The notes under the pieces were generated by a model, which did no database searches, was not told the origin of the DNA, and saw only the letters and a program-made list of their open reading frames with translations. Of a stretch of 64,000 nucleotides of DNA, positions 1 to 64,000 are shown piece after piece. How positions within the stretch are numbered: the stretch's first letter is position 1; the number at the start of each line of letters is the position of its first letter. The position numbers and the translations under genes were made by a program. The stretch spans positions 1-64,000 of the forward strand of contig NZ_LR732525.1 of the NCBI RefSeq assembly GCF_902506425.1. Reading direction: 5' to 3'. Source of the stretch: Novosphingobium sp. 9U (GTDB lineage: Bacteria; Pseudomonadota; Alphaproteobacteria; Sphingomonadales; Sphingomonadaceae).

Positions 1-507
1 GGGCCGGGCGGACCGGGCGGTCGCGGCGGACGCTGGAACATCGCGGTGTACCACACCTGGCGCTTCACCGACACCGTGCGGATCGCTCCTGGCTCGGCCG
101 AGCTGAACCAGCTGAGCGGCGACGCGATCGGCGCAGGTGGCGTGCCTCGCCATGCGATCGAGTTCGAAGGCGGCGTGTTCAAGAACGGTTACGGCCTGCG
201 CCTCCAGGGCGAGTGGAACGCGCCCGCCCGGGTGAACGGCAGCGGCTTGCCCGGCAGTTCGGACTTGCGGTTCGGGAGCACCTTCGATTTGGGACTACGG
301 GCGTTCGTCAACCTGGGCCAACAGGAGTCGCTGGTGCAGAAGGCGCCGTTCTTCAAGAATGCGCGGCTGTCGTTCACTGTCGACAACCTGCTCGACCAAC
401 GCCAACGCGTTACGGACGACAGCGGCCAGGTTCCGCTGGCGTATCAAGCGGCCTACCGCCAGCCGCAGGGGCGCGTCGTCGGCATCGACTTCCGCAAGAT
501 GTTCTGA
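1..507 (+). CDS. Outer-membrane TonB-dependent receptor, C-terminal part
   Basis: The reading frame is open from base 1, so this is the last 168 residues of a gene that starts outside the window. It begins with a Gly/Pro-rich segment (GPGGPGGRGG) followed by alternating hydrophobic/polar strands typical of beta-barrel walls. It contains the receptor-like phrase FTVDNLLDQRQRV and ends in Phe (FRKMF), the usual terminal aromatic residue recognised by the BAM machinery. TonB-dependent receptors import large or scarce substrates across the outer membrane; the substrate cannot be told from this fragment. A GTG at 46 is in frame but is internal, not the real start. A strong hairpin follows the stop codon. 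Confidence 0.7.
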   Translation, partial: GPGGPGGRGGRWNIAVYHTWRFTDTVRIAPGSAELNQLSGDAIGAGGVPRHAIEFEGGVFKNGYGLRLQGEWNAPARVNGSGLPGSSDLRFGSTFDLGLRAFVNLGQQESLVQKAPFFKNARLSFTVDNLLDQRQRVTDDSGQVPLAYQAAYRQPQGRVVGIDFRKMF

Positions 508-511
508 TGCG

Positions 512-544
512 ATCACTCCTCTTCCTGGCGGGGAGAGGAGTGAT
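512..544. terminator. Hairpin after the receptor gene
   Basis: An almost perfect inverted repeat (ATCACTCCTCTTCC, loop TGGCG, GGGAGAGGAGTGAT; 14 pairs including one G-T) lies 5 bases after the receptor stop. There is no clear T-run, so it may be a terminator or a REP-like palindrome. A related CTCCTCTCCCC hairpin lies at 38534-38558. Confidence 0.5.
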
Positions 545-578
545 GGTGCCTGTTCCCTTTCCGTCCCGCCGCACCTAA

Positions 579-2531
579 ATGCCGCCTATGGCTCGTACCC
601 CTGCCGGCAGACCCGACACTCCCCAGAACACCGAGCGCTTCCACGAGGAGCGCGCCACCTACACCGTGCGCGGCTCCGACCAGCCGGACCTGAAGGCCGG
701 CGTCGAAGTGATCCGCGACACTGTGCGCACGCTGAAGCCGCGGCCGGGCGTCTACCGCATGCAGGACGCCAAGGGCGAAGTGCTCTACGTCGGCAAGGCG
801 CGCGCGCTGAAGAACCGGGTCGCCAATTACACGCAGTGGGAGCGCCTGTCGGGCCGCCTGCAGCGCATGGTCAGCCAGACGCGCAGCATGACCATCGTCA
901 CCACCAACTCGGAGGCCGAGGCGCTGCTGCTGGAAGCACAGCTGATCAAGCGGTTCCGCCCGCCCTACAACGTGCTGCTGCGCGACGATAAGTCGTTCCC
1001 GTTCATCCTCTTGCGTTCCGAGCACAGTTTCCCGCGCATCACCAAGCACCGCGGCGCGCGCAAGGCAGCGGGCAACTACTACGGCCCGTTCGCCAGCGCC
1101 GGATCGGTCAACACGACGATCAACGCACTGCAGAAGCTGTTCCTGCTGCGGAGCTGCACCGACAGCTTCTTCTCGCGGCGCGACCGGCCGTGCCTGCTCT
1201 ACCAGATCAAGCGTTGCTCGGCCCCGTGCGTGGGCCGCATCGACCAGGAGGGCTATGCCGAGCTGGTGCGCGAGGCGAAGGACTTCCTCGGCGGCAAGTC
1301 CAACGCCGTGCAGAAGAAGATCGAGAGCCAGATGGCGGAGGCCGCGCAGAACCTCGACTTCGAGCGCGCGGCGATGCTGCGCGACCGCCTGCGCGCCGCG
1401 ACCTTCATCCAGGGCAGCCAGGCGATCAACGCGCAGGGCATGGACAATGCCGACATCTTCGCGATGGCCTGCAAGGGCGGCCATGTCGGCGTGCAGGCGT
1501 TCTTCATCCGCGGCGGCCAGAACTGGGGGCACCGTGCGTTCTTCCCGACGCACACCGAGGGGCTGAGCGAGGCGGAGATCATGACGGCCTTCCTCGCCCA
1601 GTTCTACGAGGAAGTGCCGCCCGCGCGCGTGATCCTGGTTGATCGCGAGCTGCCCGAGGCGGAGCTGCTGGCCGAGGCCTTCCGCGAGGCGGCGGGCGGC
1701 AAGGTCGAGATCTCGGTGCCCCAGCGCGGCAATCGGCGCAACCTGCTGGCGCAGGCGACGCGCAATGCGGTCGAGGCGCTCGACCGCCGCCTGGCGGAGC
1801 GCGGCACCCAGGCCAAGGTCATGGCCGAACTGGCCGAATTCCTGGAATTGCCTGAGATTCCGCAGCGGATCGAGGTCTACGACAACAGCCACATTTCCGG
1901 CACCAAGGCGCTCGGCGCGATGGTGGTTGCAGGGCCCGAAGGCTTCATCAAGGGCCAGTACCGCAAGTTCAACATCCGCTCTGCGCAGACCGACGACGAC
2001 TACGCGATGATGCGCGAGGTCATGGCCCGCCGCTTCGGCCGGGTGCTGGAGGAGGACCCGGACCGCGAAGGCGGCACCTGGCCCGATCTGGTGCTAATCG
2101 ACGGCGGCAAGGGTCAGATGAGCGCAGTCAAGGGCGTCATCGACGAACTCGGGGTCGAGGACATCGCGTTGATCGCCATCGCCAAGGGGCCGCACCACGG
2201 ACGCGAGGGGCGCGAGGTGTTCCACTTCCCGGATGGGCGCGAGAAGATGTTGCCGGTCAACTCGCCGCTGCTGTTCTATCTCCAGCGCCTACGCGACGAA
2301 GTGCACCGCTTCGCCATCGGCGCGCATCGGGCTAAGCGCAGCCGGGCAATCACGGCGTCTCCGCTGGACGAAATTCCCGGCATTGGGCCGGCGAGGAAGC
2401 GCGCGCTGCTGCTGCACTTCGGCACGGCGGGGAAGGTGCGAGCGGCAAGCCTGGACGACCTGAAGCGCGCGCCCGGCGTGAGCGTGACGGTGGCGCAGGC
2501 GATCTACGACTTCTACCACCCGAGTGGGTGA
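579..2531 (+). CDS. uvrC: Excinuclease ABC subunit C (UvrC)
   Basis: UvrC makes the dual incisions around bulky DNA lesions in nucleotide excision repair, acting with UvrA and UvrB in the cytoplasm. The 650-residue product has the N-terminal GIY-YIG nuclease domain at about residues 50-130 (GVYRMQDAKGEVLYVGKA), a UvrB-binding UVR motif near 245-280, the RNase H-like second nuclease domain (EVYDNSHISGT, then LVLIDGGKGQ), and C-terminal helix-hairpin-helix repeats (IPGIGPARKRALLLHFG). Length and domain order fit a complete UvrC. An alternative ATG lies three codons downstream (588). Transcription is convergent with the reductase gene, with a 150-bp palindromic repeat between them. Confidence 0.97.
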   Translation: MPPMARTPAGRPDTPQNTERFHEERATYTVRGSDQPDLKAGVEVIRDTVRTLKPRPGVYRMQDAKGEVLYVGKARALKNRVANYTQWERLSGRLQRMVSQTRSMTIVTTNSEAEALLLEAQLIKRFRPPYNVLLRDDKSFPFILLRSEHSFPRITKHRGARKAAGNYYGPFASAGSVNTTINALQKLFLLRSCTDSFFSRRDRPCLLYQIKRCSAPCVGRIDQEGYAELVREAKDFLGGKSNAVQKKIESQMAEAAQNLDFERAAMLRDRLRAATFIQGSQAINAQGMDNADIFAMACKGGHVGVQAFFIRGGQNWGHRAFFPTHTEGLSEAEIMTAFLAQFYEEVPPARVILVDRELPEAELLAEAFREAAGGKVEISVPQRGNRRNLLAQATRNAVEALDRRLAERGTQAKVMAELAEFLELPEIPQRIEVYDNSHISGTKALGAMVVAGPEGFIKGQYRKFNIRSAQTDDDYAMMREVMARRFGRVLEEDPDREGGTWPDLVLIDGGKGQMSAVKGVIDELGVEDIALIAIAKGPHHGREGREVFHFPDGREKMLPVNSPLLFYLQRLRDEVHRFAIGAHRAKRSRAITASPLDEIPGIGPARKRALLLHFGTAGKVRAASLDDLKRAPGVSVTVAQAIYDFYHPSG

Positions 2532-2540
2532 CTCTACCTA

Positions 2541-2692
2541 GATCCTCGCCCCTGAGGGGAGGTGGCGCACACGTAGCGCGTGGCGGAGGGGTGTCAGCGC
2601 TGGCGGATGGCTTGACTGAGAAGGTTACACCTCTCCGTCAGCCGCTTCGCGCCTGCCACCTCCCCTTGCAGGGGGGGGGATCTTCTGTTTGT
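2541..2692. repeat. Dispersed palindromic repeat, copy 1
   Basis: About 150 bp bounded by GATCCTC/GGGGGATC-type ends, with internal arms GGGGAGGTGGC and GCCACCTCCCC and CGGAGGGGTGT opposite ACACCTCTCCG. Similar elements lie at 28746-28889 and 48574-48714. This copy lies between two convergent genes. It resembles a small non-autonomous palindromic element (REP/MITE type) and encodes no protein. Confidence 0.8.
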
Positions 2693-2717
2693 TTTCCCTG
2701 TTCCGAGGAGGACCCAC

Positions 2718-4025
2718 TCACCCCTGCGCCGCCGCGATCATCTCCTGCACCAGCACGAACTTCTCGCGCGGTGAGCCTTCACGCGCGTTGGCGATCTCGG
2801 CTTCTTCGATCTTCTTCCAGTCGCGATAGCGCACCACCTTGAGGCCGCGCTCGGTCGCGATCTCGTCAAAGCCTTCGCCGCCGCGCCTGGCCGCACCGGC
2901 GCCGATATCCTCAGCCACTTTCTCGATGATCGAGAACCCGTCAGGCCGGTTGGTTCCGATCGTCCCGGTCGGTCCTCGGCGCGACCAGCCGACGCAGTAA
3001 AGGCCGGGGCGGATGCGGCCTTCGTCGTTGGCGAAGCGGCCGGCCTTGTCGTCGAACGGCACGTCGGGAATAGGGGAGGTCTGGTAGCCGATGCAGGCGA
3101 TCACCAGCCCAGCCGGGATCTCGTAAGTCTCGCCCGTGCCGACCGCGCGCCCGTCGAGCAGCTGCGTACGCTCTACCTGCACCGCCTCGACCCGCTCGGC
3201 GCCGGTGATCGCCAGTGGCGAGGCGAAGAAGTCGAACTCCACCCGGATCGCTTTTTCGGAGCACTCCTCCGGCGAGCGCGCGGCGAAGGCGCGCAGGTGC
3301 GCGACCGACTTGCGCTGTCCGGGATCGAGTGCGGCATCCTCGCTCTCGTCGGGCAGGTCCGCGGCCTCCACGATCGGGCAGGCGCGTGACAGGTGGCCTA
3401 GCTCGCCCAGCTCCTTGGGCGTCATTGCGATCTGGTGCGGGCCACGCCGACCGAGGATGACGATGCGCTCGATCCGCGCTTCCTTGAGCGCATCGAGCGC
3501 GTGTGCGACGATGTCGCTGCCGGCGAACTCGTCCTGCGACTTGGCGAGGATGCGCGCGACATCCAGTGCGACGTTCCCGTTGCCGATCACCACTGCGGTG
3601 TGGTGTGCCAGGTGCGGGTCGAGCCCGGCAAAACCGGGATGGCCGTTGTACCAGCCGACAAACGAAGCGCTGCCGAACACGTTGTGGAGCTCCTCTCCGG
3701 GCAGGCCCAGCTTGCGGTCGTGCGGGGCACCGGTTGCCAGGATCACTGCATCGTAAAGCATCTCCAGCTCGGGGATGGTCACGTCGCTGCCAATCGTCAC
3801 ATTGCCCAGGAACCGCACATTGCCGGTGAGCGCCGTAGTCTCGTAGCGGCGCGAGACGGCTTTGATCGACTGGTGATCCGGGGCGACGCCGCTGCGGATC
3901 AGGCCGAAGGGAACAGGCAGGCTGTCGTAGACGTCGACGCGCACCTCATCGCCCCACAGCTTGAGCGCGGCCTCGGCGGTGTAGTAGCCCGCAGGGCCCG
4001 AACCCACGATTGCGATGTGCCGCAT
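2718..4025 (-). CDS. Ferredoxin/adrenodoxin-type NADP+ reductase
   Basis: A 435-residue flavoprotein of the adrenodoxin-reductase (FprA) type, expected to pass electrons between NADPH and a ferredoxin in the cytoplasm. The N-terminus carries the FAD-binding motif (IAIVGSGPAGYYTAEAALK), the family phrase PVPFGLIRSGVAPDH, a second Rossmann motif for NADP (VVIGNGNVALDVARILA, about residue 150), and a C-terminal GWSRRGPTGTIGTN flavin segment. The frame extends upstream, but the ATG at 4025 starts directly at the FAD motif and has GGGAG upstream, so it is chosen. It could supply electrons to a P450 or another ferredoxin-dependent enzyme; no ferredoxin gene is adjacent. Confidence 0.88.
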   Translation of the reverse strand: MRHIAIVGSGPAGYYTAEAALKLWGDEVRVDVYDSLPVPFGLIRSGVAPDHQSIKAVSRRYETTALTGNVRFLGNVTIGSDVTIPELEMLYDAVILATGAPHDRKLGLPGEELHNVFGSASFVGWYNGHPGFAGLDPHLAHHTAVVIGNGNVALDVARILAKSQDEFAGSDIVAHALDALKEARIERIVILGRRGPHQIAMTPKELGELGHLSRACPIVEAADLPDESEDAALDPGQRKSVAHLRAFAARSPEECSEKAIRVEFDFFASPLAITGAERVEAVQVERTQLLDGRAVGTGETYEIPAGLVIACIGYQTSPIPDVPFDDKAGRFANDEGRIRPGLYCVGWSRRGPTGTIGTNRPDGFSIIEKVAEDIGAGAARRGGEGFDEIATERGLKVVRYRDWKKIEEAEIANAREGSPREKFVLVQEMIAAAQG

Positions 4026-4234
4026 GTGCTGTGTTCTCCCGATCGGCGCGCACGTTTGCACTTGGCGCTCTTGGCTCTTGCAGGGTGCAAGCAAGCATGG
4101 GCGTCCTGGCCATACAAGCCGAAAGTGCCGCCTGACCCGCTGCGCGCCGAACCAACGGCAGGAATGCAACAAGGGCAAGGTGCTAGCTGCCGCGCTTAAG
4201 AGATTCGCAACGCGCTCCAGCGCATGAAGTCGGC

Positions 4235-6988
4235 ATGACAAGCAGGCGCGAAGCATCCGGTTCACTGCGCAGGCGCGCTGCCCTGACGGCATCACCGTCT
4301 GATGAGGACTCCCTGGCTCCGCTTGCCCAACCAGCGGCCAGCGACGACGCCTCCAGTCCAGTCGAGCGCTCAGGCGACGACCGCCGCCGCAAACCGCGCA
4401 TGCGTGGTTTGCGTCCGGTCCGCGTTGCGGTCGAGGATCCCTTGCGCGAACTGCTGCCGCGCCGCTGGCGGCTGATCGCGCCCGCGATCCTGGGCATGTT
4501 CGTGCTGGTGGGCGCAACCACGTGGTCGATCCCGCATTGGCCGGGTTTTGTCCTGGCGCTCGGCGCCATCGGCTTGTGTGCTGCCGCGCCGTTCTTTGCA
4601 CAGTTGCAGGTCACCCATGCCGACAAGACCTGGTCACGCTACGTGGTGATGGCCGTGTCGATTGCCGCGCCGATGGTGCTGACCGGCCTTGCGATGTCGA
4701 GCTGGGCGTCGGCCGTCGGTCCTGTCGCCTGGACGGGTGCAGTCGCGGGGCTGGCAATCCTGACGATGCTGATCGCCGCGCTTCTCGATGGGCGGCTGAT
4801 CTCCAAGGTCGCCGCTTTGGAGAGCCTGTGGCTCGGTCCCTGCCTCGCCAGCGGAAGTGTCGCCGCGCAGCTGCTGATGGTGCTCGGTGCCTTCCTTGGT
4901 CTCGTCGTCGCTTACCGCGAGATCGGGCGCCTGGTGAGCGAGGCCGAGGCTCGCACCGCCCGCGAGCACGAACAGCGCCGCGCCGAGGAGCTGCTCGCCG
5001 AATACGAGGAGACCGGCCAGGGCTGGTTTTGGGAAACCGACCGCCGCGGCCAGCTGACCTACGTCTCGCGCCGTATCGCCAAGCTGCTGGGCAAGGAGCC
5101 GGCCGACCTCGAAGGCCGCCCGTTTACCGAGTTATTCGAGCTGGAGAACCAGGAGCAGGAGAGCGAGCGCACGCTGGTGTTCCATCTCGCCACCCGCTCC
5201 TCGTTCCACGAGTTGCAGGTGCGCGCTGCCACGCGCGAGCACGAGGAGCGCTGGTGGTCGATCAGCGGCCGGCCAGTGCTCGACCAATTCGACAATTTCC
5301 TGGGCTTCCGTGGCTCGGGCTCGGACCTTACCGAGACGCGCAAGTCGCAGCGCCACGTTGTGGAGCTGGCGCGCTTCGACTCGCTCACCAAGCTCGCCAA
5401 TCGCTTCCAAATGGCCGAATGGCTGGAGAAGATCCTCAGCGCCCCGCGCGAGGAGAACAAGGCCTGCGCCGTGTTCCTGCTCGACCTCGACCGCTTCAAG
5501 CAGGTCAACGACACCATGGGCCACCCGGCGGGCGACGCGCTGCTCAAGCAAGTCGCCGACCGCCTGCGCAGCACGGTGGGTGAGGGCGGCCGGGTCGGCC
5601 GGCTCGGCGGTGACGAGTTCCAAGTGGTACTGCCAGGGCGCATCAACCGCGACGAGTTGGCGTACCTTGCGCATCGCATCATCGAGAACCTGTCGCAGCC
5701 CTACTCAATCGAGGGCAGCCGGGTGACGATCGGCGCTTCTGTCGGCATCGCGCTTTCGCCAGACGACGGCGTGACCTCCGAAGCACTGATCCGCAACGCC
5801 GACCTCGCGCTCTACGCCGCTAAAGACGGCGGCCGCGGCCGGCATCACTTCTACGCACAGGACCTCCACAGCGACGCGCAGGAGCGCCAGCAGCTGGAGC
5901 AGGACTTGCGCGACGCGATCGCGCATGGCGGGTTGGAGCTCTATTACCAGCCCCAGGTCCGCGTCACGACCGAGAAGATCACCGGGTTCGAGGCGCTGCT
6001 GCGCTGGAAGCACCCGCGCATGGGCTACATGTCGCCCGCCAAGTTCGTGCCGGTGGCTGAGGACGCGGGGCTCATCCCGCAGATCGGCGAATGGGCATTG
6101 CGCACCGCGTGCCACGACCTGTCGCAATGGCCGGAGGAAGTGCGCGTGGCCGTCAACGTCTCGCCGCTGCAGTTCGCCAACCCCGCGCTGCCCGCGATCG
6201 TCACCAGCGCCATCGCCGCCGCCGGTATCGCACCCGGCCGGCTGGAGCTGGAGATCACCGAAAGCGTGTTCATGGGCGACGATGCCTCGACCGAGGCGAT
6301 GTTCGCCGCACTCAAGGGTGTCGGCGTGCGCCTGGCGCTCGATGACTTTGGCACCGGATACTCCTCGCTCGCCTACCTGCAGCACGCGCCGTTCGACAAG
6401 ATCAAGATTGACCAGAGCTTCGTGCGCGGGGCCACCATCCAGGGCAGCCGCAACGGCGCGATCATCGCCTCGATCGTCAGCCTGGCCGAAGCGCTCGGCA
6501 TGGAGACCACGGCAGAGGGCGTCGAGACGCTCGACGAGCTGGACCTCATCCGCATGCTCGGCTGCAGCCACGTGCAGGGCTATATCTACGAGAAGCCGCT
6601 GCCCTCCACGGCCGCGACCGAGCGCCTCGCCAAAGGCCTGACCGCCATTGCGCAAGGTCCGCGGTCGGCCCGTGCACCCCGCCAGACGATGTTGCGCAAG
6701 GTCGTGCTGGAGCATGGCGGCCAGGAGTACGCCGGCACCATCCGCAACATCTCGCGCTCCGGTGCACTGGTGGAGGGGCTGTGGAACGTGCCGCAGGGCA
6801 CGACGTTCGAAGTGCAACTGGCCGAGGGGCTCAAGCGCCTGGCGACCTGCCGGTGGTGCAACGAGGACCGCATGGGCGTGGAGTTCGATCAGCCGCTGCC
6901 GGTCGATGCCAGCGGGGCGGTCTCGTTCACACCGCCTCGATCGGTGCGCGAGAAGGTCGAAGCGGCGGGGTTGCGCAAGGCAGGCTGA
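4235..6988 (+). CDS. Membrane PAS-GGDEF-EAL-PilZ cyclic-di-GMP protein
   Basis: A 917-residue signalling protein. Residues 1-65 are charged and disordered. About five hydrophobic helices follow (residues ~80-230), then a PAS sensor domain (~250-365), a diguanylate cyclase domain with an intact GGDEF motif near residue 458, and an EAL phosphodiesterase domain with the EAL motif near 585. The EAL domain keeps ELEITES, DDFGTGYSSL and KIDQSF. The C-terminal ~100 residues form a PilZ c-di-GMP-binding domain (RQTMLRK, then NISRSGALVEG). No RxxD inhibitory site is visible just before GGDEF. All catalytic residues look present, so it may both make and break c-di-GMP, with PilZ as an internal sensor. 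It is monocistronic and divergent from the reductase gene. Confidence 0.93.
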   Translation: MTSRREASGSLRRRAALTASPSDEDSLAPLAQPAASDDASSPVERSGDDRRRKPRMRGLRPVRVAVEDPLRELLPRRWRLIAPAILGMFVLVGATTWSIPHWPGFVLALGAIGLCAAAPFFAQLQVTHADKTWSRYVVMAVSIAAPMVLTGLAMSSWASAVGPVAWTGAVAGLAILTMLIAALLDGRLISKVAALESLWLGPCLASGSVAAQLLMVLGAFLGLVVAYREIGRLVSEAEARTAREHEQRRAEELLAEYEETGQGWFWETDRRGQLTYVSRRIAKLLGKEPADLEGRPFTELFELENQEQESERTLVFHLATRSSFHELQVRAATREHEERWWSISGRPVLDQFDNFLGFRGSGSDLTETRKSQRHVVELARFDSLTKLANRFQMAEWLEKILSAPREENKACAVFLLDLDRFKQVNDTMGHPAGDALLKQVADRLRSTVGEGGRVGRLGGDEFQVVLPGRINRDELAYLAHRIIENLSQPYSIEGSRVTIGASVGIALSPDDGVTSEALIRNADLALYAAKDGGRGRHHFYAQDLHSDAQERQQLEQDLRDAIAHGGLELYYQPQVRVTTEKITGFEALLRWKHPRMGYMSPAKFVPVAEDAGLIPQIGEWALRTACHDLSQWPEEVRVAVNVSPLQFANPALPAIVTSAIAAAGIAPGRLELEITESVFMGDDASTEAMFAALKGVGVRLALDDFGTGYSSLAYLQHAPFDKIKIDQSFVRGATIQGSRNGAIIASIVSLAEALGMETTAEGVETLDELDLIRMLGCSHVQGYIYEKPLPSTAATERLAKGLTAIAQGPRSARAPRQTMLRKVVLEHGGQEYAGTIRNISRSGALVEGLWNVPQGTTFEVQLAEGLKRLATCRWCNEDRMGVEFDQPLPVDASGAVSFTPPRSVREKVEAAGLRKAG

Positions 6989-7019
6989 CAGTTCGGAGAC
7001 TGCCTGCTAACGGGCCGGG

Positions 7020-8822
7020 ATGACTGATCTCTCCCTCATTCGCAACTTCAGCATCATCGCGCATATCGACCATGGCAAGTCCACGCTGGCCGACCGGCTG
7101 ATCCAGCGCACCGGGGGCCTCTCCGAGCGCGAGATGAGTGCGCAAGTCCTTGATAACATGGACATCGAGAAAGAGCGCGGGATCACCATCAAGGCGCAGA
7201 CGGTGCGCCTGAACTACACCGCAAACGATGGCCAAACCTATGAGCTCAACCTCATGGACACCCCCGGCCACGTAGACTTCGCCTACGAGGTCAGCCGCAG
7301 CCTCGCCGCGTGCGAGGGCGCGCTGCTGGTGGTCGACGCGGCGCAGGGCGTCGAGGCGCAGACGCTCGCCAACGTCTACCAGTCGATCGAGCACGACCAC
7401 GAGATCGTCCCCGTCATCAACAAGATCGACCTCCCCGCCGCCGAGCCCGAGAAGGTCCGCGCCGAGATCGAGGACATCATCGGCATCGACGCCAGCGACG
7501 CCGTCCTCGCCAGCGCCAAGTCCGGCATCGGCATCGACGAAGTGCTCGAAGCCATCGTCACCAAGATCCCGCCCCCCAAGGGCGAGCGCGACCAGCCCCT
7601 CAAGGCCATGCTGGTCGACAGCTGGTATGACCCCTACCTGGGCGTCGTCATCCTGGTGCGCGTGATCGACGGCGTCATCCGCAAGGGCCTCTCCGTCAAG
7701 TTCATGCAAGGCGGCACCGAGCACCTGATCGACCGCGTCGGCGCCTTCACCCCCAAGCGCGTCGACTTGCCCGAACTCGGCCCCGGCGAGATCGGCTTCA
7801 TCACCGCGCAGATCAAGGAAGTGGAGCAGGCCAAGGTCGGTGACACCATCACCACCGTGAAGGGCGGCGCCACCCAGGCGCTCCCCGGCTACAAGGAAGT
7901 GCAGCCGGTGGTGTTCTGCGGCCTGTTCCCGGTCGACGCCAATGACTTCGAGCGCCTGCGCGAATCGATCGGCCGCCTGCGCCTGAACGACGCCAGCTTC
8001 AGCTTCGAGATGGAGAGCAGCGCCGCATTGGGCTTCGGCTTCCGCTGCGGGTTCCTGGGCCTCCTCCACCTGGAGATCATCCAGGAGCGCCTCAGCCGCG
8101 AGTACGACCTCGACCTCATCACCACCGCGCCATCGGTGGTCTATCGCCTCAGCATGACCGACGGCAGCGTCAAGGAACTGCACAACCCGGCCGACATGCC
8201 CGACCCGGTCAAGATCGCCGAGATGGAAGAGCCCTGGATCAAGGCGACGATCTACACGCCCGACGAGTACCTCGGCTCGATCCTCAAGCTGTGCCAGGAC
8301 CGCCGCGGCATCCAGATCGACCTCACCTACATCGGCGGCCGCGCCCAGGTGACCTACGAGCTGCCGCTGAACGAAGTGGTGTTCGACTTCTACGATCGCC
8401 TGAAGTCGATCAGCCGCGGCTACGCCAGCTTCGACTACGAGCAGATCGGACTGCGCGAAGGCGACCTGGTGATGATGAACATCCTGGTCAACAACGAGCC
8501 GGTCGACGCGCTGTCCATGATCGTCCACCGCAGCCAGGCCGAAGCGCGCGGCCGCGGCCTCGTCGAGCGGCTGAAGGAGCTGATCCCCCGCCACATGTTC
8601 AAGGTGCCCATCCAGGCCGCGATCGGCGCCAAGGTGATCGCCCGCGAAACCATCAGCGCCATGCGCAAGGACGTCACCGCCAAGTGCTACGGCGGCGACA
8701 TCAGCCGCAAGAAGAAGCTGCTCGACAAGCAGAAGGAAGGCAAGAAGCGGATGCGGGAGTATGGCAACGTGTCCATCCCGCAGGAGGCTTTTATTGCGGC
8801 GCTTAGGATGGGGGAGGAGTAG
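7020..8822 (+). CDS. lepA: Elongation factor 4 (LepA)
   Basis: A ribosome-associated translational GTPase that acts on stalled or mis-translocated ribosomes. The 600-residue length is typical. The GTPase motifs are present in order: G1 [14 protein letters not shown] near residue 14, the G2 threonine region (ERGITIKAQ), G3 DTPGHVDF near 80, and G4 NKIDLP near 135. EF-G-like domains follow, with the LepA-specific C-terminal tail ([18 protein letters not shown]). It starts at an ATG 31 bases after the stop of the c-di-GMP gene. Codon use is like other core genes. Confidence 0.98.
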
Positions 8823-9145
8823 GGAAGACCGCAGGCGCCTAAGCGACGTTCCGCAGGAGCGGTAGCTTAGAAGCCGGTGCGCTCCAGCGCAGCGGTCGAC
8901 CCGGCCGGCCTCGCCGAACGGTGAGGTTCGACGTCATGGCGCCAGCCATGAGGGCGGAAGGCCGGCGCGAGGGGGGAAGAAAGTGAAGATGCGAGGGCCA
9001 CCGCCCTCGCGCTCCCGATCACGCTATACGCTGAACTAATTGCGTGCCGATTGCCGGTTATTTCGCGCTGAACCGCCTTAGCTTGCAGCGAGCGGCGGCC
9101 GAGTTTAGGCGACATGCCGCGGAGCGCTGAGATTAGGAGAGATTT
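8823..9145. other. Intergenic region between lepA and the DUF262 gene
   Basis: No convincing gene lies in these 323 bases. An 8-bp perfect stem (GCGAGGGC/GCCCTCGC, 8991-8998 and 9003-9010, loop CACC) is the clearest structure and might end lepA transcription, although no T-run follows. Base composition drops towards the DUF262 gene, and the AGGAG ribosome site for that gene is at 9135-9139. No attachment-site repeat was recognised. Confidence 0.5.
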
Positions 9146-10222
9146 GTGGCATTAGGCAATCCAGTCGAGATCGAACGTCGCTTCGAGCAGTCGCAAAATG
9201 ACCTTGTCCTTCAGACTTCCGACTTCTCGCTTCAAGGCCTGAAGGAAATGGTGGACGACAACATCATTGATTTATCTCCGAAGTACCAGAGGCGCGAGCG
9301 TTGGGAGGTGGAAAGGCAGTCTGAGCTAATCGAGTCCTTTCTTCTGAATGTTCCCGTTCCGCCGATTTACTTAGCAGAAGAGGAGTATGGAGTTTACTCC
9401 ATAATCGACGGTAAGCAGAGAATAACTGCAGTTTCTGATTACCTAAACAATTCTTTTGCTTTAAAAGGATTAGAGGAATTCACTGAGCTGAACGGAGCTC
9501 GTTTTCGTGATCTACCAAAAGCATTACAAAGTGCTCTTCGAATCCGGCCATACTTGCGTGTGATTACACTCTTGAAGCAGTCGCATCCTCGACTAAAGTA
9601 TGAGGTCTTCATAAGACTGAACCGCGGTGGCATCAGGTTAAATAATCAAGAGATCCGGAATGTAGCTTTTCGGGGTTTTCTCAATGACACCATCTATCTC
9701 GCTGGTGAGAATGCCTTGCTTAGATCTGCCTTGAAAATTGACGGGCCGAAGTCGGCCGCTTTTCAACAGATGCAGGATGCGGAGTACGTGCTCCGCTTTC
9801 TCACTCTGAATAGATCATGGGAGCGGTTCTCCGGCAGTCTCTCGCGATCAATGGATGATTTCATGCTTGAATATCGCGACGTCGATGCTGCCGCTGCTGT
9901 CGATTTGGTGCGGCCCTTCCATGAGGCTATGGACCGTACGGCGGCCTTATGGGGCGAGGTCGCTTTTCAGAGATGGGATGGTCAGAAGTGGCGGCAACAA
10001 GCTCTCGCCGGACTATATGATGCACAGATGATCGCCGCGAACAAACTCAGCGATGTGCAGGTGCAATACTTGTCGCACAAACAAAATCTGATTGTTAGTC
10101 AGACACGTGAACTGTTCCTCAACTCAGACTTTGAGGAGGCAGTACGTCTAGGAACAAATACGCCATCGCGAATAAAATATCGCATCGAGCGTATGTATGA
10201 ACTTCTAATCTCACTCATATAG
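9146..10222 (+). CDS. DUF262-domain protein (ParB/GmrS-like)
   Basis: A 358-residue protein starting at GTG with a good AGGAG site five bases or so upstream. It has the DUF262 signature: QRRERW near residue 50, IIDGKQRITAV near 90 (usually DGQQR), and a following LNRGGIRLNNQEIRN segment. The fold is ParB/sulfiredoxin-like and is found in the N-terminal half of GmrSD type IV restriction enzymes, where it binds NTP. The C-terminal HNH (DUF1524) half is absent, so it is not a complete GmrSD enzyme. It is followed after 10 bases by a HEPN-like gene, suggesting one operon. The pair is clearly AT-richer and has a different codon use from its neighbours, which points to horizontal transfer. A defence role is inferred. 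Confidence 0.8.
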   Translation: MALGNPVEIERRFEQSQNDLVLQTSDFSLQGLKEMVDDNIIDLSPKYQRRERWEVERQSELIESFLLNVPVPPIYLAEEEYGVYSIIDGKQRITAVSDYLNNSFALKGLEEFTELNGARFRDLPKALQSALRIRPYLRVITLLKQSHPRLKYEVFIRLNRGGIRLNNQEIRNVAFRGFLNDTIYLAGENALLRSALKIDGPKSAAFQQMQDAEYVLRFLTLNRSWERFSGSLSRSMDDFMLEYRDVDAAAAVDLVRPFHEAMDRTAALWGEVAFQRWDGQKWRQQALAGLYDAQMIAANKLSDVQVQYLSHKQNLIVSQTRELFLNSDFEEAVRLGTNTPSRIKYRIERMYELLISLI

Positions 10223-10232
10223 CACCTGCATT

Positions 10233-11156
10233 ATGAGTATCGCGCGATCTCAGTTTTTGGCGAATCTTGCTGGCATAGGTCAGGCGATAAACCTTGAACC
10301 CTTGGCTCAAGGTGCCATGGGAACATCCCTGCCGCCCGGAATATTTGTTCTCCGCCGCGGCGTGTTAGTAGCTAGTCTTATCGCCCTGGAGACATTTGTC
10401 CGCGAGAGAACTGTCGAGGTTCTCCGTAATCTCGAGAGATGGCCCAAGTCGTTCGAAGATCTACCCGAAAAACTTCGGCTTGCTGCGAGGTTGGACGCCT
10501 TGTCGTACCTGCATAACTTCGCGCGGATGTTGAAGCGCCAGGGGGACGATTTTGAGGCCGAGGTCCAAGCCGAGATAACGAAGATGGCTTCAGGGCATGG
10601 AACCGTCCAGCAATTTACAAAATTTGTTGCTGGAGATTACACAGGTAACCTTTCTGATAGCGGCTTGAAAGATCTCTTAGCTTCCTTGCAAGTTTCAGAT
10701 TGTTGGACAACCTTCAGGGCTTTTAGCGCCGAGATCGGGCTTGGCGTTCCCTCGGTCCAGGAGGTTGTGAAAGGGATTGTTCGAAAACGTCACCGAAGCG
10801 CACATTCCGCGACCTACGCCCCGACTGCTACGGAAGTTTCAAGCTTACAAGACGACTTGTTGTGCATAGCACTATGCTTCGATGTATCTATTTCCGCGTC
10901 CCTAGAGCAAGCCATTGCGATGGCTGATGATTGGGCGCTAGGAAGATGTTCTTGGCGCGCTGGTGTCATTTTGTATATAGCTAAGCCATATGATCGGCGT
11001 ATGCGTCTTTATAAATATGGGCAATCTAGAGCGCTTCGGATTGCCAATCAGGTAGGCGACTTTCGTGCGCTGATACCAAGACCTCCAGCGGGACAGATAG
11101 CAGTTCTGGTTGAACAAAACGCTTCAGCTAGGCCGCACACGTGGCAGATACTTTGA
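10233..11156 (+). CDS. HEPN-like protein, putative RNase partner of the DUF262 protein
   Basis: A 307-residue, mostly helical protein that probably belongs to the HEPN superfamily. The region RKRHRSAH near residues 183-190 fits the Rx4-6H catalytic motif of HEPN ribonucleases, and an N-terminal helical segment (LIALETFVRERTVEVL) is consistent with the fold. HEPN proteins of the MAE_28990 type are often found beside DUF262 genes (family knowledge recalled, not searched). The start ATG lies 10 bases after the DUF262 stop, so they are likely co-transcribed. Codon use is atypical for the window. Function as an RNA-cutting toxin is inferred from one motif and context; the assignment needs a profile search. 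Confidence 0.6.
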   Translation: MSIARSQFLANLAGIGQAINLEPLAQGAMGTSLPPGIFVLRRGVLVASLIALETFVRERTVEVLRNLERWPKSFEDLPEKLRLAARLDALSYLHNFARMLKRQGDDFEAEVQAEITKMASGHGTVQQFTKFVAGDYTGNLSDSGLKDLLASLQVSDCWTTFRAFSAEIGLGVPSVQEVVKGIVRKRHRSAHSATYAPTATEVSSLQDDLLCIALCFDVSISASLEQAIAMADDWALGRCSWRAGVILYIAKPYDRRMRLYKYGQSRALRIANQVGDFRALIPRPPAGQIAVLVEQNASARPHTWQIL

Positions 11157-11275
11157 GCACCCTTATCGTGCAACCGTAAGGAGCTCCGCAAAGAGAGCAC
11201 AAGTCTCTCTGAAATCCCGGCAAGGCAGCGGACCGGCCAAGCCTGCGTATGCTTGCCACTGAAAGAGGAGGGTGC

Positions 11276-12166
11276 TCAATCCTCATCCTCATCCTCATCC
11301 TCATCCTCATCCGGCATGTCCCGCCAGCTCAGCCGCGGCGTGAGGTACGACTCCGCCGTGTCCGCGTCCCCGCCCATCTCCTGGCCCTGCTCGCGGATGT
11401 GCCGGGGCGGGTTGCAGTCGATCTGCTTGAGCGTGGCGTCGATGTCGAACTCGGGGTCGAACGGGTCGATCTCGAGCTCGGCAAGGGTCATGCGGCGGTC
11501 CTGCGCGCACTTGGCGAGGCGGAAGGCCTTGTAGTAGCGTAGCGTCTCCGCGCTCATGCCCTGCACCCAGGTGGTGTGCAGCGTGGCGAAGCGCTTTTCG
11601 AGGACTGCGCCGAGGTCGCCTTGCGTGTCGTCCGCCTTCTTCGCCTCCGCCTCCCATTCGGCGCGCCACTCGCGCTTGAGGCGCTCCAGCTGTGAGCGGC
11701 TGGCGGCGCCGACCCCTTGCGGGTTGCCCTGGGCGAAGCGCTTGCCGGCGCGGTTCCTCAGCACGAACATCAGCAGCCGGTCGTTGTAGACGCGGCGGGT
11801 GCCGATGATCTTGCCGGGGGAGTACACCGGCACCTCGATGCCGTGGAGCGCGCGTTCCATGGCGACATCCTCGAGGCGTTGCACGCCGAGGCTCAGCGCG
11901 GCCTCCCAGGCCTTGCGGAAGCTTCCCGCCTCCGGGTGGCGGCGCAGGACGTAGGCGCCCTCCGGCGTCATGTTCACCGCGTGGGCGGCGTGTTTGACGC
12001 TGCCGGTGTCGGCCAGCGCCTCGATGAAGCCGCGCTGGCGCTCGGGCGTCCAGCCGTCGTGGCGCGTGGTCTGGCGCGGGACGGGGGTGAAGGTGGCCAA
12101 ATGCTTGTGTGCTGTCTGGCGGCGCTTGCGGCCGGATTGTCGAGGGGGAGGGGACTTGTCGATCAT
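11276..12166 (-). CDS. Terminase-small-subunit-like DNA-binding protein with acidic tail
   Basis: A 296-residue protein of uncertain function. Residues ~38-95 look like a helix-turn-helix of the phage terminase small-subunit kind (WTPERQRGFIEALADTGSV, then AAHAVNMTPEGAYVLRRHP). A charged middle and a C-terminal (Asp-Glu)n tail follow. The tail is encoded by a hexanucleotide tandem repeat that runs into the stop codon. No other phage genes are nearby, so it is more likely a stand-alone chromosomal protein of sphingomonads than part of a prophage. The start ATG is chosen because it begins the conserved-looking part; a longer frame exists in another phase but lacks support. Confidence 0.65.
   Translation of the reverse strand: MIDKSPPPRQSGRKRRQTAHKHLATFTPVPRQTTRHDGWTPERQRGFIEALADTGSVKHAAHAVNMTPEGAYVLRRHPEAGSFRKAWEAALSLGVQRLEDVAMERALHGIEVPVYSPGKIIGTRRVYNDRLLMFVLRNRAGKRFAQGNPQGVGAASRSQLERLKREWRAEWEAEAKKADDTQGDLGAVLEKRFATLHTTWVQGMSAETLRYYKAFRLAKCAQDRRMTLAELEIDPFDPEFDIDATLKQIDCNPPRHIREQGQEMGGDADTAESYLTPRLSWRDMPDEDEDEDEDED
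11279..11312. repeat. Hexanucleotide tandem repeat (ATCCTC)5
   Basis: Five perfect ATCCTC units plus ATCC. On the minus strand they encode the Asp-Glu tail of the terminase-like protein just before its stop. A six-base unit keeps the frame when copy number changes, so slippage would only alter tail length. Confidence 0.9.
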
Positions 12167-12358
12167 GGCGGGCCTGCGTCCTCCGGGTCGGGCAAAGGGC
12201 GCGCAGCATGGCTCAGGCAGGGGGGTGTAGGAAAGTTCTTTGTTTGTTCCGGTGCTTGGGTGGGAAATGAACCGCAGATGACTCTCTTCAGTTGACGATC
12301 AGGATAAGTACTGAGATAGGTAACTCTCGGATTATACTGAGGCGCGAGGGCAATCGTC

Positions 12359-12637
12359 ATGAAGAAACTGATGCTGGGTTTGGTCGTAGGTACGACCTTG
12401 ATGTCGACGGCCGCCATGGCGGGTGAGCAGCGCCCGACCTACATCGCGTTCTCGGCTCCCGCCGCGACCGCCAATGTGGCGGCGCCGGCCACCGTGGCCT
12501 CGCCCGTGGTCGCCAAGCGCGACAAGAGCTTCGGCACGCTGCCGCTGTGGGTGCCGCTGGTCGGCATCGTCGCGGTCGTCGGCCTGATCGCGGCCGTCAG
12601 CGGCGGCGGCGGCCACCACAACGGCAGCCCGGGCTGA
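12359..12637 (+). CDS. Small secreted or membrane protein
   Basis: A 92-residue protein with an apparent Sec signal peptide (MKKLMLGLVVGTTLMSTAAMA, cleavage after about residue 21), a short Ala/Val-rich stretch, and one hydrophobic helix near residues 61-80 (LWVPLVGIVAVVGLIAAVSG) followed by a Gly/His-rich end. It would be an inner-membrane or periplasmic protein. No family was recognised. It is convergent with the GGDEF-EAL gene, and a terminator-like hairpin follows. Confidence 0.65.
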   Translation: MKKLMLGLVVGTTLMSTAAMAGEQRPTYIAFSAPAATANVAAPATVASPVVAKRDKSFGTLPLWVPLVGIVAVVGLIAAVSGGGGHHNGSPG

Positions 12638-12689
12638 TCGAGGTCGGCTCGGCTTCGCGCCGGGCCCTCCCACGACTGGTAACATGAGC

Positions 12690-12715
12690 GCACGGTGTCC
12701 TCGCGGATACCGTGC
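12690..12715. terminator. Hairpin between convergent genes
   Basis: Perfect 7-bp stem GCACGGT/ACCGTGC with a 12-base loop, followed by GTTTCT, lying between the small membrane protein gene and the oppositely oriented GGDEF-EAL gene. Confidence 0.55.
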
Positions 12716-12746
12716 GTTTCTGCGTTGGACGTTGGCGGGGGGCGTC

Positions 12747-14516
12747 TTAGGCGCGCAGGCGGATGACCTGGGCGCGGGCGCGCTGGTCGTCGATGAAGGC
12801 ACCCACCTCGCGCCCGTCGATCGGGCGGCTGAGCAGGTAGCCCTGGATCTGCTGGCACCCCTCCTGCCGCAGCACGGCAAGCTGCGAGGGCTCCTCCACC
12901 CCTTCCGCCAGCGTCTCGATCCCCAGCGCGTCGGCCAGCGTGGTGATCGCGCGGATCACGGCATGCGCGTTGCCGGTGGGGGCGATGTCGTGGACGAAGC
13001 TCTGGTCGATCTTCAGCTTGTTGAACGGGAACAGCCGCAAGTGGCTGAGCGAGGTGTAGCCGGTGCCGAAGTCGTCCAGGGTGATCCGCACGCCCAGGCC
13101 CTGCAGCGCATGCAGCGTCTCCAGCGTCTTCTCGACATTGGCGGCGAACGCGCTCTCGGTGATCTCCACCTCCAGGCGCTGCGGCGGCAGGCCCGACGCG
13201 GCGAGGGCGTGCACCACCATCGCGGGCAGGGCGGGGCTGAGGAACTGCTTGGCCGATAGGTTCACCGCCACCGACAGCGGCTCGGGCCAGGCCATCGCCT
13301 GGCGGCAGGCCTCGCGCATCACCCACTCGCCGATCTGCATGATCAGCCCGGTCTCCTCAGCGAGCGGGATGAAGTCGTTGGGCGCGACGAGGCCCAGCGT
13401 CGGATGCGGCCAGCGCACCAGCGCCTCGAACGCGGTCAGCCGCTCCTCCGAGAGGCTGTAGAGCGGCTGGAAGTGCAGCGCGAAGCCACCGCCGCTGATC
13501 GCTGCGCGCAAGTCGAGCTCGAGCTGGCGGCGGTGACGCGCGCGCTCGTCCAATGCGGTCTCGAAGAAGTGGTGGCCCGCCTTGCCCTGCTGCTTCGCAC
13601 GGTAGAGCGCGAGGTCGGCGTTCTTCAGCAGCACGCTGCCTTCCGCACCGTCCTCGGGCGCGACGGCGATGCCAATGCTGGCTGAAGTCTCCGCCTTGCG
13701 CCCATCGAGCACGATGTCGCGCGCGAAGCAGCCCTGCAGGCGCATGCCGAAGGCGGCGATGTCGGCATCGGCGGGGATCGCCGGGATCATCGCGGCGAAC
13801 TCGTCCCCGCTGAGGCGCGCGATCAGGCCCTCGGGCAGTTCGGCCTGCAACTGCCGAGCGACATCGCACAACAGGCGGTCGCCCGCGGCATGGCCGAGGG
13901 TATCGTTGACCATCTTGAAGTCGTCGAGGTCGATGTAGGCGACCAGCACGCGGGTGCCGTCGCGGCGCCGGGCGAGGGCCTGGTCCAGCTGCTCGACGAA
14001 ATACTGGCGGTTGGGAAGCCCGGTGAGGGCATCGTGCAGCGCGACATGGGTGATGCGCCGCTCGCGCGTCTCGATGGCATCGACCATGGTGTTGAAGCTG
14101 GCGGCCAGCTTGCCGATCTCGTCGCCGGTCTCGACCTGGACATGCGCCTTGCGGCCGCGGGTGACGCTGCGCGTCGCGCGCAGCAGATCGGCCAGTGGCA
14201 AGGTGATGGTGCGCGTAAGCGCAATGCCCAGCACGACGACCAGCGCCAGCTCGGCGGCACCGATCACCAGCAGCAGCAGCGCCGACTGGCCGACGGTGGC
14301 ACCGATCGGGCCGCTATCGATGCGCACGATGCCCGCCGCGAACAGCACCACCAGCGTGCCCACCAGCATGCCGAACAGCGATGCCAGGATCGCGGCGATG
14401 CGCGCGCGCAAGCTGCCGAAGTGCAGCGCCGAGCGTTCCCGACCGACGCGGATGTCCTCGTCGGCGCTGCCAGGCGCGTCGGCCGGCGCGAACTTGGGGA
14501 GGATACGACGCGGCAT
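12747..14516 (-). CDS. HAMP-GGDEF-EAL cyclic-di-GMP protein
   Basis: A 589-residue membrane protein. Two hydrophobic segments (residues ~42-65 and ~78-102) are followed by a HAMP linker (LPLADLLRATRSV), a GGDEF domain near 165-320 and an EAL domain near 340-580. The cyclase signature reads SGDEF near residue 237, a one-residue change from GGDEF that may or may not lower activity. The EAL side is intact: FEALVRW near 362, EVEITES, DDFGTGYTSL and KIDQSFV. The likely net activity is c-di-GMP hydrolysis, but this is inference. There is no adjacent partner gene. It is the second GGDEF-EAL protein in the window and lacks the PAS and PilZ domains of the first. Confidence 0.92.
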   Translation of the reverse strand: MPRRILPKFAPADAPGSADEDIRVGRERSALHFGSLRARIAAILASLFGMLVGTLVVLFAAGIVRIDSGPIGATVGQSALLLLVIGAAELALVVVLGIALTRTITLPLADLLRATRSVTRGRKAHVQVETGDEIGKLAASFNTMVDAIETRERRITHVALHDALTGLPNRQYFVEQLDQALARRRDGTRVLVAYIDLDDFKMVNDTLGHAAGDRLLCDVARQLQAELPEGLIARLSGDEFAAMIPAIPADADIAAFGMRLQGCFARDIVLDGRKAETSASIGIAVAPEDGAEGSVLLKNADLALYRAKQQGKAGHHFFETALDERARHRRQLELDLRAAISGGGFALHFQPLYSLSEERLTAFEALVRWPHPTLGLVAPNDFIPLAEETGLIMQIGEWVMREACRQAMAWPEPLSVAVNLSAKQFLSPALPAMVVHALAASGLPPQRLEVEITESAFAANVEKTLETLHALQGLGVRITLDDFGTGYTSLSHLRLFPFNKLKIDQSFVHDIAPTGNAHAVIRAITTLADALGIETLAEGVEEPSQLAVLRQEGCQQIQGYLLSRPIDGREVGAFIDDQRARAQVIRLRA

Positions 14517-14748
14517 GCGTGTGAGTTAGGTCACGCCAGTTAATAAGGTCTCAAGTTTGTTCGCGAGGCGGTACCGCTCAAGGGGCAATCAGGACGCCGC
14601 ATTAACTACAATAGACCGAGAAGGTGTTCGCAACAGGAGCTGCTCTGCCTGCTTGTGAGTGGCCGTGCGTTAACCTTCGTTTTTCGTAGCGAGCCGAGCG
14701 CATCGCGGGCATGGCAGCTTGCCGGCAGGAACAGCAAGGAAGTGGGCG

Positions 14749-15522
14749 ATGACGATCGACGTGAGCACACAGGTTCATGGTGCAGTCGGCGAGATCCGGT
14801 TTTCCAAGCCGCCGCTCAATTACGCCTGCCCCGCCTTGCTGCGCGAGATCGCGAACGCGCTGGAGGCGTTCGATGGCGATGATGGCGTGCGCGCGACGGT
14901 GCTGGTGGCAGAGGGCAAGGCCTTTTGCGCGGGTGCGGACCTTGCTGGGGACGACGCCATTGCCGGGGAAGCCGGCATGGATGCGATCGGCGGCCTCTAC
15001 GTGCAGGCAGAGCGCATCTTCCGCCGTGCCAAGCCGATGGTGGCGACCGTGCAAGGCGCAGCGATCGGTGCCGGCCTGGGGCTGGCGCTCAGCGCCGATT
15101 TCAGGGTCGCGGGACCGGCTGCGCGTCTCTCCAGCAACTTCGTGCGCCTTGGCTTCCATCCGGGTTTCGGGCTGACGCACACCTTGCCGCGGCTGCTGGG
15201 GCAACAGCGTGCGGCGTGGATGATGCTGTCGGCCGAGCGAGTGAAGCCTGCCGATGCGCTGAGCTGGGGCCTGGTCGATCGTCTGGCTGATGCGGGGCAA
15301 GAGCGCGAGGCTGCGCTCGCCATGGCGGGCGAGATCGCGGCGAATGCGCCGCTGGCGTTGAAAGCCGTGCGCGCGACGATCACGGCCGAGCTCGCCGATG
15401 CGGTGGCCGCGGCGATGCGGCACGAACATGCCGAGCAGACCGCGCTGCGCCCGACTGCTGACTACGCGGAGGGCGTGGCGTCGGTGTTCGAGCGGCGCGA
15501 GGCGATTTGGACTGGGCGCTGA
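14749..15522 (+). CDS. Enoyl-CoA hydratase/isomerase family protein
   Basis: A 257-residue crotonase-fold protein. It has the CoA-binding and oxyanion-hole segments (AFCAGADLAGD near residue 60 and AAIGAGLGLALSADFRVAG near 105). The two glutamates that act in true enoyl-CoA hydratases are not evident: the first position lies in GLGLALSAD and the second in SNFVRLGFHPG. It may therefore be an isomerase or act on another CoA thioester. The ATG at 14749 has AAGGA upstream and starts just before the domain; an upstream in-frame start at 14719 is less likely. It stands alone, facing a ModE-like gene. Confidence 0.85.
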   Translation: MTIDVSTQVHGAVGEIRFSKPPLNYACPALLREIANALEAFDGDDGVRATVLVAEGKAFCAGADLAGDDAIAGEAGMDAIGGLYVQAERIFRRAKPMVATVQGAAIGAGLGLALSADFRVAGPAARLSSNFVRLGFHPGFGLTHTLPRLLGQQRAAWMMLSAERVKPADALSWGLVDRLADAGQEREAALAMAGEIAANAPLALKAVRATITAELADAVAAAMRHEHAEQTALRPTADYAEGVASVFERREAIWTGR

Positions 15523-15547
15523 GCGCCACGGCGTAGCCGCAGCGAGC

Positions 15548-15931
15548 TCACGCGTCGGCGGCGCGTGCCTTGGGTTCCTGGCGCAGTTCCGAGTTCAGGT
15601 CAGCCAGCAGATCGCCGTGCGCAGTGCTGTCGAGCGTGGCTTGAAGCGCTCGATATCCGTCGAGCACACGCCGACCAGCAGGAGACAGCCGTGCGCCGCC
15701 GCCCTTGGCGCGGCCCGGCGACGTCTCGACCAGCGGCTCTCGCCAGCAGCGGTTCATGGCGTCCACCAGCAGCCAGGCGCGGCGGTAACTCATGTCCATG
15801 GCGCGGGCGGCGCCGGAGATCGATCCTTGCGCGGCAATGGCGTCGAGCAGGTCGGCCTTGCCGGGACCCATCGCGATCTCGTCGCCGCAAAGCAGCTGGA
15901 TCTTGAGCTTCAGAGAGTCAGCTTTGGCCAT
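15548..15931 (-). CDS. ModE-like winged-helix regulator, single domain
   Basis: A 127-residue protein resembling the N-terminal DNA-binding domain of ModE (MarR/LysR-like winged helix): LLDAIAAQGSISGAARAMD followed by MSYRRAWLLVDAMN is the typical helix-turn-helix. The C-terminal molybdate-binding (TOBE/Mop) domains of full ModE are missing, as is common in alphaproteobacterial stand-alone versions. No molybdate transport or cofactor genes lie in the window, so its target is unknown. It is convergent with the enoyl-CoA hydratase-like gene. Confidence 0.8.
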   Translation of the reverse strand: MAKADSLKLKIQLLCGDEIAMGPGKADLLDAIAAQGSISGAARAMDMSYRRAWLLVDAMNRCWREPLVETSPGRAKGGGARLSPAGRRVLDGYRALQATLDSTAHGDLLADLNSELRQEPKARAADA

Positions 15932-16179
15932 GCCTACAACTTAGGCCGGAGCCGGGCCAAAGGGCAACGCCGACGGTTGCCACGGCGGAGCGTGCGTGGC
16001 GCAAGACGCCGCAGCGTGGCTGAAATTGAAGGCAAAGTGCCCGAACGATTGCGGTCGTTAGTTAACTAGACTGAACTTAAACAGTTTTTGACTTCTTCCG
16101 ATCACAGTAGGTGGAACAAGCCATGTGACCCGGCGTTCAGGATGGTGAAACAAAGGATGCCGACGCTAGAGGATGTGAG

Positions 16180-16371
16180 ATGAAGGCCATCAACGATTTC
16201 AGAGGTTTCGCCGCCCCTGCCGAGACCGTTGTCGCAACCGACCGCCGATCGCCCTTCGCCCGGGCGCATGTTCAGCCGCAGTTGCAGATGCACAATGCTC
16301 GCGGTTTCGTGCTCGCCGTTGCCATGAGTGCCGCGTGCTGGGCCGGGATCGGACTCGCTTTCCTGCTCTGA
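16180..16371 (+). CDS. Small single-helix membrane protein
   Basis: A 63-residue protein with a polar N-terminal half and one C-terminal hydrophobic helix (GFVLAVAMSAACWAGIGLAF). An AGAGGAT ribosome-binding sequence precedes the ATG at a good distance. No family was recognised. It lies convergent to the outer-membrane factor gene. Confidence 0.55.
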   Translation: MKAINDFRGFAAPAETVVATDRRSPFARAHVQPQLQMHNARGFVLAVAMSAACWAGIGLAFLL

Positions 16372-16385
16372 CCAGCCCCTAGGAG

Positions 16386-17840
16386 TCAGCTACCGGCCCG
16401 CGTACTGGTCTCGCCGACTGGTGCGGGCTCCCAGCCCCCCGCGGTCGCGACCAGCAGCCGGGCAACGTTCTGATACTGGCGTGCCCGTGCATCCACGAGC
16501 GAAAGCTGCGCGCGTTGTGAAGCGCGGCTGGCATCCAGCACCTGCAGCACGCCGCTGTTGCCCACCTGAAAACTGCGCCGCGACAGATAAAGTGAGCGCT
16601 CTGCGATCGCGGCCGCTGAACGCCGTTCCGTCAACTCGCGGTCATTCGTGCCGAGGGCAGACAGCAGCCCCGCGACCTGACCGAATGCTTCAGTCACCAC
16701 TTGCCGGTAGTCCCCGGCCGCGGCGCGCGCACCCGCTTCCGCTCCCCGCTTCTCGGCCTTGAGCGTGCCGCCGTGGAAGATCGGCGCCGTCAGCCCGGCG
16801 AACACGTCGAACGCATTGAAGTTGCTGCTGGTGAGATTACCGGGCCGGGCCGCGGATTGCGTCAGCGAGGCGCCGAGCGTCAGGTCGGGGTAGAGCGCGG
16901 CGGTGGCAATGCCGATCTCGGCAGTGGCGGCGTGGAGTCGCGCTTCGGCCTCCAGGATGTCGGGTCGCTTGTGCACCAGCTCCGAAGGGAGCGCGACCGG
17001 GATGGTCGCGGGCAGGGCAAACTGGGCCAGCGCGAAGTCCGTCGCGCCAAGCTCGGCCGGTGAGATGCCAAGCAGCACTGCCAGCATTGCGCGGCCCTCG
17101 GCGATGTCCTGCTCCAGCGCGGGCACGTCGGCGCGGTCGCCCGCAAGCTGGCTTTGTGCGGTCAGCACTTCGACGAGCGTGCCGGCGCCCGCATCCTGGC
17201 GCGCCCGGGTCAGCGTCACGTTGCGATCGTCCTCGGCCAGCAGCGCGCGTTCGGTCGCCAGCTTGTCGTTCAGCGCGGCGAGCGCGAGCACTTGCGCGAC
17301 GACGCGGCCGGCGATCACCAGCTGCGCGGCCTGTGTCGCGCGTGCCTGGGCCTCGGCATCGGCGCCGACCTGCTCCAGCGCGCGACGGTTGCGCCCGAAC
17401 AGGTCGAGGTCGTAGCTCACGCCCCCGCCCAGGGTGAACAGGTTAAAGGTCGGGTTCTCGATCTCGGTGCCCGGTAGCCCGCTGAAGCCGAAGGCCGAGA
17501 GGTTGATCCGCTCACGCTCGGCGCGGGCGCTGGCATCGACTTGCGGCAGCGAGCGGCCGCGCACGGCCGCAATGCGCTCGCGGGCGCGCTCCAGCGTGGC
17601 GCGGCTGGCAGCGAGCGAGTGATTGCCGGCGAGGGCCTGCGCGACCAGTGCATCGAGCTGCGGGTTGGCGAAGGTCTTCCACCACTCGGCCCCGGGGCCG
17701 GTGCCCATGGCGAGCGCAGCGTTTTCCGGCGCGCCGTAGCCGGCCTGGGGTGGCGGCGTGGGGCGCTCGAAATCGGGGCCGACAGTGGTGCACGCGCTCG
17801 CGAGCAGGAGCGCGGCGGCTGCGCCCAGGTTGCGGTTCAT
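16386..17840 (-). CDS. Efflux outer-membrane lipoprotein (NodT/OprM family)
   Basis: A 484-residue outer-membrane channel of tripartite efflux pumps. The signal peptide ends in a lipobox (LLLASAC, Cys17), and the mature protein begins with the family phrase TVGPDFERPTPP. Two outer-membrane-efflux repeats with long helices follow (for example ALAGNHSLAASRATLERARE, and later the IGIATAALYPDLTLGAS segment). It is the last gene of a three-gene operon after the EmrB-like transporter, with its GGGGGA ribosome site inside the end of that gene. It would complete a channel through the outer membrane for the EmrA/EmrB pair. Confidence 0.92.
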   Translation of the reverse strand: MNRNLGAAAALLLASACTTVGPDFERPTPPPQAGYGAPENAALAMGTGPGAEWWKTFANPQLDALVAQALAGNHSLAASRATLERARERIAAVRGRSLPQVDASARAERERINLSAFGFSGLPGTEIENPTFNLFTLGGGVSYDLDLFGRNRRALEQVGADAEAQARATQAAQLVIAGRVVAQVLALAALNDKLATERALLAEDDRNVTLTRARQDAGAGTLVEVLTAQSQLAGDRADVPALEQDIAEGRAMLAVLLGISPAELGATDFALAQFALPATIPVALPSELVHKRPDILEAEARLHAATAEIGIATAALYPDLTLGASLTQSAARPGNLTSSNFNAFDVFAGLTAPIFHGGTLKAEKRGAEAGARAAAGDYRQVVTEAFGQVAGLLSALGTNDRELTERRSAAAIAERSLYLSRRSFQVGNSGVLQVLDASRASQRAQLSLVDARARQYQNVARLLVATAGGWEPAPVGETSTRAGS

Positions 17841-17841
17841 C

Positions 17842-19389
17842 TCATTCCCCCACGTGCAGCGTCGCCGGGCCGGGGCCAGCGTCGCCCGCCTTGTTGCCAG
17901 TCCGCATGAACAGGACCAGCGGCACCAGCGCCATCGCGATGACGAACACCAGGTGGTACATGCTCACGTCGCCCACCATCGAGGCCTGGCGTCCGATCTC
18001 GGCGTTGAGCGCCGCGAGTGCCTCGGTCGAGCCGAAGTCCAGGTCTGGGCGTGCCCATTGCAGCGTCGGATTGTCCGGCCTGACGCCTTGCACCAGTTGG
18101 GCGCGCGATCCGGCGACGTAGTGCGTCAGCTGGTAGTTCAGCACCGAGATGCCCACCGCGTTGCCGACATTGCGCGTCAGCGCGTACATCGCCGCGCCCT
18201 CGTTGCGCATGGTGGGCGACAGCGTCGAGAACACGATGATCGAGAGCGGCACGAACATCAGCCCGCCGCCAAACCCTTGCACGAAGCCGGCGATCAGCAG
18301 CGTGCGCTCGTCCACGTACAAGTCGATGTGCGAATACATCAGCATCGACAGCGCGGTGATGACGAGGCCGACCACCAGCAGCACGCGCGTGTCCAGGATC
18401 GCGACCAGGCGGGTGACGATCAGCATCGCGACCAGCGTTCCCAGCGCACGGGGCAGGCCGACCATCCCGGTGTGGAACGCGGAGTACCCCAGCAGCGACT
18501 GCGTCATCACTACGATCATCGGTAGCGTGGCGAACGCGACCACACCGATGGCGATGCTGAAGATCGCGCCGATGGCGAAGTTGCGGTCGGCGAACAGCTC
18601 GGGCCGGATGAAGGTGTTCTTTGCGGTGAACATGTGCACCAGCGTCAGCCAGAAGGCGATCGCGGCGATCAGCGCGGTCACGCGGATCTCGTTGCTATCG
18701 AACCAGTCGAGGTGTTCGCCGCGATCGAGCACCAGCTGCAGCGCGGCCAGCGCGATGGAGATCGTCACGAAGCCGAACATGTCGAACCGCGCGCGGTGGG
18801 TGGTGGAGGAGGGGAGGAATGCCAGCATGCCGAAGAACGAGATGATCCCGAACGGCACGTTGATGAAGAACACCCACCGCCACGACAGCGCGTCGGTCAG
18901 GTAGCCGCCCACCGTGGGCCCGATGATCGGCCCGGCCATGGAGCCGAGCGCGAAGATCACCATGGCCTTGGCGTGTTCCTCTGGCGGGTTGATGTCGAGC
19001 AGGATCGCCTGGCTCAGCGGCACCAGGCTCGCTCCGCAGGCGCCTTGCAGGAAGCGCGCGAAGATGATCGTCGGCAGGTCGTTCGCCATGCCGCACAGGG
19101 CCGAGGCTACGGTGAAGCCGAACACCGAGGTGACCATCACCATCTTGCGCCCGAACCGACCCGCCAGCCAGCCCGACAGCGGCGTGGCGATCGCGCCGGC
19201 GACGAGGTAGCTGGTCAGCACCCAGAGCACCTGCTCTTGCGAGGCGGAGAGGCTGGCGCTCATGTGCGGCAGCGCGACGTTGGCGATGGTGATGTCCACC
19301 GCGACCATGATCGAGGCGATCATCGCGGGCACGGTGATCAGCATCCGCCGGGCGGGGCTCGGATAGCTGTGCGGCTCGGCTGGCGACAT
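17842..19389 (-). CDS. emrB: DHA2-family MFS multidrug efflux pump (EmrB-like)
   Basis: A 515-residue inner-membrane transporter of the 14-helix drug:H+ antiporter family. Visible hallmarks are the motif-A-like stretch GWLAGRFGRKMVMV after helix 2, a proline/glycine-rich motif-C region (LGSMAGPIIGPTVGGYLTD) in helix 5, and WRWVFFINVPFG. It would export hydrophobic drugs together with the membrane-fusion protein and the outer-membrane factor on either side. It is separated from the adaptor gene by 12 bases and is nearly contiguous with the outer-membrane gene. The symbol is by family analogy. Confidence 0.92.
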   Translation of the reverse strand: MSPAEPHSYPSPARRMLITVPAMIASIMVAVDITIANVALPHMSASLSASQEQVLWVLTSYLVAGAIATPLSGWLAGRFGRKMVMVTSVFGFTVASALCGMANDLPTIIFARFLQGACGASLVPLSQAILLDINPPEEHAKAMVIFALGSMAGPIIGPTVGGYLTDALSWRWVFFINVPFGIISFFGMLAFLPSSTTHRARFDMFGFVTISIALAALQLVLDRGEHLDWFDSNEIRVTALIAAIAFWLTLVHMFTAKNTFIRPELFADRNFAIGAIFSIAIGVVAFATLPMIVVMTQSLLGYSAFHTGMVGLPRALGTLVAMLIVTRLVAILDTRVLLVVGLVITALSMLMYSHIDLYVDERTLLIAGFVQGFGGGLMFVPLSIIVFSTLSPTMRNEGAAMYALTRNVGNAVGISVLNYQLTHYVAGSRAQLVQGVRPDNPTLQWARPDLDFGSTEALAALNAEIGRQASMVGDVSMYHLVFVIAMALVPLVLFMRTGNKAGDAGPGPATLHVGE

Positions 19390-19401
19390 CGTACCCGGTG
19401 C

Positions 19402-20514
19402 CTACTTGGCGGCGGCGCTGGCGGTCGCGGTGTCTGGCCCGAACAGGTGCCGCTCGTACCCGGTGTCGACCGAGACGCTGACGCTGAGCCCGGCGCTGAG
19501 CGGCAGGCCGGCGGGCGGGTTGTCGATGGTCACCTGTACCGGCAGACGCTGCACCACTTTCACCCAGTTTCCGGTGGCGTTCTCCGCGGGCAGGACCGAG
19601 AAGCTGGAGCCGGTGCCGGGGCTGAAGCTCTCGACATGGCCGCGCAGCGCCTGGTCGGGGAACGCGTCGATCTCGATCGTGGCGGGCTGGCCCACGCGCA
19701 TGTGGCGCAGCTGGTCTTCCTTGAAGTTCGCTTGCACCCAGTATCTGAGGCCCGTCATCATGAACACCGGACGGCCCGGCTGCACATAGTTGCCGACCTG
19801 CAGCTGGTTGACGCGGGTCACCACCCCATCCTGCGGCGCGCGCACGACGGTGTAGGCGAGGTTGATGCGCGCCTGATTGAGCCGGGCCGAGGCGCTCTGG
19901 ACGCCGGGCTGCGCATCGGCTCCGCCGGCGGGCAGGCGTGCGCGCAGGCTCTCCGCCTTGGCACGCGCGGAGGCAATGGCGTCGCGCGCCGTGCGCACGT
20001 TGGTGTCGGCCTGGTCGGCTTGCGCGCGCGAGGATATGCCTTCGCCCAGCAGCGAGCGCTGGCGGGCTGCCTCGCTGCGCGCGAAGTCATAGCGGGCCTC
20101 CTCGGCGCTGATGTCGGCAAGCGCTTCCTGGTAGTCGGCGCGCAGCGAGCCGACGCTGGTGCGCGCACCGCCGAGCTCGGCCTCCGCTTGGCGCACGGCG
20201 GCCTGGTAGGTGTCGCCTTCGATGCGGAACAGCACCTGGCCTTTGCGCACGCGCTGGTTCTCGCGCACTTCGACCGCCGTCACGCGGCCGGGGATGCTGG
20301 GAGCGATCGCCACAAGCCCAGCCTGCAGCGAGGCATTGTCGGTCGACTCGTAGCGGCCGCCGCTCAGGTAGAACCACAAGGCGCCCGCCAGCACCACCGC
20401 AGGGCCCGCAATCATCAGGATCGGCCGCAAGGCACGGCGGCGCCCGCGTACCTGGTGATCGCTGGCCGTGACTTCGTGCGAAGCCTCGACGGCTATGGGG
20501 CTCTCCGCGTTCAT
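19402..20514 (-). CDS. emrA: HlyD-family efflux adaptor (EmrA-like)
   Basis: A 370-residue membrane-fusion protein: a short cytoplasmic N-terminus, one transmembrane helix near residues 32-50 (LMIAGPAVVLAGALWFYL), then biotinyl-lipoyl-like and coiled-coil regions (VEVRENQRVRKGQVLFRI, AELGGARTSVGSLRADYQEA) and a barrel domain. It bridges the inner-membrane pump and the outer-membrane channel. It is the first gene of the operon, and AGGAAAA lies just before the ATG. The 78-bp region up to the divergent phosphatase gene holds a perfect inverted repeat that could be the operator. Confidence 0.92.
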   Translation of the reverse strand: MNAESPIAVEASHEVTASDHQVRGRRRALRPILMIAGPAVVLAGALWFYLSGGRYESTDNASLQAGLVAIAPSIPGRVTAVEVRENQRVRKGQVLFRIEGDTYQAAVRQAEAELGGARTSVGSLRADYQEALADISAEEARYDFARSEAARQRSLLGEGISSRAQADQADTNVRTARDAIASARAKAESLRARLPAGGADAQPGVQSASARLNQARINLAYTVVRAPQDGVVTRVNQLQVGNYVQPGRPVFMMTGLRYWVQANFKEDQLRHMRVGQPATIEIDAFPDQALRGHVESFSPGTGSSFSVLPAENATGNWVKVVQRLPVQVTIDNPPAGLPLSAGLSVSVSVDTGYERHLFGPDTATASAAAK

Positions 20515-20542
20515 CGTTTTTCCTGTATCCCGGTGCGGCGGG

Positions 20543-20566
20543 CGATACTAAGCTAGGATAGTATCG
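20543..20566. promoter_or_regulatory. Inverted-repeat operator candidate for emrA
   Basis: Perfect 8-bp arms CGATACTA (20543-20550) and TAGTATCG (20559-20566) with an 8-base spacer, in the divergent region between emrA and the phosphatase gene. The shape resembles TetR-family operators. No regulator gene is adjacent. Confidence 0.55.
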
Positions 20567-20592
20567 GCAAGTGATGTTCGGAGAGCAAGCCT

Positions 20593-21369
20593 TTGGATCG
20601 GGTCCTGGCGCTGCAAGGCGTGCACAATTTTCGCGATTACGGCGGATACGCGGTGGCAGGCGGCGGACGCCTGAAACGCGGCGTGCTGTGGCGCTCGGGC
20701 CAGCACCATGGCGCCACCGATAATGACTTGAAGGCGATCGCCGCGCTGGGGCTGACGGCGGTATTCGACTTGCGCTCCAACCGCGAGCGGACCAGCCATC
20801 CATGCCGGCGGCCCGCGGGTTTCGTGGCCCAGATCCACCACGCGGCCGACCCGGCCGCGGTGAGCGCGCCCCATGTCGCGGCCGCGCAGACGGCTCGCCA
20901 GCGCACGCCTGAAGGCACGCGCGAGAGCCTGCGCCGCAACTACGGCAGCATCGCTTTCCGCCCCGAGCTGCAAGCCATGACCGCACGGCTGATCGCCACT
21001 GCGGCGGCGGGCGAGGGGCCTAGCCTGGTGAACTGCATGGCCGGCAAGGACCGCACCGGAATCGCCGTGGCGATGCTCCAACTCGCCGCCGGCGTCCACC
21101 GTGACGACGTGATCGAGGACTACCTGCTGACCAACACCGCCGGCGACGTCGAAGCACGCATCCTCGCCGGCATGGAGACGATCCGCGCCGTCACCGGGCA
21201 GGCTGACGAGGCCTCCATGCGCGTGCTTATGGGAGTGGAGGCGGAGTACCTCGAAGCGGCTTTCGCGGCGATCGAGGACAAGCATGGCTCGCTCGACGCA
21301 TACCTGGAGCAAACGCTCGGAGCGGATGCGGACATGCGCGAGCGGCTGCGTGAGGCCTTGGTCGAGTAG
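20593..21369 (+). CDS. Tyrosine-protein phosphatase (Y_phosphatase3 family)
   Basis: A 258-residue dual-specificity-like phosphatase. The catalytic P-loop reads CMAGKDRTG (Cx5R) near residue 150, and the N-terminus has the family phrase HNFRDYGGYAV with FDLRSNRER further on. Such proteins hydrolyse phosphotyrosine or phosphoinositides. The start is TTG at 20593, supported by GGAGAG eight bases upstream and by the lack of an in-frame ATG before the conserved N-terminus. It is divergent from the efflux operon. Confidence 0.88.
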   Translation: MDRVLALQGVHNFRDYGGYAVAGGGRLKRGVLWRSGQHHGATDNDLKAIAALGLTAVFDLRSNRERTSHPCRRPAGFVAQIHHAADPAAVSAPHVAAAQTARQRTPEGTRESLRRNYGSIAFRPELQAMTARLIATAAAGEGPSLVNCMAGKDRTGIAVAMLQLAAGVHRDDVIEDYLLTNTAGDVEARILAGMETIRAVTGQADEASMRVLMGVEAEYLEAAFAAIEDKHGSLDAYLEQTLGADADMRERLREALVE

Positions 21370-21485
21370 CTGGGGGCAGCATTCGGCTTTTGTTCGGTGC
21401 CGTCAGGAAAAACGGCATCGCTTCAGCATCGCCATGCTGAAGGAAGTCAGCCGACGATCTTGTCGTTTTCGAATCGTTGAGGAAG

Positions 21486-22226
21486 ATGGAGAAGAGCATG
21501 GCGGACAAGGTGATCGCGATTACGGGTGCAAGCAGCGGCATCGGCGAGGCGACAGCCCGGCTTCTGGCTCGGAGCGGCGCAAAGCTGGTTCTGGGTGCGC
21601 GCCGCATGGAGCGCCTCAACGCGCTGGTTGCCGACATCGAGGCGCAGGGCGGCGCGGCCATCGCGCTCCGGCTGGACGTCACCGATCGCGCGGAAACGCA
21701 GGCCTACATCGGCGCCGCCGTGGAGCGGTTCGGGCGGATCGACGTCCTGGTGAACAATGCCGGCATCATGAAGCTGGCGCCTCTCGCCGAGGCGAAGCAG
21801 GACGACTGGGATCGCATGATCGACGTCAACTTGCGCGGCGCGCTGAACGGGATCGCTGCCGCGCTGCCACACATGATGAAGCAGCAGTCCGGCCACATCA
21901 TCATGGTCGGCTCTACCTCGGGCCACCGCGTCGCCCCGATGAACGGCGTCTATGCGGCGACCAAGTTCGCGATCCGTGCCCTGGCAGAAAGCATTCGGAT
22001 CGAGGGCGGCTCGTCTGTACGCAGCACCTTGATCTCGCCGGGTGCCACGCACACGGAACTGGTCGAGAACATCGACCACCCGATGATCCGCGAAGCGCTC
22101 GCGTCGAGAATGGCCGACGCGCTGCCGGTGGATTCCATCGCCCGAGCCATTGCTTACGCCATCGAGCAACCGCACGAGGTAGACGTCAGCGAAGTGCTCG
22201 TACGTCCGCTGAAGTTGAAAGACTGA
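21486..22226 (+). CDS. Short-chain dehydrogenase/reductase (SDR)
   Basis: A classical SDR of about 246 residues. It has the cofactor motif TGASSGIG near residue 14, NNAG near 88, the catalytic Ser in MVGSTSG and the YAATK active-site motif near 160. An Arg pair after the first strand (GARRME) suggests NADP preference. The start is ambiguous: TTG 21477, ATG 21486 (GAGGA upstream) or ATG 21498 (GGAGA upstream). The substrate is unknown. Confidence 0.9.
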   Translation: MEKSMADKVIAITGASSGIGEATARLLARSGAKLVLGARRMERLNALVADIEAQGGAAIALRLDVTDRAETQAYIGAAVERFGRIDVLVNNAGIMKLAPLAEAKQDDWDRMIDVNLRGALNGIAAALPHMMKQQSGHIIMVGSTSGHRVAPMNGVYAATKFAIRALAESIRIEGGSSVRSTLISPGATHTELVENIDHPMIREALASRMADALPVDSIARAIAYAIEQPHEVDVSEVLVRPLKLKD

Positions 22227-22487
22227 TCGCCGATAGCGGGGTCAAGGGGCAAGCGTTTGCACACTTCCGATCGCCCAGCCATCTGGCTGGCCTGTCAGCA
22301 GATGAGTAGCAGGCGGCGTCGACCCATTCCGATCGTCCGCTTGGTCGGGCGGCGTCTTGGAAGCGGACCGGCGGCTTACGCTTACTTGCGGTCATTCAGC
22401 GTACGGGCGATGCTGAGCGATGCGCTGTTATCATGTTCTCGTTCACGGCAAGCTGAGAAGAACCCTGCTGGCGTCGAACTCGGCGCG

Positions 22488-22715
22488 ATGCAGCCAGCAG
22501 GCTTCTACTGTCATCGCTATCTTCTCGCAGCCGACGAGGACGAGGCGACCGTGAAAGCTTTCCGTCGAGTAGGGGACAATCTCGACCGGGAGTTCGGCTG
22601 GGTTTCCAACGGTGCTGCTTCCCTCCACCTTGAAGCAGAAGAGATATCGATTGCGCCGATACGCAAGGTGCTCAAGCCAGACAACAAGGGGCATACCTTT
22701 TACACCGACGAGTGA
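22488..22715 (+). CDS. Small hypothetical protein
   Basis: A possible 75-residue protein (MQPAGFYCHRYLLAADEDE... ending HTFYTDE). The amino-acid make-up is protein-like, unlike the Arg-rich shadow frames around it. The frame is open for a further 77 codons upstream, but that part looks non-coding. No clear ribosome site precedes the ATG. It could be the remnant of a longer gene. No family was recognised. Confidence 0.4.
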   Translation: MQPAGFYCHRYLLAADEDEATVKAFRRVGDNLDREFGWVSNGAASLHLEAEEISIAPIRKVLKPDNKGHTFYTDE

Positions 22716-22811
22716 TGGCAGCCAACACTCCGTCACTGTCGTTCAACCCGGCGCTTGTCGATCCGGAGAACGGTCAGGCTGCTCACGCCCAGTTGCGGTC
22801 ATTTCAGTTTA

Positions 22812-23177
22812 TCAACGACGGCGTGTCACCGTGAGGGCCTCGTCTATCCTCCAGCCGTCGCTCCCCCGCACCATCCGTGCAACGGTGTGAGCGTTCCTGC
22901 TCCGGTACTGAACCACGAACGCGCAGTTGATCGTAGTTGGATCTTTCGAGCTTTCATTAGGCAATGCGTCACTGCACAACACGTCGGCAATTCGCCTAAT
23001 CCGTTCTGAGTGCACCAAAATAACGCTGTTCGGATCGTCTTGTGCGGCTTGGTTGGCCACCGCCTGAACGACCGCGCCATCGCGGCTACGAACTGCGGCT
23101 AATAGTTGCTCATCAGTCGGGCACAACATCGGCGCGGCACAGCGGCTCACACTTGCCAAGATCAACAAAGGGAGCAA
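22812..23177 (-). CDS. Hypothetical secreted protein
   Basis: A 121-residue protein beginning with a short hydrophobic leader (LLPLLILASVSRCAAP) that could be a signal or lipoprotein peptide, followed by a soluble domain (TDEQLLAAVRSRDGAVVQAV, later RNAHTVARMVRGSDGWRID). The start is TTG at 23177: an exact AGGAGG ribosome site lies 8 bases before it (23186-23191 on the minus strand), and an in-frame stop lies just upstream. That site is the main support for a real gene. No family was recognised. Confidence 0.55.
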   Translation of the reverse strand: MLPLLILASVSRCAAPMLCPTDEQLLAAVRSRDGAVVQAVANQAAQDDPNSVILVHSERIRRIADVLCSDALPNESSKDPTTINCAFVVQYRSRNAHTVARMVRGSDGWRIDEALTVTRRR

Positions 23178-23219
23178 CAGCGTGTCCTCCTAGCTGTCAA
23201 GAACGCTATCGAAATCAGT

Positions 23220-23243
23220 GGCAGCTAGCCACCCTTAGCTGCC
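23220..23243. terminator. Hairpin
   Basis: Perfect 8-bp stem GGCAGCTA/TAGCTGCC with an 8-base loop and no T-run. It abuts the dispersed inverted-repeat element at 23242. Confidence 0.35.
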
Positions 23244-23378
23244 GTCACCCTGAACTTGTTTCAGGGTCTATTTCGCCTCGTAGCTCGGTGCCTCGACTGG
23301 CGAGCCGGTGCTTCGATTACACCCGCAATGGTCGGGCCAAGCGGCACGATGGATCCTGAAACGAGTTCAGGATGACGG
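23242..23378. repeat. MITE-like element with 31-bp imperfect terminal inverted repeats
   Basis: The left end, CCGTCACCCTGAACTTGTTT and onward, is matched in reverse by the right end, whose complement reads CCGTCATCCTGAACTCGTTT. The ~75-bp interior has no gene. The right end joins directly onto the truncated GIY-YIG frame, so the element probably inserted there. Confidence 0.65.
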
Positions 23379-23387
23379 ATGGTAGAA

Positions 23388-23485
23388 GGGCAGCGACCGA
23401 GATCCGCGGTGACGCCGACGTACATGGTGCCGCGGTAGCGATCGGCCATGATGTAGACCCAGCCGCCTTTGTGTTCGCGGTCCAT
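23388..23485 (-). pseudogene. GIY-YIG nuclease gene fragment, truncated
   Basis: About 31 residues (MDREHKGGWVYIMADRYRGT, then MYVGVTADLGR) match the N-terminus of small stand-alone GIY-YIG endonucleases, with both halves of the GIY/YIG motif (VYI...YVG). The homology stops at an inverted-repeat element (23242-23378), after which the frame runs on into unrelated residues to 23261. The catalytic Arg and Glu downstream are lost, so it cannot be active. Confidence 0.7.
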
Positions 23486-23506
23486 GTCGTGCTCGGAAGA
23501 AAGCGG

Positions 23507-23527
23507 GTCCCGGGTCAAGCCCGGGAC
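23507..23527. repeat. Short dispersed palindrome GTCCCGGG
   Basis: Perfect 8-bp stem GTCCCGGG/CCCGGGAC with loop TCAAG, followed by GACG. A related hairpin ending CCCGGGGACGACG lies downstream of infC (51989-52018). Such palindromes are common between alphaproteobacterial genes. Confidence 0.55.
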
Positions 23528-23601
23528 GACGATGTGGATGAAGTGAGCAAACCCAATGTTTCGCTATCTCGCAACATCGTCTTCAATCCCCGCAGCCACC
23601 T

Positions 23602-24474
23602 TTACAAAAACCCTCGCACATCCTTCATGAACCGCGCGAACTGGTCGTGGTGCAGCCAATGGCCGGCGTCTTCGTATTCCAGCAGCGTCGCGTCGGCGAA
23701 GTGGTCGAGCCGGCCGTCGCCTGCGGGGGAGCTGGCGAAGCTGTCCTTGCCCCACAGAAGCAGGACGGGGCAGGTGATGGCCGACCACAACGCGACCTTC
23801 TCCTCGAAGGTGATGTCGGCGGTGCTCCAGACGTTGAGGTAATTGTCGAACTTCCAGCTCCAGGTGCCGTCCTCGTTACGGGTGGCGCCGTGGATGGTGA
23901 GGTGGCGGGCCTGATCGTCGGTGAGGAAGCCGTTCTCCGCCTTCATCCGCTCGTAGGCGTCGCGCAAGGTGGCATAGCGGCGTGGGGTGCGGCCGGCGGC
24001 GCGGCGCTTGTCGTCGATCCACTTGCGCAGGCGATCGGGCGCGTCGCCGCCTTCCATCTCGCGCTGCACGTCCACCGGCGGACCAAGGCCTTCGATGTTG
24101 ACCAGCTTGCGCACCTTATCGGGATAGAGCCCGGTGAAGCGCGTGGCGATGTTGCCGCCCAGCGAATGCGAGATGATCGTCACCTGATCGTAGCCGAGCG
24201 TGTGCACCAGCTGCGCGAAGTCGTAGACGAAGGCGTCCATGCCGTAGTGGCCCTCGGGCGACCAGTCGCTGTCGCCATGGCCGCGCAAGTCGGGCGCGAT
24301 GACGTGCCACTCGCGGCGCAGCTCCTGCGCCACCCAGTCCCAGCTGCGGCAATGGTCGCGCCCGCCGTGCTGCAGGATCAGCGGCGGCGCCTCGGGGTTG
24401 CCCCAATCGACGTAGTTGAGGCGCAGGCGCTGCGAGACGAAGCGGTTGGAGGTGGGCCCGGGAAAACTGTCCAT
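23602..24474 (-). CDS. Alpha/beta-fold hydrolase
   Basis: A 290-residue hydrolase with the full catalytic set: oxyanion HGG (LILQHGGRDH), nucleophile Ser in SHSLGG near residue 107, acidic residue in LLWGKDSF, and His in AGHWLHHD. This layout fits esterases, lactonases or C-C bond hydrolases. It is the last gene of the P450 side of the catabolic cluster, 22 bases after the P450 stop, so the three genes MFS-P450-hydrolase are probably one transcript. The substrate is unknown. Confidence 0.88.
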   Translation of the reverse strand: MDSFPGPTSNRFVSQRLRLNYVDWGNPEAPPLILQHGGRDHCRSWDWVAQELRREWHVIAPDLRGHGDSDWSPEGHYGMDAFVYDFAQLVHTLGYDQVTIISHSLGGNIATRFTGLYPDKVRKLVNIEGLGPPVDVQREMEGGDAPDRLRKWIDDKRRAAGRTPRRYATLRDAYERMKAENGFLTDDQARHLTIHGATRNEDGTWSWKFDNYLNVWSTADITFEEKVALWSAITCPVLLLWGKDSFASSPAGDGRLDHFADATLLEYEDAGHWLHHDQFARFMKDVRGFL

Positions 24475-24496
24475 GCCGCCTCGTAAGGCGAGACGT

Positions 24497-25822
24497 CTAT
24501 CGCAGCAACACCTGCAGCGCGGAGACGCCCTGTTGCTCCAGCCCGCCGGTCATGAACGGAGCAGGGGCGGACGGGTCGAGCCGCAGGTTCGGGAAGTGAT
24601 CGAGCAGGGCATTCACCGCTCGGTCGATCTCGACGCGTGCGACGTTCATGCCCAGACACCGGTGGGTACCGAGCCCGAACGCCATGTTGGTCAGCTTGGG
24701 GCGCGACATGTCGAACTCGTCAGGCCGGTCCCAGCGCGCGGGATCTCGGTTGGCGGGACCGAGGCCGAGTTCCAGCACCGATCCTGCGGCGATGTGGTGG
24801 CCGTAGAACTCGGTATCCTTCATCACCATGCGGTAGAAGTAGGGCGCGGTGGGGTTCCAGCGCAGGCCCTCCTCGACGGCGTCGTCGATCAGCGCCCGGT
24901 TCGCCTTCACGGCCTCGAACTGGTCGCGGTGGGTGAGAAGCGCGAACAGAGTGATGCCCATCTGCCGCCACGAGGTGCCGCCGCCGGCGACCATGACCAG
25001 CTTGGCATGGGTCATGATCTCGCGATCGGTGAGCGGGCGGGGCTCCTCGCCCGGCAGCATAAGCCGGGTGCCGATAAGGAAGCTGATCAGGTCGTCCTGC
25101 GGCTCGGCACGGCGTGCGGCGATCAGGCCGAGCAGCGTCTCCTCGACCACGCGGGCGTTGCGGACCCGATCCTCCATGCTGATGTTGCGACTGGAGCTGG
25201 TGGAGTTCAGGTAAGCGTGGCGGAAGCGCAGCGCCTCGTCGCCGTCCAGGCCGATCGCGGTCGTGATGGTGTAGACCGGGATGCGCGCGCAGTAGTCCAG
25301 GTTGAGGTCGGCGCGGTCGCCGGTGGCCATGCGCTCGATCAGGCGCTCGACGATGCCGTCGATGGTGCGCGTGCGCCACCAGCCGAGCGCCTCGGGCATC
25401 AGGAACTTGGGCTGGATCGTGCGCCGGTAACCGCGGTGCATCGGCGGATCCATCTCGAGGATGCCCATGGTGCGCTCGCCCGCGGGATTGGGGTGGCCCT
25501 GCACGGTGTTGGAGAACGTCGCTGGGTCGCGGAAGGCAGCCTCGCAAGCATCGTAGGTCAGTACGCTCCAGTGCTGGCGCCCCTTGGCGTAGACGTGGCG
25601 GTCATGCTCGGGCAGGTCCAGGATCTCGCGCAGCTTGCCTTTGTGCACCGGGGCTTGGGCGCGCAAGCGGTGGACGCGCGGCATGACGGTGCTGACGTCG
25701 ATGAAGTTGCCCACAGACTCCGCTTCCTTGCGGACGTCGTAGAGTTCTTCGTAAAGCGGGTCGTCGGCGACCAGGACGTCGTCAAGCATGCGCAGGTTCT
25801 CCGGCTTGGCGGGCGATGGCAA
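24497..25822 (-). CDS. Cytochrome P450
   Basis: A 441-residue soluble bacterial monooxygenase. The heme-thiolate signature FGLGTHRCLG lies near residue 390, the I-helix reads VMVAGGGTSW (oxygen-activation AGxxT), and the ExxR of the K-helix is in EEGLRW. It has no membrane anchor. It would hydroxylate a hydrophobic substrate using a ferredoxin and reductase; neither gene is adjacent, although a ferredoxin reductase of suitable type lies at 2718-4025. The frame overlaps the end of the MFS gene by 41 bases; a start at 25789 would cut the overlap to 8. Confidence 0.93.
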   Translation of the reverse strand: MPSPAKPENLRMLDDVLVADDPLYEELYDVRKEAESVGNFIDVSTVMPRVHRLRAQAPVHKGKLREILDLPEHDRHVYAKGRQHWSVLTYDACEAAFRDPATFSNTVQGHPNPAGERTMGILEMDPPMHRGYRRTIQPKFLMPEALGWWRTRTIDGIVERLIERMATGDRADLNLDYCARIPVYTITTAIGLDGDEALRFRHAYLNSTSSSRNISMEDRVRNARVVEETLLGLIAARRAEPQDDLISFLIGTRLMLPGEEPRPLTDREIMTHAKLVMVAGGGTSWRQMGITLFALLTHRDQFEAVKANRALIDDAVEEGLRWNPTAPYFYRMVMKDTEFYGHHIAAGSVLELGLGPANRDPARWDRPDEFDMSRPKLTNMAFGLGTHRCLGMNVARVEIDRAVNALLDHFPNLRLDPSAPAPFMTGGLEQQGVSALQVLLR

Positions 25823-27371
25823 GGCGCGCTTCGCTCGTCTCGTGCGGCAGGCGGCGCGACACGCGCCACAGGAAGTAGAGGGCGATCGGCACCAGGATCA
25901 TGATGCTGAGCAGGCCTGCCGTCAGCGAGCCGGTCAGCGCGCTGACCTTGCCCGCCCAGTAGGGGCCGGTGCCCGAGGAGATGACGATCGCGACGAGCGA
26001 GTAGGACGCGGCTGCCGAGCCGCGCATGCGGGGCAGCACCAGGTCCTGCACCATCGCCGCGGTGGCGCCGCTCCACAGCGCGGAAAAGATGCCCAGGATG
26101 AAGGCCGCGCCGATGAACACGGCGAATTCTTCCACCAGCAGCATTGTCAGGATGCAGGGCACGCCACCCAGCAGGCTGATGGCAGTGATGCCGACTGGCG
26201 CGCGCAAGTCGCTGCGCTTCCAGCGGTCGGTCGCCCAGCCGCCGAGCAGGACGCCCAGCACGCCGCCCGCGATGCTCGCCACGCCGAGCGACAAGCCGAG
26301 CTCGTGCGCGGGGATGGAGAAGGTGCGCATCGCGTAAGGTGCGGACCAGACGTGGACCGCACCACCAACGCAGGCGACCAGCGCCGTGGAGATGGTCGCC
26401 AGCAGGAACGTGCGGTCGCCGAAGGTCAGGCGGTAGAGTGGCTTGTCGCGATAGCTCTGGACCTGGCCCCAGGTCACCACGGCATAGGCGCCGAGCGCGA
26501 AGGCGGCCCATTGCGCAATGTCGCCGGTCAGGTGCGTCAGGATCGCAGCCGCCACGGCGAGCAGGGCGGCGATCAGCATGTTCCGGCCGAGCCCTCGCAG
26601 GCCCGCCAGGCGCCAGACCGTCAGCATCGTGAACGGTGGGATCGCCGTCGCGAACTCGCCCAGCACGAAGCCCATCTTCGACCCTTGCGCTTCGGTGGCG
26701 CGGGCCGGCTCGCGGATGGCCAGGATCATCAGGGCGAGCGGCAGGCCGGGCAGCGCCACCGTGAACATGGCCGCCTTCCAGGGCGCCACCTCGCACGCGC
26801 CGGCGATCGGCACGGCGGTGCACATGGCGTCCCAGTGCTCGAGAAAATAGCCGCCCAGGAACAACGCCAGCGCACCGCCGGCGAACACGCCGGAGAGCAG
26901 GATCGACATGGCGATCGCGCGGCGTTGCGGCGGGAAGATGTCGGCGAGCAGCGAGTGCGAGCACGGGTTCGCCACCGCCTCCCCCACGCCGACGCCTATG
27001 CGCGCGACGCCGAGCATCGCGAAGTTGGCTGCGGCACCGCCGAGGGCGGTCATGCTCGACCATAGGGCGAGGCCCAGCGCCATGACCTTCTTGCGCGGCA
27101 GTCCATCAGAGATGCGCCCCATGGCGATGCCGACGACCGAATAGAAAACCGCGAACGCGGTCCCGAGCAGGAAGCCGAGATCCGCGTCGTCGAGCTTCAA
27201 GTCGGCCTTGATCGACTGTGCCAGGATCGAGACGATCTGGCGGTCGAGGTAGTTCAGGACATTGGCCAGGGCGAGCACGCCCAAGGCGTAGTACGCGGCC
27301 ATTCCGATCGCCGGCGTGCGCGCGCCAGCGCCTGCGTCGGCCGCCACGCCGCGTTCAACAAGGCTCGCCAC
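25782..27371 (-). CDS. MFS transporter (spinster-like)
   Basis: A 529-residue inner-membrane carrier with about 12-14 hydrophobic helices. The N-terminus (ALANVLNYLDRQIVSILAQ) is typical of the spinster-like MFS branch that sphingomonads keep beside degradation genes. Motif A is recognisable (GRISDGLPRKKVM). Helices 6 and 7 are separated by a large insert (residues ~170-290). It probably imports the substrate of the P450/hydrolase pair that follows, or exports a product. Confidence 0.88.
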   Translation of the reverse strand: MASLVERGVAADAGAGARTPAIGMAAYYALGVLALANVLNYLDRQIVSILAQSIKADLKLDDADLGFLLGTAFAVFYSVVGIAMGRISDGLPRKKVMALGLALWSSMTALGGAAANFAMLGVARIGVGVGEAVANPCSHSLLADIFPPQRRAIAMSILLSGVFAGGALALFLGGYFLEHWDAMCTAVPIAGACEVAPWKAAMFTVALPGLPLALMILAIREPARATEAQGSKMGFVLGEFATAIPPFTMLTVWRLAGLRGLGRNMLIAALLAVAAAILTHLTGDIAQWAAFALGAYAVVTWGQVQSYRDKPLYRLTFGDRTFLLATISTALVACVGGAVHVWSAPYAMRTFSIPAHELGLSLGVASIAGGVLGVLLGGWATDRWKRSDLRAPVGITAISLLGGVPCILTMLLVEEFAVFIGAAFILGIFSALWSGATAAMVQDLVLPRMRGSAAASYSLVAIVISSGTGPYWAGKVSALTGSLTAGLLSIMILVPIALYFLWRVSRRLPHETSEARLAIARQAGEPAHA

Positions 27372-27452
27372 AGGCCACTCCCACCATTGGCTTCAAACGT
27401 CGCCGGGCTCGAAGTCGATCGCTCCGATACCCGGCGTGCTGCGTCGTGCGCA

Positions 27453-28652
27453 TCAGGAAATGCGCAGGAGACGCTTGGCGTTGTTGCAGATGATGTCCTG
27501 GATGTCCTTGTCGGGCACCCCGGCGAAGTCGCGCTTGATGACCGCGTGGCTGTTGGGGAACGTCGTCTCCGAGTGCGGATAGTCCGACGACCACATGATG
27601 TTCCTGCCGCCCGGCAGGTCGCGCATCAGGATGCCGGCGCGGTCCTGGATGAACGAGCCCCAGACGTTCTGGTCCATGTACCAGCTCGGCGGCTTGTCGA
27701 TCACGCTTTCGGTCCAGTAGCGCTGCTTTTCCCAAGTGCGGTCGCAGTATTCGGCGTACCATGAGAACCAGCCCACGCCGCTTTCCATGCTGCCGATCCG
27801 AAGATCGGGGAAGCGGTCGAAGATGCCGTTGAAGATGAAGATGCCGATCGGCTCGGCCATGGCCAGCTTGCTCATCGGCATGTCGGGCAGGAAGTGCTGC
27901 TTTTCGCCGAAGCGGGGCACGCGGCCACCGAGATGGAAGGTGATGACCATGCCCAGGTCGCTCAGCACCTTCCACAGCGCGTCGAACTCGGGCTGGTAGT
28001 ACTGCAGCGCGCCCTTGGGATCGCCGGTCTGGGCCGAGACCTGGCCTGCCTTCATGTTCTTGATCTCGGACGTGGTCTTCCACGCCTCCGGGTTCTGCGG
28101 GAAGGCCGGCAGCTGGACCATCTTGAAGCCCATCTTGGCGAGGCGCTTCACGTGGCTGATGGTCTCGTCGATGTCGCGCATGGGCGAGTGGCCGACCGGG
28201 AACAGCCGGTGCGGCGCGTTCGAGGCCCAGTCCGACACCCAGTTCGAGAATGCCTCGAAGCTGGCGAGATAGAGTTCGTTGTCCAGCGTGCCAAGCGGTC
28301 CGCCGCCGAACAAGATGGCCTGATCGATGCCGTCCAGGTCCATGTCGGCGAGGCGCTTTTGCGGATCGTAGGTGTTGCGCTGCTCGGACAGGCGGCCCTT
28401 CATCTTGAAGTCCTTGCCCGTGCGGCCGGCCTGGTTGTTGATCATCATCACCGGGCGGCTGTGGCCTTCGAACACGATGTAGTCGGCATCGTCGCGCGCC
28501 TCGATTACCGGAGCCCGCGCCTTCAGGTGGTTGGGCAGGTATTCCTTCCACATGTCGTAGGGCGGATCGATGTGGGCGTCGGCATCGAAGATCGGGCCCA
28601 GGGTCCAATCTTCCTTGAGGGCGCTTCCGAACTTCGGATCAGCTTCACTCAT
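27453..28652 (-). CDS. Amidohydrolase family protein (ACMSD-like metal enzyme)
   Basis: A 399-residue TIM-barrel enzyme of the amidohydrolase-2 family, which includes aromatic carboxylate decarboxylases and hydrolases. The metal-binding start reads DADAHIDPP near residue 24, and the C-terminal signature SSDYPHSETTFPNS near 350 carries the usual Asp/His. A middle His lies in VITFHLGG. It is separated from the downstream MFS gene by 81 bases and may lead that transcript. A 14-bp motif shared with two other promoters of the cluster lies about 20 bases before its start. The substrate is unknown. Confidence 0.88.
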   Translation of the reverse strand: MSEADPKFGSALKEDWTLGPIFDADAHIDPPYDMWKEYLPNHLKARAPVIEARDDADYIVFEGHSRPVMMINNQAGRTGKDFKMKGRLSEQRNTYDPQKRLADMDLDGIDQAILFGGGPLGTLDNELYLASFEAFSNWVSDWASNAPHRLFPVGHSPMRDIDETISHVKRLAKMGFKMVQLPAFPQNPEAWKTTSEIKNMKAGQVSAQTGDPKGALQYYQPEFDALWKVLSDLGMVITFHLGGRVPRFGEKQHFLPDMPMSKLAMAEPIGIFIFNGIFDRFPDLRIGSMESGVGWFSWYAEYCDRTWEKQRYWTESVIDKPPSWYMDQNVWGSFIQDRAGILMRDLPGGRNIMWSSDYPHSETTFPNSHAVIKRDFAGVPDKDIQDIICNNAKRLLRIS

Positions 28653-28671
28653 CTCCCAAACTCCATCGTTG

Positions 28672-28685
28672 TTCGATATTGTGAA
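28672..28685. promoter_or_regulatory. Shared cluster motif, site 1
   Basis: TTCGATATTGTGAA, upstream of the amidohydrolase gene. On the minus strand it reads TTCACAATATCGAA, matching TTCGCAATATAGAA (31785-31798) and TTCACAATCCCGAA (35816-35829). It may be a common operator of the catabolic cluster. Confidence 0.4.
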
Positions 28686-28745
28686 TTGATTATCGCAGTT
28701 CTGAATGGAACAGTCAAGCTTCGGGTGTGGGTTGCAACAGGTTCA

Positions 28746-28889
28746 GATCCTCCCCTGCAAGGGGAGGTGGCAGACGCGGAGCGGCTGACGGAGGGGTGTC
28801 ACCCGCTCGGTCGAGCAATCCGCCAGCGGTGACACCCCTCCGTCACGCGGCTAACGCCGCGCGCCACCTCCCCTTGCAGGAGAGGATCT
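28746..28889. repeat. Dispersed palindromic repeat, copy 2
   Basis: About 144 bp from GATCCTCCCCTGCAAGG to AGAGGATC. It forms a long interrupted hairpin: CCTGCAAGGGGAGGTGGC against GCCACCTCCCCTTGCAGG, and GACGGAGGGGTGTCACC against GGTGACACCCCTCCGTC. It lies between the thiolase-like and amidohydrolase genes. Confidence 0.85.
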
Positions 28890-28899
28890 CGGGACGCGA

Positions 28900-30084
28900 T
28901 TAAGGCCGCCGCAGGATCATCGCGCCGTAGCCATAGCCGCCGTTCGACACGATGCAGGTGCGCGCATCCTTGACCTGCCGGCCACCGCCGCGGCCCCACA
29001 GCTGCACGGTCGCCTCGTGGATGTGCCCATACCCATGGAACCGCCCGGCCGAGAGCTGACCGCCTCCAGTGTTGAGCGGCAGTTCGCCATCTATGGCGAT
29101 GCGGCTGCCGCCTTCGACAAAGCGGCACGCCTCTCCGGGAGGCACCAGCCCCAACGCCTCCATCCACATCCACACGTGGATCGAGAACCCGTCGTAGATC
29201 TGCGCGCAGTCCATGTCCGCGGGCTTGAGGTTGGTGCGCGACCACAGCATCGCGCCGCAGGTGCGCGCCGCGGGCATGCAGGTGAAGTCACCCTCGTACT
29301 TGCCGACCCACAGTCCGCCCACGCCCATGCCGATCGATTCGAAGTGCAGTGGCGGGTTCTTCAGGTCCTTCGCCGCATCCAGGCTGGAGACGACGATGGC
29401 AGTCGAACCATCGATGTGCGAATCGCAGTCGAACAGCCGCAAGGGCGAGGAGATCACGCGGGCGGCGAGATAGTCGTCCAGGCTGAGCGGCTTGCGGTAG
29501 ATCGCATTGGGGTTGTGTGCGGCATTGGCGCGGTTGTTCACGGCGATCGCGCCGAGCTGCGCCTCGTTCGCCCCGTACTTCTCGAAGTACGCCTGGGCAT
29601 AGAGCGCAAAGGTGTTGATCGGCGAGAGCGCGTTATACGGCACGCTCCAGGCGTTGTTGCCATCCACCCGGTTGCGGCTGCCGCTCATCAGCGTCGATGC
29701 GCGCGAAACGAGGCGGGCTTGCGCTTGCGCGACCGAGCGGAACACCACGACATGGCGCGCAAAGCCGCAGGCGATCGCGTTGATGGCGTTGAAGATCGGC
29801 GCCATGTGGCTGAAGCCCTCGGCCGAGGCGAGGATCCACTTGGGATCGATGCCGAGCACTGCGGCGGCCTCGGACGGGCTGACCGGCGCGATGCCGCCGC
29901 CTTCGGACGACTTGCCCGGGTAAGTCGCGATGCCATCGATGTCGGACGGCTTCAGCCCGGCGTCGGAGATCGCCTGGAGGCAGGCGTCGGCGGTGAGCTG
30001 CAGCGCGGTGCGCGAGGATGGGCGGCCCACTTCGGACTGGCCGGCGCCGGTGATGGCGCAAAGCTTCTCGGGGTAGGCGCTCAT
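28900..30084 (-). CDS. Thiolase-like lipid-transfer protein, probable aldolase subunit
   Basis: A 394-residue protein of the SCP-x/thiolase superfamily. The C-terminus has the family phrase NTGGGQLSAGRFHGYGHIHE. The usual N-terminal nucleophilic Cys is not seen; the matching region reads ILASAEGFSHM. Together with the next gene upstream, a DUF35 protein that overlaps it by four bases, this matches the Ltp2/DUF35 aldolases that cleave steroid side-chain CoA thioesters by retro-aldol reaction. Such a role is inferred from pairing and the missing Cys. The start ATG at 30084 overlaps the DUF35 stop; the frame extends further but without support. Confidence 0.85.
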   Translation of the reverse strand: MSAYPEKLCAITGAGQSEVGRPSSRTALQLTADACLQAISDAGLKPSDIDGIATYPGKSSEGGGIAPVSPSEAAAVLGIDPKWILASAEGFSHMAPIFNAINAIACGFARHVVVFRSVAQAQARLVSRASTLMSGSRNRVDGNNAWSVPYNALSPINTFALYAQAYFEKYGANEAQLGAIAVNNRANAAHNPNAIYRKPLSLDDYLAARVISSPLRLFDCDSHIDGSTAIVVSSLDAAKDLKNPPLHFESIGMGVGGLWVGKYEGDFTCMPAARTCGAMLWSRTNLKPADMDCAQIYDGFSIHVWMWMEALGLVPPGEACRFVEGGSRIAIDGELPLNTGGGQLSAGRFHGYGHIHEATVQLWGRGGGRQVKDARTCIVSNGGYGYGAMILRRP

Positions 30085-30506
30085 GCCGACTGACCTTCTG
30101 GTCGGAACATCGGGAGCCACACATCCTCGTGCTGCTCGAACTCCACGTGTACCGCCATGCCAACACGGACGCTGTCGATCGGCGCCAGCACGTTGGTGAA
30201 GACGTATAGCTCAGGCTGTTCGGCGAGCTCGATGACGCCGAACACGAACGGCACTTCAAGGCCAGGCACCCACCGTTCGTGATTGATGGTGTAGCTGGCG
30301 ATGCGGCCCTTGCCCGACACCGGCTGCGGCGCCACGTCCTCGCTGCCGCACTTGGCGCAGCGGGGCAGGGGCGGGTGCTGCCAGACCTCGCAGTGCGTGC
30401 AGCGCTGGATCAGCATGCGGCCCTGCTCACCCGCGGTCCAGAAAAACGCGGTGTCGGGCTCGAGCCGCGGCAACTTGCGCTCGGGTGGGGAGGCGGCCTC
30501 GCTCAT
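30081..30506 (-). CDS. DUF35 OB-fold, zinc-ribbon acyl-CoA-binding protein
   Basis: A 141-residue protein with an N-terminal zinc ribbon (CTHCEVWQHPPLPRCAKC, four Cys near residues 36-53) and a C-terminal OB fold (GRIASYTINHERWVPGLEVP). DUF35 proteins pair with thiolase-like subunits, stabilising them and binding acyl-CoA. Here the start overlaps the CoA-transferase stop by one base and the stop overlaps the thiolase-like start by four, so all three are translationally coupled. Confidence 0.93.
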   Translation of the reverse strand: MSEAASPPERKLPRLEPDTAFFWTAGEQGRMLIQRCTHCEVWQHPPLPRCAKCGSEDVAPQPVSGKGRIASYTINHERWVPGLEVPFVFGVIELAEQPELYVFTNVLAPIDSVRVGMAVHVEFEQHEDVWLPMFRPEGQSA

Positions 30507-31723
30507 CAGAACACCACGCCCTGCACCTTGAGGTCGATGATCGCATCCTCGTCGTAGCCCAGACTCTCCAGGATCGCGTCGCTGTGGGCGCCAAGGTCCG
30601 GCGAGCGCGTGGAAGCCAGAGCCTGGCGATCGAAGAGCATGGGCACGCTGACCATCGGGATGCTCGAGCCATCGCCATAATCGACCTGCTTCAAGTACCC
30701 GTTGGCCTGCGCCTGCACATCGTCCTTCATCTCGCCGACGTTCTGGACGACGTCCCACTGGCCTTCCTGGCGGCCGAGGATATCCTTCCACTCGGCCAAT
30801 GTTTTGGAGCCAAACATGTCCTTCACCGCGGCATAGCATTCGTCGATGTTGGCCACGCGGGACTTGGCATCGGCGAAGCGCGGATCGTCGCGCAAGTCGG
30901 GGCGTTCGGCCACGTCCATCAGCGGCGCCCAGTACTTGTCTGCCTGCAGCATGCACAGCGCGAGGAAACGACCGTCGGAGGTGCGATAGTTGCTGACCAG
31001 CACGTTGTTCGGCTTGGTCGAGGCGGGGCGCGGAAACTTGTCGATGTTGTCGGCGGTCGCCTGGCAGATGTAGCGCTGCATCGACCACATGGCGGTGCCG
31101 AGCAGCGAGACGTCCACTTCCGAAGCCTCGCCGCTCAGCGCGCGCTTGGCAATCGCCGCGCAGATGCCGCCCGCCAGCATCGAGCCTGACAGCGTATCGC
31201 CGAACGCCGGTCCCGGCGGCCCAACGGGATGGTCGGCGCAATCCTCCGTTAGCGACGAGGAAACGCCCCCACGCGCCCAGAAGGTGATCGCGTCGTAGCC
31301 GCCTTTCTCCATCTCCGGGCCTTGCGGGCCGACGCCGCTGCCGCTGGCATAGATGATGTTCGGGAATTGCGCACGGATCGAGTCCGCATCGATGCGCATC
31401 GATCGGCGCGCACGGGGGAGCAGGTTTGTCAGGAAGACGTCGGCATCCTCCAGCAGCTTCATCAGCACATCGCGCCCGGCCTCCTGCTTCAGGTCCAGCG
31501 TGATCGAGCGCTTGCCGCGGTTGTAGCTCTCCCACGAGTAGTCGATCCGCTGACCGGAGCCTGAGTTCATGTTGCCGATCTGCAGGCCTCGCAACGGGTC
31601 ACCCGTCGGTGGCTCGATCTTGATCACGTCGGCGCCGAGGTCGGCCAGCATGCCACCGCACGCGGGCACGAAGGCCCACATCGCGACTTCGACGACCTTG
31701 ATGCCCTCCAGGGGTTTGCCCAT
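30506..31723 (-). CDS. CaiB/BaiF family CoA-transferase
   Basis: A 405-residue family III CoA-transferase, expected to move CoA between an acyl-CoA donor and a carboxylic acid. It opens with the typical phrase PLEGIKVVEVAMWAFVPACG and continues with DLGADVIKIEPPTGD. The FGDTLSGSMLAGGICAAIA stretch lies around the family's catalytic Asp. The start is uncertain: ATG 31723 begins right at the conserved N-terminus; ATG 31735 and a longer frame to 31783 are alternatives. It is the first gene of the operon with DUF35 and the thiolase-like gene and would activate the substrate as a CoA thioester. Confidence 0.92.
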   Translation of the reverse strand: MGKPLEGIKVVEVAMWAFVPACGGMLADLGADVIKIEPPTGDPLRGLQIGNMNSGSGQRIDYSWESYNRGKRSITLDLKQEAGRDVLMKLLEDADVFLTNLLPRARRSMRIDADSIRAQFPNIIYASGSGVGPQGPEMEKGGYDAITFWARGGVSSSLTEDCADHPVGPPGPAFGDTLSGSMLAGGICAAIAKRALSGEASEVDVSLLGTAMWSMQRYICQATADNIDKFPRPASTKPNNVLVSNYRTSDGRFLALCMLQADKYWAPLMDVAERPDLRDDPRFADAKSRVANIDECYAAVKDMFGSKTLAEWKDILGRQEGQWDVVQNVGEMKDDVQAQANGYLKQVDYGDGSSIPMVSVPMLFDRQALASTRSPDLGAHSDAILESLGYDEDAIIDLKVQGVVF

Positions 31724-31784
31724 TCCTCGTCCCATCCTCGCTATGGCAGCCGCTCGTCTGATGACGCTTTCCCGACTGCGCAAA

Positions 31785-31798
31785 TTCTATATTGCGAA
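31785..31798. promoter_or_regulatory. Shared cluster motif, site 2
   Basis: TTCTATATTGCGAA, in the divergent region between the CoA-transferase and phosphotransferase genes. The minus-strand reading TTCGCAATATAGAA matches the sites at 28672 and 35816. Its outer bases also form a short inverted repeat (CGCAA...TTGCG). Confidence 0.4.
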
Positions 31799-31858
31799 GC
31801 ATGGAACGAAATGGCGAATTGGGTCAAGCGATCTCGCGCCGATACGAAAGGGAGAACG

Positions 31859-32935
31859 ATGCCGAACACGATCAGCCGGGCGGTGCCCGCACAGCCGCAG
31901 ATCGCAGTGCCGCGCACGCTGGATGAGGCGCTCGATCCGGCCTGGCTGAGCGAGGCTCTGGCGCAAGTATCGGGCGGCAAGCAGGTGACTTCGGTGGAGC
32001 AGGTCGAGTTCATCCGCACCGTCGCCACCAAGGTGCGCTTCGCAGTGACCTTCGCCGGATCGGACGAGGTACACGGCTTCTGCATCAAGGGCCTGCTCGA
32101 CGTCGACGAGATGACCGCGCGCGGCGGCTCGACCTGCGTGCTGGAGAGCGACTTCTACTGCAAGGTCGCGCCGACCATCCCCGACATCCAGGTGCCGACT
32201 TGCGTCACGGCCGTGATCGACCGGGAGGCGCAGCAGGCGGTCATCATCATGCGCGACGTCATCGTCGACGGCGGCCGTTTCTGCTCGGCACTGGAGCCGT
32301 TCAGCGCCGACGACGCGCTGCTCAGCCTGACCGAGCTGTCGAAGCTGCATGCGGCCAGCGCGTTCCTCGATAACGCAAACTGGATACGTCCGCGCGCGGC
32401 GGAGCTGTCGCAGATGACCTATGTCACGCCCGAGATGCTGCAGGAGCTGCTCGACGGCCCGCGCGGCGACAACCTCTCGTCCCAGGTGCGCGACGCCAGG
32501 CGGCTCGGCGCGGCGATGAAGGCGCTGGCGGCACGCGATGGCGGACGCCGGCAATTCATGATCCACGGCGATGCCCATGCCGGCAACATCTACCGCACGG
32601 CACAAGGTGCCGGCGTGATCGACTGGCAGCTGCTCCAGCGCGGTGGCTGGGCGCTCGATGTCGCCTATCACCTGAACGCGGTGCTGCCGACCGAGGTTGC
32701 CGAGGTGGAGGAGCGCCGGCTTCTGGGCGAATACCTGTCATTGATGCGCGCACGCGGCATGGAGATGCCAGACGACGAACAGGCTTGGGCGCAGTATCGC
32801 GAAGCGCCGATCTACGGCTTCTACCTTTGGGGTATCACCCGCCGCGTCGCGCCGGAGATCACGGTGCAGTTCACCGACCGGCTCGGCAAGGCGGTCACCC
32901 GGCACGAGAGCCACAAGCTGCTGGGGATCGACTGA
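31859..32935 (+). CDS. Phosphotransferase-family protein (aminoglycoside/ecdysteroid kinase-like)
   Basis: A 358-residue protein with a kinase-like fold. The catalytic loop reads FMIHGDAHAGNIY near residue 240 and the metal-binding Asp is in GVIDWQ. Such kinases next to CoA-transferase and thiolase genes are frequent in sphingomonad and actinobacterial catabolic clusters, where the substrate may be a hydroxyl compound; antibiotic resistance is less likely from context. The ATG at 31859 has AGGGAGA upstream and is preferred to the longer frame. It is divergent from the CoA-transferase operon. Confidence 0.82.
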   Translation: MPNTISRAVPAQPQIAVPRTLDEALDPAWLSEALAQVSGGKQVTSVEQVEFIRTVATKVRFAVTFAGSDEVHGFCIKGLLDVDEMTARGGSTCVLESDFYCKVAPTIPDIQVPTCVTAVIDREAQQAVIIMRDVIVDGGRFCSALEPFSADDALLSLTELSKLHAASAFLDNANWIRPRAAELSQMTYVTPEMLQELLDGPRGDNLSSQVRDARRLGAAMKALAARDGGRRQFMIHGDAHAGNIYRTAQGAGVIDWQLLQRGGWALDVAYHLNAVLPTEVAEVEERRLLGEYLSLMRARGMEMPDDEQAWAQYREAPIYGFYLWGITRRVAPEITVQFTDRLGKAVTRHESHKLLGID

Positions 32936-32950
32936 GCTGCACAAACGAAA

Positions 32951-32976
32951 GCCACGCTTCTTTGCAAGAGCGTGGC
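32951..32976. terminator. Hairpin after the phosphotransferase gene
   Basis: Perfect 8-bp stem GCCACGCT/AGCGTGGC with a 10-base loop, 15 bases after the stop. It precedes a second, T-tailed hairpin at 33004-33041. Confidence 0.5.
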
Positions 32977-33003
32977 CTGAGGTCGGCTCGGTAGCCGGAA
33001 GGT

Positions 33004-33041
33004 GGCCCGCCCTGCCAAGCAGAGCGGGCCTTGTTATTCTT
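33004..33041 (+). terminator. Rho-independent terminator
   Basis: Stem GGCCCGC (33004-33010) and GCGGGCC (33024-33030), 13-base loop, followed by the T-rich tail TTGTTATTCTT. The tail is on the plus strand, so it ends the phosphotransferase gene. It reaches the stop codon of the convergent receptor gene. Confidence 0.8.
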
Positions 33042-35613
33042 ACGAGCCGAAGTTGTAGCGGATGCGCACGCCGTACATGCGCGGCTGGCCATAGGCGAAG
33101 TCGAGGATGCCCGACGATTCGAAGCCGCCGCCCGAGGTGACGCGGTACTTCTTGTTGGTGACGTTGGTCGCGAAACCGACCACGTCGATGCCGCTGCCGC
33201 CGATGTTGTTCCACGCAGCGTTCAGGTTCAGCAGGTCGAACGAGGGAATACCTGCGTTGCCATCGACGAACTGCTTGGCCGTGTAGGTGTAGATCGCACC
33301 CACCGTCACCTTGCCCAGGCTCTCGTCCACCGGGATCATGATGTCACCCGACAGCGTCAAGCGATGCTTGGGCGTGTAGGTGAGCGGACCGCCAAGGTTG
33401 CCACGCGGGATGATCTGCAGGAACGGGCTGTCCGGCGAGAGCGTGGGAACGACCAGCTCCTTCAGCTTCGTGTCGAGGTACGTGTACGAAGCACCGAAGC
33501 GGAACACGTCGAACGCCGTGGCGCCGGTATCGACCTCGAAGCCCTTCAGCACCGACTTACCCGCGTTGATCAGAGCCGCACCACCGGTCAAGCCGCTGTC
33601 CGGCTTGGCGACGAGAGCGCCGAAGATCTGCTGGTCCGAGAAGTCGTTGTAGAAGGCTGCGACGTTGAAGTAGCCCGGGAAGCTGCCGCGGAACGTGAAC
33701 TTGCCGCCGATCTCGTAAGCGTCGAGCTTCTCCGGTGCCACGGTCTCGATGCCCGGGTTGGTGAAGTTGACGGCGCCCTGGCGATAGCCGCGCGCGTACT
33801 TGGCGTAGATCAGCATGTCCGGCGTCGGCTTGAAGTCGAAGTCGATCAGCCAGGTCGGCTTGTTGGACTTGTTGACGATCGTCGTGCCGCACGCCGAGGT
33901 GTCGCCGCCGTTCGTCAGCAGGTTCACCGTGTTGGTCGCCGTCGCGTTGCGCGCACCAGGGGCCGGGTGGTTGAGGCTGTCGTTACAGCCACGCGCAACC
34001 ACGCGGGTAAAGCCGCCTACCAGCGCCGGGAACGTGGCGTAGGTGAAGCGATTGCTCTCGGAATAGCCCACGATCTTGTCGAACGTCCAGCGTCCGCCGG
34101 CAGTGACCGAGAACTTGTCGGAGAACCGGTAAGTCGCCTGTCCGAACACACCATGGTTGTCGAAGTTGAACTTGGTCCGCGATTCGGAGATCAAACCGGC
34201 CGACAGCACGTACGCCGGAGAACCGGGGAACAGGGCGTTCGCGGGCAGCGGGACCAGCGGGATGCCGCCGGTGCAGCCTGCCACGCCGATGCCCGGATCG
34301 CTGCAGTTGCCGTAGATGCCGGTGCGCTGCTGGTTGTAGCCGAGCGGGCGGCTGAACTCCAGGTAGCCACCGACGACGAAGTCGAACTTGCCGTCGCTCG
34401 AACGGCCCTGCAGCTGCAGTTCCTCGGTGGTGGTCGACCCGGCAGCGGCGTCGTAGCCGGGCTGGGTGCCGAGCTGGACGTAGTCGAAGCGCTGGCCGAC
34501 GGCCGGTCCGCCAGTCGCCGCAAGTGCGCGGGTGACCGGAGTGTTGGGCACGAAGAAGTTGTCGCTGTACAGCTGGAACGCCGACTTCTCGCGATACTCG
34601 CCATAGCTGACGATGTTCTTCAACGTGATTGAATCGCTGGCCTGCCAGGTGGTCGTGTTGATGACCTGCCAGATGTCGAGCGCGATGCCGGGATTGGGAT
34701 TGCTGACTTCGACGTCGAGCGGACCGTCACCACGGGCAGCCTGGCGATCGATCTGGTCGCACGCCGCCAGCGAGGTGTAGTAGCGCGGCAGGTTCGCCGT
34801 GCTCGGATTGCGGTCGCAACTCTCGTAGTGCGTGGCGTATCCGTTCGTTCGCGAGCGGCTGTAGGACGCCACCACGTAGTTCTCGAGCTCTGGCGTGAGC
34901 TCGGCCAGGACGCTGAGGCGGTAATAGCCGTAGTCGACGTCGTTGTAGCGGTCGGGGCCGATGCCGGAGCGGTTGCGCATGAAGCCGTCGCGCTTGTTGC
35001 GATCGACGGCGAAGCGAACCTTGAATGTCTCCGCAAGCGGGATGTTCAGAGCCGCCTGGACGCGCTTCTGGTCATAGTTGCCGTATGTGCCCTCGACATA
35101 GCCTTCCAGGTTGTCGGTCGGCTTCTGCGGAACCAGCAGCACGGCGCCGCCCGTGGTGTTGCGGCCGAATAGGGTGCCCTGCGGTCCCTTCAGAACCTGG
35201 ACGTTCTGCAAGTCGGTGAACGAACCCGCGCCCACGCTGTTACCGCCGGCGGTGCCGCCCTGCGCACGTACGCCGACGACGTCCGCGAAGTACACGCCGA
35301 CCGTCGGTGCGGCGGCTGCGTCCTGGTTGAAGCCACGGATAGCGTACGTCGCCTTTTCGGGGCCGAACCGGGTGTTGACCGAGAGCGAAGGCGTATACGT
35401 CGCGAGGTCGGATGCGACCGCGATGTTGCGCTTCTGCAGCTGGTCCTGGTTGAACACGGTGATCGAGATCGGAACGTCCTGCAGACGCTCCTCGGTACGG
35501 CGTGCGGTGACGACGATGTCGCCCGCGTCTTGCGCCATTGCCGGCATGCTTACGGCAAGGCTGGCCATCGCCACGCCGGAGCCCAATACGCACTTCCAAA
35601 GCCTGTCAGTCAT
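33040..35613 (-). CDS. TonB-dependent outer-membrane receptor
   Basis: An 857-residue receptor. A Sec signal peptide ends near residue 27 (MPAMAQ), followed by a TonB-box-like segment (DIVVTARRTEE), the plug domain (VPISITVFNQDQLQKRN, later VLKGPQGTLFGRNTTGGAV) and a long beta-barrel. It has a GGAGGAAA ribosome site before the ATG. Its place at the end of the catabolic cluster suggests that it imports the hydrophobic substrate across the outer membrane. A 14-bp motif shared with two other promoters of the cluster lies about 200 bases upstream. Confidence 0.95.
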   Translation of the reverse strand: MTDRLWKCVLGSGVAMASLAVSMPAMAQDAGDIVVTARRTEERLQDVPISITVFNQDQLQKRNIAVASDLATYTPSLSVNTRFGPEKATYAIRGFNQDAAAAPTVGVYFADVVGVRAQGGTAGGNSVGAGSFTDLQNVQVLKGPQGTLFGRNTTGGAVLLVPQKPTDNLEGYVEGTYGNYDQKRVQAALNIPLAETFKVRFAVDRNKRDGFMRNRSGIGPDRYNDVDYGYYRLSVLAELTPELENYVVASYSRSRTNGYATHYESCDRNPSTANLPRYYTSLAACDQIDRQAARGDGPLDVEVSNPNPGIALDIWQVINTTTWQASDSITLKNIVSYGEYREKSAFQLYSDNFFVPNTPVTRALAATGGPAVGQRFDYVQLGTQPGYDAAAGSTTTEELQLQGRSSDGKFDFVVGGYLEFSRPLGYNQQRTGIYGNCSDPGIGVAGCTGGIPLVPLPANALFPGSPAYVLSAGLISESRTKFNFDNHGVFGQATYRFSDKFSVTAGGRWTFDKIVGYSESNRFTYATFPALVGGFTRVVARGCNDSLNHPAPGARNATATNTVNLLTNGGDTSACGTTIVNKSNKPTWLIDFDFKPTPDMLIYAKYARGYRQGAVNFTNPGIETVAPEKLDAYEIGGKFTFRGSFPGYFNVAAFYNDFSDQQIFGALVAKPDSGLTGGAALINAGKSVLKGFEVDTGATAFDVFRFGASYTYLDTKLKELVVPTLSPDSPFLQIIPRGNLGGPLTYTPKHRLTLSGDIMIPVDESLGKVTVGAIYTYTAKQFVDGNAGIPSFDLLNLNAAWNNIGGSGIDVVGFATNVTNKKYRVTSGGGFESSGILDFAYGQPRMYGVRIRYNFGS

Positions 35614-35815
35614 CCTGTTTCCTCCCTGATGTCATTTGCGTGTCTGTCGTGCGCGGGTGCGCGCACGATGTGCGACCGAAATGCGGTTTGTTTTTGTATT
35701 GAAGACTGTTCCTTGCGCACTCCGGGCGCCGGCTCGTCACTCCCCCATTATGCTCGCCCAGCCGCTTCGGGTGGTACGACGATGTATACTATACTCCTAT
35801 CGCCTCATCCAAACT

Positions 35816-35829
35816 TTCACAATCCCGAA
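35816..35829. promoter_or_regulatory. Shared cluster motif, site 3
   Basis: TTCACAATCCCGAA, upstream of the TonB receptor gene and downstream of the dienelactone hydrolase gene. It matches the minus-strand form of the 28672 site at 12 of 14 positions. It is the weakest of the three sites. Confidence 0.35.
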
Positions 35830-35878
35830 CCTCTCTTCCAAAAACAGAATCGCAAGGTGCGGCAAATTGGACACAGGT

Positions 35879-36601
35879 TCAGTTTTCGAGGCATTGCTCC
35901 AGCAGCGCCAACGTGCCGGCCCAGGAAACCTGATGCGCCAATCGGTCGTAGGCGATGCCCGGCAGCATGCCGTCGTGGTCGGGATCGGTGAACGAGTGTT
36001 TGGCCTTGGCGAAAAGCGTGGCCTGGTAGTCGACATCTGCGGCATCGAACTCGGCGCGCAGGGCATCGAAGTCTGCAACCGGTGAGTAGGGATCGTCGCC
36101 GCCGGACCATACCGCGACCTTGGCCTTCACCATGCCAGGTTGCGCGGGCGCATGCGTCTTGAGCAGGCCGTGATAGCTGGTGACGCAGGCTACGGCCGCT
36201 CCGCTGCGTGCCAGTTCCAAAACACACTTGCCGCCAAAACAGTATCCAATCGCAGCGATGCGCGTGGCGTCCACATCCTCGCGTGCGCTCACCGCATCGA
36301 ACCACGCGACGACGCGCGCGCGCAGCAATTCCGGATCGGCCAGGACTTTCTCGAAGTAGGCGCCCGCGGCTTGTGGCGTGCTGATGTCCGCCCCGACCTC
36401 GTACATGTCGGCAGCGATCGCGAGGTAGCCGCGCGTGCTCAGCTCCTGCGCAACCTTCTGGAAGCTGGGGCCGGCGCCCGTAGCGCCGGGGAACAGCAGC
36501 ACCGCGGCATGTGGGCCGGGATGCGCCGGAGCGTGGACGAAGCCTTCCAGCGTCGTGTCGCCGTGCACGATCCGAAAAGGCGTCGGCGACGCGTCGGACA
36601 T
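35879..36601 (-). CDS. Dienelactone hydrolase family protein
   Basis: A 240-residue alpha/beta hydrolase with Cys as nucleophile (GYCFGGK near residue 120) and the C-terminal His in AKHSFTDPDHDG. Family members open dienelactones in aromatic-ring degradation or hydrolyse other esters. The ATG at 36601 has GGGGGAGA upstream and starts at the conserved N-terminus; the longer frame is rejected. It lies 265 bases upstream of the TonB receptor gene on the same strand, so it may belong to the catabolic cluster. Confidence 0.88.
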   Translation of the reverse strand: MSDASPTPFRIVHGDTTLEGFVHAPAHPGPHAAVLLFPGATGAGPSFQKVAQELSTRGYLAIAADMYEVGADISTPQAAGAYFEKVLADPELLRARVVAWFDAVSAREDVDATRIAAIGYCFGGKCVLELARSGAAVACVTSYHGLLKTHAPAQPGMVKAKVAVWSGGDDPYSPVADFDALRAEFDAADVDYQATLFAKAKHSFTDPDHDGMLPGIAYDRLAHQVSWAGTLALLEQCLEN

Positions 36602-36693
36602 CCAGATTCTCCCCCGTACTCTTGTTGGTGGCAGTCTGATCCACAAACCGCGATGCTGTAAAGAGCATAACTGTGACTATATTCTGTTCTGCA

Positions 36694-37431
36694 ATGGCAC
36701 TCGCTCAGCCTCGACCGATGCTGCGTACGCGACTGGCAGTGGGCATCTTCGTGGCTGCCTTGCACCTCGGAGCGATCGTGCTGCTCGTGCGGGCGTTCGC
36801 GCCCGGTGCCATCGCGACCGTGCTGGGACCGGTCACCGCCGCCTTCGACATTGCGATCACGCCTCCGGCCGTTGAGCCCAAGCCTGAGCCCAAAGCCGAG
36901 CCACGATCCGCCGAGCCTCAAGGTAAGGCTGCGCCTGCGGGCAAGAAGGCAAGTCCGCGCGAGGTCACTGCGCCCAAGCCCCGCATCGCTGTCGCAAAGG
37001 ACGTCGCGCCGCCGGTTTCCGGAACCGGCAGCGCCGACAACGCGGGCGCGCGGGAGAGCGGTTCGGGCACCGGGGCGGGCGGGTTTGGGCAGGGCACGGG
37101 AGCCGGTGGCTCCGGCACTGGAACCGGTGGCGGCGGTGGGATTAAGGCCGTCAAGATCGCCGGCGACATCGTCTCGGCGCGCGACTACCCGGCTGCGACA
37201 CGCGCGCTGCGGCTCGGAAGCGCAGTCACCGTTGCGCTTACCGTCGGCGCGGACGGTCGGGTCTCGGGCTGCCGGATCGTGCGCGCCAGCCGCGATCCCG
37301 AAGCCGATCGCGTGACCTGCCAACTCGCGACCGAGCGCTTCCGCTTCCGCCCTGCGCGCGATGGGGAAGGGGCGCCCGTAGCCTCGGTCTATGGTTGGCA
37401 GCAGCGCTGGTTCGCACCGCCTGCGAAGTAG
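36694..37431 (+). CDS. TonB-like energy transducer
   Basis: A 245-residue protein with one N-terminal transmembrane helix (LAVGIFVAALHLGAIVLLV), a Pro/Lys/Glu-rich then Gly-rich linker crossing the periplasm, and a C-terminal TonB/TolA-like domain (TRALRLGSAVTVALTVGADG, then RVSGCRIVRAS). It would couple the proton-motive force to outer-membrane receptors. No ExbB/ExbD genes are adjacent. The start is uncertain: GTG 36673, ATG 36694 or ATG 36718 all precede the helix, without a strong ribosome site. Confidence 0.8.
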   Translation: MALAQPRPMLRTRLAVGIFVAALHLGAIVLLVRAFAPGAIATVLGPVTAAFDIAITPPAVEPKPEPKAEPRSAEPQGKAAPAGKKASPREVTAPKPRIAVAKDVAPPVSGTGSADNAGARESGSGTGAGGFGQGTGAGGSGTGTGGGGGIKAVKIAGDIVSARDYPAATRALRLGSAVTVALTVGADGRVSGCRIVRASRDPEADRVTCQLATERFRFRPARDGEGAPVASVYGWQQRWFAPPAK

Positions 37432-37486
37432 CGGCTCGTCGCGCGTCGGGAACAAACCGGCGCTCCTCGCGATTGCTTCGGGTGCC

Positions 37487-38035
37487 ATGACCAGCGATCA
37501 GGCCCCTTCAACGAAGCAAGCGGCGCTGCCGTTCGCCATCGGCCCGCAGCACTTGCACGAGCGCTCGCGCAGCCGCTGGCGCAATCTGGGCGTCGTCGTC
37601 CTGCTGGGCGGGCTGATCGCGACCGCGCTGACTGGCGTTCTGGGTGGCGGCGCCTCGCGTCAGCAGATGGCGAGCGGGCCCGGCGTCTCGGCGCAGCTGA
37701 TCTTCGATCCGATTGTGCGCAGCGGCAACTGGTACGAGACCACGGTGACCGTACGCGCCACAGCTCCCGTCAAGGACCTGACGATTGCGGTTGACCAGCC
37801 GCTCTGGAGCCGCATGAGCATCGACACGGTGGCGCCCGATGCCGAGAGCGCCGAGGCGCTGGACGGCGAATATGCCTACCACTTCGGCGAGATGAAACCG
37901 GGCGAGACCTTCAGCCTGAAGCTCGACGGGCAGATCCAGCCGGGCATGCCGCGGCGCCAGACGGGCCGCATCGGGGTGCGCGACGACAAGCGCGAACTCA
38001 CAGCGTTCCCGGTCCAGCTGACGGTGCTGCCCTGA
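37487..38035 (+). CDS. Single-helix membrane protein of unknown function
   Basis: A 182-residue protein with a cytoplasmic N-terminus of about 40 residues, one transmembrane helix (LGVVVLLGGLIATALTGVLG) and a periplasmic beta-rich domain (VRSGNWYETTVTVRA, FGEMKPGETFSLKLDGQI). No family was recognised. Its stop overlaps the start of the YetF-like gene by one base (TGATG), so the two are translationally coupled and probably work together at the inner membrane. Confidence 0.75.
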   Translation: MTSDQAPSTKQAALPFAIGPQHLHERSRSRWRNLGVVVLLGGLIATALTGVLGGGASRQQMASGPGVSAQLIFDPIVRSGNWYETTVTVRATAPVKDLTIAVDQPLWSRMSIDTVAPDAESAEALDGEYAYHFGEMKPGETFSLKLDGQIQPGMPRRQTGRIGVRDDKRELTAFPVQLTVLP

Positions 38036-38520
38036 TGGATATCGTCGTTCGCGCCTCGGTGATGTTCATCATCGTCTATGTCGTTCTGCGGCTGATGGGC
38101 AAGCGCGAGCTGGGGCAGCTGGCGCCCTTCGAACTCGTCACCCTGATCGTCACCGGCGACCTCATCCAGCAGGGCGTCACCCATCAGGACTTCTCCTTGA
38201 CCGGCGCGACGCTGGCGATCGTCACCTTCGCCGCATGGAGCCTCACCATGAGCGCGCTGGCACACCGCTTTCCCAAGGTCCGCGGTGTGCTGGAGAGCCC
38301 GCCCCTGGTGCTGGTGCGCGACGGGCGGTTTCTGGGCGCCAACATGGACAAGGAAGGTATCGACCAGGACGAGTTCGGCGCCCAGCTGCGGCTCGCCGGG
38401 ATCGCCTCGCTCGATCAGGTCGCCTGGGCGATCCTGGAGCCCGAAGGCAAGATCAGCTTCATCCGCAAGGACGACGCGCCCACCGATCCGCGCACGGATG
38501 ATGATTCCGGCGTTGCGTGA
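38035..38520 (+). CDS. YetF/DUF421-domain membrane protein
   Basis: A 161-residue protein with two or three N-terminal hydrophobic helices (VMFIIVYVVLRLMGKRELGQ; FELVTLIVTGDLI) and a C-terminal soluble YetF domain (LVLVRDGRFLGANMDKEGI). The signature LMGKRELGQLAPFELV is typical of DUF421 proteins, whose biochemical role is not well defined. It is co-translated with the single-helix membrane protein upstream. Confidence 0.88.
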   Translation: MDIVVRASVMFIIVYVVLRLMGKRELGQLAPFELVTLIVTGDLIQQGVTHQDFSLTGATLAIVTFAAWSLTMSALAHRFPKVRGVLESPPLVLVRDGRFLGANMDKEGIDQDEFGAQLRLAGIASLDQVAWAILEPEGKISFIRKDDAPTDPRTDDDSGVA

Positions 38521-38533
38521 TGGAGTAGCCTAG

Positions 38534-38558
38534 CTCCTCTCCCCGACGGGGAGAGGAG
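38534..38558. terminator. Perfect hairpin between convergent genes
   Basis: Stem CTCCTCTCCCC/GGGGAGAGGAG (11 bp) with loop GAC, between the YetF-like gene and the acyl-AMP ligase gene. It resembles the hairpin at 512-544. There is no T-run, so it may be REP-like rather than a simple terminator. Confidence 0.55.
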
Positions 38559-38570
38559 TTGGCAGCAGCC

Positions 38571-40331
38571 TCAAGCCGCCAGGTCGAACGGTGCGATCTC
38601 GCCCGACAGGTACAGCTTCTTCGCCTTGGCGCGGCTGAGCTTGCCCGAGCTGGTGCGCGGCAGGCTCTTTGGCGGAACCAGTTCGATCACGCAGTTCATG
38701 CCGGTGATCGCGCGGACCTTGTCGCGGATCTGGTCGCGCAGTTCGAGGCGCTTGACCGGGTCGGACACGCGGCAGTGGACCAGCACGGCAGGCGTTTCCT
38801 CGCCGTTCTCCATCTCGATCGAGAAGGCAGCGATGTCGCCGTGGTTGAAGCCGGGCAATTGCTCCACCGCCCACTCGATGTCCTGGGGCCAATGGTTCTT
38901 GCCGTTGATGATGATCATGTCCTTCGCCCGGCCGACGATGAACAGGTAGCCCTTGGCCATGTAGCCCATGTCGCCGGTGTCCAGCCAGCCATCGACCAGG
39001 CAAGCAGCGGTCGCTTCAGGATCGCGGAAGTAGGAGTGCATGACGCTGGTACCGCGGCACCAGACCTTGCCGATCTGGTGATCGCCGAGGACCTGGTCGT
39101 TCTCGCCACGGATCACGACTTCCATGTCCTTGACCGGCTTGCCGCAGTTCACGATCGCGCGATAGCGGGCAGGGCGGCTGAGATCGCGGGGGGAGCCGGA
39201 CAAGCGCTCCTCTTCGACCAGTTCGACGCGGATGCCTTCGCCCGGCGGCATGACGGTAACCGCCAGCGTCGCTTCGGCGAGGCCGTAGCTGGGCAGGAAG
39301 GCGCTGGCCTGGAAGCCGAAGTCGGCAAAGGCGTTGACGAAGCTTTGCATCACGTCGGGCCGGATCATGTCGGCACCGTTGCCGGCCAGGCGCCAGCGGG
39401 TGAGATCGAAGCGGTCGACCGCGGTCTGGCTGGAGATGCGGCGCGCGCAGATGTCGTAGCCGAAGGTCGGCGAGTACGACACCGTGGTGCCCTGGTTGCG
39501 GGTGATCAGGTCCAGCCACGCGAGCGGGCGGCGGGCAAAGTCCTCGGTCTTGAGGTAGTCGCCCGAGACCTGGTTGGCGATCAGCGAGAGGAAGCAGCCG
39601 ACCAGGCCCATGTCGTGATACCACGGCAGCCACGAGATGCAGCGGTCTTGCTCCTCCAACTGCATCGCGTGGCTATGCGCCGACAGGTTGGCGAGCAGTT
39701 GGCTGTGCGTCACCGCCACGCCGTGCGGGAAGCGCGTGGAGCCCGAGGAGTACTGCAGATAGCAGATGTCATCGGTGCCGAGCTGCGGCAGCTCGACCGC
39801 CGGCGCGTCGGTGGTCGCGAAGTCGGCCCAGGTGGCATGCTCACAGCCCTGACGCGCGGCGGCGGACGCGGTCATCTCGGCGATCTCGTCCGGGCCGACC
39901 AGCAGCGTGGGGTCCGAGCTCGCGAGCTGGACGCTCAGCTGCTCGATGTAGTTCTCCTTGCCGCCGAAGCTGGTGGGCAGAGGCAGCGGCACCGGCCACA
40001 CACCAGCGTAGACCGCGCCGCAGAACAACGCGGCGAAATCGGGTCCGGTTTCGGCGATCAGCGCCAGGCGGTCGCCCGGCTTCATGCCGCGCGCGATCAG
40101 GGCGTGGGCGACGCGCAGCGAGTCCTGACGCAGCTCGGAATAAGGATAGGTGCGGGTCAGCGTGCCGCGCGGATCATGGAAATTGAAGCCACGCGCGCCT
40201 TGTGCGGCATAGTCCAGAGCTTCGCCGAATGTGGCGAAGTCCGCCATGCGGCGAGGCAAGCTGTCCGCGTTGGGGGTGGGGAGCAGTTTCGGCTCCGACG
40301 TTTCCGGCACCAGTCTGATGGTGTCGTTCAT
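38571..40331 (-). CDS. Fatty-acyl-AMP ligase (FAAL)
   Basis: A 586-residue adenylate-forming enzyme. It has the ATP-binding stretch YLQYSSGSTRFPHGV near residue 185, WLPWYHDMGLVG, YGLAEATLAV near 350 and the A8 region DTGDMGYMAKGYLFIVGRAKD. The FAAL-type N-terminus (FHDPRGTLTRTYPYSEL) and C-terminus (PRTSSGKLSRAKAKKLYL) point to acyl-AMP rather than acyl-CoA synthesis. FAALs usually hand acyl-AMP to an acyl carrier or polyketide synthase, but no carrier or PKS gene is nearby. The ATG at 40331 starts the typical N-terminus; the longer upstream frame is a shadow. It is divergent from recX. Confidence 0.88.
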   Translation of the reverse strand: MNDTIRLVPETSEPKLLPTPNADSLPRRMADFATFGEALDYAAQGARGFNFHDPRGTLTRTYPYSELRQDSLRVAHALIARGMKPGDRLALIAETGPDFAALFCGAVYAGVWPVPLPLPTSFGGKENYIEQLSVQLASSDPTLLVGPDEIAEMTASAAARQGCEHATWADFATTDAPAVELPQLGTDDICYLQYSSGSTRFPHGVAVTHSQLLANLSAHSHAMQLEEQDRCISWLPWYHDMGLVGCFLSLIANQVSGDYLKTEDFARRPLAWLDLITRNQGTTVSYSPTFGYDICARRISSQTAVDRFDLTRWRLAGNGADMIRPDVMQSFVNAFADFGFQASAFLPSYGLAEATLAVTVMPPGEGIRVELVEEERLSGSPRDLSRPARYRAIVNCGKPVKDMEVVIRGENDQVLGDHQIGKVWCRGTSVMHSYFRDPEATAACLVDGWLDTGDMGYMAKGYLFIVGRAKDMIIINGKNHWPQDIEWAVEQLPGFNHGDIAAFSIEMENGEETPAVLVHCRVSDPVKRLELRDQIRDKVRAITGMNCVIELVPPKSLPRTSSGKLSRAKAKKLYLSGEIAPFDLAA

Positions 40332-40490
40332 CTGGCAAGACCCTGTGTTGTTGTACTTTTCTTCATGGTTTCGCGGCCCCTTATCCGGGTTTAATCGAAT
40401 GCGAAACAAGTTCTCCCTGGCCTTGCGGCACTCTTCCTCATGCAAGAGGGCCTCCTCAATCGTTGGGGACTGTGGCACGAATAGGGCAGC

Positions 40491-41045
40491 ATGCCTCACG
40501 ACCGTCGCAAACCGTTGCCCTTGGGTGACACCAAGCTGGAGGAGCTGGCGCTCGCCTACGTTGCCCGCTTCGCCACGACGCGGGCCAAGCTGGAGGCCTA
40601 TCTCGTGCGCAAGCTGCGCGAGCGGGGCTGGGAAGGTGAGCGCATGCCCGATGCCGCCGCCCTGTCGCGGCGCTTCGCGGAAGCGGGCTATGTCGATGAC
40701 GCGGTCTATGCGCGGATGAAGGCGGACAGTCTGCTGCGGCGAGGATACGGCGGCCGGCGGGTCGGCGAAGCGCTGCGAGCGGCGGGGGTCGGGGAAGAGC
40801 TGCGCCAAGATGTGGCGCCGACGCTGATCGATGCACGCCGCGCCGCCGCGGCGCTGGCGCGCAGGAGGCGCTTTGGTCCGTGGCATGACCCGCTCCCGGA
40901 TCGCCCTCTGCGCGAGAAGCAGATCGCGGCGATGCTGCGCGCCGGTCACACGCTCGACAATGCGCGCCAAATCGTCGAAGCGACCGATCACGCCGCGATC
41001 GAGGACTGGATCGAGTCGGCAAGTGGAGACGACCTTTGCGCGTGA
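40491..41045 (+). CDS. recX: RecX-family regulator of RecA
   Basis: A 184-residue helical protein of the RecX type, which binds RecA filaments and limits recombination. The repeats of three-helix units are visible (ALAYVARFATTRAKLEAYLV; FAEAGYVDDAVYARMKADSL; GYGGRRVGEALRAAGV). Both length and spacing fit the family. Its stop overlaps the start of the DUF192 gene. recA is not in the window. Confidence 0.87.
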   Translation: MPHDRRKPLPLGDTKLEELALAYVARFATTRAKLEAYLVRKLRERGWEGERMPDAAALSRRFAEAGYVDDAVYARMKADSLLRRGYGGRRVGEALRAAGVGEELRQDVAPTLIDARRAAAALARRRRFGPWHDPLPDRPLREKQIAAMLRAGHTLDNARQIVEATDHAAIEDWIESASGDDLCA

Positions 41046-41542
41046 TTTCAACTCTTTCGGCGCTGCTCCTCTTGCTGGGGGCGTGCTCCTCTGGCGTGCT
41101 CGACGGCAGCGCCGCCTCGGCCAAGGCAGCCGCGCCCGCAGTGCACCCGATTTCCGGCCTGCCGGTGATCGACCTGGCGGTGAAGACCAAGAGCAAGGCG
41201 CACCACTTCCGCGTCGAGGTCGCTGCCTCGCAGGAGGAGCAGGCCAAGGGCCTGATGTTCCGCACCGAAATGGGCGCGGACGAGGGCATGCTGTTTCCTG
41301 AGGAAACCCCGCGCCGGCCCTCGTTCTGGATGAAGAACACGGTCATCCCGCTCGACATCATCTACGTGGGCACCGACGGGCGTATCCTCAACATCGTCAA
41401 CGCGCTGCCCTACGACCTGACGCCGCTGCCGTCCGAGGGTGTGGCCATCGCCGTGCTCGAACTGAACGGCGGCCGCGCCGAGCAGCTGGGTATCAAGCCG
41501 GGCGACAAGGTCAGCTGGAAGCTGCCGAAGAAGGCCGGCTGA
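41036..41542 (+). CDS. DUF192 lipoprotein
   Basis: A 168-residue protein with a lipoprotein signal (LLLLLGAC, Cys17) and a DUF192 domain (EEQAKGLMFRTEMGADEGML, FWMKNTVIPLDIIYVG). The domain is widespread, secreted and of unknown function. The start is TTG at 41036, with GGAGA upstream at a suitable distance; it overlaps recX by 10 bases, so translation may be coupled. Confidence 0.9.
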   Translation: MRVISTLSALLLLLGACSSGVLDGSAASAKAAAPAVHPISGLPVIDLAVKTKSKAHHFRVEVAASQEEQAKGLMFRTEMGADEGMLFPEETPRRPSFWMKNTVIPLDIIYVGTDGRILNIVNALPYDLTPLPSEGVAIAVLELNGGRAEQLGIKPGDKVSWKLPKKAG

Positions 41543-41594
41543 TCGCACCGGCATAACTTGGCAAGCCACGCGAACGAGGCTAACGCGAGACCCG

Positions 41595-41996
41595 ATGAGC
41601 ATCCTTGCAAAGATCTTCACCTGGTGGAACGGCGCGACCATCGGCACCTCGCTGTGGAGCTCGCGCTTTGGCGAGCACGTCGGCACCGATAGCTTCGGCA
41701 ACAAGTACTACCGCTCTGCCAAGCTGAAGACCACGCAGGGCTACGAACGCCGGTGGGTCATCTATTCGGGGCCGAACGACGCCAGCAACGTGCCGGCCGA
41801 GTGGTTCGGCTGGCTGCACCACAACGTCGAGGGTCTGCCCGAAAGCCACCTGCCGCCGCCGCGGATCTGGGAGGTGGACTTCACGCCCAACGCGACGGGA
41901 ACCGGCCACGCCTATCGCCCGCAAGGTGCGCTGGAGCGTGGCGGCCAGCGTGCGCGAGCCACGGGTGATTACGAAGCCTGGTCGCCGGACGCCTGA
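41595..41996 (+). CDS. NDUFA12-family complex I accessory protein
   Basis: A 133-residue protein matching the NDUFA12/B17.2 supernumerary subunit of respiratory complex I found in alphaproteobacteria and mitochondria. Conserved parts are GTSLWSSRFGEHVGTDSFGN, RRWVIYSG and VPAEWFGWLHH. It would bind complex I at the inner membrane. It lies directly before the DUF2155 gene, an arrangement usual in alphaproteobacteria. Confidence 0.94.
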   Translation: MSILAKIFTWWNGATIGTSLWSSRFGEHVGTDSFGNKYYRSAKLKTTQGYERRWVIYSGPNDASNVPAEWFGWLHHNVEGLPESHLPPPRIWEVDFTPNATGTGHAYRPQGALERGGQRARATGDYEAWSPDA

Positions 41997-42003
41997 GCCG
42001 CTC

Positions 42004-42657
42004 TTGCTGAAGGCGGTACCCTTCGCCGCCGCGGCGGCCCTGTTGGTTGCCCTTGCCGGCTGCAAGGGTGAGCCTGCGCCCGAGCCGCAGGACACCGGCA
42101 TCCCCGAGGCGATTGCGCAGACCGGCGGCAAGCCCGCTGCCCCCGCCGCGCGCAAGGACGATTACGGCACGCCGCTCAAGGACCGCGTGGCGACGCTGGG
42201 CCTGCTCAACAAGCGCAACAACCTGAGCCAGGACGTGACGATGAAGCCGGGTGAAACCCGGCGCATCGGCAACGTCGTGCTCAAGCTCGCCTCCTGCGAG
42301 CGTACGCTGCCCTGGGAGAAGCCTGCGGACGAGGGCGCCTTCGTGCAGGTCTTCGTCGAGGACCGCGCGACCGCCCAGGAAAAGCTCGCCTGGCACAAGA
42401 TCTTCTCGGGCTGGCTGTTCAAGAACTCGCCTGCGCTGAACGTCGTGCAGCACCCGGTCTACGACGTCTGGGTCAAGAAGTGCGCGATGAGCTTTCCGGG
42501 CGAGGAGGAAAGCCCGGCTGATGACGCCTCCGACAAGAGCGCGCCGAAGGCTTCGGGCAGCGCAAGCGGCGGCGCCTCGGCTCGGCCTAGTCCAGCGCCA
42601 TCGCCCACCGCGACGCCGACCCCGGAAGAAGAGCCCGCCGGGAACGAGCCCGACTGA
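42004..42657 (+). CDS. DUF2155-domain lipoprotein
   Basis: A protein of about 217 residues with a lipoprotein signal (FAAAAALLVALAGC, Cys20 from this start) and a DUF2155 domain (GETRRIGNVVLKLASCERTL, FKNSPALNVVQHPVYDVWVK). The C-terminal Ser/Ala/Pro-rich tail is low complexity. The start is uncertain: TTG 42004 gives a neat signal peptide, while the frame stays open to 41926, inside the previous gene. Its last 199 bases are also read in antisense by the aat frame. Confidence 0.82.
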   Translation: MLKAVPFAAAAALLVALAGCKGEPAPEPQDTGIPEAIAQTGGKPAAPAARKDDYGTPLKDRVATLGLLNKRNNLSQDVTMKPGETRRIGNVVLKLASCERTLPWEKPADEGAFVQVFVEDRATAQEKLAWHKIFSGWLFKNSPALNVVQHPVYDVWVKKCAMSFPGEEESPADDASDKSAPKASGSASGGASARPSPAPSPTATPTPEEEPAGNEPD

Positions 42658-43256
42658 GCGCGGCGCAGAAGCCGCAGGTAACGCTCCTGGCTGATCTCCA
42701 CCGCTCCCAGTGACGCCAGGTGCGGCGTGATGAATTGGCAATCGAGCAGCTGCACGCCCGCGAGGCGCAGCGCCGCCACCAACCACGACAGCGCCACCTT
42801 GGACGCATCCGTCCGGCGCGAGAACATGCTCTCTCCGCAGAATACCCGGTCGAAGCCGACGCCATAGAGCCCGCCGACGAGCGCGCGCGTGCCATCGTTC
42901 GCCACCTCCCAGCATTCGACCGAGTGGGCTTGGCCCAGTGCGTGCAGCCGTTCGTAGCTCGCCTGGATGCGGTGGCTGATCCAGCTGCCTTCCTCGTCCG
43001 CGCGCGGGGCGGCGCAGGCGTCGAGCACATCGGCAAACGCGGCGTTGCAGGTTACGGCGAAGCGCCCGCGCTTCAACGTGCGTGCCAGCGAGTGCGAGAG
43101 GTGGAAGCCGTCGAGCGGCAGGATCGCGCGCAGCCGGGGCTCGACCCAGAAGATCTCGGGATCGTCGCGCCGGTCCGCCATCGGGAAGATCCCGCTGCGA
43201 TAGGCGAGCATCAGCGTCTCGGGCTCGATCGTCGGCGGGGTGAAAGGCGCGTGCAC
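42459..43256 (-). CDS. aat: Leucyl/phenylalanyl-tRNA-protein transferase
   Basis: Aat adds Leu or Phe to proteins with N-terminal Arg or Lys, marking them for ClpAP. The family core is clear: LAYRSGIFPMADRRDD near residue 16, WVEPRLRAILPLDGFHLS, ECWEVANDGTRALVGGLYGV, FCGESMFSR and LLDCQFITPHLASLGA. The start is GTG at 43256. The conserved part ends near residue 198, but the frame continues for about 65 Ala/Ser-rich residues antisense to the DUF2155 gene; this tail is probably an unusual extension. Confidence 0.92.
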   Translation of the reverse strand: MHAPFTPPTIEPETLMLAYRSGIFPMADRRDDPEIFWVEPRLRAILPLDGFHLSHSLARTLKRGRFAVTCNAAFADVLDACAAPRADEEGSWISHRIQASYERLHALGQAHSVECWEVANDGTRALVGGLYGVGFDRVFCGESMFSRRTDASKVALSWLVAALRLAGVQLLDCQFITPHLASLGAVEISQERYLRLLRRAQSGSFPAGSSSGVGVAVGDGAGLGRAEAPPLALPEAFGALLSEASSAGLSSSPGKLIAHFLTQTS

Positions 43257-43295
43257 GATGCGCAGCCTAGCAGATCGTCATGCGGGTTGTCGTGC

Positions 43296-43715
43296 TTATG
43301 GCTCGTCGCGCTTGTTCAGCTTCGACCACAGGCCCTCGGTTCCTGCCTCCTGCGCCTTGTTGACGTATTGCGAGGCGACCAGCCAGCCCTTCAGCGGCTG
43401 GAGCGGCAGGATGCAGCCGATCCCCAGCAAGGGGAACGAGGTCAGCAGGTGCACCCAGAACGGCGGATCGTACTTCACCTGCAGCCAGACGACGAAGAAG
43501 ATCAGCGGAAAGGCAATGATGCACAGCGAGAAGAACGCCGGCCCGTCGTCGGGCGAAGCGAATCGGAAATCGAGCCCGCACACGTTGCATTTGTCAGCCA
43601 GCTTCAGCCACTTGCGGAACATGCGCCCCTCGCCGCAGCGCGGGCACAGGCCCTTCCACCCGCAGCGGATGATCCAGCGCCACTTGTCGGCGCTTTCGAG
43701 TTCGGTGTCGGGCAC
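43296..43715 (-). CDS. DUF983 membrane protein
   Basis: A 139-residue protein with the DUF983 zinc-ribbon start (RCGWKGLCPRCGEGRMFRKW, then NVCGLDF) and two hydrophobic helices (FSLCIIAFPLIFFVVWLQVK; LLTSFPLLGIGCILPLQ). DUF983 proteins are inner-membrane proteins common in alphaproteobacteria, often near cytochrome oxidase genes, of undefined role. It starts at GTG. Confidence 0.9.
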   Translation of the reverse strand: MPDTELESADKWRWIIRCGWKGLCPRCGEGRMFRKWLKLADKCNVCGLDFRFASPDDGPAFFSLCIIAFPLIFFVVWLQVKYDPPFWVHLLTSFPLLGIGCILPLQPLKGWLVASQYVNKAQEAGTEGLWSKLNKRDEP

Positions 43716-43837
43716 GGGGCGGCCTTCTTGCTTCGGCTGTTGGAGAGATAACGCCTTAGGCGGCTCGCCGGATCACGCGGACTGGAAAATGTCGGGTAGG
43801 ACAAAATGTCCATCGGCGGCCTGGGCGGGTTCAGGCT

Positions 43838-44320
43838 CTAGAACATCCCGCCTGCCAGCGCGTCAATCGCGTTCTGGAGGATCACGGCGGCCGCGGCCGA
43901 ATCGATCCGTTCGGCCCGCTTGGCGCGGCTCATGTCCTGCGCGATGAGGTCGCGCTTGGCGCCGCTGGTGGACCAGCGCTCGTCCCACAACAGGATCGGC
44001 AGCCCGAGCGCGGCGAGGTTGCGAGCGTAGGCGCGGCTCGACTGTGCGCGCGGACCCGAACTGCCGTCCATGTTGAGCGGCAGGCCGATCACGAGCCCAC
44101 GGATCGCACGCTCGCGGATCAGCACTTCGAGCGCGATCTTGTCGGCGCCGAACTTGCCGCGCTTCAGCGTCTTGCCGGGCGAGGCGATGCGCCATCCTGC
44201 GTCGCAGAAGGCAGTGCCAATGGTCTGCGTGCCCAGATCCAGCCCAAGCAGCCCGCCGCCGTCCGGCAGCGCGTCCCGGTATTCGAGCGTGCTGGTGGTG
44301 ATGAGGGTGGGGGTGTCCAA
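43838..44320 (-). CDS. ruvX: Holliday junction resolvase-like RuvX (YqgF)
   Basis: A 160-residue RNase H-fold protein involved in pre-16S rRNA maturation or junction processing. Motifs: [11 protein letters not shown] near residue 24, [18 protein letters not shown] near 90 and LLWDERWST near 115, with a final Asp in the conserved [12 protein letters not shown]. The start is TTG at 44320, with GAAGG upstream. Confidence 0.93.
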
Positions 44321-44520
44321 CTCGGCTTACCTTCAGGCTTTTGCGGGATCGGCATAGACCGGCGATGGTGGCCGGTTCAACGCTGCGACCGGCGTCAAAC
44401 ACAACAACCGGACGGGCTGAGCCTGCCGAAGCCCGCCAGCCCGCCCGCGCGAGCGTCCCAACACCCGCTTGCGCCCCGCTGTACATGTGTCAAACTATGA
44501 CCACGGGAGAGCGGATAATC

Positions 44521-46590
44521 ATGCACAAGTGGGTCTACACGGCCGCCGCGGCAGCAGCCCTGGCGCTTGCCGGGTGCAGCACCAGGCACGACGACGGAAC
44601 GATGGGGACGGCGGCCGACTGGGCGTTCCATGGCGGCGGCGTCGACGAGAGCGGGTTCAGCCGTCTCGACGAAATCGACAGCGGAGACATTGGCCGGCTC
44701 GGCCTGGCCTGGTCGCTCGACCTGCCGGGCGAGGTGACGCTGGAGGCGACGCCGCTGGCGGTGAACGGAGTGCTCTATTTCTCCGGCGCCTACTCGGCGG
44801 TCTATGCCGTCGAGGCGGTGACCGGCAAGCTGCTGTGGAAGTACGATCCCGAGATCTGGAAGCACGAGCCAGAGCGCATGCGGCTGAACTTCGCGGCCAA
44901 CCGCGGCGTCGCTTACGCGAACGGGCGCGTGTTCGTCGCCAGCTTTGACGGGCGCATGATCGCATTGGATGCGCGCAGTGGGCGCGAACTTTGGGCGACG
45001 CCGACCCTGCCGCCGGGCAGCGCTTACTACAGCACCGGCGCGCCGCTGGCGTTCGGCGACAAGGTGATGATCGGCAACGGCGGCGGCGACTTCGGTTCGC
45101 GCGGCTATGTGACGGCCTACGACCAGGCGAGCGGCAAGCAGGCCTGGCGCTTCTACGTCGTGCCGGGCACGCCCGAGCAGAACCGTGGCGACCCGGCAAT
45201 GGAAGCGGCTGCGAAGACTTGGAACGGCGAATACTGGAAGACCGGCACCGGCGGTACGGCCTGGAACGCAATGATCTTCGATCCCGAACTCAACCGCGTC
45301 TACATCGGCACCGGCAACTCCGGCCCCTACGATCCGCAGATCCGCAGCCCGGGGGATGGCGACAACCTCTACCTCGTCTCGATCGTCGCGCTCGATGCGC
45401 AAACCGGCAAGTACGTCTGGCACTACCAGGAGAACCCGCGCGAGGCGTGGGACTACAAGGCGACCGCCAACATCGTTGCCGCCACGCTGGAGATCGACGG
45501 CAAACCCCGCAAGGTGCTGCTGCACGCGCCGGTCAACGGGTTCTTCTACGTGCTGGACCGCCAGACCGGCAAGCTGATCTCGGCCGAGAAGACCGGCAAG
45601 GTGACATGGGCGGATCGCATCGACCTGAAGACCGGGCGCCCGGTGGAGCGGCCGGGCATCCGCTACGAGAAGGCCGGCTTCGACATGTATCCGGGCCCCG
45701 CTGGCCGCCACAACTGGCAGCCGATGGCGTATAGCCCGCAGACCGGGCTGGTCTACATGCCGGCGCAAAACCAGGGCCTGCGCTTCGCCGCCAGCACGGT
45801 CGGGCAGCCGACGAATACCGCGGTGAACCCGGCGGGCGCGATGACGCTGATCGACGAGCATCCCGACGATCGCACCGGCTGGCTGCTCGCCTGGGACCCG
45901 GTACGGCAGACAAAGGCGTGGGAGGTCAAGCTGCCGACCTTCTGGAACGGTGGCGTGCTGGCGACGCAAGGCGGGCTGGTGTTCCAGGGCACCGCCGACG
46001 GCCTGTTCAGCGGCTACGACGCGAAGAGCGGCGCGCGCGTGTGGCAGTTCAATGCCGGGCACGGCTTCCAGGGCGCGCCGATCAGCTATGCAGTGAACGG
46101 CAAGCAGTACCTTGCGATCCTGTCCGGCTACGGCGGGGCGGCGCCGGTCGGCGGCAACAATGTGGGATGGAAGTACGGCGCTCCGCGGCGGCTGCTCGCC
46201 TTTGCGCTCGATGGCAAGGCCAAGCTGCCGCCGGTCCAGAAGGCCGACACATCGGTCCACGCAACCGACGATCCGGCCATGGTTCTCGACGAGATGGACG
46301 TGAAGGCGGGGGCGGGGCTCTACGTCACTTGCTCGCTGTGCCACGGTAAGGAGGCGGTGGCGGGGGGCACGGCGCCAGACCTGCGGGAATCGCCCATACC
46401 GCTCGACGCGGCGGCGTTCCGCTCGGTCGTCCATGACGGTGCGCTGCTACGCAACGGCATGCCGCGGTTCGACAGCCTGACCGATCGCGAACTTCTGCAA
46501 CTGCGCAGCTATATTCGTGCGCGGGCTCGTGAGGCGCTTGGCACGCGCAAGCCGGGTGCGACGCCCAAGTCGAAGTCGGCGCGGTACTGA
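44521..46590 (+). CDS. PQQ-dependent alcohol dehydrogenase with C-terminal cytochrome c
   Basis: A 689-residue quinohemoprotein, probably a periplasmic lipoprotein (ALALAGC, Cys19). The eight-bladed propeller is recognisable from W-motif repeats (for example SIVALDAQTGKYVWHYQ), NRGVAYANGRVF, IGTGNSGPYDP and the catalytic Asp segment REAWDYKATA. The C-terminal domain binds heme c through CSLCH (Cys604, Cys607, His608). It should oxidise an alcohol and pass electrons to the respiratory chain. The vicinal Cys-Cys pair common in methanol/ethanol dehydrogenases is not seen near the NRGVAY segment. No PQQ synthesis genes are adjacent. ATG 44521 follows GGGAGAG. Confidence 0.92.
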   Translation: MHKWVYTAAAAAALALAGCSTRHDDGTMGTAADWAFHGGGVDESGFSRLDEIDSGDIGRLGLAWSLDLPGEVTLEATPLAVNGVLYFSGAYSAVYAVEAVTGKLLWKYDPEIWKHEPERMRLNFAANRGVAYANGRVFVASFDGRMIALDARSGRELWATPTLPPGSAYYSTGAPLAFGDKVMIGNGGGDFGSRGYVTAYDQASGKQAWRFYVVPGTPEQNRGDPAMEAAAKTWNGEYWKTGTGGTAWNAMIFDPELNRVYIGTGNSGPYDPQIRSPGDGDNLYLVSIVALDAQTGKYVWHYQENPREAWDYKATANIVAATLEIDGKPRKVLLHAPVNGFFYVLDRQTGKLISAEKTGKVTWADRIDLKTGRPVERPGIRYEKAGFDMYPGPAGRHNWQPMAYSPQTGLVYMPAQNQGLRFAASTVGQPTNTAVNPAGAMTLIDEHPDDRTGWLLAWDPVRQTKAWEVKLPTFWNGGVLATQGGLVFQGTADGLFSGYDAKSGARVWQFNAGHGFQGAPISYAVNGKQYLAILSGYGGAAPVGGNNVGWKYGAPRRLLAFALDGKAKLPPVQKADTSVHATDDPAMVLDEMDVKAGAGLYVTCSLCHGKEAVAGGTAPDLRESPIPLDAAAFRSVVHDGALLRNGMPRFDSLTDRELLQLRSYIRARAREALGTRKPGATPKSKSARY

Positions 46591-46645
46591 GGTTTGCAAG
46601 TTCGCGTTCTTCTTTTCCGCCGAACGGGCGAGGAAGGGCGCGGCC

Positions 46646-47452
46646 CTACAATCCCATTTCGCCCAGCGCGCCGCCGTCGACCTTGATGTCGCACCCACTG
46701 ATGTAGCTGGCCGCTGGCGAGCACAGGAAATCGGCGACCGAGGCGATCTCGTCGCCCAAGCCCATGCGTTGCAAGGGCACGCGTTGCATCATCGCGCGCA
46801 TCATCTCGCTGGCTTGTGCTTCGGCGCGGCTCATCGCGGTGTCGATGAAGCCCGGCGCGATCGAGACGATGCGGGCACCGCGCTGGCCGAAGCGGACGGA
46901 CTCCCTGGCGACCAGCTTCATCACGCCCAGCTTGGAGATCGGATAGGCGGCTTGCGGCGATTGCAGGTACGCGGCGACTGCCTCGCGCCCGCCGCCGTCG
47001 ACCATCGCCTTCACCGCTGCGATCATGTCCGGCGCCGGGATCATGTAGCCCGAGCTGGACGAGATCAGCACCGCGCAAGCTCCCTTCGCCATGCGTGGGG
47101 CGAGCGCATCGACGAGGCGCTCGGTGGCGAAGTAGTTCACCTCCAGCACGCGTTCGCCATCGGCCATCGTCGGCGAGAGACCGGCGGTGTGCACCACGGC
47201 GGCGATGTCCTGGTCACCGACGCGCTCGAGGAGCTTGGCAGGGAAGTCGGGCGCGGAGAGATCACCCGCCAGCGTGGAGACCGGCGCACCCGATGGGGCC
47301 AGTTCGGCCGCAAGCGCGTCCAGCCGCTCCGCCGAGATGTCGCACAGGATCAGCGGCTGCCCCCGCTTTGCGAACCGCACGGCGGCCGGCCGACCCATGC
47401 CACCTGCCGCGCCGGTGATGATGATGGCGCCTTGCGGCTGAATGTCGGTCAT
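46646..47452 (-). CDS. Short-chain dehydrogenase/reductase (SDR)
   Basis: A 268-residue SDR with TGAAGGMGRPAA near residue 14, Asp after the second strand (ILCDIS, NAD preference), the Ser region ISSSSGYM and an AYPISK active-site motif (YxxxK) near 178. The C-terminus (ISGCDIKVDGGALGEMG) is typical. An insertion of about 30 residues separates the Ser and Tyr motifs. The ATG at 47452 has GGAGAG upstream. It is convergent with the PQQ dehydrogenase, which might make or use the same alcohol, but no substrate is indicated. Confidence 0.9.
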   Translation of the reverse strand: MTDIQPQGAIIITGAAGGMGRPAAVRFAKRGQPLILCDISAERLDALAAELAPSGAPVSTLAGDLSAPDFPAKLLERVGDQDIAAVVHTAGLSPTMADGERVLEVNYFATERLVDALAPRMAKGACAVLISSSSGYMIPAPDMIAAVKAMVDGGGREAVAAYLQSPQAAYPISKLGVMKLVARESVRFGQRGARIVSIAPGFIDTAMSRAEAQASEMMRAMMQRVPLQRMGLGDEIASVADFLCSPAASYISGCDIKVDGGALGEMGL

Positions 47453-47628
47453 CTGGCTCTCCGCGCTATTTGCAACGGCTTGCCATGACGCAAGGCGGAG
47501 AGACAAGTGTCGTCCGAGGCTCGACACGGGGCGGTTGCAGTATCCCGCCAGCTATCGCGGAGGCGTTTGCCCTCGAGCGTCAGGCATGGTGCAATCGGTT
47601 CCGGATCGAGCCCGGAGCGACCGGCCAA

Positions 47629-48450
47629 TCAGAACGCAGGTTCGTACCCAGGAGGCAGGTCGTTGATGTCGCTGGTGCCGCCGGCGACATGGATGCCGCA
47701 CTCCACCTTGTCCCAACCCTTCCAGCGTCCCGAGCGCGGATCCTCTCCGGCAGCGACCTTGCTGGTGCAGGGCGAGCAACCGATCGAGGGATAGCCTTCG
47801 GCGACCAGCGGATGCGGCGGTAGATCGTGCTCGACCACATAGGCGGCAAGATCCTCGGCGGACCAGTCGATCAGCGGGTTGATCTTCAGCCTGCCTTGCG
47901 CGTCTGTGGTATCGATTTCGAACCGGGGCAGCGCGGCGCGGGTCGAGGCCTGGAACGCCTTGCGGCCGGTGATCGTCGCATCGTAGCCGGCCAGGGCCTT
48001 GGCGAGCGGCTTGACCTTGCGGATCTCGCAGCAGCCATCCGGATCGTAGGACCAGCGCAGGCCGGTCTCGTCGCGCTTCGCGAGGTCTTCGGCGTCGGGC
48101 GTCAGGTTGCGCACGTTGGTCAGGCCGAGCCGCGCGATCAGCTCGTCGCGATAGGCCAGCGTCTCCGCGAAGTGCTTGCCGGTGTCGAGAAACAGCACGG
48201 GCACGTTCGGATCGATCCGGCTGACAACGTGCAGCAGCACGGCGCTCTCGGCGCCGAAGCTGGACACGATCGCGACATCGCCCGCCATCTGCTCCTTGAG
48301 CAGCGTCTCCAGCATCTCGACCGTCTCGGTCCCGCGGAACAAGCGGTTCAGGCGAACGGCATCGGCTTCCTGGAACTTGGCCGAGGTGTCGATGCGGTCA
48401 CGGACGCGGTCGGGCTGGACGTCAGCCTGGATGTCGAGGGCGTTGAACAT
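47629..48450 (-). CDS. cysH: APS/PAPS reductase
   Basis: A 273-residue sulfate-assimilation enzyme that reduces APS (or PAPS) to sulfite. It has the SSFGAESAVLLH nucleotide loop near residue 62, a Cys-Cys pair in DGCCEIRK near 139, CxxC in GCSPCTS near 226 and the catalytic Cys in ECGIH near 250. The four cluster cysteines mark the [4Fe-4S] type that normally uses APS. The start is ATG 48450 (AGGG upstream); the frame is open to a GTG at 48477. It is the last gene of the operon, separated from DUF934 by a repeat-filled 274-bp gap. Confidence 0.95.
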   Translation of the reverse strand: MFNALDIQADVQPDRVRDRIDTSAKFQEADAVRLNRLFRGTETVEMLETLLKEQMAGDVAIVSSFGAESAVLLHVVSRIDPNVPVLFLDTGKHFAETLAYRDELIARLGLTNVRNLTPDAEDLAKRDETGLRWSYDPDGCCEIRKVKPLAKALAGYDATITGRKAFQASTRAALPRFEIDTTDAQGRLKINPLIDWSAEDLAAYVVEHDLPPHPLVAEGYPSIGCSPCTSKVAAGEDPRSGRWKGWDKVECGIHVAGGTSDINDLPPGYEPAF

Positions 48451-48573
48451 GGCGGTAATCCCTTGTGCCACGCTCACATGGGATTGGGGTGTCGCGGAGT
48501 CGACGAAGAAAAAGGACGAGGGGGTTTAGGGGAGTTTTCTGCGGTTTGGCGGTAGAGATTTGGCGATTGCCGA

Positions 48574-48714
48574 GATCCTCCCCTGCAAGGGGAGGGGGAC
48601 CGCCGCCGCAGGCGTTGGTGGAGGGCGGTAACCCTCTCGGTCGTGCACTCGACTAGCGATGACACCCCTCCGTCACGCACTGCGTGCGCGCCACCTCCCC
48701 TTGCAGGGAGGATC
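48574..48714. repeat. Dispersed palindromic repeat, copy 3
   Basis: About 140 bp from GATCCTCCCCTGCAAGG to AGGGAGGATC, with arms CCTGCAAGGGGAGG and CCTCCCCTTGCAGG. The left half differs from copy 2 in the middle (GGGACCGCCGCCGCAGG), whereas the right half is nearly the same. It lies inside the sulfate operon, between DUF934 and cysH. Confidence 0.8.
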
Positions 48715-48724
48715 AAGGGACAAC

Positions 48725-49156
48725 TCAACCCGCGTGGCGTTTGGCCCAGATCGGCTGGCGGCCGTCAGCCGTCGCCTGGTAGACGTTGTCCCAGCGGTCG
48801 AATGCGGCCTGTGCGTCCGCTTCGTTCAGCGGATGCTCGGGCGCGAAGGCGTCGAAGCCGCAGCGCTTCAGGTGGCTGAGCATGTCGATCACCACGTCGC
48901 CCACCGCGCGGATCTCACCGGTGAAGCCTGCCTCGCGCAGCACGCGCGCCGAGGAATAGCCGCGCCCGTCGGTCCAGGCGGGAAAGTTCACCTCGATCAG
49001 GCGCAGGCGGTCGAGGTGCGGCAGCAGTTCGCGCGCGTCGTCGCCCGGCTCCACGCGCACGGCGGTGGCGTTGGTCTGCTCGCCGAAGGAGTCCACGGTG
49101 ACAGCCGGATCGGACACCGGTTCATCGTTGCGGAACCGGAACTGGACGTCAGACAT
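48725..49156 (-). CDS. DUF934 protein of the sulfate-assimilation operon
   Basis: A 143-residue protein with the family core LDRLRLIEVNFPAWTDGRGY near residue 48 and SARVLREAGFTGEIRAVGDV. DUF934 proteins are encoded next to sulfite reductase in many proteobacteria and are thought to help it, but the activity is not established. It lies 50 bases after the sulfite reductase stop on the same strand. Confidence 0.93.
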   Translation of the reverse strand: MSDVQFRFRNDEPVSDPAVTVDSFGEQTNATAVRVEPGDDARELLPHLDRLRLIEVNFPAWTDGRGYSSARVLREAGFTGEIRAVGDVVIDMLSHLKRCGFDAFAPEHPLNEADAQAAFDRWDNVYQATADGRQPIWAKRHAG

Positions 49157-49206
49157 GATGAACGACCTTCAAAGTGCGAACAGGATCGGGCCACGCAGCC
49201 GCAAGC

Positions 49207-50835
<1,629 letters not shown>

Positions 50836-50836
50836 G

Positions 50837-51133
50837 TCAGATCACCCAGTTGAGGGCTGCCGGATCGGCGGGCTTGAGCGTCAGGTCGGGGCGCACCGTG
50901 GGGCCGAGCGCGCGAATGCGCTCCTTGATGTGCGCGGGGCGGACGCCCTCGGCGGTCTTCTCGCCATCGACGACGTAGGCGGCGAAGACGTTCTGGGCGC
51001 CTTCCTCGCGCGCGATCAGCTGCGCGCCCTGGTCGGCGACATCGACCGCATCGTCGACATGGAGCGACCAGCCCTGGCCGTCCCACCAGATGACGGCGCC
51101 GCTCTTCAGGTCGTTGCCGGTCAGGATCTTCAC
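50837..51133 (-). CDS. DUF2849 protein
   Basis: A 98-residue protein beginning VKILTGNDLKSGAVIWWDG, typical of DUF2849, a small family found between siroheme methyltransferase and sulfite reductase genes in alphaproteobacteria. Its role is unknown. The GTG start overlaps the stop of the methyltransferase gene (GTGA), so translation is coupled. Confidence 0.9.
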   Translation of the reverse strand: MKILTGNDLKSGAVIWWDGQGWSLHVDDAVDVADQGAQLIAREEGAQNVFAAYVVDGEKTAEGVRPAHIKERIRALGPTVRPDLTLKPADPAALNWVI

Positions 51134-51906
51134 TGTGCTGCCTCCAGCGCGACTGCGCGTAGGGTGGTGTCGGGCTCTGCAGTGACCTGGCCGATGACGA
51201 TCAGCGCCGGACTGCGGACGCGCTGCCCCTGCACCAGGTCGGGCAATCCCGCAAGCGGTCCGCGCAAAACGCGCATGTCGGAACGCGTGGCGTTCTCGAT
51301 CACCGCGACCGGCGTTTCGGGTGCGAGCCCGTCGGCCATCAGCTTCTCGGCAATGAGCGGAGCGGTGGCGACGCCCATGAAGATCACCAGCGTGCGGTCC
51401 TTGCCGGCCAGGCCAGCCCAGTCCTGCTCGGTCAGGCCCTTGCACTGGCCGGCGACGAAGGTGACGATCGAGGCGCTGTCGCGATGGGTGAGGGGAATCT
51501 GCGCGGATGCGGAGGCGCCCAGTGCGGAAGTGATTCCCGGCACGACCTGCACCGGCACGCCGGCGGCGCGGCAGGCCTCCGCCTCCTCGCCGCCGCGACC
51601 GAAGATGAAGGGGTCGCCGCCCTTGAGGCGCACGACGTCGTGACCGGCCAATGCCTCGCGCACGAGCAGGGCGTTGATCGCCTCCTGCTTCATGGTGTGA
51701 TTGGAGCGTGCCTTGGCGACCGAGACCAGGCGGGCGCCGGAGCGCGTCATCGCCATGATCTCGGGCGAGACCAGGCCATCGTGGACGATCAGCCCGGCCG
51801 ACATGATCAGCCGCGCCGCGCGCAGGGTCAGGAGATCGGGATCGCCCGGTCCGGCGCCGACCAGGTGGACGGTACCGATGCGGGACTCAGGGGAGAGGGC
51901 TTGCAT
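51130..51906 (-). CDS. cobA: Uroporphyrinogen-III C-methyltransferase
   Basis: A 258-residue SAM-dependent enzyme that makes precorrin-2, the first step to siroheme, the cofactor of the sulfite reductase downstream. Family motifs: VHLVGAGPGDPDLLTLRAAR near residue 14, VRLKGGDPFIFGRGGEE near 92, VVPGITSA near 118 and the RGPLAGL segment near 223. It is the single-domain form without the CysG oxidase/chelatase part, so those steps must be encoded elsewhere. It is the first gene of the sulfate operon. Confidence 0.95.
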   Translation of the reverse strand: MQALSPESRIGTVHLVGAGPGDPDLLTLRAARLIMSAGLIVHDGLVSPEIMAMTRSGARLVSVAKARSNHTMKQEAINALLVREALAGHDVVRLKGGDPFIFGRGGEEAEACRAAGVPVQVVPGITSALGASASAQIPLTHRDSASIVTFVAGQCKGLTEQDWAGLAGKDRTLVIFMGVATAPLIAEKLMADGLAPETPVAVIENATRSDMRVLRGPLAGLPDLVQGQRVRSPALIVIGQVTAEPDTTLRAVALEAAQ

Positions 51907-51988
51907 GGTGCGCCAAATGGCGGCGCGGGCTCGCCGAGGCCAGCCAGAATGGCTTAAGCGCTCGGTAGGTGGGCTTTATGCCGGTCAA

Positions 51989-52018
51989 CGTCGTCCCGGA
52001 TCGGACCCGGGGACGACG
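51989..52018. terminator. Hairpin downstream of infC
   Basis: Stem CGTCGTCCC (51989-51997) and GGGACGACG (52010-52018) with a 12-base loop, between infC and the methyltransferase gene. It belongs to the same dispersed GTCCCGGG palindrome family as 23507-23527, so it may be a repeat acting as a terminator. Confidence 0.5.
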
Positions 52019-52027
52019 CCGGCCTTC

Positions 52028-52570
52028 TTACTTCGGCGAAAGCACCATCAGCATCTGGCGGCCTTCCATACGCGGGTAGGCTTCGACCTTTGCCACTTCG
52101 GCGACGTCTGCCTGCACGCGGCGCAGCAGGTCCATGCCCAGCTGCTGGTGCGACAGCTCGCGACCACGGAAGCGCAGGGTGACCTTCACCTTGTCGCCAT
52201 CGTCGATGAAGCGGGCGACGTTGCGCATCTTCACGTCGTAATCGTGATCGTCGATGTTGGGACGCATCTTGATCTCTTTGATTTCCTGCGTCTTCTGCGA
52301 CTTGCGCGCCAGGTTGGCCTTCTTCTGCGCTTCGTAGCGGAACTTGCCGACGTCCAGGAACTTGCAGACCGGCGGGTCAGCGTTGGGGGAGACCTCCACC
52401 AGGTCTAGGCCGACTTCAGCGGCCTGCGCGATCGCCTCGCGCGTGTACATGACGCCCAGGTTCTCTCCGTTTTCGTCGATCACGCGGACTTTGTCTGACT
52501 GGATCAGATTGTTGTAGCGCGGTCCGCTCTTGACCGGTGGCGTCATCATGCGCCGGGGTGGGGGTGCTAT
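52028..52570 (-). CDS. infC: Translation initiation factor IF-3
   Basis: IF-3 binds the 30S subunit and checks the start codon. The conserved N-domain ([20 protein letters not shown]), [16 protein letters not shown] and the C-domain ([28 protein letters not shown]) are all present. The start is read as ATA at 52570: AGGAG (52578-52582) lies 7 bases before it and the product is then 180 residues, as in E. coli. The two ATGs at 52549 and 52546 have no ribosome site. E. coli infC uses a rare AUU start for self-regulation, and this ATA would serve the same purpose. A longer in-frame ORF to 52639 is unlikely. Confidence 0.93.
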
Positions 52571-52577
52571 ATGCGTT

Positions 52578-52582
52578 CTCCT
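52578..52582 (-). promoter_or_regulatory. Ribosome-binding site deciding the infC ATA start
   Basis: AGGAG on the minus strand, 7 bases before ATA (52570-52568). It is too far (28 bases) from the first downstream ATG to serve it. Confidence 0.65.
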
Positions 52583-52711
52583 GAGTCGTTCGTAGGTATG
52601 GCGATTATGCGCGGCCAATAATGCGAATCGGCCGCTCAAGCAAAGCGCGAAATGGCGCAGCTATCGCAGCGCCTGCATTTCGTCGGCTTTACTGACCCGG
52701 GATATGGGTAC

Positions 52712-53413
52712 TCACGCAGCCGCGCGCCAGAGGGGATACTGCAGCAAACGCCCGCGTGCCGGCAAGATCGCGTCGATCGCGCTGGCCGGCTGCATCGCCG
52801 CCAGGATCTCGGTGGAGGCCGCGTTCATGCCGCCCGTGAGCGCGCCGAATGCGGGCAGGATGATGCGCCTTTCGCTCGCCACCGCGCAGGCGCGCGCAAT
52901 GCGCCGACCACGTGCCGCGACCACCAGCTTGGGGTGGAAGTGCCCCGAGAGTTCGGGCGCAGTCTCGCCCGCGCGCGCCTTGTGGCGCAGGATCAGGCCG
53001 GCGACCGCAGCTTCGGCGACGACCTCACCGCCGGCATCCTTTTCCAGCGAGGGATCGTGGTTGCCGACGATCCACACCCACTCCACCGCGCGGGTGAGCG
53101 CCGCCAGCATGCCCGCTGCGTGAGGTTCAAGTCGGCCAACGCCGCTGTCGTCGTGAAAGTTGTCGCCCAGCGCGAAGACACGGCGCGCGCCGGTCTCGCG
53201 GATGGCGAGGGCCAGGCGTTCCAGGGTCTCCCGGCTGTCGTAAGGTGGCAGCATCTGGCCTGAACGGGCATAGAAGCTCGCCTTTTCGAGGTGCAGGTCG
53301 GCCACCAGCAGCGCCTGCTCGCGCGGCCAGTAGAGCGCACCGCCACCGCCGCGGCCGCTCGAGGTGGCGCCCACCAGGCGCAACTCCTCACCACAGAACG
53401 AAAAGGGAACCAT
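52712..53413 (-). CDS. pdeM: Ligase-associated DNA-damage phosphoesterase (PdeM-like)
   Basis: A 233-residue calcineurin-like metallophosphoesterase. Metal ligands are seen in order: VADLHLEKASF near residue 38, ALGDNFHD near 80, VGNHD near 115 and SGHFHPK near 155. This set and the length fit the ligase-associated PdeM family, which normally sits beside an ATP-dependent DNA ligase and an Lhr-type helicase; those genes are absent here. The ATG at 53413 (AAGGG upstream) starts at the usual N-terminus. It is divergent from hemF. Confidence 0.85.
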   Translation of the reverse strand: MVPFSFCGEELRLVGATSSGRGGGGALYWPREQALLVADLHLEKASFYARSGQMLPPYDSRETLERLALAIRETGARRVFALGDNFHDDSGVGRLEPHAAGMLAALTRAVEWVWIVGNHDPSLEKDAGGEVVAEAAVAGLILRHKARAGETAPELSGHFHPKLVVAARGRRIARACAVASERRIILPAFGALTGGMNAASTEILAAMQPASAIDAILPARGRLLQYPLWRAAA

Positions 53414-53457
53414 GTGCCGCCCTTGCCGCAAGCCCCGCGATTTGGCAAGCCGCCGAA

Positions 53458-54333
53458 ATGACAGATATTGCAACCGACTGGACACCGTTCACCCAACGCG
53501 CCCGCACCTGGTTCGAGCACTTGCGCGACGCGATTTGTGCCGAGTTCGAGGCTATCGAGCGCGAGATGGGCAGCCAGGCCGCCTTCGCCTACACGCCGTG
53601 GAAGCGGCAAGCCCTGGAAGGCGAGAGCGGCGACACCGGCGGTGGCACCCGCGCGGTGATGAAGGGCAAGGTGTTCGAGAAGGTCGGCGTCAACGTCTCG
53701 ACCGTCGCGGGCGGGCTGGCGAAGGACTTTGCCGGTACCATCAACGGTGCCAGTGCCGATAACAATGCCTTCACCGCCACCGGCATCAGCCTGGTCGCAC
53801 ACATGAGCAATCCGCATGTGCCCGCCGTGCACATGAACACGCGCTTTTTGACGACCACCAAGGCATGGTTCGGTGGCGGCGCCGACCTCAATCCGCCGCT
53901 GCCCTACGACGACGACACGGCCGAGTTCCACGCCGCGTTCAAGGCCGCGTGCGACGGCTTCGCGCCCGACGCCTACACACGCTACAAGGCGTGGGCGGAC
54001 GAGTACTTCTTCATCCCGCACCGCAACGTGCACCGCGGGGTCGGCGGCATCTTCTACGACCACCTCGAGTGCACCGACGAGCAGGTCTGGGAAGCGAACT
54101 TCGCCTTCACCAAGGCCGTGGGTGAGGCGTTCCTGTCCGTGTTTCCGCGGATCGTGCGGCGTCGCCTGGGCTTGCCCTGGAGCACGGCGGACAAAGCGCA
54201 GCAGCTGGAATGGCGCGGCCGTTATGCCGAGTTCAACCTGGTCTACGACCGGGGCACGCTGTTCGGCCTCAAGACCGGTGGCAACATCGATGCCATCCTG
54301 ATGAGCCTGCCGCCCGAAGCGACCTGGAGCTGA
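53458..54333 (+). CDS. hemF: Oxygen-dependent coproporphyrinogen III oxidase
   Basis: A 291-residue enzyme of heme synthesis that decarboxylates coproporphyrinogen III to protoporphyrinogen IX using O2. It has the family signature YEYFF-like segment (WADEYFFIPHRN), RGVGGIFYDHLE, FGGGADLNPPLPY and the C-terminal RYAEFNLVYDRGTLFGLKTG. The length is normal. The ATG at 53458 begins the conserved part; the frame is open further upstream, antisense to pdeM. It is divergent from pdeM with 44 bases between them. Confidence 0.96.
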   Translation: MTDIATDWTPFTQRARTWFEHLRDAICAEFEAIEREMGSQAAFAYTPWKRQALEGESGDTGGGTRAVMKGKVFEKVGVNVSTVAGGLAKDFAGTINGASADNNAFTATGISLVAHMSNPHVPAVHMNTRFLTTTKAWFGGGADLNPPLPYDDDTAEFHAAFKAACDGFAPDAYTRYKAWADEYFFIPHRNVHRGVGGIFYDHLECTDEQVWEANFAFTKAVGEAFLSVFPRIVRRRLGLPWSTADKAQQLEWRGRYAEFNLVYDRGTLFGLKTGGNIDAILMSLPPEATWS

Positions 54334-54435
54334 GGCGAGAGGCTTTCTGCGGTGCGACGCTCGGGCCTGCCGTGACATGGCACCGCACCTTTCCCCTTGC
54401 CGCGGCGGGGAAAATCGCCACATGGTCGGCCCGGA

Positions 54436-56547
54436 ATGCTCCGCCAATACGAACTCGTCGAACGCGTCCTAGAGTATGCGCCAGAGGCCGATGAGGCCTT
54501 GCTGAACCGCGCCTACGTCTACACCGTCCAGAAACACGGCAGCCAGAAGCGCGCCAGCGGCGACCCGTATTTCAGCCATCCGATCGAGGTGGCAGGCTTG
54601 ATGACCGAGCTCAAACTCGACCAGCAGACCATCATCACCGCGCTGCTGCACGACACGGTCGAGGATACGCTCGTCACCGTCGAGGAGATCGAGCAGAAGT
54701 TCGGGCCCGACGTCGCGCGCCTGGTCGACGGCGTCACCAAGCTCTCCAAGATCGAGGCCATGCCCGAGAACGAGCGGGCGGCGGAGAACCTGCGCAAGTT
54801 CCTGCTGGCGATGAGCGAGGACTTGCGCGTCCTCCTCGTCAAGCTGGCCGACCGGCTGCACAACATGCGCACGCTCCACTTCATCAAGAGCGAGGACAAG
54901 CGCCGGCGCATCGCGCGCGAGACCATGGATATCTACGCGCCGCTGGCCGAGCGCGTGGGCATGTACGAATACATGCGCGAGATGCAGCTCCTCGCCTTCG
55001 AGCAGCTGGAGCCCGAGGCTTACGCGATCATCACGGGCCGACTGGCGCAGATCCGCAATCAGGAAGGCGGGCAGGTCGACGCGATCGCCTTCGCCATCCG
55101 CCAGGCGCTCGCCGAAGCCGGCCTGGGCGTGGAGGTCGTCGGGCGCGAGAAGCACCCGTACTCGATCTGGCGCAAGATGAGCGAGCGCCACGTGACGTTC
55201 GAGCAGATCACCGACATCATGGCGTTCCGCGTCCTGGTCGAGCAGCCGGAGGATTGCTACCGCGCGCTCGGCGTGCTGCATCAGACCTGGCAGATGATCC
55301 CGGGGCGGTTCAAGGATTACATTTCGACGCCCAAGACCAACGGCTACAAGTCGTTGCACACCGCCCTGATCTATGAAAATTCGATGCGCATGGAGGTGCA
55401 GATCCGCACCCGCGACATGCACCGCACCAACGAATTCGGCCTGGCCGCGCATTGGGCCTACAAGCAGGGCGGCGGCAGACCCGGCAGCGGCGTCAAGCCA
55501 GACGGGCAAGTCGGCTGGCTGCGCGACCTGATCGAGATCGTCGATGCCAGCCACGATGCCGAGGAACTGCTCGAGCATACCAAGCTGGCGATCTACGCCG
55601 ATCGCATCTTCGCCTTCACACCCAAGGGCGCGCTGCACCAGCTGCCCAAGGGCTCGACCGCGGTGGACTTCGCTTATGCCGTCCACACCAACCTGGGCAA
55701 TGCGGCGGTCGGCGCCAAGATCAATGGTCGGTTGGTGCCGCTGCGCACCCGGCTGGTGAACGGCGACGTGGTGGAGATCGTCAAGAGCACGCAGACCGAG
55801 CCGCAGCTGGCCTGGCTGGGCTTCGTCGTCACCGGCAAGGCCCGCGCCGCCATCCGCCGGGCCGTGCGCGCCAAGGAGCGGCAGGAAATCGCCGCGATCG
55901 GCGCCAAGCTGTACGACGAGATCGCCTCGCGCCTCCCCGGCCGCATCGGCAAGAAGGCGACCACCGCCGCCGTCGGCCGCCTAGGCCTGCGCGACGAGGA
56001 AGAACTGATGTTCGCTATCGGCTCGGCCCGGCTCACCGACCGGCAGGTCATGGAAGCGATCGCGCCGGGCAGTACCGCCGAACTGCCCGAGGATGAGGAC
56101 TGGCCCGTCCAGGAGCAGGCGATCTCCATCAAGGGCCTGACGCCCGGCATGGGTTTCCACCTGGCCGAGTGTTGCCACCCGGTGCCCGGCGATCGCATCG
56201 TTGGCCTGAGGCGGCCCGACCAGAAGGTCGAAGTGCACACCATCGACTGTCTGACATTGGCCAGCGGAGTCGATGCCGACTGGCTCGACGTGTCCTGGGG
56301 CGAGCGGACCACCGGCGCGGTCGGGCGATTGCGGCTGGTGCTCTACAACCGGCCGGGCACATTGGCGGAGGTGACCGACATCTTCGCGCGAAATCGCGCT
56401 AACGTCGTCAACCTGCAGATGGTGCAGCGCGACGAGCCTTTCGGCACCTACGAGGTCGACATGGAAGTGACCGACCTCGCGCACCTGACGCGCATCGTCG
56501 GCTCACTGCGCGCGAGCGAAGCAGTGGCAGAAGCTCAGCGGGTCTGA
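54436..56547 (+). CDS. relA/spoT: Bifunctional (p)ppGpp synthetase/hydrolase
   Basis: A 703-residue RSH stringent-response enzyme. Domains in order: HD hydrolase (HPIEVAGLM, LLHDTVEDT near residue 73), synthetase (RFKDYISTPKTNGYKSLHT near 292), TGS (FAFTPKGALHQLPKGSTAVD), a helical/zinc-finger region with Cys-His (GFHLAECCHPVPGD), and a C-terminal ACT domain (GTLAEVTDIFARNRANVVN). The HD residues are intact, so both activities are likely. Alphaproteobacteria usually have one such gene. The start ATG at 54436 opens the typical N-terminus. It ends five bases from the stop of the convergent LysM gene. Confidence 0.96.
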   Translation: MLRQYELVERVLEYAPEADEALLNRAYVYTVQKHGSQKRASGDPYFSHPIEVAGLMTELKLDQQTIITALLHDTVEDTLVTVEEIEQKFGPDVARLVDGVTKLSKIEAMPENERAAENLRKFLLAMSEDLRVLLVKLADRLHNMRTLHFIKSEDKRRRIARETMDIYAPLAERVGMYEYMREMQLLAFEQLEPEAYAIITGRLAQIRNQEGGQVDAIAFAIRQALAEAGLGVEVVGREKHPYSIWRKMSERHVTFEQITDIMAFRVLVEQPEDCYRALGVLHQTWQMIPGRFKDYISTPKTNGYKSLHTALIYENSMRMEVQIRTRDMHRTNEFGLAAHWAYKQGGGRPGSGVKPDGQVGWLRDLIEIVDASHDAEELLEHTKLAIYADRIFAFTPKGALHQLPKGSTAVDFAYAVHTNLGNAAVGAKINGRLVPLRTRLVNGDVVEIVKSTQTEPQLAWLGFVVTGKARAAIRRAVRAKERQEIAAIGAKLYDEIASRLPGRIGKKATTAAVGRLGLRDEEELMFAIGSARLTDRQVMEAIAPGSTAELPEDEDWPVQEQAISIKGLTPGMGFHLAECCHPVPGDRIVGLRRPDQKVEVHTIDCLTLASGVDADWLDVSWGERTTGAVGRLRLVLYNRPGTLAEVTDIFARNRANVVNLQMVQRDEPFGTYEVDMEVTDLAHLTRIVGSLRASEAVAEAQRV

Positions 56548-56552
56548 GCCGG

Positions 56553-58223
56553 TCAGGATGCGTTGATCAGGATGTAATCCAAGCTCGGTTGCTCGCCCAC
56601 GCTGGTGCGTAGGGCGTCGAAGTCGGCGGGCGGCAGCGTCTGGCAACCCGCCGAGCCGGTGAAGCTGGTCCCGCCCTTGTGAATGTACATCGTCGTGCCG
56701 GCATTGCAGGGATCGGTCTTGTCGCCGCTGGTGGGCAGGTCCGGTGTGAACTTGCCGTCGTGGTTGCAGTCGCGGTCGACCACCTGGATGTCGCGCGCGC
56801 GCCAGATCGCGCCCAAGTGGGGGTGCTGCTCGGGCCGGAAATGGTAGACGCCGGCGCGCAGGCGGCCAAGATCGCAGCGGCCGTCCCGGTCGAAGTCGAC
56901 CGATGACCCGCGCGCCGCCCGCACATGTCCGAACGCATAGCAGCCGGCAGGCTCGGTGTTGCCGATGAAGCGTTTGACCGAGATCGAGGCGCCGGTCTTC
57001 CAGATCAGGATCATGGGGTCGTCGTACTTGCCCAGTTCCGCCTGGCTCCAATCGGTCGATCGGCGCAGCGAGACCAGGACTTTGCGTCCCCGCTCGAAGT
57101 CGGCGCGCGTCTCGTCGTCGCCGTAGTGTTCCAGCAGCGCGCTCACATCGGCATCGCTCATCCGCGACGCGATGCGGGCCAGGAACGCCTCCTGGCTTTC
57201 GCTGCTGGCGTCGACTTCGGGTGGCGGAGAGAGCACCGCAGCCGCGATCGTCTGCTTGACCAGCTCGGCCGAGAGCATCGCCTGCGCATCGTTGCGCTCA
57301 CTGCGAAAGCGCGCGGCGATGCCTTCCTGTACCTTCAGCGAGTTCTTGGCAAAGTGCACCAGCACGCCGTCCGTGTTGCGCCGGCCGCGCTCGAGATAGA
57401 TCGCGTCGATGAGGCGTGTCTCGAAGTCGGCGGCGCCGGGTTGCACCTCCAGGCCGGCGATCGCGTCGGCGACAATATCGGAGCCGCTGCCGTGCTGCAC
57501 CGCGGTCGACCAGACCACGTCGCGCAAGGTCGCCGACAGTTTGGTGACGTCCACGCCGGTCCGCTTCTGGATGCGCGCGCACTGCGGGGCATAGTGCGTG
57601 CGCTGGATGTAGGCGTGCTGCGCATCGCCGAAGCTGGCACCCAGCTCGCTGGCGCACAGCTTCCAGGCCGCGGTGAAATCGCTGTCACCCTGCTCCATGC
57701 GGGCGAAGCGGGCCGCATAGGGCGAGCCCTCCGCGGAGGCGAGGAACAGGCGCGGCTGATCCTTCTTGGAAGCGAGCTGGTACTGGCCATAGGACGCACC
57801 ACCGCTGTCGCCGCGGCCGGTCGAGACCGTGCCGGGTCCACGGTTGCCGCACTCGTACTTGGCGGAAAGCTGCCCCAGCTTGTGCCCCGGCGGCGGGACC
57901 GGACCGGCGGTCGGCGCGCTGCTGGGCACCACGATCGGTCGCCCGCCAATATCGCTGTCGAGCGGAGCGCCGCCATTGGCTTGCGCCAGCGTACGCGGAT
58001 CGACACGGGCGCGCGTGGCCACATGGGCCAGCGTGTCGCCTGCCTCGCCGACGCGGAAAGTGTCGCTGACGCGCATGACCTTCAGCGTCTGGCCCACCTT
58101 CAACCGGTTGGCATCGGGCAGGGCATTGAGCTCCTGCAGCGCCGCGACACTGGTTGCGAACGTGTGCGCAATGCCCGACAGCGTGTCCCCGCGCCGCACG
58201 GTGTAGGTCCGGTAAATGGCCAC
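56553..58223 (-). CDS. LysM protein with muramidase-like and YkuD-like regions
   Basis: A 556-residue protein starting at GTG, with AGGGGG eight bases upstream. Residues 3-100 hold two LysM peptidoglycan-binding repeats (YTVRRGDTLSGIAHTF; FRVGEAGDTLAHVATRA). Residues ~118-300 resemble a lysozyme-like region with Glu124 in KYECGNRGPG, SYGQYQLASK, AYIQRTHY and VVWSTAVQHG. The C-terminal part has IHKGG (His515) followed by SAGC (Cys527), like the His/Cys signature of L,D-transpeptidases, preceded by acidic DRDGRCD and DCNHDGK stretches that might bind calcium. No signal peptide is seen, so export is unclear. It is the last gene of the CHAT operon, 19 bases after it. Activity is inferred from motifs only. 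Confidence 0.75.
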   Translation of the reverse strand: MAIYRTYTVRRGDTLSGIAHTFATSVAALQELNALPDANRLKVGQTLKVMRVSDTFRVGEAGDTLAHVATRARVDPRTLAQANGGAPLDSDIGGRPIVVPSSAPTAGPVPPPGHKLGQLSAKYECGNRGPGTVSTGRGDSGGASYGQYQLASKKDQPRLFLASAEGSPYAARFARMEQGDSDFTAAWKLCASELGASFGDAQHAYIQRTHYAPQCARIQKRTGVDVTKLSATLRDVVWSTAVQHGSGSDIVADAIAGLEVQPGAADFETRLIDAIYLERGRRNTDGVLVHFAKNSLKVQEGIAARFRSERNDAQAMLSAELVKQTIAAAVLSPPPEVDASSESQEAFLARIASRMSDADVSALLEHYGDDETRADFERGRKVLVSLRRSTDWSQAELGKYDDPMILIWKTGASISVKRFIGNTEPAGCYAFGHVRAARGSSVDFDRDGRCDLGRLRAGVYHFRPEQHPHLGAIWRARDIQVVDRDCNHDGKFTPDLPTSGDKTDPCNAGTTMYIHKGGTSFTGSAGCQTLPPADFDALRTSVGEQPSLDYILINAS

Positions 58224-58242
58224 AAGTCTGTCCCCCTGTTGA

Positions 58243-61176
58243 TCAGTTTTCCTCGGCCGGATTAGGTACGGTGTTGGCCGCGGCATTCGTGGGCAGCGCG
58301 GCCGGCGGTGCGAAGCGGGCGGGATCGCTCCAGCCGCATGCGTCGTCGGGCGCGGCGATGCCGTCGGGCAGGATCGAGAGATATGCGGCGCGATTGCCCT
58401 CCGCCGGTAGCAGGGCAGGGCGCACGGCACCGCACGAGAGCGTGACGATCCGTGTGGCAGGTAGCTCGTTCGCCTCCAGCGCGAGCTGCACCTCGCTTGC
58501 CGCCAGCAGGCCGTCGCGCATCTGATCGTAGGGGGCCGCGCCCCGCGCGCTGTGGCCTTCGACCAGGACGCGCCAGTTGCCGGTCAGCTCGCCCGCAGCC
58601 GCCGCTTGCCGCACGGCGTAGGCAGCGTCGGCGACTTGCGCGAGTGCCGGAGCGGAAAGACGCGTCTCGCTCACCGCCCACTCGACTTGCGCCTGCGGGA
58701 TAGTCGTCAAATCGAACCGGACTTCCACTCTGGGCGGGGGCGATGGAGTAGTGGCCACTTCCCGCCACTCATGCGTATCCAGCGCCGGTCCGGCATCGGC
58801 GCGCTCCTTTGCGAACGCACGCGAGAGTCGCGTGAGGGCCTGCTGCTCGCGGTCCAGCGCACGGTCGAAGTTCCACAGCCGAACGCGTGCCACGAGCGGC
58901 TGCGTGCGGGTCGCCTCGGCCCAGCTCCGCGCGCGCCGAGAGAGCTCACGTTCGTTCGCGGTGCTATCATCCGCAGCGTTCCACTCGTCGGGCACGGGAG
59001 CTGCGCGAAGGGCGATGAAGCTGAGGACGTAGTCAGGCTGCAAGTCGGTATCGCCATCCAGCACCAGCTCTTCGATCCGTTCGGGCGGCAGCGCCTGGCT
59101 CGCCAGATCGAGCGCGGCGGCGTGGACCGCCAGGCGGTCGGTCGCATGATCGGCAATTGCCACGGCGCTCACTTCTTCAGCGAATCCAGAAGTAGCAGGC
59201 AGGATCGACACCATCGTGTTTGAAGGCGCGCGAGTGAACACCAAGGCGACGCCCCTGCGGCAGCGCTCCGCAATGCGTGTTGCTTCCACAAACGGAACGG
59301 CTTGCGTGGTACTGCGCATGCCGGGTTGGAGGAGGGGCGCGAACGTCCGCGCCGTCCAGCCGCAATCGCTCTTGGGCATGAGCACCAGCGATGATGGGCC
59401 GGCAACGACCATGCCGGCCATCTCGGGCTTGTCGATACCTTCGATCCTTCGTTCGCGCGTGAACGCCTCGTAGGGACTGGTGGGCACGGCAAGATGAGCA
59501 CCGGCATCTGATCCCGCGTCTTGATAGGGCGGCTCTGCGGCAGCCGGGTCGGGATCGGAAACCCCGCCGTCGGCATCCGCACCGTCGAACCCGTCATCCG
59601 GATCGAAAACGCCTGCCGGGGCGCGGTCCATGTCGTCACTGGAAGCATCCACGGCATCTGCCGCCGCCGCCGCTGCCGCGTCCGCCCAGATCGCAGCGTG
59701 TGGCTCATCACGCGATCCCCTGTGCGGGGACCGGTGATGCGCAATCGCGACGGCTTCCTCAGGTGCCTCGGCCGCATCCTGGCCGGACATCTGTGCAGAG
59801 GCATCGACCTGATCCGGCTCCATCTCTGCACTGGTATTCACTGCGACGACGGGCTCCAGCTTGCGTTCGGCAAACCAGATGGCGGCCGACACCACGGCCC
59901 CGAGCACGAGAGCCACGGCGGAGCCGATCACGAGGCCGCGCTTCAGGCCGGCGCTTTTGCCAGCCGGCTTCGTTTCGGACGCAGGGCGCGCCGGATCCGG
60001 CGCCACGGCCAGCGCGGGCGCAGGCGCGGCAGCGGCGATCGTCTGGATGCGGTCGGCCTCTTCCGGGGTCGAGCCTGCCAGCGAGGAGTACAGCGCTGGC
60101 GTCGCAAATTCGAACGACGCCGGGTCGCTCGCCAGCAGCAGGTTGCGCGCGCGGGCGACGGCCTTGCTCAGCGGCATGCGAGTGAAATCACGGTAGAAGC
60201 TGGTGGCGAAGTCCCGCGCCGCGACGTCGCTGATCGCCCGGCGCATGGCGATCACGAACGGCACGCCGATCTCCAGCACTTCCTGCGCCAAGCCGCCGAA
60301 GCGCGCCGCCTTGCCATCGACCGCGCCTTCGCAGGCGTTGAGGAAGACCAGCCAGGGGCGGTCGTTCTTGAGGATCGAGAACAGTCCTTGCGCGTCGACG
60401 TAGTCAGTCTCGTTGGGCGCATTCTCCTTGTGGAAGTGGAGGCGTCCGGTGTTCCCGTCGAAGCTGCCGTGGCCGATGTAGTGGATGACGTGCGGCTGTC
60501 CGTGCGCAACCCGCGCCGCGAAGTCACGGCGGGTCGCATGGCGCAGCGGCGGATCGAGCAGGTGCACCGTGTCGCTGCCCAGCGCGGCCAGTGCCTGGAG
60601 CACCTTGCCGACTTCCTCCTCGGTCTTGAGCGTGCCGGTGGGATCGGCGACGACCAGCAGCAGGCGGAGCGGCAGTTGTGCGGGAAGCGGCGGCGGGCGG
60701 TTCGGCTCGCGATAGCGTGACAGGCCGAACGCGTCGCTGGTCGCCAGGAACTCGGCCACGCCGGCATCGCTGGCGTAGAGCATCTCCCAGGGCAGCTCGG
60801 ACAACGGGCCGGCCTCGGTCACGTCCAGCCGCAGCCATGTGTGCGAGCCTTCCGCGCGTTCGCCCTTCAGCGTGTCGACAAGCTTCTCGACATAGTTGCG
60901 CCCATGCGTGCGGTCGGTCAGCAGCGTGGCGAGGAGCTGTTCGCCCAGGAACTGCCCGGCCTCGCGATCGGCCGCCGCATCGAGGATCGTCGTATTGTCC
61001 AGCGCGGTGGCTTCGCCGCGAACACGCCCGGGCGGCGTAGCGGCGCGGAAACGGCCGACGACATCGGGCGGCAGGACGGCCAGGTACTCCGGCTGATCCT
61101 CAAGGTTGTAGCGGATCTCCACCCGGCATAGCCCGCTCTCGTCGGGCGCACGGATCTTGACGTCCCAGACGCGCAT
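58243..61176 (-). CDS. CHAT-protease, transmembrane, OmpA-like protein
   Basis: A 977-residue protein. Residues ~150-380 form a CHAT caspase-like protease domain with the dyad His236 (YIGHGSF) and Cys282 (LNACEG). A transmembrane helix follows near residues 412-435 (LVIGSAVALVLGAVVSAAIW). Then come a Ser/Asp-rich segment, a domain of unknown type (~590-730), and a C-terminal part resembling OmpA-like peptidoglycan-binding domains (WRVLVEGHSARGAAPYDQMR near 870). The protease would be cytoplasmic and the C-terminus periplasmic, anchored to the wall. It lies 6 bases after the 261-aa gene and 19 bases before the LysM gene. Confidence 0.85.
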   Translation of the reverse strand: MRVWDVKIRAPDESGLCRVEIRYNLEDQPEYLAVLPPDVVGRFRAATPPGRVRGEATALDNTTILDAAADREAGQFLGEQLLATLLTDRTHGRNYVEKLVDTLKGERAEGSHTWLRLDVTEAGPLSELPWEMLYASDAGVAEFLATSDAFGLSRYREPNRPPPLPAQLPLRLLLVVADPTGTLKTEEEVGKVLQALAALGSDTVHLLDPPLRHATRRDFAARVAHGQPHVIHYIGHGSFDGNTGRLHFHKENAPNETDYVDAQGLFSILKNDRPWLVFLNACEGAVDGKAARFGGLAQEVLEIGVPFVIAMRRAISDVAARDFATSFYRDFTRMPLSKAVARARNLLLASDPASFEFATPALYSSLAGSTPEEADRIQTIAAAAPAPALAVAPDPARPASETKPAGKSAGLKRGLVIGSAVALVLGAVVSAAIWFAERKLEPVVAVNTSAEMEPDQVDASAQMSGQDAAEAPEEAVAIAHHRSPHRGSRDEPHAAIWADAAAAAAADAVDASSDDMDRAPAGVFDPDDGFDGADADGGVSDPDPAAAEPPYQDAGSDAGAHLAVPTSPYEAFTRERRIEGIDKPEMAGMVVAGPSSLVLMPKSDCGWTARTFAPLLQPGMRSTTQAVPFVEATRIAERCRRGVALVFTRAPSNTMVSILPATSGFAEEVSAVAIADHATDRLAVHAAALDLASQALPPERIEELVLDGDTDLQPDYVLSFIALRAAPVPDEWNAADDSTANERELSRRARSWAEATRTQPLVARVRLWNFDRALDREQQALTRLSRAFAKERADAGPALDTHEWREVATTPSPPPRVEVRFDLTTIPQAQVEWAVSETRLSAPALAQVADAAYAVRQAAAAGELTGNWRVLVEGHSARGAAPYDQMRDGLLAASEVQLALEANELPATRIVTLSCGAVRPALLPAEGNRAAYLSILPDGIAAPDDACGWSDPARFAPPAALPTNAAANTVPNPAEEN

Positions 61177-61182
61177 GGCCCG

Positions 61183-61968
61183 TCACGCGTCCGGCGGCGG
61201 TGGCAGCTCGAGGTCGGGCAGGGCCTTGATATACGCGCGCTGCCAGCCGCGCAGCTTGGCGCGAACATCTGGCGCCAGATCGTGCAGCGCGGCGAGGTCG
61301 AGGCTCACCTTCGAGCTGTTGGTGCGCAGCTTGGCGCGGTTCTTGGTCACTTTGAACAGCAGCACTTGCGTGACCACCGTCTTGGCTTCCAGCGCGAAGG
61401 CGATCAGCGAGACGAGAGGCGCGCCGCCGTCCTGCGGATCGACCACACCGATTTGAAAACGTGCGCTGCGCCCCTTGATCGACCGCTTGTTGAACAGCGT
61501 GATCCATGGGGAGTCGTCGCTGGCCGCCTTCAACGCGTCGAGCGTGGCGGTGATCGCGGCGAGCGCGGTGACCGCCGGGCCGAGCAGCACGGCGGCGATC
61601 GCGGCGATCTTTTCGTGCACCTCGAACCCGTCACCGGCCTCGGACACTTCCGACCAGCCGCCGTCCTGGACCAGCCAGCCGAGCGTCTTGAGCATGGTGA
61701 AGTACGCCGCGTACCAGCCGACGATGTCGTCCGGATCGGGCACCCGGCTGTCCGCCACCAACTGCGCCAGCAGCGCCGAATCCGCGATCGCGTCGCGCAG
61801 TTCGACATCGGTTCCGGCCAGGAACGCGAAGACGTCCTGGCCGATGACGGCGGCCTGATCGGTGCCGGCGGTGAACGGCGATGCCTCATCACCCTGCGCC
61901 TCTACCAGGGGCTCGGGCAGAACAATCTCGCTAATGATCTGGCGTGCTTGGATAATATCGACCGACAT
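61183..61968 (-). CDS. Unknown protein of the CHAT/caspase cluster
   Basis: A 261-residue protein of unrecognised family. It has no signal peptide. A helical N-terminal half includes a strongly hydrophobic stretch near residues 119-145 (IAAIAAVLLGPAVTALAAIT), followed by a beta-like second half (ARFQIGVVDPQDGG, TVVTQVLLFKV) and a proline-rich end. The hydrophobic helix and the size would suit a membrane-active effector or a cleavage substrate, but this is speculation. The ATG at 61968 follows AGGGGG eight bases upstream; a TTG at 61974 is less likely. It is the first gene of the minus-strand operon. Confidence 0.75.
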   Translation of the reverse strand: MSVDIIQARQIISEIVLPEPLVEAQGDEASPFTAGTDQAAVIGQDVFAFLAGTDVELRDAIADSALLAQLVADSRVPDPDDIVGWYAAYFTMLKTLGWLVQDGGWSEVSEAGDGFEVHEKIAAIAAVLLGPAVTALAAITATLDALKAASDDSPWITLFNKRSIKGRSARFQIGVVDPQDGGAPLVSLIAFALEAKTVVTQVLLFKVTKNRAKLRTNSSKVSLDLAALHDLAPDVRAKLRGWQRAYIKALPDLELPPPPDA

Positions 61969-61974
61969 AGGCAA

Positions 61975-62095
61975 TTCCCCCTTATTGCCATGGCATCAGT
62001 ATCGACAGACAATCTGACGCGTCTTTACTGTCGCTGCAAGTGGCTTTATTTGTGCATCAAGGGGATAGGCTCTCGCCAGGAGCAGGGGAATATGC
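61975..62095. promoter_or_regulatory. Shared divergent promoter region of the protease cluster
   Basis: Only 121 bases separate the 261-aa gene and the caspase gene, so both promoters must lie here. The middle is AT-richer than the flanking genes. Exact promoter boxes could not be assigned. Ribosome sites are visible at both edges: AGGGGG for the minus gene and AGGGGA (62084-62089) for the plus gene. Confidence 0.5.
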
Positions 62096-64000
62096 GTGGT
62101 TAACGCGTGCATAGCCATCGGCATAGAGCGGACCGGCGGCCCCGGACTTGGCAAGCTGCCAGGCGCAGTGAACGGCGCGCGGGCCATGGCGGCCTGGGCC
62201 AAGGCGGCCGGCTACCAGGTCGAGCTCGTCACCGATCGCGACGATGTGCCCGGCAGTGAGGGGAAGGACACGTTCACTCCGGTGGATGTCGGGCGCATCA
62301 AGGCCGCGCTGATGCGCCTCCTGCCCACGGCCAACGACGGCGTGGATCGAGGCGGGCCGGCCGAACCGCCGCAGCGGCTGCTGGTCTACTTCGCCGGCCA
62401 TGGCATGCAGTCTGCGGCCGATGGCGAAATGTGGCTGCTGTCCGACAGCTACAGCGACCAGCTGGCGATCGGTTTGGCCAAGCTGCAGGCGCTGCTGCAG
62501 ACCTACCTCACCGGTGAGAAGCCGGGCCAGATCGCGATCATCTCCGACGCTTGCCGCAGCCCGATGATCGCCACCTGGAACGTCAACATGACGCCGGTGC
62601 CGGTCGTGCCGCTCGGGCCCTACGATCCCAACAGCTTCGACCAGGTCGACATCGACCAGTTCCTGGCGGTGCCGCCGTTGAGCTCTGCCTTCATGGTGCG
62701 CGCCACGGCCGAGGCGCCGGCGCGCTGCATCTTCACCTCGGTGCTGCTGGAGGCCCTGCACGGCGCCGGCGAGTCCTGCTTCGAGGACGACCGCGTGACC
62801 AGCGACAGCATGGCGAAATACCTGAGGGAGACCGTCCCCAGCCGCGCTCGCCAGTTCGACGTCGACATGCGCCCGCGCGTCTACCCGTGCTGGATCGATC
62901 CCAACGATGTCTACGTCTCCCGCGAGCAACTTGCCAAGATGCAGTTGTCGCCTCTAGACCCTTGGCCGGGCACCGGCGCGACGAGCGGGCAAGGCTCCGA
63001 CGATGCGCAGTCCGAGGCACTGCTGAAGTCGTTCGGCGCGCCGAGCGGCCTGGTTCGCGGCGAGGACCGAGGTGCCAGCATCGGAGCGGACGCCGCGGCG
63101 TTCGAGTTCGATGCCGCCGAGCCGCCACCTGAGCCCGAACCGGAGCCGGCCCCGCCTTCTCCGATCATGACTGACAGCGAAATGGCGCAGATCGCCACTG
63201 AAGCGGACATGGCCGCCAAGACCGCCGAAGCGCGTGCGACCCGTGCCGCGGCCTTAGTGCAGGCGGCCACGCAGACCCAACGCGCAACGCATTATGAAAC
63301 GCAGTGCGGCCTCACCGTGACCGGCTTGCAAGTGACCGGCGTGGCCTGCGCGTCCGGCTACCGCTTCGAAGCGGACGGCCACTTTCCTGGCAGCTGGCGG
63401 GTGTCTGGACCCGACGGTCCGCTGCAGGACGGTCAGTCGGCCTGGGCGCTCGTACGCGTCCCCAGCGGCGACAGCGTGGCGACTTGCGTGCAGGCCGGCT
63501 CCATCACCAGTGTCTGCACAGCACCGGAAGGTGCGCTGGTCGCCAGCATGCGCCCGCTGTTCCTCGACCCGTCCAAGCTGCTGACCTCGGAAGATATCCA
63601 GGCGCATGAGCGGCTGGCCGTAAGCGACGCCGACGATGCTCTGCAATGGTTGGCGCAGCTGGAACAGGGCCAGGTGTTCGATCCGATGCTCGGAGTGCTC
63701 GCCGCCTACGTGTTCTACGGCGCCGGACAGCAGGAAATGGTCCGCAGGCTGGCGCATGTCTATGCCGCGCGTCTGGCGCCGCTGCCGTTCGACATCGCCT
63801 TGCTGTGCCACGCGCAAGCGACCTGTGGCTCCGACGGCACCCTGATGGCGCAGGTCTCGGCAGTACCGGCCCGCAAGCCACGTTCGCGCGAGCAGCGTCT
63901 GATGGCGGGCCTGTTCGCCGCAGCTCCGCAGACCGAGCTTCCGGTCGCCGGTCGCGTGCCCTTGCTGCGCCAGGGGTGGTTCCTGCTCGACCGTGCCTGT
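62096..64000 (+). CDS. Caspase-family (peptidase C14) protein, 5' part
   Basis: The frame is open from GTG 62096 to the end of the window (635 codons), so the gene is incomplete. Residues 1-260 are a caspase-like protease: ACIAIGIERTGGPGLGKLPG at the start, catalytic His102 in YFAGHGMQ and Cys153 in IISDACRS. A Pro/Glu-rich linker and an Ala-rich helix (~360-400) follow, then a Cys-containing domain (TVTGLQVTGVACASGY, and CVQAG...SVC) of unknown type. AGGGGA lies six bases before the GTG. It is divergent from the CHAT operon. The total length and C-terminal partner domain are unknown. Confidence 0.82.
   Translation, partial: MVNACIAIGIERTGGPGLGKLPGAVNGARAMAAWAKAAGYQVELVTDRDDVPGSEGKDTFTPVDVGRIKAALMRLLPTANDGVDRGGPAEPPQRLLVYFAGHGMQSAADGEMWLLSDSYSDQLAIGLAKLQALLQTYLTGEKPGQIAIISDACRSPMIATWNVNMTPVPVVPLGPYDPNSFDQVDIDQFLAVPPLSSAFMVRATAEAPARCIFTSVLLEALHGAGESCFEDDRVTSDSMAKYLRETVPSRARQFDVDMRPRVYPCWIDPNDVYVSREQLAKMQLSPLDPWPGTGATSGQGSDDAQSEALLKSFGAPSGLVRGEDRGASIGADAAAFEFDAAEPPPEPEPEPAPPSPIMTDSEMAQIATEADMAAKTAEARATRAAALVQAATQTQRATHYETQCGLTVTGLQVTGVACASGYRFEADGHFPGSWRVSGPDGPLQDGQSAWALVRVPSGDSVATCVQAGSITSVCTAPEGALVASMRPLFLDPSKLLTSEDIQAHERLAVSDADDALQWLAQLEQGQVFDPMLGVLAAYVFYGAGQQEMVRRLAHVYAARLAPLPFDIALLCHAQATCGSDGTLMAQVSAVPARKPRSREQRLMAGLFAAAPQTELPVAGRVPLLRQGWFLLDRAC

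Follow-up and report, generated by a model that had tools for sequence, protein, structure and literature searches.

A candidate protease-controlled self-lysis cluster with a predicted Cyt-fold protein in Novosphingobium sp. 9U

Introduction

What might two proteases of the caspase and CHAT families, a wall-degrading enzyme and a small protein of no recognised family accomplish together in a bacterial cell? The question is raised by a four-gene cluster in Novosphingobium sp. 9U (genome 4.64 Mb), located in a window that comprises the first 64,000 bases of an 84,370-base contig and that had been regarded, from its letters alone, as a possible lysis or defence system built from proteases and an effector. 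Our analyses support this proposal and supply its central part, which had been missed: the small protein (261 aa) is predicted to adopt a Cyt fold and is a candidate pore-former. We consider it probable that the four genes encode a self-lysis module under protease control, in which this protein opens the membrane.

Results and discussion

Gene layout and genomic site

The features of the cluster are as follows:

56553..58223, minus strand: LysM and VgrG3-like muramidase, 556 aa (PF01476, PF21277, VgrG chains; no signal-like segment)
58243..61176, minus strand: CHAT protease, 977 aa (PF12770; His236/Cys282; hydrophobic stretch 415-433; weakly Pal-like tail)
61183..61968, minus strand: Cyt-like protein, 261 aa, putative pore-former activated by proteolysis (AlphaFold2 model, structural matches, sequence profile)
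61969..62095, no strand: divergent intergenic region between the Cyt-like operon and the caspase gene, 127 bases (coordinates only)
62096..64120 (the window holds 62096..64000), plus strand: caspase-like protease, 674 aa in full (His102/Cys153)

The gaps of 6 bases (Cyt-like/CHAT) and 19 bases (CHAT/muramidase) are those given by the sequence-only reading, and its shared region of 121 bp between the two arms stands if TTG 61974 is the start of the Cyt-like gene; counted from ATG 61968, which is preceded by a ribosome site, the divergent gap measures 127 bases. Extension of the sequence past 64000 places the end of the caspase gene at 64120. On one side the block borders a rel-like gene (ending at 56547), on the other a peptidyl-prolyl-isomerase-like gene (65023-66279); these names are our reading of the sequence. 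Between the matched stretches of these two flanking genes lie 8,481 bases in the window genome, versus 326 to 676 in six of the 12 same-genus genomes drawn and 2,616 in a seventh; four others carry the flank matches on different contigs, and one has no isomerase match. Together the four genes make up a single accessory block, and in relatives its site is closed. The block revealed no mobility gene, no tRNA was found in 45000-64000, and G+C stays level over 48000-64000, with no shift that would mark a recent insertion.

The proteases and the muramidase

All three enzymes hold up as first read. The part of the caspase-like protein inside the window matches Pfam C14 (2.0e-4, 21.5 bits against a cut-off of 21.4) and Raptor_N (1.6e-4). 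His102 and Cys153 are kept in 15/15 aligned proteins, which also have a C-terminal region of ~270 residues in common, and the protein appears, as judged from sequence, to carry the His/Cys dyad of a caspase-like C14 peptidase. A search of solved structures gave no match for it, and with NF047832 (the EACC1-associated caspase type) it reached 26.5 bits, where the cut-off is 140. The CHAT protein matches PF12770 (2.3e-26) with His236/Cys282 in place, which identifies it as a CHAT protease, and shows in a hydropathy scan a single hydrophobic stretch (residues 415-433). With one such stretch, the protein is expected to place its CHAT domain on one side of a membrane and the weakly Pal-like tail on the other. 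The OmpA-like, wall-anchored character attributed to this tail has weak support, from Pal chains matched over residues 866-925 at E about 1. Among the ~8,000 candidates scored for each of them in a large protein database, 7 matched the CHAT protein and 10 the caspase-like one (query included in both counts).

The muramidase combines LysM (PF01476, 2.6e-17) with a VgrG3-like domain (PF21277, 3.7e-45), and its nearest solved relatives are the VgrG chains 4noo (2e-23) and 4nso (5.4e-23). Its Glu124 and Asp139, 15 residues apart, are identical in both chains and are what we take to be the catalytic pair of VgrG3; PF21277, together with this Glu/Asp pair, marks the protein as a VgrG3-like muramidase. 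The gene most likely starts at GTG 58223, after an AGGGGG ribosome site, LysM begins directly after this start, and a hydropathy scan detected no signal-like segment. A C-terminal HxG...SxGC motif, found also at three of the related loci described below (L020, L022, L039), presumably resembles that of L,D-transpeptidases.

A predicted Cyt fold in the small protein

The 261-aa protein, previously entered as an unknown, indeed matches no Pfam or NCBIfam family, which makes EACC1 or another described constant component a less likely identity for it. The AlphaFold2 model and its structural comparison point to a Cyt-like fold, in which two helical hairpins surround a mixed beta sheet. In sequence profile searches, Cyt1Aa was matched by profile A5 (E 0.0037/0.0038) and not by profile A1. 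Pfam's own Cyt model (PF01338) matched 4 of the 36 family members (best 4.8e-5), the window's protein not among them; a further search with it recovered none of these loci, and it fails as a detector of the family. The protein is alpha/beta, has a hydrophobic helical stretch (model and hydropathy scan) and carries an N-terminal extension ahead of the conserved core, with a poorly conserved linker at about residues 15-36. On the strength of the model, we regard it as a candidate pore-forming protein of Cyt fold. A phage origin was rejected, since 50,697 phage records contained no match and the 16 pattern matches in the IMG/VR viral contigs included none that was confirmed.

Recurrence of the Cyt-like gene with proteases

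Related loci were collected via the Cyt-like protein only (22 from named genomes, 4 from plasmids, the fusion L051 and the window) and merged at a 70% identity threshold over the Cyt-like stretch, giving 17 groups, with L038, L051 and the window standing outside that clustering; the window's protein is 32-45% identical to the 25 clustered ones. The count leaves aside distant homologues in four genomes of one genus, those in G057 and G059 (loci L055 and L056), and distant plasmid homologues; among these, the two scanned neighbours of L055 are not proteases and L065 has a trypsin-like gene, while the neighbours of the distant loci L052, L053, L054 and L056 stayed outside the scan. A protease lies within two genes of the Cyt-like gene, or is fused to it, in 15 of the 17 groups:

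L021, L024/L040, L027, L035: caspase family (Pfam alone misses those of L021, L027 and L035)
L051: caspase fused to the Cyt-like domain
L029, Nitrospira group L030-L034/L037, L050: CHAT (L031 with a shorter CHAT neighbour, L033 with a TIR protein instead)
L022/L023, L025, L047-L049: trypsin
L020: subtilase and trypsin
L036/L039: subtilase
L038: NucA+trypsin protein adjoining the Cyt-like gene
Window: CHAT and caspase-like genes

The two groups without a nearby protease are L026 and the Desulfobacterales pair L019/L028, in which L019 has a TIR protein upstream and L028 (86% identical) has no such gene.

Within 2 kb of the Cyt-like genes we counted 7 CHAT, 5 trypsin and 4 caspase-family genes among 75, versus 2 CHAT (both in L039), 2 trypsin and 0 caspase-family genes among 84 at a distance of at least 5 kb (16/75 vs 4/84, Fisher p 0.0018, a generous value because near-duplicate loci inflate the near counts). 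CHAT and trypsin alone give 12/75 vs 4/84 (p 0.032). The Pfam tallies cover the first 25 of 109 and 128 families, where single distal matches may hide, and genes were called by script, with the L040 caspase missing from the near set. The caspase gene is divergent from the Cyt-like gene in the window, L021, L024, L040 and L027 (beyond the window, in betaproteobacteria and actinobacteria), and follows it on the same strand in L035. Furthermore, 4 of the 9 caspase relatives in the protein database share the exact longest-contig size (4576, 7873, 157005, 23115) with Cyt-like matches, and this identity suggests that they reside on the same contigs.

None of the loci examined repeats the exact set of four genes: elsewhere trypsin, subtilase, amidase or glucosaminidase stands in for CHAT and muramidase, and what is common is the Cyt-like protein with some protease. 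As the families occur independently, an outcome that the sequence-only reading had itself named as counter-evidence, the case for its four-part chain becomes weaker and that for the caspase/Cyt-like pair stronger.

In 5 of the 17 groups the Cyt-like protein has a wall enzyme next to it or fused to it, with five Pfam families represented: the VgrG3-like muramidase of the window, a glucosaminidase in L036/L039, Amidase_2 in L026, Amidase_3 with M15 on the Sinorhizobium plasmids, and M15 in L051. The wall hydrolases show no signal-like segment in a hydropathy scan. L051, from the window's class, joins GDSL lipase, caspase, M15 and Cyt-like domain in one polypeptide of 1128 aa. The Sinorhizobium hydrolase has homologues of its N-terminal and M15 parts, with an amidase standing between them. 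A Bradyrhizobium fusion, presumably lysozyme-like by its motifs, was kept out of this count; solved-structure searches with it and with a 705-aa neighbour in L026 gave chance-level matches only. L026 also has an MBL-fold protein beside its Cyt-like gene, with sub-cut-off similarity to 6A-MBL and Avs1a.

Comparison with described systems

Bacterial gasdermins (bGSDM) are described as small pore-formers beside caspase-like and other proteases, sometimes with lysozymes or amidases nearby, and are likened to holin-endolysin pairs (PMC9612521), while their fungal counterparts have S8 or CHAT protease partners (PMC12881547). The self-lysis layout that fits our cluster is the one described for bacterial gasdermins, and the part that differs is the small protein. 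The likeness resides in the adjacent proteases (CHAT 6 bases from the Cyt-like gene, a divergent caspase); the difference, in a small protein that matches the Cyt fold, with no gasdermin chain among the 50 structural matches listed, which in itself excludes nothing. With the Cyt superfamily (Cyt1, Cyt2, volvatoxin A2, Evf, Dickeya CytC) the protein shares the predicted fold, the order of elements, the hydrophobic helical stretch and the N-terminal extension. Known members are described as toxins or virulence factors directed at other organisms (PMC5390079), whereas the present gene is accompanied by protease genes and goes undetected by Pfam's model.

Protease-effector pairs are also found in phage defence, where caspase-nuclease (canu) and Hachiman/AVAST systems place a caspase or trypsin beside an effector activated by cleavage (PMC12799240); unlike here, that effector is a nuclease. 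The NucA-trypsin and EACC1-caspase conflict systems couple peptidases to variable effectors, some acting on peptidoglycan, and EACC1 is described as a single-TM domain with short extensions (PMC7159879), in contrast to a 261-aa alpha/beta protein; a likeness to NucA-trypsin exists in L038, where such a protein adjoins the Cyt-like gene. CARD-NLR and LypABC are cases of protease-controlled bacterial self-lysis in which gasdermins are replaceable by other effectors, yet the replacements named (PMC13236601) are phospholipases and endonucleases, and our cluster contains no NLR-like gene. Among the titles and abstract openings listed from the literature searched (preprints and most subscription papers lying outside it), none tied a Cyt-like protein to bacterial proteases or defence. 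As the sequence-only reading had supposed, no described system of this make-up was found.

Alternative explanations

It is conceivable, and in our judgement unlikely, that the Cyt-like protein works inside the cell without forming a pore, as a lipid binder, membrane dock or adaptor (compare Evf, which carries palmitate), with the proteases either controlling it or being recruited by it. However, in its hydrophobic helical stretch and in the succession of strands and helices the protein resembles pore-forming Cyt1Aa as described (PMC7052140), and a breach of the membrane best explains why it is coupled to wall hydrolases that have no signal-like segment. We hold it for still less likely that the genes form a secreted or injected toxin set, directed (like Bt Cyt, Evf and VgrG3) against other bacteria or eukaryotes. 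Descriptions of Cyt and Evf proteins as insecticidal or virulence factors speak for it, as does the kinship of the muramidase domain with that of VgrG, but the hydrolases have no signal-like segment and distant bacteria show caspase, CHAT, TIR and nuclease-domain neighbours. Delivery by a type VI secretion system (T6SS) was rejected on the absence from the genome of one marker, PF05936, a single family that among 14 control genomes was detected in E. coli.

That four accessory genes of separate function merely landed at one site strikes us as very improbable. The muramidase is a non-constant partner, and none of 6 CHAT relatives shares its longest-contig size with the Cyt-like matches listed (120 of 165). 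These observations are set against the short spacings within the operon, the divergent caspase/Cyt-like pair in other lineages, the fusion protein L051, the enrichment of proteases over distal genes and the contig sizes shared by caspase relatives.

Proposed mechanism

On the assumption that the cluster is a self-lysis module, we propose that the Cyt-fold protein would be held inactive in the cytoplasm until a signal arrives, perhaps at the envelope via the membrane-spanning CHAT protein, perhaps inside the cell via the C-terminal region of the caspase. The activated proteases would then cut it, most likely in the N-terminal linker, in a step that would parallel the activation of Cyt protoxins by propeptide removal, and the freed protein would insert into the inner membrane from inside. 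The LysM-muramidase would pass through the breached membrane and cut the peptidoglycan, upon which the cell would burst; the likely purpose would be altruistic death on phage or plasmid attack.

Phage holin-endolysin cassettes pair a membrane breacher with a wall hydrolase that has no signal peptide. The Cyt-like protein may play the holin-like role and the muramidase the endolysin-like one, with the difference that here proteases would provide the control and that the Cyt-like protein is unmatched in phage records.

Implications

We see about even chances that bacteria of several phyla possess, besides gasdermin systems and independently of them, another class of death systems set off by proteases, whose executioner is a cytoplasmic pore-former of Cyt fold that acts at times with signal-less peptidoglycan hydrolases, as a host-encoded holin-endolysin device. 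With its four genes, which encode two active-site cysteines, a candidate pore protein and a muramidase, the cluster is compact and directly testable. If the proposal is true, the logic of pyroptosis, in which a protease frees a pore-former, would extend to bacterial systems whose pore protein has a different fold, and Cyt-type cytolysins would gain a function inside bacteria; the Cyt toxins, Evf and bacterial self-death proteins may then have a common ancestor.

Gene settings of the Cyt-like homologues

At the locus of Bradyrhizobium sp. BTAi1 (L020:9968-12796), the Cyt-like domain (named for the predicted Cyt fold of the candidate pore-former in the window) is fused to approximately 680 residues, a part that was without a Pfam match and that, judged by eye, looks lysozyme-like. 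At another locus recovered through the Cyt-like protein (L026), the gene is directly preceded by one encoding an MBL-fold protein (L026:8351-9979), whose similarity to the anti-phage 6A-MBL and Avs1a proteins lies below the cut-off, and an Amidase_2 gene is found downstream.

Among the more distant homologues, two Cyt-like genes stand in tandem (L056:6656-8300) in a genome of the Sphingomonadaceae, and four sampled genomes, all of one genus, carry a homologue in a similar setting (three of them represented by the loci L052-L054). Furthermore, on four Sinorhizobium plasmids (L062-L065) a distant Cyt-like gene has behind it another gene that looks related; this pair is directly followed in L065 by a small trypsin-like gene, the place of which is taken in L063 and L064 by an annotated insertion-sequence gene.

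Additional CHAT loci in Novosphingobium sp. 9U

The domain search revealed a second locus with a CHAT match in this genome (L005, contig C62, 16001-36000) and a third one (L006, contig C29, 9001-28000), the latter in an 854-aa frame (9.1e-7). Within L005 the CHAT name alone is backed by the search, the remaining gene names being putative and derived from by-eye reading of the ORFs.

Genes of the second CHAT locus (all within C62, 16001-36000)
putative trypsin-like protein (ORF reading)
putative MoxR-like ATPase (ORF reading)
putative membrane protein (ORF reading)
CHAT protein (search match) with a putative lipase-like part (ORF reading)
putative amidase-like protein with a peptidoglycan-binding repeat (ORF reading)
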